Positions 1 through 34,377 of a stretch of 34,377 nucleotides of DNA are shown here, piece by piece. The stretch is from NCBI GenBank assembly GCA_020860755.1, contig JAJBTQ010000024.1, forward strand, positions 1 to 34,377, written 5' to 3'. Below the pieces are notes generated by a model that ran no database searches, had not been told where the DNA came from, and worked only from the letters and a program-made list of their open reading frames with translations. The stretch comes from Lachnospiraceae bacterium (GTDB lineage: Bacteria > Bacillota > Clostridia > Lachnospirales > Lachnospiraceae). The first letter of the stretch is position 1; each line of letters starts with the position of its first letter. The translations under genes and the position numbers were made by a program.

Positions 1-118
1 CACTTTTCAACTGTAAAGAGAGGTCGTTCGGAACTATATGAACCGAACTTCCTTGCTATAAGCTTGTATGACACAGTCAAGATGTATCATTCTGTATGAA
101 GTTTTCAGGGTATCATAT

Positions 119-190
119 TCCTCGATAGCTCAATGGTAGAGCCCGCGGCTGTTAACCGCGTTGTTGCAGGTTCGAGTCCCGCTCGGGGAG
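119..190 (+). tRNA. tRNA-Asn (anticodon GTT)
   Basis: The 72-nt sequence folds as a full cloverleaf. The acceptor stem pairs 119-125 with 183-189, with a T-G wobble, and G190 is the discriminator. The D stem is GCTC/GAGC, and the anticodon stem CGCGG/CCGCG encloses CTGTTAA, so the anticodon is GTT (Asn). CCA is not encoded and must be added afterwards. The T stem GCAGG/CCCGC has one A-C mismatch in the middle, slightly unusual but compatible with a working tRNA. A strong intrinsic terminator follows directly. In the 118 bases upstream I see no gene and no convincing promoter. Confidence 0.95.
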
Positions 191-192
191 TG

Positions 193-232
193 AAAAATCC
201 CGGTAAACTATATGTTTACCGGGATTTTTATT
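193..232 (+). terminator. Rho-independent terminator after tRNA-Asn
   Basis: A perfect 16-bp inverted repeat (193-208 with 214-229) has a 5-nt loop and runs into a T tract. The A-rich 5' flank means it could also work on the minus strand, for the gene ending at 274. Confidence 0.9.
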
Positions 233-273
233 TTGAAAGAAATAGCTTTGTGTTTAAAACCGGAACAGCTTAT

Positions 274-2142
274 TTATTGCTCCAGGCTCCACGATACGAT
301 GGTTCCGTTCTGATGTGAGATGTGGAGCCGGTCTCCGACTCCTACCAACAGGATGTCCTCGTGGTCGGCCACACTGATCTTATAGATCTCCTGATCCTCT
401 GTGATCAGATAGCAGTATGTGTTGCCGTTTATATCAATGAACTGTATGGAGGCGACGGTAATATCGGCCTCATCGGATGGAGCGCTTTCGTCAACGACAG
501 GGGCACTGCTTTCGGATATATCTGTGCTTTCCGTGTCGACAGGATTGGTATCGACGCTTTCGGCAGTATCGGTATCGTTGCTTTCGGCAGTGCCTGTGCC
601 AACGTCACTGTCTGTGGGGACAGATTCGACGCCTGTCGTGTCTTCTACGTTCTCTATAAGGCCTTCGGTTTCTTCTGCGTGGAGAAGCATTCGGTATTGG
701 TTGATGCACTCTTCCTGCGTAGATGCGGTGGCTACGATATTATACTGCTCCACGTTTACGGCAGCATACAGTTTCACCAGCCCGCTGGCATCCTTCATTA
801 CCATGATATAAGTAGGAGTGCCGTCCACATTGATCAGGGAGGGGAAGCTTGACTGGTAGCCCTTTTCCTGAACCTCACCCTCGGCTGCGTTCATGGCTGA
901 CTGTTCATCGGCGCCTGCGATCGTATAATAGTGCGTTTCACCGGTCCGCTCGTCGGAAAGGATAAATCCGATATTGGAGCTGTCATTGTTGATGGAGGTG
1001 ACTCCGGTATAGATCCAGATATCCCCGTCCTTGGCAACATATCCGTAATCAACAGCCGGAGGATCGTCATCCATTTCGGTGCGGGAATAGGTCGTGATCT
1101 GTTTACAGCCCTGCTTTCCGAAGAGGCTGTTCCAAAAACCGTTGGAGTAAAGACCGTACCAGTCATAATATTCACAGATATTGCTCCCGGTGTATACGAT
1201 ATCGACCCATTGGGGCACCTCGTCTACGGTATAATAATCCATGTCTCCGGTGGTTGGATCCATGATGATGGCTCCCTTGGGGACTTGTGCCTGAAACAGG
1301 CCGATCGTCGGTTCATAGACGGTGGTGATGTAATACGGATTTCCCTCCTCGTCAACCTCGAAATGCAGATCACCGGTGATCTTGGTCGGATAGTGGAAAT
1401 AAATGCGCCGCTCAGCGGTTTGGAAAAAGTATGCCGAGGGCACATATACCATTCCCACATCCAGAGGGTCATAGGATGCCGACATGGATACCGGATCTAC
1501 GGTGATGTATCCCGGGACACCGTTGGAACGATTGTTCCACCATTTCCAAAAGCCGGCATACTCGAGCTCGGATACTTTCACGGGTGATCCCTGATAGTCG
1601 ATCTGGGCGTAATCCGTAGAGACATTGTACTGGCTGACGACGCCGGATAACGTCCCAATCTCCCGGTCGCCCAGCATTTTTGCCGAGTCCGTATCCATCA
1701 GGGCGATAGAGTCTGTGCTGAGCGTCTGCTGCAGGTCTTCCTCAAAATCCGCGTCTTTGATGGAGATCACGGAGGCATAGCCGTGAGCGTGAAAGATTTT
1801 TGCGCCGCAGATCCCGGCTACGATCGCTGCGACGATGAGCGCCACAGGAACAAGCATGGCCGTCCGCTTTGCTCTGGTCGAACCCAGCTTCACGTAAAGG
1901 TTGATACAGATGGGAAGCGAGAGAATGATCAGCATCACCCAAAAATTCACAGACCGGATATTCAGCGGGACATACATGAAGTACAGCGCTATGAAGAGAA
2001 ATACAGCGGAGATAATGATCCCCGCGAGAGGCACCTTTCCCTTGTCGCTTGCCGTACTATTGTCATTCTGCTCCCAGACTGTGGAGTCATCGTCTTTATT
2101 GTTTCTGAAAAAACTCTGAAAAAATATATTTCCGAATCTCAT
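274..2142 (-). CDS. Membrane-anchored protein of unknown function, 622 aa
   Basis: I do not recognise a named family. The N-terminal ~35 residues are polar. Three hydrophobic segments follow (about 37-57, 64-86 and 94-115), then a large, probably extracytoplasmic region of about 385 residues rich in Tyr, Trp and Gly. Residues ~500-560 are a Ser/Thr/Asp/Glu-rich linker. The last ~60 residues form a compact beta-rich module beginning ITVASIQFID. The start ATG is supported by GGAG at the usual spacing. The gene stands alone, convergent to the tRNA and divergent from the AtuA operon. The linker and small C-terminal module suggest an envelope protein with a binding or sensing domain, but that is inference. 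Confidence 0.8.
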   Translation of the reverse strand: MRFGNIFFQSFFRNNKDDDSTVWEQNDNSTASDKGKVPLAGIIISAVFLFIALYFMYVPLNIRSVNFWVMLIILSLPICINLYVKLGSTRAKRTAMLVPVALIVAAIVAGICGAKIFHAHGYASVISIKDADFEEDLQQTLSTDSIALMDTDSAKMLGDREIGTLSGVVSQYNVSTDYAQIDYQGSPVKVSELEYAGFWKWWNNRSNGVPGYITVDPVSMSASYDPLDVGMVYVPSAYFFQTAERRIYFHYPTKITGDLHFEVDEEGNPYYITTVYEPTIGLFQAQVPKGAIIMDPTTGDMDYYTVDEVPQWVDIVYTGSNICEYYDWYGLYSNGFWNSLFGKQGCKQITTYSRTEMDDDPPAVDYGYVAKDGDIWIYTGVTSINNDSSNIGFILSDERTGETHYYTIAGADEQSAMNAAEGEVQEKGYQSSFPSLINVDGTPTYIMVMKDASGLVKLYAAVNVEQYNIVATASTQEECINQYRMLLHAEETEGLIENVEDTTGVESVPTDSDVGTGTAESNDTDTAESVDTNPVDTESTDISESSAPVVDESAPSDEADITVASIQFIDINGNTYCYLITEDQEIYKISVADHEDILLVGVGDRLHISHQNGTIVSWSLEQ

Positions 2143-2300
2143 ACTTTTCTCCGTATTCTATATTCAGGGAATGTTTGAAAACTTTATGATAAGCATACCT
2201 CAAAAACAGGAATTTGTACATGGTGAAAAATCAGTAAATTGATTGTATTTTGTGTTAAAGCAGGTGGAAATAAGATGGATGATCCGATTAAAAAACATTA

Positions 2301-2334
2301 TTGGTTTTAATTATGCATCGTCATGTATTATAAT
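2301..2334 (+). promoter_or_regulatory. Candidate promoter of the AtuA operon
   Basis: A good -10 hexamer TATAAT lies at 2329-2334, within an AT-rich stretch 34 bases before the first gene. No -35 at ideal spacing is evident: TTGGTT at 2301 is 22 bp away. The -10 is the main evidence. Confidence 0.45.
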
Positions 2335-2367
2335 TAACAATATAGACAACGGGCAGGAGGAATCAGA

Positions 2368-3726
2368 ATGAGGAAAGTGAGAATTGGTGCCGGAGCCGGA
2401 TATGCCGGGGATCGGATTGAGCCTGCAATTGATCTTATGAAACAAGGCAATTTGGATTATATTATTTTTGAATGTCTGGCGGAAAGGACCATATCGATCG
2501 CACAGCAAAGAAAGCGGAATAATCCGGATTTGGGTTATAATGATCTCTTTGAGTATCGCATGGATCAGATTTTGGATGCGTGGAGAGATTTTCCGGTGCG
2601 TATTATTACGAATATGGGCGCTGCCAATCCGAAAGCTGCCGCTGAAAAATGCAGAGAGATGGCTGACCAGAAAGGCCTTGAAGACATCAAAATTTTTTAT
2701 GTTACCGGAGATGACATTACAAGCAGATTAGATGAGTATATGGATTTTATTACGATGGAGACCAAAGAGCCGCTTTTGGCGATTCACGGGGACATTATCT
2801 CTGCCAACGGCTATATAGGCTCGGATGGCATCGTAGAAGCGCTTAAAATGGGGGCTGACATTGTGATCACGGGACGCGTCGCTGACCCGGCGTTGACATT
2901 AGCTCCCTTGATTTATGAATTCGGTTGGAGTATGAATGACTATACCCGATTGGGGCGTGGCATTCTCGCTGGCCATCTTTTGGAGTGCGCCGGTCAGGTG
3001 ACAGGCGGATATTATGCAGACCCTGGGTTTAAGGAGGTACCTGATCTGTGGAATTTGGGATTTCCGATAGCGGAGGTGGATGAGGATGGAGTCTGTACCA
3101 TTTCTAAATTGGAATCTGCCGGGGGAGCAGTTTTGGAAGATATCGTAAAAGAGCAGATTTTGTATGAGATTCAAGATCCGGAAAATTACTTTACGCCGGA
3201 TGTTGTCGCGGACTTTTCTCAGGTCAAAGTGGAGCAGACCGGAAAAAACCAGGTGACCATAACCGGGATCGATGGCAAGGCACCGAATGGATATTTTAAA
3301 ACCAGCGTAGGGTATCATGATTGTTTTATTGGCGAAGGGCAGATCAGTTATGGCGGCTCCAATGCCTTGCAAAAAGCTGAAATGGCACGGGATATTCTGG
3401 AGCATCGCTTCGCCATCACACAGTTGGAGTTTGAAGAGATCCGATATGATTATATCGGCATAAACTCTCTGTTTGGGGACAAGATTTCCCGCAGCATATC
3501 AAGCAAATTAAATCCTTCTGAAGAAAGTGTTGAAGTAAGGCTTCGGGTTGCTGCCCGGACACGGGATTTTTACACAGCTGAAAGAGTCGGCGGGGAAGTA
3601 GAAGCATTATATACCAACGGCCCCTGTGGAGGCGGTGGAGTAGAAAAGAGTGTCAAAGATGTTATTGGCATTGCATCCATCCTTATTCCGGCAGCTCATT
3701 TTTTAGTTGCGGCCGTGCCGGTATAA
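2368..3726 (+). CDS. AtuA-family protein (DUF1446)
   Basis: This 452-aa protein has the N-terminal GAGAGYAGDR signature and overall pattern of the acyclic terpene utilization AtuA family (DUF1446, Pfam PF07287). Members occur in citronellol/geraniol catabolism in Pseudomonas, but the reaction they catalyse is not established as far as I know. The RBS is GCAGGAGG, 7-8 bases before ATG. The next gene encodes the small AtuA-related module that, in the Pseudomonas-type proteins I recall, is fused to the C terminus. Here the protein is therefore split over two genes, probably as subunits of one complex. The third gene encodes a C-C hydrolase-family protein, so a terpene role is doubtful here and catabolism of an aromatic or polyketide-like compound is equally plausible. 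Confidence 0.85.
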   Translation: MRKVRIGAGAGYAGDRIEPAIDLMKQGNLDYIIFECLAERTISIAQQRKRNNPDLGYNDLFEYRMDQILDAWRDFPVRIITNMGAANPKAAAEKCREMADQKGLEDIKIFYVTGDDITSRLDEYMDFITMETKEPLLAIHGDIISANGYIGSDGIVEALKMGADIVITGRVADPALTLAPLIYEFGWSMNDYTRLGRGILAGHLLECAGQVTGGYYADPGFKEVPDLWNLGFPIAEVDEDGVCTISKLESAGGAVLEDIVKEQILYEIQDPENYFTPDVVADFSQVKVEQTGKNQVTITGIDGKAPNGYFKTSVGYHDCFIGEGQISYGGSNALQKAEMARDILEHRFAITQLEFEEIRYDYIGINSLFGDKISRSISSKLNPSEESVEVRLRVAARTRDFYTAERVGGEVEALYTNGPCGGGGVEKSVKDVIGIASILIPAAHFLVAAVPV

Positions 3727-3773
3727 GAGATATTGTAAACGATGAGAGGACGTATTTTGATAAGGAGGCGCAT

Positions 3774-4073
3774 ATGAAACTGAAAGAAATTGCTCATTCG
3801 AGAACAGGAGATAAAGGGAATATTTCAGTGATCTCCGTCATCGCGTATAAAGCAGAAGATTATGGCAGATTGTGCAGCCAAGTGACTGAGGAGAGAGTCA
3901 GAGACTATTTTTCGGAGATTGTAAAGGGGAACGTCACGCGCTATGAACTGCCTGGTATCTTTGCACTGAATTTTGTGATGGAAGATGCGCTAGGAGGCGG
4001 CGTAACGAGGTCGCTTGCAATTGATAAGCACGGGAAAACCCTGGGCTGCGCACTGCTTGAGATGGAAATTTAA
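3774..4073 (+). CDS. AtuA-related small protein
   Basis: This 99-aa protein begins MKLKEIAHSRTGDKGN. The SRTGDKGN block and the GGGVTRSLAIDKHGK segment are typical of the ferredoxin-fold-like module found at the end of fused AtuA proteins. It sits 47 bases after the AtuA-family gene and has an excellent AAGGAGG site 8 bases before ATG. The likely role is a partner subunit of the upstream AtuA protein. There are no Cys residues suited to an iron-sulfur cluster, so the 'ferredoxin' label refers to fold only. Confidence 0.8.
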   Translation: MKLKEIAHSRTGDKGNISVISVIAYKAEDYGRLCSQVTEERVRDYFSEIVKGNVTRYELPGIFALNFVMEDALGGGVTRSLAIDKHGKTLGCALLEMEI

Positions 4074-4119
4074 GGCGGAGCAGATCCGGTAGAAAACTAT
4101 ATAAATGAGGGTATAGGAT

Positions 4120-4941
4120 ATGAATGAATATAGCAGAGTCCCTGTTGCAGAAGAGGAAAAAAACCGCAGTTATTATAAGTACTTTATGCGAGAACTCAAA
4201 GATATTCCGGAGGTGAAACAAAAGGTTCTGGAACATCCTTTACTGCCGGAGGGAGACGGCTTGGAGCCGGAAGACAGAAATAAAATTTTTGAGCCGGGAA
4301 CCCTGCCGGATGAAATGGGTGTTTCGAAAATGAAGTCGGGGGGATATTGCTTTGCCAATCATACAAAATTTCCGGAGGCTAACGGAGAAATGCTCCAGTG
4401 GTGGTTTGCCTGGCATCCCTTGGAATGTCTGAGATATTCTATTTGGGATCCGCGTGACCATTATGAGGTGGCCGTTTCCGATAAAGACAGAAAAAAGCTG
4501 TTGGATCCGCAGGTGTCAAACCTTGAGAAATGTCAGAACGTACAGCATATGAACAAAGAGTCTGTCCTGCTCGGAACAGATCCCATTCAGGTGAACTTAT
4601 CTTTTAAAAAGCCGTCAGATATGGGGTTTGAAGAACAGTGGATCGGAACGGAAAAGTGCTCGTTTTTCCTTTGCGGAAATGTGATAAAACCAGAGGGAGA
4701 CGGCTTGCCGATTGTTCTTATGCATACAGCCCGGGATTTAGAGGATGGCTGTGAACTGCGCAGCAGGATATGGGTGGGGTACCAGATTGTCAACGGAGAG
4801 GTATGCTGTGTGGCCCCTGAAAATTTTGAACTGTCAGAAGAACAGCTTCGCAGCCAGCTCCAGCATCATTTTTTCGAATTTACCAATTTGGCAGAAATAT
4901 TGCCGGCTATATATGCGGAAGAAAAAGATCACTGGGAGTAA
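4120..4941 (+). CDS. DAPG hydrolase / phloretin hydrolase family protein
   Basis: At 273 aa this matches the size of PhlG-type 2,4-diacetylphloroglucinol hydrolases and of phloretin hydrolase from Eubacterium ramulus, zinc-dependent enzymes that cleave a C-C bond next to an aryl ketone. Visible family features are WWFAWHPLECLRYSIWDP with His99, the block MHTARDLEDGCELRSRIWVG with His202, and a C-terminal His249-xxx-Glu253 pair. From memory, these resemble the metal-binding His and HxxxE residues of PhlG. The RBS is weak to moderate (AGGAT region). As last gene of the AtuA operon it suggests degradation of a phenolic or acylated aromatic compound. The substrate cannot be read from sequence. 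Confidence 0.75.
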   Translation: MNEYSRVPVAEEEKNRSYYKYFMRELKDIPEVKQKVLEHPLLPEGDGLEPEDRNKIFEPGTLPDEMGVSKMKSGGYCFANHTKFPEANGEMLQWWFAWHPLECLRYSIWDPRDHYEVAVSDKDRKKLLDPQVSNLEKCQNVQHMNKESVLLGTDPIQVNLSFKKPSDMGFEEQWIGTEKCSFFLCGNVIKPEGDGLPIVLMHTARDLEDGCELRSRIWVGYQIVNGEVCCVAPENFELSEEQLRSQLQHHFFEFTNLAEILPAIYAEEKDHWE

Positions 4942-4983
4942 CATTTTCTTATCCGTTAATTGTCCCTGCCTTTATCTTTCTGT

Positions 4984-5012
4984 GTTACAATACAACATGA
5001 ATTGTCTACAAT
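4984..5012 (+). promoter_or_regulatory. Promoter of the sirtuin operon
   Basis: A -35 of GTTACA (4984-4989), a 17-bp spacer and a -10 of TACAAT (5007-5012) lie about 39 bases before the first start codon. Hexamers are imperfect but spacing is ideal. Confidence 0.5.
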
Positions 5013-5024
5013 AGACTTTGTAGA
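5005..5024. promoter_or_regulatory. Inverted repeat overlapping the -10 (candidate operator)
   Basis: The arms TCTACAA (5005-5011) and TTGTAGA (5018-5024) are perfect inverted repeats separated by 6 bp. The left arm covers the proposed -10 hexamer and the right arm covers the likely start site, so a bound repressor would block initiation. No regulator gene is adjacent. Confidence 0.45.
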
Positions 5025-5050
5025 TTTGCTTTAGGAGATTTATAAAGGTT

Positions 5051-5794
5051 ATGTTTGCACAAAATTCAAGTGGTAATAAGAAGGATAATCAGATTGTAAA
5101 ATTATACGATGCTTTGGAGGAGAGCGGTTTTTCCGTTGCGATCACCGGAGCGGGGATCTCGATCGCGGCCGGAGGAGTATCCTATGCGGGCATGGGAGCG
5201 CGCGGCGGTATAGGCATGATGGGGCGGAATCCTGAGAATATGTATAATGGGCTTTACCGGGTTTTCTTAAGCGCCGCGTTCGAGCACGGACCGACTGAGG
5301 CGCACAAGGCCCTTGCGCGATTGGAAGAGATGGGGAAATTACAGGGCATCATCACTACGAATGAGGACTGTATCCATACAATGGCCGGCTCCAAAAACGT
5401 GGCTGAGATCCAGGGCAGTTTTCAGATAAATACCTGCAACGACTGCGGGCATCGTGTCTACGACTATGAGATATGGAACCACGGAGAGATGCCAAGATGT
5501 CCGGAGTGCGGAGGTGTCCTGCTGCCGTACAATGTCTACAGCCATGTCGGACTGTGGGAAGAGGATGTGAAAAAAGCGCAGGAATGGATGAGCCAGGCGG
5601 ACCTGATCCTGATCATCGGCACATCGGGATATTTTGGATCGGTGTATTGGGATTACAGAAAACGAAATGCCAGGATCATTCAGATCAACCAGAAGCGGAC
5701 CCATTTTGACTCGATCGCCGAATTAAACATTCATCGGGACGCGGATCCGGTGTTTGAGGAATTGATGAAGCTGGAAGAAAGTGAGGAAAAATAA
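5051..5794 (+). CDS. Divergent Sir2-family protein lacking the catalytic His (SirTM-like)
   Basis: This 247-aa protein keeps the sirtuin core: GAGIS NAD-binding motif (33-37), TTNED with Asn104 and Asp106, a four-Cys zinc site (C129, C132, C150, C153), and GTS at 190-192. It lacks the canonical SGIPDFR segment, having SIAAGGVSYAGMG instead. The usual ELHGS catalytic motif reads EIQGS, so Gln121 replaces the catalytic His. As I recall, Gln here plus a TTN-x-D motif is characteristic of macrodomain-linked SirTM sirtuins, which ADP-ribosylate proteins and do not deacylate them. No macrodomain or GcvH-like gene is nearby. It leads a four-gene operon with only 2 bases before the next gene. AGGAG lies 13 bases from ATG, a long spacing. 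Ordinary deacetylation is unlikely; ADP-ribosyl transfer or NAD hydrolysis is inference. Confidence 0.85.
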   Translation: MFAQNSSGNKKDNQIVKLYDALEESGFSVAITGAGISIAAGGVSYAGMGARGGIGMMGRNPENMYNGLYRVFLSAAFEHGPTEAHKALARLEEMGKLQGIITTNEDCIHTMAGSKNVAEIQGSFQINTCNDCGHRVYDYEIWNHGEMPRCPECGGVLLPYNVYSHVGLWEEDVKKAQEWMSQADLILIIGTSGYFGSVYWDYRKRNARIIQINQKRTHFDSIAELNIHRDADPVFEELMKLEESEEK

Positions 5795-5796
5795 CG

Positions 5797-6483
5797 ATGA
5801 GTTCTTTTACCATACAGGGGAAGAAAGTAGATGTCTTGCCGGCCTCCGAGCCCGGAAGTCCCATAGTTTACCTGCATATGTTTGGCCGTGAAGGGGACAG
5901 GGTGTTTCAGGAATTACAAAATGAAAAGAGCCCGGATCTTACCCTGGTAGCCATCAGCAAATTGGATTGGAATCATGACATGGCGCCCTGGGAATGCCCG
6001 CCGCTTTCCAGAATGGATCAACCCTGCACCGGCGGGGCGGATGAGTATCTGGAGATGTTTATCCGGGAAATCCTGCCGGAAGCTGAAAAAGATATAGAGG
6101 GGGAGCCCGCGTGGCGAGGTATTTCCGGCTATTCTCTGGCCGGCTTATTTGCGGTGTATTCCATATATCGGACAGACCTCTTTTCCCGGGTTGCCACAAT
6201 GTCCGGTTCTCTGTGGTTTCCCGGGATCAAAGAATATATCTTTTCCCATGATCCGATGATCCGCCCGGATCATATGTATTTTTCGCTGGGGGATAAGGAG
6301 AGCAAATCCCGAAATTCTTATCTGAAAACCACGCAGGATAATACCGCGGAGATTCAGGCGTTTTATGCCGATCAGGGCATTGACTCGATATTTGTTCTGA
6401 ATCCGGGCAATCACTATGCCGGACCGGTAAAGCGGATGGCTGCCGGTATCGACTGGATCTTAAGGCGGGAAGGGACCGAATGA
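5797..6483 (+). CDS. Alpha/beta-hydrolase, esterase D family (IroE/BesA-like)
   Basis: This 228-aa protein has the nucleophile elbow GYSLAG with Ser113, followed by LFAVYSIYRTDLFSRVATMSGSLWF. That block is typical of the Esterase D family (PF00756), which includes siderophore esterases such as IroE and BesA. His206 in NPGNHYAG is the likely catalytic His, and the acid is probably in SLGDKES (D166 or E168). There is no signal peptide, so it is cytoplasmic. The start lies 2 bases after the sirtuin stop, and its own stop overlaps the start of the adenylation gene (ATGA), so translation is coupled. Siderophore hydrolysis is possible, but there are no siderophore synthesis or uptake genes here. 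Hydrolysis of an ester or amide made by the neighbours is the more economical guess. Confidence 0.8.
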   Translation: MSSFTIQGKKVDVLPASEPGSPIVYLHMFGREGDRVFQELQNEKSPDLTLVAISKLDWNHDMAPWECPPLSRMDQPCTGGADEYLEMFIREILPEAEKDIEGEPAWRGISGYSLAGLFAVYSIYRTDLFSRVATMSGSLWFPGIKEYIFSHDPMIRPDHMYFSLGDKESKSRNSYLKTTQDNTAEIQAFYADQGIDSIFVLNPGNHYAGPVKRMAAGIDWILRREGTE

Positions 6484-7985
6484 TCATGGATGCAATTTAT
6501 ACACTTTTTCAATCTGTGGTCGATTCTTATCCGGACGACCCGGCGATCATAGAAGATGACCGGGTGTTGACCTTTCAAGAGTTTTCCCATATGGTGGACC
6601 GGATCGCTTCCGGGTTTCCGGACGATATTCACAGTGTAGGCATTGTCATGCGCCATCGGGCAGAGATGATCGCCTCTATTTTTGCTGTGCTCAAATGCGG
6701 TGCCCGATATATCCCGGCAGAACCGGATTTTCCCACCGGACGGATCCGCGATATGATGACGGAAGCCGAGGTTGATTTTGTTCTGACCGAGCCCAGTTTT
6801 TTGTATAAACTGCAGGGATTTTCCACCAGGATGGCGGAAGCCGGATCCGGCGGAGGGGAGATGGCCGAAACAGACTGTGCGGAAGCGATAGATCCGGAAA
6901 GCCCCGCCTATGTTTTGTTTACGTCCGGGACAACGGGGCGCCCGAAAGGCGTCTGCGTTCGAAACCGCAATGTCTGCCATTATGTAAGAGCTTTTGAAAA
7001 CGAATTCCACCCCGGCCCCGGGGATGTTATGCTGCAGTATTCTGTCTGCTCGTTTGATATTTTTGTGGAGGAAGTGTTCGCCAGCCTGCTGAACGGAGCT
7101 GCTCTGGCAATCCCCTCGGATGCGGACAAAGAAAATGTTTTGGCGCTGATGTCCTTTGTCGCGAGGCATCAGGTAACTATCATATCCGGCTTTCCCTATC
7201 TGCTGGCCGAATTGAATCACCTGCCTGCGATCCCAGCCTCCCTGCGGCTTTTGATCAGCGGCGGTGACGTTTTGCGGGGGATCTATGTCGATAACCTGCT
7301 TTGTCAGGCGCAGGTTTATAATACCTACGGACCCTCTGAGACTACTGTCTGTGCGTCATATTACTGCTGCAATCAGGGAGGTGTCTTAGAGGATGGGACC
7401 TATCCCATCGGCCGGCCGGTCAAGGGAGTGGATATCCGCCTCCTGGATCAGTCCGGAAACGACGTTCCCGCCGGAGAGACCGGTGAGATCTGCATTTACG
7501 GTGATGGGGTATCCATGGGCTATATCGGAGACCACGAGGAGGAAAACCGGGCTTTTGTCACTCTGCCGGATGGCAGCGTTATGTACAGGAGCGGGGATCT
7601 GGGCTACTTTCTTCCGGACGGGAACCTGGCCTTTTTGCACCGGATGGATGACCAGATCATGATCTATGGCAAACGGGTGGAGACCGCAGAGGTGGAATCC
7701 CGGCTCTACCAGTGCAAAAACGTCCATCAGGCCGTGGTCCGGGCGATGGTCGATGACGAGGGGCTTTCTTATATGGTGGCCTATATCGTGCCCGCCGGGC
7801 CGAGCTTAAATATTTCCGGGATCAAAGAAGAGCTGGCGGAGAACCTTCCTTCGTTTATGATCCCCGAATTTTTTGTGGAAATCTCAAGTGTTCCCGTAAA
7901 TCCAAACGGAAAAACTGATGTAAAAAAATTGCCGATCGTAAGAAAAGGAGGCAGCCATCATGGAAATTCGGATACAGAAAGCTGA
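6480..7985 (+). CDS. Stand-alone amino-acid-type adenylation enzyme (ANL superfamily)
   Basis: This 501-aa protein has a complete set of NRPS-type adenylation motifs: A3 FTSGTTGRPKG (147-157), A4 region SFDIFVEEVF with Asp193 in the place that binds an alpha-amino group, A5 YGPSETT (283-289), A7 YRSGD (369-373), A8 HRMDDQIMIYGKR, and A10 NPNGKTD with catalytic Lys478. It has no carrier or condensation domain, and no separate carrier protein gene lies in the window. It should activate an amino acid as aminoacyl-AMP; the acceptor is unknown. The ATG overlaps the upstream stop (ATGA). Its last codons cover the ribosome site of the GNAT gene. Asp193 argues for an amino acid over a fatty or aryl acid. 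Confidence 0.85.
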   Translation: MIMDAIYTLFQSVVDSYPDDPAIIEDDRVLTFQEFSHMVDRIASGFPDDIHSVGIVMRHRAEMIASIFAVLKCGARYIPAEPDFPTGRIRDMMTEAEVDFVLTEPSFLYKLQGFSTRMAEAGSGGGEMAETDCAEAIDPESPAYVLFTSGTTGRPKGVCVRNRNVCHYVRAFENEFHPGPGDVMLQYSVCSFDIFVEEVFASLLNGAALAIPSDADKENVLALMSFVARHQVTIISGFPYLLAELNHLPAIPASLRLLISGGDVLRGIYVDNLLCQAQVYNTYGPSETTVCASYYCCNQGGVLEDGTYPIGRPVKGVDIRLLDQSGNDVPAGETGEICIYGDGVSMGYIGDHEEENRAFVTLPDGSVMYRSGDLGYFLPDGNLAFLHRMDDQIMIYGKRVETAEVESRLYQCKNVHQAVVRAMVDDEGLSYMVAYIVPAGPSLNISGIKEELAENLPSFMIPEFFVEISSVPVNPNGKTDVKKLPIVRKGGSHHGNSDTES

Positions 7986-8424
7986 CCTTACAGACCTGGA
8001 TCTTTTAATGCAGTGGCGGATGGAAGTGCTGCATGAAGTGTTCCCTTCTTCGGAATATTTCTATCCGGAGGGACTTGAAGAGGAGAACCGATCCTATTAT
8101 GAGAAGGCATTGGCGGCCGGAACGCATATCGCCTGTTTCGCCCATGCGGACGGGGAGATCGTAGGCTGCGGCGGCATGTGCCTGTATCAGGAAATGCCTT
8201 CGCCGGACAACCCCGGCGGCTGGTGTGCTTATATTATGAATATCTATTGCCGGGCTGCATACCGGGAACAGGGGGTGGGCAGTTCCATCATTCACTGGTT
8301 GTCGGAGCAGGCAAAGGAGCGGGATATTACAAAGATTTACCTGGAGACATCTGAGAGCGGGAGGGGCTTTTATGACAAGATCGGCTTTTTGGAAATGCCG
8401 GACATGATGATCATGCCGGGATGA
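7960..8424 (+). CDS. GNAT-family N-acetyltransferase
   Basis: This 154-aa single-domain GNAT has its acetyl-CoA-binding motif at REQGVGSS, followed by SSIIHWLSEQAKERDITKIYLETSESGRGFYDKIGF, which covers motifs A and B. The ATG has a strong AAGGAGG site that lies inside the end of the adenylation gene, giving a 26-nt overlap and tight coupling. It is the last gene of the sirtuin operon and is followed by a terminator. The substrate is unknown; an amine on the product of the adenylation enzyme, or a protein lysine, are both possible. Confidence 0.85.
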   Translation: MEIRIQKADLTDLDLLMQWRMEVLHEVFPSSEYFYPEGLEEENRSYYEKALAAGTHIACFAHADGEIVGCGGMCLYQEMPSPDNPGGWCAYIMNIYCRAAYREQGVGSSIIHWLSEQAKERDITKIYLETSESGRGFYDKIGFLEMPDMMIMPG

Positions 8425-8447
8425 TGTCTTGGCAAAAATAATATTTG

Positions 8448-8483
8448 AGAGCTTGCAGACAGCGCGTTTGCAAGCTCTTTTTT
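8448..8483 (+). terminator. Terminator of the sirtuin operon
   Basis: A stem of about 10 bp pairs GAGCTTGCA (8449-8457) with TGCAAGCTC (8469-8477), has an 11-nt loop, and is followed by six T residues. Confidence 0.9.
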
Positions 8484-8574
8484 ACTCAACTGTAATGTAC
8501 ATAACATGAAATACTATGTGGTAAAATATACCCGCTATTTCTAAAGGAAAATGATAAAAAACAGAATAAATATA

Positions 8575-8603
8575 TTGCACTCCTCCGTCCATGATGATAT
8601 ACT
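8575..8603 (+). promoter_or_regulatory. Sigma-A promoter of the Cna-B surface protein
   Basis: TTGCAC (8575-8580), an exact 17-bp spacer and TATACT (8598-8603) lie about 70 bases before the start codon. The rest of the 8484-8673 gap is AT-rich with no gene. Confidence 0.7.
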
Positions 8604-8673
8604 CATATTACCATAATATCGTGTAAAACTCGTCGGTTTTTTTAATGCTTTGCACTACGAAAGGAAAAACGAT

Positions 8674-11253
8674 ATGAAAAGAGTGAGGAAAAAAGCACTG
8701 GCATTCTTTTTGGCTGTTTCTGTCGTGTTTACCATAGGCGGGATGACAGCGTTTGCGGAGGAAGATACCTTATTCAGTGAGGGATCAGTAATGGATGAGA
8801 GCAAATGTGAAGATGCGGATCTGTTTTTAGAGGAGGCCGGTGAAGACCCGGATCTGTCACCGGATGAGGTATGCGAAGATCCGGAGCTGCCTGAGACAGG
8901 GGAGGATTCTTCGGGAGAGCTCACTGCGCAGGCTGCGCCGATCAGTGTCGAAGCCGGAGAACCGGATGAGGATGTGATCGTTTTGGATAATGAGGAAGGG
9001 ATCGTTTTGGATAATGAGGATCCGAAAGAGGAGGATGATTACGGTATCCAGCTGCTGGCAGGCGAGACCTATACGATTGAGGTGACAGATACAAAAAGTA
9101 TTACAGGGACTTCTGCCAATTACAGCAATTCCTGGTCCAGTTCGAATACGGATGTGGCAACGGTCAGCGGTACCGGAAGTACAGCAGTAGTGACCGGACG
9201 CTCGCCGGGTACAGTGACCATTACGCATAGATATCAAACCTCTTATTTTGCCACAAGTCTTACCGAGACCTGGACGGTCATAGTCAGCAATACCGTTTCC
9301 GTGTGTGTTTATGTCTCCAGGGCCGATATTTCCTATGCGATGCTGGATATCCTCGGGATCGATCCGCATACCATAGATTCCTACGGGTATTTTCCGGTGG
9401 GCATCGTCTACCTCGACGCTTCGTATATTACCGCGGATAAATGGGATGCGGCAAATACTGAGAAGGCGCCGCTTATCAACAGTGAAGAGGATTGGCAGCT
9501 GCTGCTTAGGGATCTGTCCAACATTGATACCAGTGAAGCTGTTTTCCGAGATGAATATAAGGCAAATGCAGGGAACAATATCGGTCAATATCTCTCTGCC
9601 GCGGCAGATTATATCGGACACGAGGGCGGTTCCGGCTATACAGCTCTTTTCCGAAATGAGAGCGAGGACGAGTATACGATTGAAAACACGAAGTTTCATC
9701 TGGATCTGTTGTTCCATACCAACAAGGTCACTTATGTCTATGGAGACAACGGATATTCAACCGGGGATGCCATTGACGGTCGGGAAGCAACAGATTCCTT
9801 GCCGTATATTCGTTATACAGATGTGGTTCCGATCGAGGCTTCCTCTTTTCTCCCGGAAGGCTTCGTATTCGAAGGTTACTATAAGGATGAGCATTTCCTG
9901 GAACCGTGGGATGGCACGACATCTCTGAAAGAGGATTTGATCGTATATGTCAAGGTAAGTCGTGTGATCAGCATAGATGTTGAGAAGATCTGGAGGGACG
10001 GCGGCAACGAGGCCGGAGACCGCCCCGAAGCGGTCACAGTCGTGTTACTGGCAGATGGGGAAGAGGTAGTCGGAGAGTACGGCAGCCTGACCTTATGCGA
10101 AGCGTGTGGCTGGAGCGGAGTCTTCGAGGATCTGTATGCCGAGGATGAGAAGGGATCAGAGATCGCCTATACAGTCGAGGAGACGGAAGTGCCGGACGGC
10201 TACAGCAGTGAGATGAGCGGTGATCAGGAAAGCGGATATTGCATTACCAATACCAAGCTTACGTCACTTGTCGTTACAAAGGCATGGAACGATGCAAGCG
10301 ATCATGACGGAATCCGGCCGGACGACCTTGCGATCACTCTTACAAGCAATGGCGATGCGACGGAGCAGCGTTTGACACTGCGGGGTGACGGAGACAGCTG
10401 GAGCGGAATTTTTAATGATCTTCCCGCTTATGATGAGAACGATGATAAGATCATCTATTCCGCCACAGAAGAGGTGCCGGATGGCTATACCGCCGTGATC
10501 CGTACACTCAGAGAGGGGAACGTTCTGATCACCAATACCCATAATTCGCTGCTCGTTTCCGACCTGACCATCACCAAAGTGTGGGACGATGCGGATGATC
10601 AGGATGGCATACGGCCGTCTTCCATTACGGTTGAGCTCCAGCATGACGGCCAGACAGTGACGGACGTCTATGGAACCCCATGGACGGCGGAACTGACAGC
10701 GGAAGATATAGATGAGGATGGAAACTGGACGATCGATGTCTCGGATCATCCGGTCTATGAGATGGAGGGTGGTCTGGATATCGGCTACACACTGCATGAG
10801 GATGATGTCGCTGCAGGCTATGAGACCACTGATGTCGATGTTACGATCTGTTCGGAAGAGGTGGAAGGAGCGACGGTGTACACCGGTACGGTGACCTTGA
10901 CCAACAGTCACGAGCCGGACCCGGAGGGTGAGCCGGATCCTCAAGACGCCGGCGACAAAGAAGACAATAAGGAAGACAGCGGTAATGTCGGAGACGACGA
11001 CGGCGGCAATGACAGCAACCGCAGCAACGGTCACGGCGGCAATGCCGGAGACGGTGGACATGGAGGAAAAGGCGGCAAGCACGGATATAACGGCGACGGC
11101 GGCGCTGATACTGCAGAGGTCACTAATCTTTCCGATGCACCGGCCTCCAAAACCTCCGATACCAATGCACCATACCTGTATCTGTTCCTTATTATTCCGG
11201 CAGGCGTCGCGATTGTGATAGTCGGTGTGCGCAGACGCGCGGCGGGACAGTGA
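8674..11253 (+). CDS. Secreted Cna-B-repeat surface protein
   Basis: I place the start at ATG 8674 (859 aa), which follows GAAAGGAAA; an upstream TTG at 8650 in the same frame lacks a ribosome site. A signal peptide (MKRVRKKALAFFLAVSVVF...) ends near AFA/EE. An acidic low-complexity stretch follows, then a Big2-like segment (~125-205), a unique region, and three Cna-B domains starting near residues 432, 528 and 629, each with a (V/I)xKxW strand and a final (I/T)TN(T/S). A Gly/Asn/Asp-rich linker leads to a C-terminal hydrophobic helix and an RRR tail. The helix is preceded by SKTSDTN, not LPXTG, so sortase anchoring is uncertain. Such proteins act as adhesins or pilus-like stalks. The gene is monocistronic. 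Confidence 0.85.
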   Translation: MKRVRKKALAFFLAVSVVFTIGGMTAFAEEDTLFSEGSVMDESKCEDADLFLEEAGEDPDLSPDEVCEDPELPETGEDSSGELTAQAAPISVEAGEPDEDVIVLDNEEGIVLDNEDPKEEDDYGIQLLAGETYTIEVTDTKSITGTSANYSNSWSSSNTDVATVSGTGSTAVVTGRSPGTVTITHRYQTSYFATSLTETWTVIVSNTVSVCVYVSRADISYAMLDILGIDPHTIDSYGYFPVGIVYLDASYITADKWDAANTEKAPLINSEEDWQLLLRDLSNIDTSEAVFRDEYKANAGNNIGQYLSAAADYIGHEGGSGYTALFRNESEDEYTIENTKFHLDLLFHTNKVTYVYGDNGYSTGDAIDGREATDSLPYIRYTDVVPIEASSFLPEGFVFEGYYKDEHFLEPWDGTTSLKEDLIVYVKVSRVISIDVEKIWRDGGNEAGDRPEAVTVVLLADGEEVVGEYGSLTLCEACGWSGVFEDLYAEDEKGSEIAYTVEETEVPDGYSSEMSGDQESGYCITNTKLTSLVVTKAWNDASDHDGIRPDDLAITLTSNGDATEQRLTLRGDGDSWSGIFNDLPAYDENDDKIIYSATEEVPDGYTAVIRTLREGNVLITNTHNSLLVSDLTITKVWDDADDQDGIRPSSITVELQHDGQTVTDVYGTPWTAELTAEDIDEDGNWTIDVSDHPVYEMEGGLDIGYTLHEDDVAAGYETTDVDVTICSEEVEGATVYTGTVTLTNSHEPDPEGEPDPQDAGDKEDNKEDSGNVGDDDGGNDSNRSNGHGGNAGDGGHGGKGGKHGYNGDGGADTAEVTNLSDAPASKTSDTNAPYLYLFLIIPAGVAIVIVGVRRRAAGQ
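8976..9020 (+). repeat. 24-bp tandem duplication inside the surface protein gene
   Basis: A 21-bp identical block occurs at 8976-8996 and 9000-9020, a period of 24 bp. It keeps frame and duplicates the peptide (I)VLDNEE/D in the acidic N-terminal region. Confidence 0.8.
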
Positions 11254-11312
11254 CGGCCTGACTGGCCATAACAGAAAATGTTTTAAGACCAAAAAACCCT
11301 GAAAATAAGTTG

Positions 11313-11342
11313 GAGGCTCTGAGAAAAATCTCTCAGAGCCTC
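11313..11342. terminator. Hairpin between convergent genes
   Basis: A 12-bp perfect stem pairs 11313-11324 with 11331-11342 across a 6-nt loop, between the surface protein gene and the inverted TetR pseudogene. The T tract is poor on both strands, so termination is likely but not certain. Confidence 0.6.
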
Positions 11343-11373
11343 TGCTTTGTGTGATGAAAAATTATAAGTGACC

Positions 11374-11949
11374 TTAACCATTAAACAGTATCTCAAGAGC
11401 TAATCTCATATCCGCGACCAATTGCTTTTTGTTGGCCTCTTCCGGATGCCCGAGCAGATACCGGGCGCTCTGTGCCATCGCACCGGTCAGAAAGCGTGCT
11501 GCCGACGACGGTTGAATCGAGAATGTCCGCCCTTCCTCCTGATCTAATCGAAGATGCTGCTCGAGCTGCCGGGCGATCGAATCCGATGTGGAAAACAGCA
11601 TCACGGAGATCATGGAGCGGCTGGTGGGCGGTCCAAATGACTCATTGTTTTTTTGCATAAATTGCAAAAAACCTTCAAAAAATGCCAAATAGTAGGCGCA
11701 GGGATCGTCATCATCTGACTGGGCCTCAGCCTCCTCCATGTAGTGGTCGAGCATCTCGTTTTATACAAAGGAAAAGATCTCATACTTGTCTGAGAAATGT
11801 TTGTAAAAGGTTCCGCGTCCGACCAGCGCCCTCTCGCAGAGCTCGTTTACTGTGCTCTCTTCAGAGGCTTTTTCCTTTAAAAGATCTAAACGAGCATTCA
11901 TCAGGCAGGTATAAGTTTTTTGAACTCTCAGATCCAGATTTTTATTCAT
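11374..11949 (-). pseudogene. TetR-family regulator interrupted by an in-frame TAA
   Basis: Two pieces in the same frame make one typical TetR protein of about 191 residues. The first 62 codons encode the whole helix-turn-helix domain, including VNELCERALVGRGTFYKHFSDKYEIF. A TAA at 11761-11763 then interrupts, and reading continues in frame as NEMLDHYMEEAEAQ and so on to the ligand-binding domain, ending at 11374. A single substitution would restore the gene. It lies divergent to the MATE exporter, the usual layout for an efflux repressor. The ATG at 11949 follows AAAGGA. Either the repressor is lost, or the stop is suppressed or a sequencing error. The HTH fragment alone would lack the dimerization domain. 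Confidence 0.8.
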
Positions 11950-11996
11950 AGCCGTGTCCTTTAAATTTTAAGAGCCATTTCTGAAATATTGTCTCT

Positions 11997-12012
11997 TATC
12001 TTTCAAAAGATA
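11997..12012. promoter_or_regulatory. Palindrome between TetR pseudogene and MATE gene (candidate operator)
   Basis: TATCTTT and AAAGATA are perfect 7-bp arms around CA, just upstream of the candidate MATE promoter and close to the start of the divergent TetR gene. It is a plausible binding site for that regulator. Confidence 0.4.
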
Positions 12013-12024
12013 GATTTGTGTCTA

Positions 12025-12052
12025 TTGTTTAATTTTTCTTTTATAGTAAAAT
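12025..12052 (+). promoter_or_regulatory. Candidate promoter of the MATE gene
   Basis: TTGTTT (12025-12030), a 16-bp spacer and TAAAAT (12047-12052) lie about 76 bases before the start. Confidence 0.45.
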
Positions 12053-12128
12053 ATAAAACGGTGCGAATGTCAATGGTGTTTTAGACCTTCATAAACAGTT
12101 TTTAGGGGCGCAGACGGGAGATATTGAT

Positions 12129-13553
12129 ATGTCTGAAACAATGGAAAAAAGGTCAGAAACAGCAGAAAATCCTCTGGGAACCCAGCCAATCGGCAAACTG
12201 CTGGTAAAGTATTCCGTTCCCAGTATCATTGCACTGCTGGTAAACTCTCTCTACAATATTGTTGATCAGGTATATATTGGTAATTTTGTCGGAGAACTGG
12301 GAAACGCCGCGACAAATATCGCGTATCCTTTGACCATCCTGGTGATTTCTTTGGCTCTGTTGTTTGGACTCGGCGGAGCGGCCGGTTTTAATCTTTCACT
12401 CGGCAAGGGAGATAAAGAGGCGGCACCGTATTATCTGGGAAATTCCGCGGTGATGCTGGCCATCTGCGGTGTCGTGATTATGGTCATCACTCTGCTGTTT
12501 TTGACGCCGCTGCTGAAAGCCTTTGGCTCACCTGATGATGTGCTTCCCTATGCGCAGTCCTACGTGGGGATCACGGCCTTTGGCTTCCCGTTTTATCTTT
12601 TTTCCGCTGGATGCGGACACCTGATCCGTGCAGACGGGCGGCCCCGCGCAAGCATGACATGTAATCTGGTTGGCGCGATCATCAATGTGGGCTTAGACAC
12701 TCTGTTCGTGGCAGTTCTCGGCTATGGGATCCGCGGAGCGGCTCTTGCGACCATCATCGGCCAGATCGTTGCCGCTATGGTGGCACTCTGGTATATGTTT
12801 CATGTACAGACCGTAGAGCTTAAGCGAAAACATCTGCGTCCGCAGATAGAATATATTGGGCAATCCGCACGTCTGGGGATGGCGCCTTGTTTTAATCAGT
12901 TGGCCACGATGGTGGTGCAGATCACGATGAACAATTCCCTCCGGTTTTTCGGCGGTATGTCAATCTATGGAGAGGCCATTCCGATCGCTGTAGTCGGGAT
13001 CATTACAAAAGTGAGTATGATCTATCTGTCTATCATTGGAGGGGTCGGGCAGGCAATGCAGCCCATCTCAAGCTTTAACTATGGAGCGAAAAAGTATGAC
13101 CGCGTACGAAGTGTCGTGTTGCGTTCATTTCGATTCGGTCTTATCGTCGGGGTGATCGCGTTTCTAATGTTCCAGATCTTTCCGCTCCAGATCATCTCTC
13201 TATTCGGAGAGGGATCTTCGCAGGTATACTACGACTTTGCCGTCCGGTATTTTAGAATATACCTGTTCTTTGCGTTTGCCAATTTCCTGCCGATAATGGG
13301 CTCAAATTTCTTTACGGCGATCGGAAAACCGATCCGGGGCACGATTCTGTCCCTGACCCGGCAGATCATCTTTTTCCTGCCGCTGCTGCTCATCTTTCCC
13401 CGTATTTTCCCGATCCTCTTTGGTGTCGACGGAATTGATGGGATTCTATATGTCGGACCGGTGGCGGATGCCCTTGCGATCACGGTTGGTCTTGTAATGG
13501 TCGTGCGGGAACTGCGGGATTTAAGGAGACAGATGCAGGAGCTCGAGACGTAA
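12129..13553 (+). CDS. MATE-family multidrug efflux transporter
   Basis: This 474-aa integral membrane protein has about twelve hydrophobic segments in two homologous halves. The opening block PIGKLLVKYSVPSIIALLVNSLYNIVDQVYIG is a hallmark of the MATE/NorM-DinF family, as is GVGQAMQPISSFNYGA in the second half. Such proteins export cationic drugs or metabolites using Na+ or H+ gradients. The ATG follows GGGAG at good spacing. The gene is transcribed away from a TetR gene whose reading frame is broken, so expression may be constitutive. The substrate cannot be told from sequence. Confidence 0.92.
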   Translation: MSETMEKRSETAENPLGTQPIGKLLVKYSVPSIIALLVNSLYNIVDQVYIGNFVGELGNAATNIAYPLTILVISLALLFGLGGAAGFNLSLGKGDKEAAPYYLGNSAVMLAICGVVIMVITLLFLTPLLKAFGSPDDVLPYAQSYVGITAFGFPFYLFSAGCGHLIRADGRPRASMTCNLVGAIINVGLDTLFVAVLGYGIRGAALATIIGQIVAAMVALWYMFHVQTVELKRKHLRPQIEYIGQSARLGMAPCFNQLATMVVQITMNNSLRFFGGMSIYGEAIPIAVVGIITKVSMIYLSIIGGVGQAMQPISSFNYGAKKYDRVRSVVLRSFRFGLIVGVIAFLMFQIFPLQIISLFGEGSSQVYYDFAVRYFRIYLFFAFANFLPIMGSNFFTAIGKPIRGTILSLTRQIIFFLPLLLIFPRIFPILFGVDGIDGILYVGPVADALAITVGLVMVVRELRDLRRQMQELET

Positions 13554-13564
13554 ATGTGTTTTCC

Positions 13565-13593
13565 TTGCGCACTCCTTCCGTATCCGCTATAAT
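13565..13593 (+). promoter_or_regulatory. Promoter giving a nearly leaderless HAD mRNA
   Basis: TTGCGC (13565-13570), an exact 17-bp spacer and a consensus TATAAT (13588-13593) end only 9 bases before the ATG at 13603. Transcription should begin within about 0-4 bases of the start codon. Confidence 0.7.
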
Positions 13594-13602
13594 AACATAG
13601 TT

Positions 13603-14247
13603 ATGAAAAGAGCAGTTATCTTTGACATGGACGGGACCATCTGGGACTCCGTTGACAACATTGTGGTTTCATGGAACCAGGGGCTTAGTGAGGCCGGCAT
13701 TTCGGATGTGGTGATCACCCGGGAACGGATCATCGGGCTTATGGGCCGGACCATGGATCAGTTTGCGAAAGCCCTCCTGCCGCAGTATTCCCCGGATGAG
13801 GGGATGGAGATCTTAAATGCTCTGGAAACGATTGAGAATGAACACCTCCGGGAACGGGGAGCCATACTTCTGGGCGATGTGAAGGGCACGTTTCAGGCGT
13901 TGAAAGAGAGAGGTTATTTTATCGGAATCGTCAGCAACAGCCAGTCCGGATATATCGAAGCGTTTTTGGAACATTATCATCTGGAAGATCTGGTAGACGA
14001 CAAACTGGCCTACGGTGACACCGGTCAGGGCAAGGCGGAGAATCTAACACGCATGATTGAACAAAACGGTCTGGAGCGGTACTGGTATCTGGGAGATACA
14101 GCCGGTGATTACAACGCATGCTGTGAGGCCGGAGTACCTTTTATCTGGGCGGCTTATGGGTTTGGAGATGTCCCGGCGGATGTCCCGCAGGTGGATTCCT
14201 TAGAGGAGATCGTCTCGAAGGTCACAGAGCTGGACTCGGATCAGTGA
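13603..14247 (+). CDS. HAD-superfamily phosphatase (phosphoglycolate-phosphatase-like)
   Basis: This 214-aa protein has all HAD motifs: FDMDGTIWDS with the nucleophile Asp near the N terminus, VSNSQSGY (motif II Ser), GQGKAEN (motif III Lys) and LGDTAGDYNAC (motif IV acidic pair). The alpha-helical cap between motifs I and II makes it a subfamily I (PGP/beta-phosphoglucomutase-like) enzyme. The ATG cannot be moved downstream without losing motif I. No Shine-Dalgarno is present, and the promoter -10 lies 9 bases upstream, so the message is probably leaderless. The substrate is a small phosphorylated metabolite, not determinable here. Confidence 0.9.
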   Translation: MKRAVIFDMDGTIWDSVDNIVVSWNQGLSEAGISDVVITRERIIGLMGRTMDQFAKALLPQYSPDEGMEILNALETIENEHLRERGAILLGDVKGTFQALKERGYFIGIVSNSQSGYIEAFLEHYHLEDLVDDKLAYGDTGQGKAENLTRMIEQNGLERYWYLGDTAGDYNACCEAGVPFIWAAYGFGDVPADVPQVDSLEEIVSKVTELDSDQ

Positions 14248-14284
14248 TCAGTAAATCGTGACGGATGAATCGTAACTGTTTAGC

Positions 14285-14322
14285 AGTACATAGGTAACAG
14301 AGAAGTACATAGGTAACAGAGA
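14285..14322. repeat. 19-bp tandem duplication
   Basis: AGTACATAGGTAACAGAGA occurs twice head to tail between the HAD stop and its terminator. It is not in a gene. Confidence 0.9.
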
Positions 14323-14327
14323 AAAAG

Positions 14328-14356
14328 AACGCTGTGATCTCACAGCGCTCTTTTTT
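14328..14356 (+). terminator. Terminator of the HAD gene
   Basis: CGCTGTGA pairs with TCACAGCG around a very short loop, followed by a CTC and six T residues. Confidence 0.8.
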
Positions 14357-14402
14357 ATAGTATCATTGTCATCCGTTCTTCTAAAACTCTCTGCTGCAGG
14401 GG

Positions 14403-14678
14403 CTACTCTTCCTCCATCGTCTCTTCGACGTCTTCTCCGAGTTCCTGCTCGGCTTCCTCCTCTGCGGCGTCCTCTGCCTCGAGCTCGGCGACGGCCTCGT
14501 TTAACATGTTGATGAAGTTATCCTCACCCATTGCCTCGAAATACTCTGAGGCGGTCTCCAGCCGTTCAAAGAAGCTGGGCCCGGACTGTTCCAGGTCTAT
14601 ATCGCATGCGGCAGGGCAAGTGCTGCAGTCCTGCGTACAGTTATCCATATTGGGTATGTTGTTTTTCTTTTCGTCCAT
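14403..14678 (-). CDS. Small acidic Cys-rich protein of unknown function, 91 aa
   Basis: The N-terminal 28 residues contain the cluster CTQDCSTCPAAC, four Cys that could bind zinc or an iron-sulfur cluster. The rest is very acidic and ends in Glu/Ala-rich sequence (about 20 of the last 30 residues are Glu or Asp). The start has GGGAG at good spacing and a promoter of its own, so it is a real gene and not a shadow. I do not recognise a named family. Small proteins with a Cys cluster near the N terminus are common beside ParA/Mrp-type ATPases in Clostridia, but none is near here. Confidence 0.75.
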   Translation of the reverse strand: MDEKKNNIPNMDNCTQDCSTCPAACDIDLEQSGPSFFERLETASEYFEAMGEDNFINMLNEAVAELEAEDAAEEEAEQELGEDVEETMEEE

Positions 14679-14726
14679 AAGTAACTCCCTTCCCGCGATC
14701 TTTAAAGGTCACGCCTGTGTTTTTTC

Positions 14727-14755
14727 ATTATACACGCAATCAGGTTATTTGACCA
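14727..14755 (-). promoter_or_regulatory. Promoter of the small acidic protein gene
   Basis: On the minus strand, TGGTCA (14755-14750), a 17-bp spacer and a consensus TATAAT (14732-14727) lie about 49 bases before the ATG. Confidence 0.6.
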
Positions 14756-14759
14756 GCAT

Positions 14760-14806
14760 TACTTTTTGAAGCGCAAAACGGCATACTTTTTGTAGCGCAA
14801 AACGGC
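14760..14806. repeat. Two 23-bp direct repeats upstream of malQ (candidate regulator sites)
   Basis: TACTTTTTG-A/T-AGCGCAAAACGGC occurs at 14760-14782 and 14784-14806 with one mismatch, a 24-bp period. The second copy covers the malQ -35 position, where there is no good -35 hexamer. That layout suits binding of a transcription activator. Confidence 0.7.
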
Positions 14807-14815
14807 GGAGTGGTG

Positions 14816-14821
14816 TATAAT
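14816..14821 (+). promoter_or_regulatory. malQ -10 element
   Basis: Consensus TATAAT, 43 bases before the malQ start at 14865. An in-frame ATG at 14820 lies inside it and cannot be the start. The -35 position is occupied by the direct repeat, which has no TTGACA-like hexamer. Confidence 0.6.
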
Positions 14822-14864
14822 GTCCTGGGACGCGAAAAACGCGTCGGCACTGGAGGTAATTACG

Positions 14865-16358
14865 ATGAGAGCGAGCGGAATCTTACTTCCGGTCAGCAGT
14901 CTTCCTTCCAAATACGGGATCGGAGGATTCACGAAGGAGGCCTACGACTGGATTGATTTTTTAGAAAAATGCGGGCAGACGCTTTGGCAGATCCTCCCTA
15001 TGGGACACACCAGCTTCGGAGATTCTCCCTATCAGCCTTTCTCGACGATCGCGGGGAATCCTTATTTTGTTTCTCTGGAAGAGCTGATCGATGAGGGCCT
15101 GCTGACGCAGGAGGAGTGCGATGGGGCCGACCTTGGGTCGAATCCGTCTTATGTGGATTATGGAAAACAGTTTGCAAACCGTATTCCTCTGCTCCGCCGT
15201 GCCTATGAGCGGGACAAAGACAGGGATCAGAGCGGCTTTGAGGCGTTTGTAGAGAGGGAGGCAGATTGGCTGCCGGATTACGCCCTCTTTATGGCGGTCA
15301 AGGATCTGCACGACAAAAAAGCCTGGTATGACTGGGAACAGCCGTATAAGACGCGTGATCCGGAGACGCTGGAGCAGGCCAGACAGGATCTGGCGGATGA
15401 CATCTCCTTCCATTCCCATGTCCAGTACTGGTTTTCCATACAGTGGGATCGCTTAAAGGCCTATTCGGATGCGCATGGGGTGCGCATTGTCGGGGACATG
15501 CCAATCTATGTGGCACTTGACAGCGCAGATGTGTGGACGAATCCACAGCTGTTTCAGCTGGATGAAGAACTCAATCCTACTGAGGTAGCGGGAGTCCCGC
15601 CTGACTTTTTCAGTGAGGATGGGCAGCTCTGGGGGAATCCGTTGTATGACTGGGATCATCACAAGCAGACCGGCTATGCCTGGTGGATCGAACGGGTCCG
15701 CCATGCGAAAGTGCAGTACGATGTGATCCGATTCGACCACTTCCGCGGCCTGGATGAATATTATGCAGTTCCGTACGGAGAGAAGACGGCAAAGAACGGC
15801 ACATGGAAGCCGGGACCCGGCATAGACTTGATCCATGCGCTGCGCGAAAGTCTCCCGGAGGTGGAGTGGATCGCAGAGGATCTTGGCGTGATCAGCGACA
15901 GCGTGGAGGAATTGCTTCATGAGAGTGGCTTCCCTGGGATGAAGGTGCTGCAGTTTGCCTTTGACAGCGGCAGTGGGAACTACTTTCTTCCGCACAACTA
16001 TGGTACGACAAACTGTGTTGTCTACACAGGCACGCATGACAACGATACCTTGTATCAGTTTGTGACCTCAGCCAACTCAGAGATAAGGTGGAACGTACAA
16101 AACTACTTGAACCGCTTCTGTGATACCGACGAACAGCTCTGCGACAATCTGATCCGGATTGGAATGATGAGTGTTGCGAAGTACTGTATCATCCCGCTGC
16201 AGGATTATCTTCACCTTGGCGAGGAAGCGCGCATGAATTCCCCCGCTACGATGGGTGGCAACTGGGCGTGGAGGTTTACCAGAGACCAGATCACGCATTC
16301 GGTCGGGAAGTTTATTCAAAATGTCACAGGGGTATACGGACGATTTCCCGAGAAATAA
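14865..16358 (+). CDS. malQ: 4-alpha-glucanotransferase (amylomaltase, GH77)
   Basis: This 497-aa enzyme moves alpha-1,4-glucan chains between acceptors in maltodextrin and glycogen metabolism. It opens with RASGILLPVSSLPSKYGIGGF, the usual MalQ N terminus. It carries GDMPIYVALDSADVW, IRFDHFRGLDEYY with the nucleophile Asp, AEDLG with the acid/base Glu, and TGTHDNDT with the third acidic residue. I chose ATG 14865 because GGAGGT lies 9 bases before it; an in-frame ATG at 14820 falls in the promoter. The gene is monocistronic. Direct repeats at -35 suggest control by sugar supply. Confidence 0.95.
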   Translation: MRASGILLPVSSLPSKYGIGGFTKEAYDWIDFLEKCGQTLWQILPMGHTSFGDSPYQPFSTIAGNPYFVSLEELIDEGLLTQEECDGADLGSNPSYVDYGKQFANRIPLLRRAYERDKDRDQSGFEAFVEREADWLPDYALFMAVKDLHDKKAWYDWEQPYKTRDPETLEQARQDLADDISFHSHVQYWFSIQWDRLKAYSDAHGVRIVGDMPIYVALDSADVWTNPQLFQLDEELNPTEVAGVPPDFFSEDGQLWGNPLYDWDHHKQTGYAWWIERVRHAKVQYDVIRFDHFRGLDEYYAVPYGEKTAKNGTWKPGPGIDLIHALRESLPEVEWIAEDLGVISDSVEELLHESGFPGMKVLQFAFDSGSGNYFLPHNYGTTNCVVYTGTHDNDTLYQFVTSANSEIRWNVQNYLNRFCDTDEQLCDNLIRIGMMSVAKYCIIPLQDYLHLGEEARMNSPATMGGNWAWRFTRDQITHSVGKFIQNVTGVYGRFPEK

Positions 16359-16398
16359 TAGGATTCGTCATCAGAGCCCGAAAAGGAAACGTGAAAAA

Positions 16399-16425
16399 CC
16401 CGCATAAACACGTTGTTTATGCGGG
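16399..16425 (-). terminator. Hairpin with T tract on the minus strand
   Basis: An 11-bp perfect stem (16399-16409 with 16415-16425) has a 5-nt loop. The run of A residues at 16394-16398 makes a U tract on the minus strand, so it is best oriented for the TetR gene; it may also stop malQ transcription. Confidence 0.7.
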
Positions 16426-16473
16426 AGACACATAAAATCCTTGTTATTGTAATAATGTTTGCGCTGAGCGAAA

Positions 16474-16513
16474 TGTAACAACTTTGTAATATCTGTTTGT
16501 AACAACTCTGTAA
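16474..16513. repeat. Two 16-bp direct repeats, TGTAACAAC(T)YTGTAA
   Basis: Near-identical copies at 16474-16489 and 16498-16513, 24 bp apart, lie between two terminator hairpins downstream of the TetR gene. Each carries TGTAA twice, giving four regularly spaced TGTAA(C) elements. No gene or promoter depends on them that I can see. Confidence 0.65.
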
Positions 16514-16525
16514 CACTTTGGAGCG

Positions 16526-16553
16526 AAAAAATAGCCGGCCGGCTATTTTTTTT
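16526..16553. terminator. Bidirectional terminator overlapping the TetR stop
   Basis: An 11-bp stem, AAAAAATAGCC with GGCTATTTTTT around GGCC, has T tracts on both strands. The TetR stop codon lies within the right arm. Confidence 0.75.
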
Positions 16554-17094
16554 GTGCTTTTTTCAGATATCTCAGTCCTTCCGTTGAGATTCCCATAAGG
16601 ATCTCGCCGACCTCTTCTATCGAAAGGGCATAATCGGAGAACACCCAGTTCTCCAGGATGCCGATCACGCCGGAGGACATATAGGCATAGAGGTAATCCA
16701 AAAGCTCCGGTGATGCGTCCGGATACTTTTTCTTCCAAAACACAATGCTGTTTTCATACCCCAGATAGATGAGCTGACGCATGAAGGAGGAATCGCCGTG
16801 CGGTCCGATCAGCACCTTGCACAGATCTCGGTTCTCGTCTACGATCTGCAGGAGATCCTCGAACCAGTTTTCACTGCTTAAGGTAAGGATCACGTTCTCG
16901 AACATCTCGCTCTGGATCGAGGAGAGCAGCTCATATACATCTTCGTAATAAGAATAGAACGTGCTTCGATTGATATCCGCCTCTTTGCAGATATCCGTCA
17001 CGGTGATCTTGTTGATCGGACGGTCCTCCATCAGATCAAACAGGGCTTCCCGGATCACTTGTTTTGTATATTTTGTTCTTCGGTCTGTCGCCAT
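16543..17094 (-). CDS. TetR-family regulator, probable controller of the radical SAM operon
   Basis: This 183-aa protein has a TetR HTH: KQVIREALFDLMEDRPINKITVTDICKEADINRSTFYSYYEDVYEL. The C-terminal helical domain (FWKKKYPDASPELLDYLYAYMSSGVIGILENWV) is of the type seen in DhaS-like TetR proteins. The start has a strong GGGAGGAAG site. It is divergent from the two radical SAM genes across 291 bases that hold both promoters and several CAACA/TGTTG elements, so it most likely represses itself and that operon. The inducer is unknown. Confidence 0.88.
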   Translation of the reverse strand: MATDRRTKYTKQVIREALFDLMEDRPINKITVTDICKEADINRSTFYSYYEDVYELLSSIQSEMFENVILTLSSENWFEDLLQIVDENRDLCKVLIGPHGDSSFMRQLIYLGYENSIVFWKKKYPDASPELLDYLYAYMSSGVIGILENWVFSDYALSIEEVGEILMGISTEGLRYLKKAQKK

Positions 17095-17152
17095 GATCTT
17101 CCTCCCGCCAATATGGCCCGGATCTGTTAAATATCCAACAAATTGAAGGCAT

Positions 17153-17181
17153 AATGTAGATTATTTGACAATCAAAGTAAA
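17153..17181 (-). promoter_or_regulatory. Candidate promoter of the TetR gene
   Basis: On the minus strand, TTTACT (17181-17176), a 17-bp spacer and TACATT (17158-17153) lie about 58 bases before the ATG. Confidence 0.45.
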
Positions 17182-17189
17182 TTTGTTGG

Positions 17190-17217
17190 TTGCTATTCTT
17201 TCTTTACGGATTATAAT
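17190..17217 (+). promoter_or_regulatory. Promoter of the radical SAM operon
   Basis: TTGCTA (17190-17195), a 16-bp spacer and consensus TATAAT (17212-17217). The predicted leader is about 160 nt and contains the 18-bp repeats. Confidence 0.65.
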
Positions 17218-17266
17218 ATAGTTTAGTGAAAAATGCAACAGATGTTGGAAATCAGACACAAAGATG

Positions 17267-17356
17267 GAAAACAGACAGCATTTGGAAATAAAACAGTATT
17301 TGAAAAACAGACAGCTATTGGAAAACCGACAACATCTGGAAAACAGACAAGTTGAA
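17267..17356 (+). repeat. Five 18-bp tandem repeats in the radical SAM leader
   Basis: Units start at 17267, 17285, 17303, 17321 and 17339, with consensus GAAAACAGACAGCATTTG and 1-5 changes per unit. A degenerate sixth unit lies just upstream at 17248. The array lies within the expected 5' leader. Because the period is a multiple of three, one frame stays open from ATG 17264 to 17449 and encodes a hexapeptide repeat (E/K)NRQxL. That frame has no ribosome site and overlaps the next gene by 64 bases, so I do not call it a gene. Confidence 0.8.
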
Positions 17357-17385
17357 GCTTACCGAAACAGAAAGGAGACCGTTAC

Positions 17386-18786
17386 ATGGCAAGTTTATCA
17401 CACACGATGCAGAGAAAGGCATTCAGTGCGGCGATCGATGTCGCCTTAAGACGGCTGAACAAAGATCGCGAAAAGGGATTGCTGCAGATCGTAGATCTTG
17501 CTGAGCGCTTTATGGGAGACAACTTTAAGGCCGAGTCCTATGAGGCTGTGAGGGCGATGATCAAGGATCCCGACAACAAATGGATGCACTATGTGAACCG
17601 CATGCTGGATGAGGTAGATCCTCACGTGGCGAAGATGACCGCATTAAACCTTGGATTTGAGGCCGCATTCTACGGCACAAAGGTGATCCGCGACAAGCGG
17701 AAAGAGTACGAATGCAACATTCCGTGGCTGATCCTGATGGATCCCACGAGCGCATGCAATATGCACTGCACCGGCTGCTGGGCTGCCGAGTACGGGCACA
17801 AATTAAACCTTACCTATGACGAGATGGACAGCATCATCACGCAGGGCAAGGAGATCGGTGTGTACTTCTATATGTTTACCGGCGGTGAGCCGCTTGTCCG
17901 CAAGGATGACCTCGTCAAGCTGGCCGAAAAGCACAACGACTGTGAGTTCCACAGTTTTACGAACGGTACTCTGATCGATGAGGAGCTTTGCAAGAAGCTG
18001 CGGGAGATCGGCAACTTCTCGTTCTCCCTGTCTCTTGAGGGATTTGAAGATGCCAACGACGGACGACGGGGCGACGGAGCGTTCCAGAGGACACTTGATT
18101 CGATGGATCTGCTTAAACAGTACGGGCTGCTCTTTGGAACTTCCGTGTGCTATACAAGAAAAAATATGGCGGCGGTCACTTCCGATGAGTTCTTTGATCT
18201 GATGATCGAGCACGGCTGCCGTTATGCGTGGTACTTCCACTATATGCCGGTGGGGAACGAGGCCGATGTCGACCTGATGCCTACCATGGAACAGCGCAAA
18301 TACATCCACGACCGGCTCCGCGAGATCCGCGGCTTTGAGGGCGGCAAGGAGATCATGCTGCTCGACTTCCAGAACGACGGTGAGTTCGTGGGCGGCTGCA
18401 TTGCCGGCGGACGGAACTACTTCCATATTAATGCCAACGGCGACGCCGAGCCCTGCGTGTTCATCCACTACTCAGGCGCGAACATTCGCGAGAAGACATT
18501 GCTGGAATGTCTGCAGCAGCCGCTGTTTATGGCCTACCGGGAAGGACAGCCGTTCAATGAGAATCATCTCCGTCCCTGCCCGATGCTGGAGAATCCGGAG
18601 AGGCTTCGGGAAATGGTGGAAAAGACCGGAGCACACTCCACGGACCTGCAGTCTCCCGAGAGCGTGGAGCACCTCACAGACAAGTGTGTGGACTATGCGC
18701 AAGACTGGGCACCGAATGCAGAGGAGCTCTGGGAAAACGGACATTTTACGAGAACCGGTTATACCAATTTCAAGGATACCATCTAG
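17386..18786 (+). CDS. Radical SAM protein, first of a tandem pair
   Basis: This 466-aa protein has an N-terminal helical region of ~105 residues, then a radical SAM core with Cys124, Cys128 and Cys131 (CNMHCTGC) for the 4Fe-4S cluster and FTGGEP (164-169) for SAM binding. After the core, further Cys in GGCIAGG, EPCVFIHYS and RPCPMLENP look like a SPASM/Twitch-type auxiliary cluster site. The ATG follows AAAGGAG. It is the first gene of an operon with a close paralogue 24 bases downstream, then an acyltransferase. I know similar proteins are frequent in Lachnospiraceae, but no substrate. With its neighbours, lipid or acyl-chain modification is a guess. Confidence 0.85.
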   Translation: MASLSHTMQRKAFSAAIDVALRRLNKDREKGLLQIVDLAERFMGDNFKAESYEAVRAMIKDPDNKWMHYVNRMLDEVDPHVAKMTALNLGFEAAFYGTKVIRDKRKEYECNIPWLILMDPTSACNMHCTGCWAAEYGHKLNLTYDEMDSIITQGKEIGVYFYMFTGGEPLVRKDDLVKLAEKHNDCEFHSFTNGTLIDEELCKKLREIGNFSFSLSLEGFEDANDGRRGDGAFQRTLDSMDLLKQYGLLFGTSVCYTRKNMAAVTSDEFFDLMIEHGCRYAWYFHYMPVGNEADVDLMPTMEQRKYIHDRLREIRGFEGGKEIMLLDFQNDGEFVGGCIAGGRNYFHINANGDAEPCVFIHYSGANIREKTLLECLQQPLFMAYREGQPFNENHLRPCPMLENPERLREMVEKTGAHSTDLQSPESVEHLTDKCVDYAQDWAPNAEELWENGHFTRTGYTNFKDTI

Positions 18787-18810
18787 GGAGTTTACATAGA
18801 GGAGGGAACA

Positions 18811-20235
18811 ATGGCAGATTTAAAACATACCACAGCGAGAAAATCATTTGAAGTCGCTTTTAACGGTGTCTACCGCTATATCAACAGAAATAAGGAAGAG
18901 AACCTTGTCAAGCTCATGCATATGGCGCGCAGAGTTGCCGGAAAGAACTTCCCCGATAAATTCTGGGACAACGCAGATCAGGTTCTCTCGGACCCGGAGA
19001 ACAACTGGACACAGCAGATCTACCACGCGATGGAGACGCTGCATCCGAACCTGATCAAGACTCATGTCATGAACTTGGGGTTTGAGTCCGGACTGACGGG
19101 ATTCAAGCAAGTGAAGGAGAACCGCGAAAAGTACGGCTGTAACGTGCCGTGGGTCATCCTGATGGATCCGACAAGTGCGTGCAATCTGCGCTGCGTCGGC
19201 TGCTGGGCCGCTGAGTACGGCCATAACTTAAACCTGACAAACGAAGAACTCGATGATATCATCACACAGGCGAAGGAACTGGGTATCCACTTCTTCATCT
19301 TTACAGGCGGCGAGCCGATGGTCCGCAAAAAAGACCTCCTTTGGCTTGCGGAGAAGCACAACGACTGCGCGTTCCATCTCTTCACAAACGGGACACTCTT
19401 CGACGAGGAGTTCTGCAAGGAAGTACAAAGGCTCGGGAACCTTTCCTTTGCACTCTCCATCGAAGGATATGAGGAGACGAACGATGACCGCCGCGGTGAC
19501 GGCGTGTTTGAGAAGATCATGAACGCGATGGATCTGATGCACGAATACGGTCTGATCTATGGGGCATCCATCTGCTATACGAGCAAAAATTACAAGGTCG
19601 TCACTTCCGACGAGTTCCTGCAGATGCTTGTTGACCATGGTGCGATCCTGTCCTGGTTCTTCCACTATATGCCGGTTGGCAAGGATGCGAGCACGGATCT
19701 GCTCCTGACACCGGAACAGCGTGAGTACATGGTCAAGCGTGTCCGCTATGTCCGTAGTCAGTACTGCCCGATCAAGCTGTTTACCATGGATTTCCAGAAC
19801 GACGCGCAGTTTGTCGGCGGATGTATTGCCGGCGGCAAGGCCTATATGCATATCAACGCGAACGGAGATGTGGAGCCCTGCGTGTTCATCCACTACTCGG
19901 ATGCGAACATTCGGGACATGACACTGCTCGAGTGCCTGCAGCAGCCTCTGTTCATGCAGTATCACGACAACATGCCGTTCAATGACAATATGTTCCAGCC
20001 GTGTCCGATGCTGGAGAATCCGGACAGAATTCAGACGATGGTACACAATACAGAGGCGCACTCCACCGATATGGTGTGCGAGGAGCCGGTGGACGATCTG
20101 GTCGCCAAGACGTTCCCCTATGCCGAGCACTGGGCAGCCACTGCCGAGAAGCTCTGGGATGAGGTGCAGGATGGTACCTTAAATGTCGCAGAGGCAGCCG
20201 AAACCGGCGCGGAGGCTGAGGTCGAAAGCGTCTGA
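18811..20235 (+). CDS. Radical SAM protein, second of a tandem pair
   Basis: This 474-aa paralogue of the preceding gene aligns without gaps over the first ~150 residues: CNLRCVGC again gives Cys124, Cys128 and Cys131, and FTGGEP is conserved. The C-terminal GGCIAGG, EPCVFIHYS and QPCPMLENP blocks are also shared, so both copies look active. The N-terminal helical region diverges more than the core. It adds a short Glu/Ala-rich tail (AEAAETGAEAEVESV). The RBS GAGGAGGG is strong. Tandem retention of two intact copies suggests a heteromer or two related steps. Confidence 0.85.
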   Translation: MADLKHTTARKSFEVAFNGVYRYINRNKEENLVKLMHMARRVAGKNFPDKFWDNADQVLSDPENNWTQQIYHAMETLHPNLIKTHVMNLGFESGLTGFKQVKENREKYGCNVPWVILMDPTSACNLRCVGCWAAEYGHNLNLTNEELDDIITQAKELGIHFFIFTGGEPMVRKKDLLWLAEKHNDCAFHLFTNGTLFDEEFCKEVQRLGNLSFALSIEGYEETNDDRRGDGVFEKIMNAMDLMHEYGLIYGASICYTSKNYKVVTSDEFLQMLVDHGAILSWFFHYMPVGKDASTDLLLTPEQREYMVKRVRYVRSQYCPIKLFTMDFQNDAQFVGGCIAGGKAYMHINANGDVEPCVFIHYSDANIRDMTLLECLQQPLFMQYHDNMPFNDNMFQPCPMLENPDRIQTMVHNTEAHSTDMVCEEPVDDLVAKTFPYAEHWAATAEKLWDEVQDGTLNVAEAAETGAEAEVESV

Positions 20236-20253
20236 TCTTAAGAATGACATGAT

Positions 20254-20287
20254 CTCCCCGGCAGACTCAGTCCGCCGGGGAGTTTCA
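20254..20287 (+). terminator. GC-rich hairpin after the radical SAM pair (attenuator or terminator)
   Basis: CTCCCCGGC (20254-20262) pairs with GCCGGGGAG (20274-20282) across an 11-nt loop. Only three T residues follow, so readthrough to the acyltransferase gene is likely. It could lower expression of the distal genes or protect the upstream mRNA. Confidence 0.6.
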
Positions 20288-20303
20288 AATTACGGAACTT
20301 TTT

Positions 20304-21779
20304 ATGAGCGATAAAGATAGAGAAAAACAAGTAAAGAGCCAATATAAAGCGAGAAAAAAGCTGATTCGTGCTCAACAAAAGGAACAAAAGCGCCAGCTCA
20401 AGCTGGAATACAAAGAGGAAAAGCAGGGCCGGGGTACAAAGAGACAGAGGCTGGAAAAGGCTTATTTTCGCCAAAAAGTGGACAGCAGCGGCAAGGTTTA
20501 TGACGGTTCCGGTGAGATCCGCTGGGATAAGCTCGACAATGCAGCCCATCTGTTTCCCGCAATCGCCGGCGAAGGTTTAAGCAATGTATATCGGATCTCG
20601 GTGTATCTTGACGAGGACATTCTGCCGGATGTGCTTCGGGAGGCTTTAGACATCGTGCTTCCAAAGTTTCCTGTCTTTAACTGCAGGCTTCGCCAGGGCA
20701 TGTTCTGGTACTACTTTGAGGAGAACGGCAAAGAGATCCCTCCGGTCGTGGAGGAGAACACCTATCCCTGCCAGTACATTGAGGAGAACCGGAACCGGAA
20801 CTATCTGTTCCGTGTGAGTTATTATAAAAAGAGAATCAACTTGGAGGCGTTCCACGTGTTGACGGATGGAACCGGCGCACTCTACTTTTTAAAGGAGCTG
20901 ACTTATCAGTATCTGCGTCTGGTCCACCCGGACCTGGGAGAGCGCTTAGGAGACGGCTTAAGCAGTGAGACTTCCCTGAACATGGAGGACAGCTTTGTAA
21001 AAAACTATAAAAAGAGCAGTTTTTCCAGGGGATATCAGAGCTTCCGGGCATATATCCTTAAGGGATCCATGTTCCCGACGGGCAAGATGGGCGTCCTGCA
21101 CGGACATATGCCGGTGGAAGAGGTCAAACAGGCGGCAAAACAGTATGATGCCACAGTGAATGAGTATATGGTCTCTCTATTTGCCTGGTGTATTTACCAG
21201 AGCTATTTAAAGGGCATGCCGTCCAAACATCCGGTCTCGGTGGCGGTCCCGGTCAACCTGCGGCCCTACTTCCAGTCTGTGACAGCCAAGAACTTTTTCG
21301 TCATGGTGACGGCGGTTTTCCGGCCCGAAAAAGAGGGCCAGACGTTTGCGGAAGTGATCGGGGCGGTGAAACAATCCTTACGGGAGCAGGAGACAAAAGA
21401 ACACTTGGAGACCGTGCTCTCATACAACGTGACCGGAGAGCAGATCATGTTCCTTCGCACTATCCCGCTTATCTTTAAAAATCCGGGATTGAGGGGGATT
21501 TATAATCTGCACGCGAAAGCAAACACGACGACGGTGACCAATCTCGGACAGATCACGGTCGACCCGGAATACCGGGAGTATGTCCGCCGGTTTGATGCGC
21601 TGCTTTCCAGGTCCAGGGGACAGAACCTGAAAATGACAATGTCTACCTATGAGGGAACACTGTCCGCGACCATCACATCCGTAATGCGGGACGTGGAGCT
21701 GCAGCGCGCGTTTTACCGCTGCCTTGCGTCAGAAGGGATTTCCGTGACGTTAGACAGCAACGGAGTATATTATGAGTGA
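20304..21779 (+). CDS. CoA-dependent acyltransferase / alcohol acetyltransferase-like protein
   Basis: This 491-aa protein carries the HxxxDG motif of the condensation/BAHD/WS-DGAT acyltransferase superfamily: FHVLTDGTGA with His184, Asp188 and Gly189. SVAVPVNLRPYF in the second half is also typical. The first ~60 residues are extremely basic and probably coiled coil, unlike the usual family start. Such enzymes transfer an acyl group from CoA to an alcohol, amine or lipid. The ATG has only a weak GGAA element; the GGGGAG of the hairpin is too far away. The next gene begins 16 bases after the stop, and the hydrolase follows, so the cluster could both add and remove an acyl group. Confidence 0.8.
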   Translation: MSDKDREKQVKSQYKARKKLIRAQQKEQKRQLKLEYKEEKQGRGTKRQRLEKAYFRQKVDSSGKVYDGSGEIRWDKLDNAAHLFPAIAGEGLSNVYRISVYLDEDILPDVLREALDIVLPKFPVFNCRLRQGMFWYYFEENGKEIPPVVEENTYPCQYIEENRNRNYLFRVSYYKKRINLEAFHVLTDGTGALYFLKELTYQYLRLVHPDLGERLGDGLSSETSLNMEDSFVKNYKKSSFSRGYQSFRAYILKGSMFPTGKMGVLHGHMPVEEVKQAAKQYDATVNEYMVSLFAWCIYQSYLKGMPSKHPVSVAVPVNLRPYFQSVTAKNFFVMVTAVFRPEKEGQTFAEVIGAVKQSLREQETKEHLETVLSYNVTGEQIMFLRTIPLIFKNPGLRGIYNLHAKANTTTVTNLGQITVDPEYREYVRRFDALLSRSRGQNLKMTMSTYEGTLSATITSVMRDVELQRAFYRCLASEGISVTLDSNGVYYE

Positions 21780-21794
21780 CAGGGAGTTATCGCG

Positions 21795-22469
21795 ATGAGC
21801 AAATGTAAAAATTGTGGAGTTACAATTCAGGATCCCGTACAGGTCTGTCCGCTGTGCAGCTGTGTTTTGGAGCAGGATGAGGGAGACCGGACAGAGATGC
21901 TCTACCCTTACGTCCACGCGGAAGAGGGGATCAAAAAAATGCAGAGGGCGCTGGGCATCTACGTGATCGCAGCCATTGCGGCGGAGGTGATCCTGTGCAT
22001 GATAGACTATGCCATTCGCGGGCCGCTCGGATGGGTGATCTTAATCGGTGTCTTTCTCGCATACGGATATATCACGCTGAAGGTATCGATTGAGATGCAC
22101 ACCGGATACCGACTGATCGTGTTCATCCAGGCTGTATTGGGCGTAGCGGTCCTGTTTGCCATTGACGTAGTCAGCGGCTTTCGGGGCTGGTCACTCACCT
22201 ATGTGATCCCGGCCGCCTGTATGCTGATCGATCTGGGTATTGTTGTGATGATGATCGTGAACATTCGGGACTGGCAGAGCTACATCCCGTTTCAGCTTGT
22301 GATCATCGCATTTTCCGTGCTTCCGTTTGCGCTGTATCCATTCGGCCTTGTCACACATCTGATCGTGCCGATGATCGGCCTTACCGTGGCAGTGATGGCC
22401 TTTGTCGGAACGATGACCATAGGAGGCCGGCGTGCCAGAGAAGAATTGTACCGGAGATTTCATATATAA
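21795..22469 (+). CDS. Zinc-ribbon membrane protein (DUF6320-like)
   Basis: This 224-aa protein has an N-terminal zinc ribbon, CKNCG...CPLCSC (two CxxC pairs), followed by about six hydrophobic segments from residue ~55 to 210 and a short basic tail. I associate this layout, next to an alcohol acetyltransferase-like gene, with the uncharacterised DUF6320 family, from memory. The RBS is GGGAG about 10 bases before ATG. It may anchor or regulate the cytoplasmic enzymes of the cluster at the membrane; no activity is evident. Confidence 0.75.
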   Translation: MSKCKNCGVTIQDPVQVCPLCSCVLEQDEGDRTEMLYPYVHAEEGIKKMQRALGIYVIAAIAAEVILCMIDYAIRGPLGWVILIGVFLAYGYITLKVSIEMHTGYRLIVFIQAVLGVAVLFAIDVVSGFRGWSLTYVIPAACMLIDLGIVVMMIVNIRDWQSYIPFQLVIIAFSVLPFALYPFGLVTHLIVPMIGLTVAVMAFVGTMTIGGRRAREELYRRFHI

Positions 22470-22513
22470 ATGTCTGTTGACGGATGGCCGCCTGCAGAAA
22501 AGGAGAATCGATC

Positions 22514-23512
22514 ATGCCGCAAATTGAGCAGAGCGCACAGGGGAAAGTCCTCCGAGAGATCATCGCGCGGGTGCACGCAGACAACCGGATCGGGCGCAGG
22601 ATCCAATCGGGAGAGATGCGCAAAAACATGGCGGAGGCAGAGCCGGAGTGGAAGGTTCCGGCCGGCTATACGCTGTCTGTCATACGACAGCCGAAGTTTG
22701 ACATGGAACTTTTGCAGCCTGCGATCCCGAGTAAAAAATTTATTATTCTGCAGCTTCACGGCGGAGCCTATGTGGGCAAGCTGATCAACATCTATCGCAG
22801 CTTTGCCGGACTTTACAGCGAATTGGGACGAGGGGTATCTGTGCTGACGCCTGACTTTCGCGTTGCACCGGAAGATCCCTATCCGGCAGCGTTTGAGGAC
22901 GTGATCACGTCCTATTGCTGGCTGCTTTCACAGGGATGGTCGGAAAGTCAGATTATTTTGGCGGGGGATTCCGCAGGCGGCGGGCTCGCCATGGCTCTCT
23001 GCATGTATTTAAAAAATCATGGCAAGCCGCTTCCGGCAGGGATCATTGCGATGTCGCCCTGGACGGATCTGACGCTTTCCGGACGGTCCATCCGAAAGAA
23101 CTATCACAAAGATCCGGTCTTCGGGAACACGAAGGACAGCCTGGTGTTTAATCGGGACTATGTGAAGGGAGCGGATGCCTCCAACCCATACATCTCGCCC
23201 CTCTTCGGAGATTTTTCCGGATTTCCGCCGATGCTGATCCAGGTGGGTGGAGATGAGATGATCCTAAGCGACTCAACCCGCGTGGCAAAAAAGGCAAGGC
23301 GTGCCGGGGTCAGGGTGCGTTTAAGTATCTATGACGGCATGTTCCATATGTTCCAGATGGCTCTCCTTATGGTTCCGGAATCCAAGAACGCCTGGAAGGA
23401 AGTGGGAAGATTTTTGGAGATCGTGATGCGGGAGAAGCAGCCGGCCATTAAGCTGACAAAGCGGGAAAAGCGAAAGCTGATCCGAGAGTTGAAAAAAGAG
23501 AGTAAGAGATAA
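22514..23512 (+). CDS. Alpha/beta-hydrolase of the hormone-sensitive-lipase family
   Basis: With the ATG at 22514, supported by AAAGGAG 9 bases before it, the protein is 332 aa; an in-frame ATG at 22484 adds ten residues but has no ribosome site. It shows HGGAY (oxyanion hole, 82-86), GDSAGG with nucleophile Ser153, GGDEMILSD with Asp247 and FH with His278, the complete triad of family IV esterases. The C terminus is a Lys/Arg-rich helix. It is the last gene of the radical SAM cluster and is followed by a terminator. It probably hydrolyses a short acyl ester, perhaps one made by the acyltransferase two genes upstream. Confidence 0.9.
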   Translation: MPQIEQSAQGKVLREIIARVHADNRIGRRIQSGEMRKNMAEAEPEWKVPAGYTLSVIRQPKFDMELLQPAIPSKKFIILQLHGGAYVGKLINIYRSFAGLYSELGRGVSVLTPDFRVAPEDPYPAAFEDVITSYCWLLSQGWSESQIILAGDSAGGGLAMALCMYLKNHGKPLPAGIIAMSPWTDLTLSGRSIRKNYHKDPVFGNTKDSLVFNRDYVKGADASNPYISPLFGDFSGFPPMLIQVGGDEMILSDSTRVAKKARRAGVRVRLSIYDGMFHMFQMALLMVPESKNAWKEVGRFLEIVMREKQPAIKLTKREKRKLIRELKKESKR

Positions 23513-23517
23513 AGAAA

Positions 23518-23551
23518 CGGCAGCCCATTCGAGCTGCCGCTTATCTTTTTC
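23518..23551. terminator. Terminator between convergent genes
   Basis: CGGCAGC (23518-23524) pairs with GCTGCCG (23533-23539), followed by CTTATCTTTTT on the plus strand. It serves the esterase gene and possibly the minus-strand lipoprotein gene. Confidence 0.75.
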
Positions 23552-23566
23552 ATAAATAGGAGATCT

Positions 23567-24316
23567 TTATTCTCCTTCACCTTCGTCCTCTGGCTGATCC
23601 TCATCTTCGTGGTTTTCTTCCTCGTCTTCGGCCTCTTCCGTGGCCTCCTCCGCAGCTTCTTCTGCGTCCTCGGCCTCTTCTATGACCTCCTCTTCCACAA
23701 CCTCTTCTTCGGCTGCGGCTTCCTCCGCGTTCTCAGCTTCAGCCTCCGCATCCTCCGCAGCGGCTTCCGCCTCATCCATATAAATGGTCAAACTGGCAAA
23801 ACTGATGGCACCGTCTTCCGTCACAAAGATGGAGGCGCGAACATCTGTCTTGTCTATGGGAATCTCGATCACACACTCAGTGGCCACTTCTTCCTCCTCA
23901 GTTGCTTCCTTTGTGGGGTAGATCGTTAGCGCGGTGTAATCCTCGGAGAGCTTGATCACGAGATCCGACTCCGCGAGCGGGAGTCCAGCCTCATCTGTGA
24001 CAGAACAAAAGAGCACAGTATTGCACGGGAGTGTGCAGGTCTCAAGGGCTCCGTCCTCACCGGTCGTTCCGGAGAAGATCAACTCCTCATCCTCGTAAAA
24101 AGCAATATTGACAGAGGAGAGCCCGCTTCCCGCAGCATCGTGCCAGATGCTGTGAAGGGTGAGCGTTCCCTCGGAGAGATTCTCCTCCTCCATTTCAACG
24201 GAGAGGGGGACTTCTTCTTCATTTATGGTGGTGACATCCATCTGGCACCCGCTCAATAAGAAAAGACTGGCTGCTGTGAGCAAAGCAAACAGTGGCATTA
24301 ATCTTTTTTTCTTCAT
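23567..24316 (-). CDS. Lipoprotein with acidic Glu/Ala tail
   Basis: With the start at 24316 the protein is 249 aa. AAAGGAG supports this ATG, and a possible upstream ATG at 24370 lies inside the promoter. The signal peptide MKKKRLMPLFALLTAASLFLLSGC ends with the lipobox LSGC, so Cys24 should be lipidated. Residues ~45-130 resemble a Cna-B/carboxypeptidase-regulatory beta-sandwich (TLTLHSIWHDAAGSGLSSVNIAFYEDEEL...). The last ~65 residues are almost only Glu, Ala and Asp. The role is unknown; the acidic tail could bind cations or interact with wall polymers. Confidence 0.8.
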   Translation of the reverse strand: MKKKRLMPLFALLTAASLFLLSGCQMDVTTINEEEVPLSVEMEEENLSEGTLTLHSIWHDAAGSGLSSVNIAFYEDEELIFSGTTGEDGALETCTLPCNTVLFCSVTDEAGLPLAESDLVIKLSEDYTALTIYPTKEATEEEEVATECVIEIPIDKTDVRASIFVTEDGAISFASLTIYMDEAEAAAEDAEAEAENAEEAAAEEEVVEEEVIEEAEDAEEAAEEATEEAEDEEENHEDEDQPEDEGEGE

Positions 24317-24346
24317 ATAAGACTCCTTTCCGAACAAGTCATACCT

Positions 24347-24375
24347 ATAATGCCGCAAATCGGGCCACAATGCAA
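24347..24375 (-). promoter_or_regulatory. Promoter of the lipoprotein gene
   Basis: On the minus strand, TTGCAT (24375-24370), an exact 17-bp spacer and CATTAT (24352-24347) lie about 30 bases before the start at 24316. Confidence 0.6.
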
Positions 24376-24440
24376 GAAAAATTTCTATTTTTTATAAATG
24401 TTTTCTTTTTTGATTATTTCTAGTATATTAGACGGATTTC

Positions 24441-24468
24441 TTGATTTTTGTATTTATTATGGTACAAT
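24441..24468 (+). promoter_or_regulatory. Extended -10 promoter of the SDR gene
   Basis: TTGATT (24441-24446), a 16-bp spacer and TACAAT (24463-24468), with TGG at 24460-24462 as an extended -10. Confidence 0.65.
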
Positions 24469-24520
24469 ATAAAATATAATATGTTAAAACCAGCAGCATA
24501 CAATATAAGGAGGGATCATT

Positions 24521-25306
24521 ATGAGAGTACATGAGAGAACGAATACACAGCGCATGAAAGATACCGTTATGCTTCTGACAGGCGGAGGCGGCGGCATTGC
24601 CCGTGGCGTAGCTAGGGCATTTGCCCGTGAGGGAGGAGACATTATTCTGGTCGACATTGTGCCGGAAGGCATGGAACGCACCAAAAAGGAGCTGGAAGAC
24701 GAGTTTGGATCCAACGTGGTGTGTATGGTGGCGGACGGTTCCAAAGAGGAAGAAGTCAAAGCCGCCATTGACGAGGGCGTGTCACATTTCGGACAGTTGA
24801 ACACCCTGATCAACAGTGCGCAGGCCTCTGCTGCCGGTGTGCCTTTAGTGGAGCAGTCCAAGGAGCAGTTTGACCTTGCCATCAACACAGGTCTCTATGC
24901 CACTTTCTTCTATATGAAGCATGCGTTTCCCTATCTCAAGGAGACACAGGGCTCAGTCATAAACTTTGCATCCGGAGCAGGCATCAACGGCAATCCCGGA
25001 CAGGCTTCCTATGCCGCCGCAAAGGAAGGAATCCGTGGGCTGTCCCGTGTGGCTGCAAATGAGTGGGGTGTCTATAATATCAATGTCAACGTTGTCCTTC
25101 CGCTGGTTGCGACAGATGCGCTGGTTCAGTGGGGCAAAGAAAATCCGGAGATGTATGAAAAGAATCTTCATGACATCCCCTTGGGCCGGTACGGTGATGC
25201 GGAGTACGACGTGGGTGGCGTCTGTCTGTTCCTGGCAGGCCTGGATGCCACGTATGTTACCGGTGATACGCTGTTCATTCAGGGCGGAAGCGGCATGAAG
25301 CCCTGA
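24521..25306 (+). CDS. Short-chain dehydrogenase/reductase (SDR)
   Basis: This 261-aa protein is a classical SDR. TGGGGGIA (20-27) is the nucleotide-binding loop, and Asp45 after the second strand suggests NAD(H) preference. Ser151 and the YAAAK pair Tyr164/Lys168 complete the active site. The usual NNAG motif is NSAQ (98-101), an uncommon change. The C-terminal FIQGGSGMKP resembles the usual GG-x-x end. The RBS AAGGAGG is 8 bases from ATG. It is a single-gene transcript with its own promoter and a UUCG terminator. The substrate is open: hydroxysteroids, sugars or 3-oxoacyl compounds are all possible. Confidence 0.9.
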   Translation: MRVHERTNTQRMKDTVMLLTGGGGGIARGVARAFAREGGDIILVDIVPEGMERTKKELEDEFGSNVVCMVADGSKEEEVKAAIDEGVSHFGQLNTLINSAQASAAGVPLVEQSKEQFDLAINTGLYATFFYMKHAFPYLKETQGSVINFASGAGINGNPGQASYAAAKEGIRGLSRVAANEWGVYNINVNVVLPLVATDALVQWGKENPEMYEKNLHDIPLGRYGDAEYDVGGVCLFLAGLDATYVTGDTLFIQGGSGMKP

Positions 25307-25361
25307 TTGGAAAAGCCGGGAGATGTCACACAGCCGGCAGGCTTATCAACTTGGAACGACT

Positions 25362-25400
25362 TGCCGTCATACCTTCGGGTGTGGCGGCATTTTATTTTTT
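25362..25400 (+). terminator. UUCG-tetraloop terminator of the SDR gene
   Basis: A 12-bp stem with two G-U pairs (25362-25373 with 25378-25389) encloses TTCG and is followed by a T-rich tract to 25400. Confidence 0.9.
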
Positions 25401-25407
25401 AAGTCGG

Positions 25408-25436
25408 TTGCATTTTGAGGTAAGTTTTAATATAAT
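25408..25436 (+). promoter_or_regulatory. Strong sigma-A promoter directly before the repeat array
   Basis: TTGCAT (25408-25413), an exact 17-bp spacer and consensus TATAAT (25431-25436). The expected start near 25443 is a few bases before the first repeat, so the array is transcribed, either as its own RNA or as a ~460-nt leader of the SH3b gene. Confidence 0.7.
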
Positions 25437-25450
25437 ATTTTATGATACAA

Positions 25451-25843
25451 GGGGACGGCAAGTTGAAAATAGGATGCTTGCATCCTGATTTTCGACTTTC
25501 GGACCCGAACAAATATGAGCAAGCAGCCTGGTAGGGCGGATTGCGAATATTTGTAGAATTCCGGGAGCACGACGTGCGGAGGAATTCGTAGTATCATAAA
25601 GTAAGCAGAAGTAACACAAGGGGACGGCAAGTTGAAAATAGGATGCTTGCATCCTGATTTTCGACTTTCGGACCCGAACAAATATGAGCAAGCAGCCTGG
25701 TAGGGCGGATTGCGAATATTTGTAGAATTCCGGGAGCACGACGTGCGGAGGAATTCGTAGTATCATAAAGTAAGCAGAAGTAACACAAGGGGACGGCAAG
25801 TTGAAAATAGGATGCTTGCATCCTGATTTTCGACTTTCGGACC
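25451..25843 (+). repeat. 169-bp structured direct repeat, two copies plus a partial third
   Basis: Copies at 25451-25619 and 25620-25788 appear identical; the third (25789-25843) stops after 55 bp. Each full unit begins GGGGACGGCAAG and holds three inverted repeats. In copy 1 these are GAAAAT-a-GGATGC with GCATCC-tg-ATTTTC (25465-25493), ACAAATAT with ATATTTGT (25509-25554), and GAATTCC with GGAATTC (25556-25587) enclosing GCACG-a-CGTGC. The period is not a multiple of three, so it is not coding. It may be a structured RNA, a REP/MITE-like element, or both. Nothing else is in 25444-25906 apart from this array and the start region of the SH3b gene. Confidence 0.9.
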
Positions 25844-25906
25844 TGTCTAAATTAAAATCCCAAGAATCATCTCAGCCGATGTTTTGCCGGCAGATTGGAG
25901 TTAAGG

Positions 25907-27445
25907 ATGAAAAATAGATTTTCAATCAAAAAAGCAGCAATTGTTTTATCAGCGGCAGCCCTGTTGACAGCAGGGATCCCCGGATTGACAGGCGTCACGG
26001 CCTTTGCGACGGGCGTTACCAACACAGACGGAGTCAATGTGAGGGATGCGGCAGACGGCGAGATGGTTGATCAGCTTGAGGATGGAATAGATGTTACGAT
26101 TACGAGCTCTACGACCGGTTCGGACGGCCAGACCTGGTATGAGATCCACTATACTTCAGGTGGAAGCGAACGATCCGGGTGGGTTCGGGCGGACCTTCTG
26201 GACGCAGACGTAACTTCACTGGAAGAGGCGGCGGCCGAGGAGGCTGAGGAAGCGGCAGCTGAGGAAGAGGCAGCAGCGGAGGAGCAGGCCGCGGCAGATG
26301 CTGCGGCAGCAGAAGAAGCTGCGAAGGCTGCAGAAGCGGCACAGGAGCCGGTCGTGACCAGCGAGGAGGGGGTCAATCTCGTGATCGCAAATTCCATTCC
26401 GGTAGAGATGATTCCGGATGGTTTCCATGAGACGACTGTTACCTATGAAGACAAAGAGGTTCCGGCTCTTGAGATGGACACTGCGGAAGTATATCTTCTG
26501 TATATGGAAGATACGTCTAATCAGGCGCCAGGCATGTTTGTCGTCTATGACATTGACCAGGCTGAGCTGATTCCCTATATCAACTTTGCGACAAATGACG
26601 GGTTTATTCTGTTGCTGAATATTCCGGAGGCAGAGCTTTCTGCGGTATCCGATCGGTTTGAACTGACAACCTATGACTTTGACAGCGGGACCATGGATGC
26701 GCTTCAAATGACACAGGCGGATGCCATCATTGCGGAAAGCGCGGATATCTCTGATTTTTACTATATGTACGGTGTCAACCGCGACGGGATGTACGGATGG
26801 TATGTCTATGACGCGACGGAAGGCACGATCGAGGAGAACATCCTCAATATGCACTATAACCTAAACGGAACAGTGGAGGAAAATGAGGGTGGTTCCGGGT
26901 TTTCCCTTGATTCCATGTCTATAATCGTGATCGTTGGAATCATTGTCGTCCTGCTGCTCTTAGTGATCCTGGTGATCATCTTTGGAGTCCGTTATCGTCA
27001 GCTCGCTAGAGAGATGGAGATGAGGGAAGCTGCCGGGGGTTCCCTGACTCCTCCGGATCAGGCAGATTCTGAGGCGTTTGCTCAGGAAACACAGGATAGC
27101 AATATCTTTACAGGTTCTGACAAGGATGACTCAGCGATGCCGACGAATGATCTTGGCAACGCACCAAGCGAGCGGCCTGTAAATGAGCAGCCGATACAGG
27201 AGAGTGCACCGCCGACACCGGAGCAGCCAAAAGCGGAGCAGCCGACACCGGAGCAGCCAAAAGCGGAGCAGCCGAAAGCGGCGCCGCCTAAAGCGGAGCA
27301 GCCGAAGGCGGAGCAGACTAAACAGGAGCAGTCGACACCGAAGCAGCCGAAGCCTGCACCAAAGCAGGAGCAGCCGAAGCCTCAGGCGAAGCCAAAGCCG
27401 GCGCCGGCCAAGGACTCTGATGACGACGATCTGGAATTCCTGTAA
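25907..27445 (+). CDS. SH3b-domain membrane protein with Pro/Lys-rich cytoplasmic tail
   Basis: The start ATG 25907 follows TTGGAG; the upstream TTG at 25895 is part of that site. The protein is 512 aa. It has a signal peptide ending AFAT, a bacterial SH3 domain (~37-100) with the typical VNVRDAADGEMV and WYEIHY...GWVRADLL, and an Ala/Glu-rich stretch (~108-150). A unique extracellular domain is followed by one membrane helix (~338-362). The C-terminal ~150 residues end in repeats of QPKAEQPTPE type and an acidic DSDDDDLEFL. SH3b domains bind peptidoglycan or peptides. The gene directly precedes the GntR-clpC-radA genes with a 46-base gap, so it may be cotranscribed with them. Confidence 0.85.
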   Translation: MKNRFSIKKAAIVLSAAALLTAGIPGLTGVTAFATGVTNTDGVNVRDAADGEMVDQLEDGIDVTITSSTTGSDGQTWYEIHYTSGGSERSGWVRADLLDADVTSLEEAAAEEAEEAAAEEEAAAEEQAAADAAAAEEAAKAAEAAQEPVVTSEEGVNLVIANSIPVEMIPDGFHETTVTYEDKEVPALEMDTAEVYLLYMEDTSNQAPGMFVVYDIDQAELIPYINFATNDGFILLLNIPEAELSAVSDRFELTTYDFDSGTMDALQMTQADAIIAESADISDFYYMYGVNRDGMYGWYVYDATEGTIEENILNMHYNLNGTVEENEGGSGFSLDSMSIIVIVGIIVVLLLLVILVIIFGVRYRQLAREMEMREAAGGSLTPPDQADSEAFAQETQDSNIFTGSDKDDSAMPTNDLGNAPSERPVNEQPIQESAPPTPEQPKAEQPTPEQPKAEQPKAAPPKAEQPKAEQTKQEQSTPKQPKPAPKQEQPKPQAKPKPAPAKDSDDDDLEFL

Positions 27446-27491
27446 GAGGCGGCACGGCAGGGCGCGGACAGTTCCGGGAGAATAGTCTGAG

Positions 27492-27863
27492 ATGATGAAG
27501 ATTGAGATAGATTTTGAGAGTGAGGATGCATTATATATCCAGATCCGGGATCAGATCATCTACGGGATCGCAACCCGGCAGTATCAGGAGGGGGACTCCC
27601 TTCCGTCCGTCCGCGAGCTGGCTGAATCGGTGGGAATCAATATGCACACCGTCAATAAAGCGTATGATGTACTGCGGCAGGAGGGCCTGCTTCGGCTCGG
27701 GCGCAGAACGGGAGCCGTGATCGCCATTGACCTTGATAAGCTTGGGGCAATGGAGGATATGAGAGATGAGCTTCGCGTTATTCTGGCCAGAGGATTTTGT
27801 AAAGGGATCTCCCGGGAGGAGGTCTTTGAACTGGTAAATGAGATTTATTCGGAATACGAATAA
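27492..27863 (+). CDS. GntR-family regulator, YtrA type
   Basis: This 123-aa protein has a winged-helix GntR domain: IRDQIIYGIATRQYQEGDSLPSVRELAESVGINMHTVNKAYDVLRQEGLL, followed by RRTGAVI. The short C-terminal ~50 residues are helical, as in the YtrA subfamily, too small for a ligand-binding domain of the FadR or HutC type. The start is ATGATG after GGGAG. It lies 26 bases before clpC. In Bacillus this position in the clpC operon is held by ctsR-mcsA-mcsB, none of which is seen here, so this protein may control clpC. That is inference. Confidence 0.88.
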   Translation: MMKIEIDFESEDALYIQIRDQIIYGIATRQYQEGDSLPSVRELAESVGINMHTVNKAYDVLRQEGLLRLGRRTGAVIAIDLDKLGAMEDMRDELRVILARGFCKGISREEVFELVNEIYSEYE

Positions 27864-27889
27864 GACGACGCAGTCGGAGGAAGAGATTA

Positions 27890-30325
27890 ATGCATCTGAA
27901 TGAGTTTTCCAAACAGGCAAAGCAGGTTCTGCGCTGCGCGCAGGGTCTCGCCAAGGCTGACGGACTTGGCGCGTTTGGCACGGAATATATCCTGCTCGGT
28001 TTGATGCGGGAGAAAAACGGGGTGGCAGGACAGGTGCTGCGCAGCCAGCCCATCAATGAAAAAATGATCCGGCGCATGATCCGGGAGCTGACGCTCCCGG
28101 TCTCTTTTGCAGAGGATGAAAAGCCGGAGATGATGCCGGAAGCGGCGGACGTACTGGAAAAGGCGGAGGAAATTGCCGGAAAAATGCAGAGTGAGCTCGT
28201 CGGGACCGAGCATATCCTGATCGCTATTTTGGAGGATCCGGACTGCACTGCAGCTCAGATCCTTGCGATTCTGGGATTGAATTCGAACTATGTCTGTGCC
28301 GATATCTTTTCAGCCATAGGAAAATCCCCGGAGTATGCCTCCGTGGTGAAGAATCCCTCGGGAAAGGGAGGGGAGAACGCCTCTCTGCTGGAGAAGTTTA
28401 CCTCCGATCTGACCGCGAGCGCCAAGCATCATGAGCTGGATCCGCTGATCGGGCGGGAGGTTGAGCTTACACGGATCATTCAGATCTTAAGCCGCAGAGG
28501 AAAAAACAATCCCTGTCTGATCGGAGAGCCCGGCGTGGGCAAGACCGCCATCGTAGAGGGACTGGCGCAGCGGGTGGCTTCGGGGGAGGTGCCGGAGTAT
28601 TTAAAAGACAAGCGTATTCTGGTCCTGGATGTCCCCGGTATGGTTGCCGGGACGAAATACCGCGGCGAATTTGAAGAGAGAATGAAGGGCATTTTGCGCG
28701 AAGTAGAGGGCGCAAAGGATGTTCTTCTTTTTATTGACGAACTGCACACCATCATCGGAGCCGGAGGCGCCGAAGGCGCTCTGGACGCGGCCAATATCAT
28801 GAAACCGGCCCTGTCCCGGGGCAGCATTCAGGTCATCGGAGCAACGACGGTGCAGGAGTACCGGAAGCACATAGAAAAAGATGCGGCGCTGGAACGGCGG
28901 TTCGCCTCAGTCCTTGTGGAGGAGCCGGGCATAGAAGAGACGGTGCAGATCTTAGACGGCCTTCGTGAGCGCTATGAAGAGCACCACAAGGTTGAGATCA
29001 CGGACGAGGGGATCCGCGCTGCAGCGGAGCTCTCCGCGCGCTATATCAGTGACCGCTTCCTTCCGGACAAGGCCATCGACCTGATGGACGAGGCGGCTTC
29101 CAAGGTACATTTAAAAGCGTTTACCTATCCGCAAGAGCTTTCGGAAAACTTAAAGAGGATCGATGTCTTACGGGAAGAACTGGAGGACGCTCTCACATCC
29201 GGAGATGTCGAGAACGCCACGAAGATCCACGCAGAGTTAAAGCAGTTGGAACAGGAATGTGAGAAGCTCCGGAAAAAACAGGAGCAGAGTCAGGCCCGCC
29301 GGAAACTGCGCGTGGGTGAGAACGAAGTGGCGGAGGTGGTGTCCGAGTGGACGCACATTCCGCTCAAGCGGCTTACGGAGAGCGAATCTTCCCGCTTAAA
29401 ACGGATGGAATCCGAGCTCCACAAACGTGTGATCGCGCAAAATGAGGCCGTTGAGGCCGTATCGAAGGCGGTTCGCCGCGGAAGAGTGGGCTTAAAGGAT
29501 CCGTCCCGGCCCATCGGGTCGTTTTTATTCCTCGGTCCCACAGGTGTGGGAAAGACTGAGGTGTCCAAGGCACTGGCCAGGGAGGTATTTGGAACTGAGG
29601 ATGCCATGATCCGTGTGGACATGTCCGAATATATGGAGAAGCACAGTGTCTCCAAGATGATCGGTTCGCCGCCTGGATATGTGGGCTACGACGAGGGAGG
29701 CCAGTTGAGCGAGCAGGTGCGCAGGCATCCCTATTCGGTGATCCTGTTTGACGAGATAGAAAAAGCACACCCGGACGTGTTCAACATCCTTCTCCAGATT
29801 TTGGACGACGGACATGTAACAGACTCTCAGGGACGAAAAGTGGACTTTAAAAATACGATCATTATCATGACGTCCAATGCAGGCGCACAGTCCATCATCG
29901 AGCCGAAGAGACTGGGCTTTACGGCTGTCGAGGATGAGAGGGAAGACTATGAGCGCATGCAAAGCGCCGTGATGGAGGAAGTGCGGCGGATCTTCCGTCC
30001 GGAGTTTTTAAACCGGATCGATGTCACGATCGTATTCCACGCTCTCTCGAAGGAGCATATGAAGAAGATCGTCACGCTGATGACAAGGGAGCTGGTGGAC
30101 CGCTGTGCGAAGCAGATGGGCATCCGTTTGACGGTCCGGGATTCCGTGAAGAAATATATCGTGGAGAAGTCCTACGATCCCAAGTACGGAGCAAGACCGC
30201 TGCGCCGCGCGATCCAGACAGATTTAGAGGACGCGCTTGCGGATGAGATCCTTGCCGGACGCATCAAGAGCGGGGACGACGTCGCAGTCGGACTCACCAA
30301 GGGAGAAATTACATTTATCGTATAG
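27890..30325 (+). CDS. clpC: ATP-dependent Clp protease ATP-binding subunit ClpC
   Basis: This 811-aa HSP100 unfoldase feeds substrates to ClpP and refolds aggregates. It has two N-terminal Clp_N repeats (1-145) and AAA1 with Walker A GEPGVGKTA (212-220). A short middle domain (around residues 430-475, LREELEDALTSGDVENATKIHAEL) has the size of ClpC rather than ClpB. AAA2 has Walker A GPTGVGKTE near residue 549, and the loop KRLGFT is the ClpP-binding IGF/VGF/LGF loop. The RBS CGGAGGAAG is strong. radA follows 9 bases after the stop, the conserved Firmicutes order. The usual arginine-kinase adaptor genes mcsA/mcsB are missing from this locus. Confidence 0.95.
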   Translation: MHLNEFSKQAKQVLRCAQGLAKADGLGAFGTEYILLGLMREKNGVAGQVLRSQPINEKMIRRMIRELTLPVSFAEDEKPEMMPEAADVLEKAEEIAGKMQSELVGTEHILIAILEDPDCTAAQILAILGLNSNYVCADIFSAIGKSPEYASVVKNPSGKGGENASLLEKFTSDLTASAKHHELDPLIGREVELTRIIQILSRRGKNNPCLIGEPGVGKTAIVEGLAQRVASGEVPEYLKDKRILVLDVPGMVAGTKYRGEFEERMKGILREVEGAKDVLLFIDELHTIIGAGGAEGALDAANIMKPALSRGSIQVIGATTVQEYRKHIEKDAALERRFASVLVEEPGIEETVQILDGLRERYEEHHKVEITDEGIRAAAELSARYISDRFLPDKAIDLMDEAASKVHLKAFTYPQELSENLKRIDVLREELEDALTSGDVENATKIHAELKQLEQECEKLRKKQEQSQARRKLRVGENEVAEVVSEWTHIPLKRLTESESSRLKRMESELHKRVIAQNEAVEAVSKAVRRGRVGLKDPSRPIGSFLFLGPTGVGKTEVSKALAREVFGTEDAMIRVDMSEYMEKHSVSKMIGSPPGYVGYDEGGQLSEQVRRHPYSVILFDEIEKAHPDVFNILLQILDDGHVTDSQGRKVDFKNTIIIMTSNAGAQSIIEPKRLGFTAVEDEREDYERMQSAVMEEVRRIFRPEFLNRIDVTIVFHALSKEHMKKIVTLMTRELVDRCAKQMGIRLTVRDSVKKYIVEKSYDPKYGARPLRRAIQTDLEDALADEILAGRIKSGDDVAVGLTKGEITFIV

Positions 30326-30334
30326 AGGAACAGT

Positions 30335-31705
30335 ATGGCAAAGACTAAGAGCACGGTATTTTTTTGTCAGGAGTGCGGGTATGAGTCCCCGAAATGGATG
30401 GGACAATGCCCTGCGTGCAAGGCATGGAACAGCTTCGTCGAGGAGCCGGCGGCTGCAAAAAAAAAGGGCGCTTCCGGCGTTGGGCGTGTGTCCGGTACCG
30501 AAGCAAAGCCGATGACCCTGCCGCAGGTGGAGATGAGCGATACAAAGCGCTTTTCGACCGGTATGGAAGAACTGGATCGGGTGCTGGGAGGCGGGATCGT
30601 CCCCGGGTCTCTGGTTTTGGTGGGCGGTGATCCCGGTATCGGAAAGTCGACCATTCTTCTTCAGGTGTGCCGCAATCTGGCGGCATCGGGAAAAAAAGTG
30701 CTCTATATATCCGGAGAGGAATCTCTGCAGCAGATCAAGATCCGCGCGGAGCGGATCGGAGATTTTTCCGATGATCTTAAGCTGCTTTGCGAGACCGATC
30801 TGGATGCGATCACGGAAATCCTCACACAGGAGCAGCCGCAGGCGGCGGTGATCGATTCCGTTCAGACAATGTACAGCGAGGAGATCTCCTCCGCACCGGG
30901 GAGTGTGTCTCAGGTGCGTCAGGCGACAAACGTGTTTTTGCAGCTGGCAAAGTCTCTCGGCATCACGATCTTCCTTGTGGGACATGTGACCAAGGAAGGC
31001 GTCGTGGCCGGACCCCGTGTGCTGGAACACATGGTGGATACAGTGCTGTACTTTGAGGGAGACCGCAATGCGGCGTACCGCGTGCTGCGCGGCGTTAAAA
31101 ACCGCTTTGGGTCAACGAACGAGATCGGCGTGTTTGAAATGAGGAAAGAGGGCCTCGTGGAGGTGCCGAATCCCTCGGAGTACATGCTGAGCGGAAAGCC
31201 GGAAGGTGCTTCCGGATCTGTGGTGGCCTGCTCCGTTGAGGGGACACGGCCGATCCTGGTGGAGATTCAGGCGCTCGTTTGCAAGACAAGCTTCGGCCTG
31301 CCGCGAAGGACGGCAGCAGGGGTCGACTTAAACCGGGTCAACCTGCTGATGGCTGTTTTGGAGAAGCGGGCGGGTATTCCGATGTCCTCCTGTGATGCCT
31401 ATGTGAACATCGCAGGCGGTGTTCGGATGAACGAGCCGGCTATCGATCTGGGAATTGTGCTGGCCATCGCGTCCACCTACCGGGAGGGAGCGCTCGCTGA
31501 GAATACGATCTGCTTCGGGGAGGTGGGCTTAAGCGGCGAAGTGCGGGCCGTCAGTATGGCGCCCCAGAGAGTGCAGGAGGCAAAGAAGCTGGGCTTTGAA
31601 GAGTGTATCCTGCCAAAAGTCTGTGCTGCGGCGGATGCGGAGTGCGAAGGGATCCGTCTCATCGGCGTCTCCAATGTGCGGGAAGCGATCGCTCACATAT
31701 CTTGA
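30335..31705 (+). CDS. radA: DNA repair protein RadA
   Basis: This 456-aa RecA-like branch-migration ATPase has the N-terminal zinc finger C11-C14-C25-C28 (CQECGYESPKWMGQCPAC), Walker A GDPGIGKST (98-106), the RadA-specific KNRFG motif near residue 255, and a C-terminal Lon-protease-like domain. Its length is usual for the family. The ATG follows AGAGGAAC. It is translated from the same operon as clpC. It helps process recombination intermediates and stalled forks in the cytoplasm. The disA gene that often follows radA is not here. Confidence 0.96.
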   Translation: MAKTKSTVFFCQECGYESPKWMGQCPACKAWNSFVEEPAAAKKKGASGVGRVSGTEAKPMTLPQVEMSDTKRFSTGMEELDRVLGGGIVPGSLVLVGGDPGIGKSTILLQVCRNLAASGKKVLYISGEESLQQIKIRAERIGDFSDDLKLLCETDLDAITEILTQEQPQAAVIDSVQTMYSEEISSAPGSVSQVRQATNVFLQLAKSLGITIFLVGHVTKEGVVAGPRVLEHMVDTVLYFEGDRNAAYRVLRGVKNRFGSTNEIGVFEMRKEGLVEVPNPSEYMLSGKPEGASGSVVACSVEGTRPILVEIQALVCKTSFGLPRRTAAGVDLNRVNLLMAVLEKRAGIPMSSCDAYVNIAGGVRMNEPAIDLGIVLAIASTYREGALAENTICFGEVGLSGEVRAVSMAPQRVQEAKKLGFEECILPKVCAAADAECEGIRLIGVSNVREAIAHIS

Positions 31706-31764
31706 CTTACAGAAGTCTGAATGCTGCTTCTTGATTAAAGTTTAAATATAAGGAGAGATAATCT

Positions 31765-33294
31765 ATGAAGGTTGAAAGATGGGGAGTTTTTGAAATTGCA
31801 CTGCAGGGAAAAACCGATGGCAATCCTTTTATGGATTATGAGATTCGGGGAACGTTTTCCAACGAAAATGAGAAGGTAACGGTAGATGGATTTTATGATG
31901 GGCAGGGCGTGTATAAAGTGCGTTTTATGCCCTCATTCGAGGGGGAATATTCCTATGTGATCGACGGGAGTTTTGCCGACGAAACAACAGAAGGTCAGTT
32001 TACGGCCTCTGCCCCGACAGGAAACAATCATGGCCCGGTGCGCGTGGCACACAAATACCATCTGGCCTATGAAGACGGCACGCCTCATTATTCTTTTGGA
32101 ACAACCTGCTATTTGTTTGACTTAATGGATAAGGAGATCATAGATCAGACGTTTGAGGAACTGCAAAAAGGATATTTTAATAAGATGCGTTTTTGTATCC
32201 TTCCGAAGCATTATGATTATTGTTTGAATGATCCCCCTTTATTTCCCTATGAAGGCACACCGATGGACGCGTCCGTTTTAACGCGTGAGAATTTTTATAA
32301 ATATGTGGGAAAAGCGGAGGGAAATGATTGGGATCTCACACGCTTTAACCCGGATTATTTCAGGCGTCATGATGAGAACGTAAAACGTTTAATGGATCTG
32401 GGGATAGAGGCTGATATGATCGTGTTTCATGCCTATGACAGGTGGGGATTTTCTCAGATGACCATGGAAGAAAACGTACGTTATCTGCGCTATATCGCCG
32501 CCCGTTACAGTGCGTTTCGAAATGTATGGTGGGCTCTGGCGAACGAATATGAGCTGATGGGGCATTTGGCGGAGAGTGACTGGGAGTTTTTGGCTCAGGA
32601 ACTGACTGCGCATGATCCCTATCATCACCTGATATCCATACATAACTGTGAATCTTTTTATGATTACACCAAGCCGTGGATTACGCATTGCAGCTGCCAG
32701 CGGTGTGATCATTATAAGACGACGGAAGACACGGAAGAGATGAGAGTGCGGTATGGGAAACCGGTCATCTGGGATGAGTACGGATATGAAGGGGATTTCC
32801 CGCATTGTTGGGGGAATTTTACACCGGAAGAGATCGTACGCAGAGGATGGGAAGCTCTTTTGCGCGGAGGCTATCCCGGCCACAGCGAAACGTTTCGGAG
32901 TGAGGATGATGTTATCTGGTGGTGTCACGGAGGTAAGCTCAAAGGAGAGAGCGCAAAACGGTTTAAATTCATGAGGGAATTTCTTGAGGATGTGCCGGGC
33001 GGAGGACTGAAATATGGGCATCTGAGGGATGATCTTCATTTTCAGTGGGATGATAAAGTGGCCGTTCCGGAGGATCCGGCGTATGAGGGAGATTATTATT
33101 TCTTTTATTTCAGTATTTGGAGACCGCCGTTTCGGCAGGTATGGGTGGATGATGAAACGGAATTTGATGTGGATGTCATTGATACTTATGAGATGACCGT
33201 TACACCGGTTGGCCGTTTTAAAGGAAGATTCGATGTTCCTCTTCCCGGGAAACAGTACATGGGAATCCGCTTAAAGCGGGTAAAAGATAAATAG
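31765..33294 (+). CDS. Apiosidase-like glycoside hydrolase (DUF5060 / DUF4038 / DUF5605)
   Basis: This 509-aa protein has an N-terminal beta-sandwich beginning VERWGVFEIALQGKTDGNPF (DUF5060 type), a TIM-barrel core, and a C-terminal beta domain with FFYFSIWRPPFRQVWVDD (DUF5605 type). Candidate catalytic Glu residues are in WALANEYELM (near residue 261, acid/base) and IWDEYGYEG (near 337, nucleophile), as expected for clan GH-A-like enzymes. There is no signal peptide, so it acts on imported oligosaccharides. The RBS AAGGAGAG is good. The convergent LacI gene is the likely regulator. The sugar specificity is unknown. Confidence 0.85.
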   Translation: MKVERWGVFEIALQGKTDGNPFMDYEIRGTFSNENEKVTVDGFYDGQGVYKVRFMPSFEGEYSYVIDGSFADETTEGQFTASAPTGNNHGPVRVAHKYHLAYEDGTPHYSFGTTCYLFDLMDKEIIDQTFEELQKGYFNKMRFCILPKHYDYCLNDPPLFPYEGTPMDASVLTRENFYKYVGKAEGNDWDLTRFNPDYFRRHDENVKRLMDLGIEADMIVFHAYDRWGFSQMTMEENVRYLRYIAARYSAFRNVWWALANEYELMGHLAESDWEFLAQELTAHDPYHHLISIHNCESFYDYTKPWITHCSCQRCDHYKTTEDTEEMRVRYGKPVIWDEYGYEGDFPHCWGNFTPEEIVRRGWEALLRGGYPGHSETFRSEDDVIWWCHGGKLKGESAKRFKFMREFLEDVPGGGLKYGHLRDDLHFQWDDKVAVPEDPAYEGDYYFFYFSIWRPPFRQVWVDDETEFDVDVIDTYEMTVTPVGRFKGRFDVPLPGKQYMGIRLKRVKDK

Positions 33295-33310
33295 TGTGAA
33301 ATGCGAAAGA

Positions 33311-33346
33311 AGGCTGCGGCAAACATAAATTGCCGCAGCCTTTCTC
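33311..33346. terminator. Terminator between glycosidase and LacI genes
   Basis: A 12-bp perfect stem (33311-33322 with 33330-33341) with a 7-nt loop and a TTTCT tail lies between the two convergent genes. Confidence 0.85.
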
Positions 33347-33377
33347 GATCATCTTAAAAAATCCGAATGCCGCCTGT

Positions 33378-34377
33378 TTAAGAATGACTAAGGTCTGAGA
33401 CACTTTCCCGACAGACCAACGTAGTGGACATGGACATTTTCAGATACAACCGGTCGGGCTCTTTTGTTCGGACCAGCAGCTGCTTGATCGCGGCGGCTCC
33501 CAGATCCCTTTTTCTGACATTCATGGTGCTCAGCGATGGAGTCATCATTTTGCACAGAGGCATATCATCAAATCCGATGATGGAAATATCCTCCGGGATT
33601 TGATAGCCGACTTCCTGAAAAGCTTTCATGGCTGCGGCAGCAATGATATCATTGTCTGCAAAATAGGCATCGGCCAGTTCAGGGCCTCCCTTCAAAATTT
33701 TCATCATATCGAGATAGCCTTCTCCGGAGGTGGGGGAGATCAGGTGAACCGGGCATTTTGAAGTGGATATATGGTTGACTCGAAGAGCCTTGTAAAAACC
33801 ATCCGCACGTTCATAAAAATTGCCGATCGGAATATTTGAATGTAAGTAGCCGATATTGGTGTGGCCGCATTGCGCCAGATAGTCTGTCGCCTGAAAAGCC
33901 CCCTGAATATTGTTGATCAGAACGCAGTCAAACTCAAGCCCGTCATAATAACTGTCCAAAACAACGATGGGGACTTTAAAATCCTGAAACCAACGAAAAT
34001 CTTCCGGAGACATTTCCGTGGCAAGCAGCAGGATGCCGATACAGTCAGTCCGGCGTAAGGCGTCAATCTGCTCCTGAATATCTCCGTCCCCATGAATATA
34101 AGACATATTCACCGCGCAGTTTTGGAGGGAACATTCTTGAGAAATACCCTCTGTCAATTCGGAAAAAAATGGAGTGTCCGCGAGGATTTTTTCATGTTTC
34201 TTATAAGTGACAAATTGAATCACCGAAGTAGAAACATCTTTCTTTTCCGATTTTTTATAGGTATATCCATATTGGGCCGCAGCTTTTAACACTTCTTCCC
34301 TGGTGGCATCGCTGATGCCGGGTTTATTATTGAACACTAAAGATATTGTGGCCGGAGAGACCCCTACTATCTTAGCC
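33378..34377 (-). CDS. LacI-family transcription regulator, N terminus outside the window
   Basis: The frame stays open to the last base, so the gene is partial at its 5' end. The visible start is inside the HTH: AKIVGVSPATISLVFNNKPGIS, the second half of the LacI DNA-binding domain, followed by the hinge helix DATREEVLKAAAQYGY. The periplasmic-binding-like domain has the usual blocks GFDDMPLCKMMTPSLSTMNVRKRDLGAAAIKQLL. ATG- or GTG-type starts within the fragment (GTG at 34337) are internal and not real. It probably controls the neighbouring glycosidase or genes beyond the window in response to a sugar. Confidence 0.93.
   Translation of the reverse strand, partial: AKIVGVSPATISLVFNNKPGISDATREEVLKAAAQYGYTYKKSEKKDVSTSVIQFVTYKKHEKILADTPFFSELTEGISQECSLQNCAVNMSYIHGDGDIQEQIDALRRTDCIGILLLATEMSPEDFRWFQDFKVPIVVLDSYYDGLEFDCVLINNIQGAFQATDYLAQCGHTNIGYLHSNIPIGNFYERADGFYKALRVNHISTSKCPVHLISPTSGEGYLDMMKILKGGPELADAYFADNDIIAAAAMKAFQEVGYQIPEDISIIGFDDMPLCKMMTPSLSTMNVRKRDLGAAAIKQLLVRTKEPDRLYLKMSMSTTLVCRESVSDLSHS

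Follow-up and report, generated by a model that had tools for sequence, protein, structure and literature searches.

The 34,377-nucleotide window analysed here, a stretch of contig JAJBTQ010000024.1 from a Lachnospiraceae bacterium, harbors a four-gene operon whose products are abbreviated as S (sirtuin), E (siderophore-esterase-fold hydrolase), A (carrier-less adenylation enzyme) and N (GNAT); P denotes a microbial PARG, which is encoded in related loci. The features are:

4984..5012, + strand: weak sigma-70-like promoter, predicted, GTTACA-17-TACAAT (9/12 consensus matches)
5051..5794, + strand: QG-type sirtuin, 247 aa (PF02146 9.2e-21; archaeal Sir2 alignment; invariant columns of 15 sirtuins; motif tally)
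5797..6483, + strand: alpha/beta hydrolase with siderophore-esterase fold, 228 aa (PF00756; AF2; PDB fold matches; residue invariance)
6480..7985, + strand: stand-alone adenylation enzyme without carrier domain, 501 aa (TIGR01733; Pfam; code)
7960..8424, + strand: GNAT acetyltransferase, 154 aa (PF00583; AF2; nearest structure 3mgd; motifs)
8447..8479, + strand: intrinsic terminator (14-pair stem and T run; folding energy)

A first-pass annotation had described these genes as coupled, which the coordinates bear out: all four open reading frames lie on the + strand, with a 2-base gap between S and E, an ATGA overlap between E and A, and a 26-base overlap between A and N. Its identification of the four parts agrees with Pfam (SIR2, 9.2e-21; Esterase PF00756, 8.2e-7; AMP-binding, 2.7e-68, together with AMP-binding_C; Acetyltransf_1, 2.7e-15). 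Regarding the shared promoter and terminator that it also proposed, the terminator stands: the hairpin at 8447-8479 has a folding energy of -21.8 kcal/mol (z -4.9), and none of 200 shuffles was equally stable. Terminator-like sites in 4000-9500 number 6 versus 6.2 +/- 3.0 in shuffles. A single promoter for all four genes is plausible at best, since the 9/12 site is weak and promoter-like sites in the same region (11 versus 7.3 +/- 2.4 in shuffles) are not clearly above the shuffled number.

From 138 confirmed relatives, 80 A loci were kept, and neighbors were counted within 6.5 kb, a range in which counts are affected by contig ends (the L045 contig stops 171 bases past A). N was found in 75 of the 80 loci, E in 64, and both in 59. 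The 58 loci whose E, A and N proteins are all near full length, to which the Mantel test was restricted, show two gene orders, E-A-N (28) and A-N-E (30), and the three proteins co-evolve (Mantel r 0.93/0.81/0.85 versus null maxima of at most 0.15 in 500 permutations). The core unit is the three-gene cassette E-A-N, and the sirtuin is accessory. Chance adjacency is ruled out as an explanation for the four-gene set by the recurrence of E-A-N in two orders, its co-evolution, and the recurring sirtuin/PARG linkage described below. As counter-evidence, the first-pass annotation had named genes that are rarely together, or an order unique to this strain. The former is not what is seen (E and N in 59/80, S and/or P in 23/80), but the latter applies in part, because the contiguous order S-E-A-N occurs in this window only among the loci examined. 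Open-text literature searches returned no description of this gene set.

The adenylation enzyme has intact core motifs A3, A5, A7, A8, and A10; the A10 lysine (K478) and the specificity code DIESIGTVCK are each present in all 84 complete rows of 86 in total. This code matches that of bacB A1 (DAESIGSVCK) at 8/10 positions, and is thus of the Lys/Orn type; further lysine codes, Pls-A DAESIGTVVK and Rv0101 A1 DIEDVGSVVK, are given alongside it in PMC12195549 (Table 5). In PosA, the Glu at code position 3 is described as contacting the side-chain amine (PMC10522769). Because of its resemblance to published lysine codes, the likely substrate of A is lysine or ornithine. The same genome encodes a paralogue of A with an identical code, located between metY and cysK (metY-A-cysK) and unaccompanied by E or N; this paralogue is the nearest row to the window enzyme in the A tree. 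A low-molecular-weight thiol (mycothiol-like) pathway, suggested by this arrangement, was set aside because, compared with cysteine codes, the code belongs to the diamino-acid type.

A scores above the threshold of TIGR01733, the model for NRPS A domains (324.5 versus 317.4 bits), as would be expected if it loaded a carrier protein encoded elsewhere, in an NRPS- or Dlt-like pathway operating in trans. The genome holds three PF00550 matches, and a DltC-like protein (by reading) adjoins another ligase. These carriers, however, are encoded among fatty-acid-type genes, within a multidomain frame, or alongside the Dlt-like genes. The window protein consists of AMP-binding domains only (Pfam), lacking the carrier and condensation domains of an NRPS, and no carrier or multidomain partner was found near A among the other ORFs of the 80 loci with two carrier and four multidomain single-sequence queries (phmmer, E 1e-3), which is a weak test. 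Loading of a carrier in trans is considered improbable.

E combines the fold and the catalytic triad of siderophore esterases: the AF2 model (pLDDT 95.7) best matches EstA, an IroE-like structure, and EstB in the PDB (Foldseek E 5.5e-12 to 3.7e-8; identity 14-20%), and the probable triad residues S113, E168, and H206, assigned by inference, are invariant in 29/29 sequences. N (AF2 pLDDT 91.3) has as its nearest structure 3mgd with acetyl-CoA, and carries the acetyl-CoA motif RxxGxG at residues 102-107 in addition to the family motifs GCGG and EMPSPDN, the latter kept in 74/78 proteins.

In the window sirtuin, Q121 (codon 5411-5413) occupies the position of the catalytic His of classical sirtuins and is followed by G122, while N104, D106, and four Cys (129, 132, 150, 153) are retained according to the archaeal Sir2 alignment and 15 sirtuins. 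Among 53 sirtuin rows of at least 150 residues, 51 carry QG, one EG, one a gap, and none HG, such that the catalytic His is replaced in 52/52 rows showing the site; L125 and L213, labelled S by profile, are HG sirtuins and were omitted from these counts. The HG-to-QG change is shared with class M sirtuins (SirTM), and to this extent the label “SirTM-like”, which the sirtuin had initially received, is apt. However, in an unrooted tree of operon sirtuins (215-280 aa) and SirTM candidates (260-345 aa, E < 1e-3), 19 Zn-Macro-linked SirTMs form one group (support 100/100) that holds no window-type sirtuin, and the hydrolase linked in 18/80 loci is not a Zn-macrodomain but a microbial PARG of PF10021/TIGR02452 (DUF2263). 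Membership in the SirTM family is thus supported by the motif but by neither the group nor the partner; as the tree has no root, the His may or may not have been lost independently.

The PARG assignment is exemplified by L061, where both models are over cut-off (PF10021 2.5e-27, TIGR02452 8.9e-47), and the GG..QEE motif expected of DUF2263 proteins is present, with QEEDLCR in 19/19 rows; the L118 copy reads QEEALCR. PARG accompanies the sirtuin in 16 of 21 sirtuin-bearing loci. The window operon itself contains no PARG or macrodomain; elsewhere in the genome, a PARG is encoded on contig C9, and a second sirtuin operon lies outside the contig of the window. Pfam gave no hit for the short Cys-rich protein that adjoins S-S-P. 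Across 397 genomes of the family, A is found in 12, a QG sirtuin in 6, and both in 2, each time at one locus.

Is this linkage functional? The sirtuin might act independently of E-A-N, with stress modules simply collecting in one transcription unit; QG sirtuin/PARG modules without the cassette are found in 27 loci, and 57/80 cassette loci have neither S nor P within 6.5 kb. However, sirtuin/PARG linkage occurs in both deep groups of the A tree (A proteins below 450 aa dropped, L122 added), with at least four changes. The window sirtuin clusters with L029, L031, and L117 (support 100/98) and the window A with L015, L029, L031, and L051 (100/97), so the grouping of the window with L029 and L031 is common to both trees; L060 and L088 fall within the sirtuin-linked A group, yet carry neither sirtuin nor PARG. 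A mere collection of stress modules is considered unlikely.

In the Acs/AcuA-Pat/CobB paradigm, an AMP-forming enzyme, a GNAT, and a sirtuin are brought together for reversible acetylation. By analogy, N might acetylate the invariant A10 lysine of the adjoining enzyme A, and the sirtuin might remove the acetyl group. Apart from the gene set, several observations speak against this: the catalytic His is replaced throughout the sirtuin rows, sirtuin and PARG are both absent within 6.5 kb in 53/75 N-bearing loci, the GNAT retains EMPSPDN, and the esterase would be left without a role. Moreover, QG SirTMs lacked deacylase activity (PMC4518038), and by analogy none would be expected of the present sirtuin. 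Reversible acetylation by sirtuin and GNAT is disfavoured by the missing His and considered very unlikely.

The neighbor families, which comprise HxlR, nitroreductase, flavodoxin, Rrf2, and MutM, hint at redox or electrophile stress. Clusters of TetR, Rrf2, MarR, and nitroreductase were named by reading, followed by a Pfam check of one member each, in which Rrf2, MarR, and nitroreductase were over cut-off and TetR just below. The Monoglobus neighbors are MutT-like by reading only. Records of Blautia (L022) and Faecalibacterium (L021, L026) share, at 99.55% identity, a 4,022-base stretch that includes the cassette; the E-A-N cassette moves between common human gut genera. This mobility might also befit a resistance or defence cassette, in which E-A-N chemically inactivates a toxin, antibiotic, or genotoxin that enters the cell and sirtuin/PARG belong to the same defence context. 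Consistent with such a role, PADLOC detects Shango SngABC in L019, where it lies upstream of the cassette, and L041 and L043 have the same sequence clusters; furthermore, radical SAM mobile pair B lies within 5 kb in 10/80 loci, and MutM (L037, L049) and an HhH-GPD glycosylase (L037) are encoded nearby. However, a ligase that activates lysine would be unusual as a resistance enzyme, and at E 1e-3 PADLOC matched none of E, A, N, PARG, and HxlR, and the sirtuin only at 8.8e-4 over 27 residues. Plasmid, phage, or viral carriage was dismissed, as no relatives of A were found in plasmids (E 1e-100), phages (E 1e-60), or viral contigs at these limits. Anti-phage defence was likewise rejected, the core genes being without a useful PADLOC match; Shango neighbors occur in 3/80 loci. 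The broader resistance or defence role is regarded as unlikely.

The favored interpretation, to which a probability of roughly 40% is assigned, is a stress-linked pathway that would make and turn over a Lys/Orn conjugate and that an NAD-dependent ADP-ribosylation switch would optionally regulate; the substrate, the acceptor, and the target of the sirtuin are all inferred, and the putative stress context is taken solely from the neighbor families. With its core motifs intact, A would convert lysine or ornithine, as judged from its code, to aminoacyl-AMP and, being without a carrier domain, might transfer the aminoacyl group either to CoA or to an acceptor that is soluble or a lipid. Judging from its acetyl-CoA motif, N could acetylate the product amine or take aminoacyl-CoA as donor, and the fold and triad of E suggest that it might hydrolyse an ester or thioester form, by which the conjugate would be reversed or edited. 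Finally, the QG sirtuin might use NAD+ to mono-ADP-ribosylate a pathway component or the acceptor, and microbial PARG, found in the operon of relatives and on contig C9 here, might reverse this. The last step is drawn by analogy with the SirTM/Zn-Macro/GcvH-L/LplA2 operon, where an adenylate-forming ligase, a QG sirtuin, and a macrodomain are coupled in a like manner. The switch would be dispensable, because most cassette loci are without sirtuin or PARG. The metY-A-cysK paralogue is a case that the conjugate model leaves unexplained. Joint making, acetylation, and removal of an amino-acid conjugate had been anticipated in the first-pass annotation; the combination of carrier-less activation, acetylation, and hydrolysis with an NAD-dependent transferase recurs as it implied (59/80 and 23/80, respectively), but the unit is E-A-N rather than four genes.

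In 4 of the 27 cassette-free loci (L117, L206, L210, L211), the QG sirtuin adjoins an Abhydrolase_5 and LPG_synthase_C pair, which also occurs near the S-S-P-A-N-E operon of L093; an intact pair is absent in the other 23, many of which are cut by contig ends. These cases stem mostly from one genus. A bolder and rather unlikely version of the conjugate pathway is that the carrier-less ligase, or in parallel an LPG_synthase_C lysyltransferase, puts a cationic amino acid on a lipid or metabolite, from which a dedicated alpha/beta hydrolase removes it. Under redox stress in gut Bacillota and Actinomycetota, the separate QG-sirtuin group would attach ADP-ribose to the same target and microbial PARG would take it off again, rendering Lys/Orn conjugation NAD-gated.

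Taken together, an amino-acid-activating set (probably for lysine or ornithine) that travels with an unusual NAD-using sirtuin in some gut bacteria suggests a stress response. The physiological roles of microbial PARG in bacteria are called unknown in PMC11833690. Because this separate group of QG sirtuins has a hydrolase of its own and is linked to a defined enzymatic cassette in many loci, the cassette proteins are immediate candidates for the sirtuin target, and bacterial PARG gains a testable function; since the cassette moves between common gut genera, gut metabolomics would have an interest in any product it makes.

Several known systems share parts with this operon. A resembles the Lys/Orn A domains of NRPSs (bacitracin BacB A1, epsilon-poly-lysine synthetase, PosA) in core motifs and diamino-acid-type code, but stands alone, without carrier, condensation, or membrane domain. 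E shares the fold and the Ser-Glu-His residues of the siderophore esterases IroE/Fes/EstA-EstB, but measures about 230 aa at 14-20% identity, and no siderophore genes were noticed nearby. As in Acs/AcuA-Pat/CobB, an AMP-forming enzyme, a GNAT, and a sirtuin occur together, but here the sirtuin lacks the deacylase His, an esterase is present, and PARG occurs in relatives. The SirTM/Zn-Macro/GcvH-L/LplA2 operon (PMC4518038) has in common a QG-for-HG sirtuin, an adenylate-forming ligase encoded in the same operon, a stress-type context, and a linked macrodomain-type ADP-ribosyl hydrolase (here in relatives). In contrast, the present operon has a sirtuin of a separate group, microbial PARG in place of Zn-Macro, no GcvH-L, and an NRPS-type amino-acid adenylation enzyme in place of LplA2, with a GNAT and a siderophore-esterase-fold hydrolase in addition.

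The four genes that the first-pass annotation had described as a translationally coupled operon were recovered at the same positions and with the same spacing (2 bases between the first two, then overlaps of ATGA and of 26 bases), on a contig (C17) of a 1.72-Mb assembly that is 79% complete. Of the single promoter and terminator proposed for them, the terminator stands as a strong hairpin, while the promoter matches the consensus weakly. The ORFs belong to the families SIR2, Esterase (PF00756), AMP-binding with AMP-binding_C, and Acetyltransf_1, and the adenylation enzyme passes the curated cut-off of TIGR01733. The features of the window are:

2368-4941: AtuA, AtuA ferredoxin-like and 2,4-diacetylphloroglucinol (DAPG)-hydrolase-like genes, one run 5' of the sirtuin, 109 bases from its start
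5051-5794, + strand: sirtuin (S) with QG in place of the catalytic HG
5797-6483, + strand: hydrolase (E) of the siderophore-esterase fold
6480-7985, + strand: stand-alone adenylation enzyme (A)
7960-8424, + strand: GNAT acetyltransferase (N)
8650-11253: immediately past the operon terminator, a large surface protein that contains one Big_2 and three Cna_B stretches
17386-23512: tandem pair of radical SAM proteins of similar lengths, followed by an ORF that matches no Pfam family and by one DUF6320 and one Abhydrolase_3 protein

E, A and N form the core cassette. A scan of species-level genomes with an alignment of A gave 138 relatives, and in the best 80 of these 138, N lies within 6.5 kb of A at 75 loci, E at 64, both at 59, and an HxlR regulator at 21 (16 of them upstream and divergent). 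Where all three genes are near full length (58 loci, window included), two orders occur, E-A-N (28) and A-N-E (30), and the distances co-vary (A-E 0.93, A-N 0.81, E-N 0.85; maximum of 500 permutations, 0.15). Recorded hosts include Lachnospiraceae, Oscillospiraceae, Erysipelotrichaceae, several Coriobacteriia-type families and one Muribaculaceae MAG. A 4,022-base cassette-bearing stretch is 99.55% identical between one Blautia and two Faecalibacterium records, so the cassette has moved recently; searches of plasmid, phage and viral collections gave no match at the limits used. At five loci of these genera (L020, L021, L022, L024, L026), E-A-N and the region behind it are 99.55-99.75% identical, which marks a recent transfer.

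A contains motifs A3, A5, A7, A8 and A10, and its specificity code is DIESIGTVCK in all 84 complete rows (2 of 86 are incomplete at code sites). Lysine codes in Table 5 of PMC12195549 include DAESIGSVCK, DAESIGTVVK and DIEDVGSVVK, and PMC10522769 describes PosA, an ornithine enzyme whose position-3 Glu contacts the side-chain amine and whose position 2 tunes chain length. The substrate class of A is therefore likely to be Lys or Orn; the same paper places DIESIGTVTK, the code of a fungal relative, among signatures of unassigned substrate. A has no attached carrier, and six carrier or multidomain queries, a weak test, matched no ORF except A in the best 80 of 138 loci. PF00550 has three matches in the genome: one protein adjoining PlsX-type and RNase III-type genes, one adjoining fatty-acid-type genes (both sets named by reading), and one inside a 1122-residue frame.

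The predicted model of E (pLDDT 95.7) matches EstA, EstB, IroE, Fes and BES, and S113, E168 and H206 are invariant in 29/29 sequences. For N (pLDDT 91.3), the nearest structure is the acetyl-CoA-bound 3mgd; GCGG is present in 78/78 and EMPSPDN in 74/78 sequences. Gene content, conservation, motifs, trees and predicted folds are results of the analysis; from there on we infer that A would pass its amino acid to an acceptor, N would acetylate a group and E would make a hydrolytic cut. Against a joint pathway counts a second copy of A in the same genome (L015:7345-11125, contig C30), which shares the code at ~75% identity and is kept without E or N: it lies between an overlapping MetY-like Cys/Met-metabolism PLP enzyme gene (Cys_Met_Meta_PP) and a cysteine-synthase-like gene (PALP), in the order metY-A-cysK.

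The sirtuin and a microbial-type PARG (PF10021/TIGR02452) join the cassette at a minority of loci, where the sirtuin would putatively ADP-ribosylate a target. Within 6.5 kb of A, again in the best 80 of 138, a sirtuin occurs at 21 loci, PARG at 18, either or both at 23 and both at 16; the 57 cassettes with neither nearby count against a joint reading. At 21/80 loci one of the two, encoded on the strand of A, either overlaps A or precedes it by under 110 bases, and the commonest order with a close sirtuin/PARG is S-S-S-P-A-N-E (P, PARG; 7 loci). Other arrangements are P-S-S-A-N-E (G173), S-S with a partial N and with E (G006), A-N-E with a sirtuin fragment behind it where the contig stops (the genus mate G001), a divergent sirtuin (L029) and a sirtuin 5.6 kb upstream of A (L031); contiguous S-E-A-N was found in the window only, among the loci examined. 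The presence of S/P requires at least four changes on the A tree, where the window groups with L015, L029, L031 and L051 (100/97); its sirtuin groups with L029, L031 and L117 (100/98). Among 397 family genomes, A occurs in 12 (E <= 1e-150) and a sirtuin in 7 (E <= 1e-30), or 6 without the HG sirtuin of G378; A and a QG sirtuin coincide in 2, at the same locus in both, against 0.18 expected if independent.

The genome also encodes a second operon with QG sirtuins:

L117:6334-11915 (contig C9): S, Abhydrolase_5, LPG_synthase_C (PF09924, 2.2e-52), flavodoxin, S, PARG, S

PARG is thus available in trans. LPG_synthase_C is the C-domain of phosphatidylglycerol lysyltransferase. Its pairing with Abhydrolase_5 recurs in 4 of 27 fetched cassette-free QG-sirtuin loci, all of the window's genus (L117, L206, L210, L211; PF09924 checked for the first two); in L210 the pair is on the opposite strand, ~3 kb off. 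L119 holds a fused remnant, in which the LPG match stays under the Pfam cut-off, and in L093 the pair lies downstream of S-S-P-A-N-E. Cassette and pair each combine a presumed transferable Lys/Orn source with an alpha/beta hydrolase, and this parallel, from few and mostly congeneric genomes, is the main hint of a shared theme. Order-wide, window-group sirtuins occur in 10/392 genomes (E <= 1e-55); 6 of 7 newly fetched loci have two or three sirtuins adjoining PARG, accompanied by a nitroreductase and, in most cases, by a TetR-like gene.

The neighbourhood alone suggests a context of redox, electrophile or DNA-damage stress. No more than 5 kb from A (best 80 of 138 loci; one member checked per cluster) lie two nitroreductase clusters (11 and 4), radical SAM mobile pair B (10), Rrf2 (5), MarR (5), flavodoxin (4), and Shango SngA (4) and SngB/SngC (3). 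L037 and L049 have MutM beside the cassette, and L037 has an HhH-GPD glycosylase there as well. In L019, the HxlR protein gives matches to the redox regulators RrpA/RrpB that stay under their cut-offs. Three stretches (L037:5330-12300, L049:2117-8567, L215:3916-8525) intersperse the cassette with genes for MarR, nitroreductase, DUF1848, radical SAM mobile pair B, MutM and an HhH-GPD glycosylase, possibly as a DNA-damage island. Anti-phage Shango (SngABC) lies directly 5' of the cassette at L019:1436-6857, and L041 and L043 carry the same Shango sequence clusters. In four Monoglobus MAGs (L064, L068, L070, L079), A-N-E is followed by a PLD/DUF3427 helicase, assigned by Pfam in L064, and by a gene named as NUDIX-like by reading.

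Open-licence PMC text on SirTM/macrodomain systems, the radical SAM mobile pair, DUF2263 together with a sirtuin and an operon, adenylation combined with GNAT, esterase and sirtuin, and sirtuins alongside nitroreductase and PARG yielded, among the matches listed, no description of the sirtuin/PARG plus E-A-N set. In class M sirtuins (SirTMs), Gln replaces the catalytic His (PMC4518038). The window sirtuin likewise has Gln at this position, as do 51/53 sirtuin rows (the others have one E and one gap). Convergence on QG does not follow from the sirtuin tree, since it is unrooted and holds three groups. Among its 113 sirtuins, the 19 Zn-macrodomain-linked SirTMs form one group (100/100), and the window-type sirtuins form their own (93/76), beside the HG sirtuins and apart from the SirTMs.
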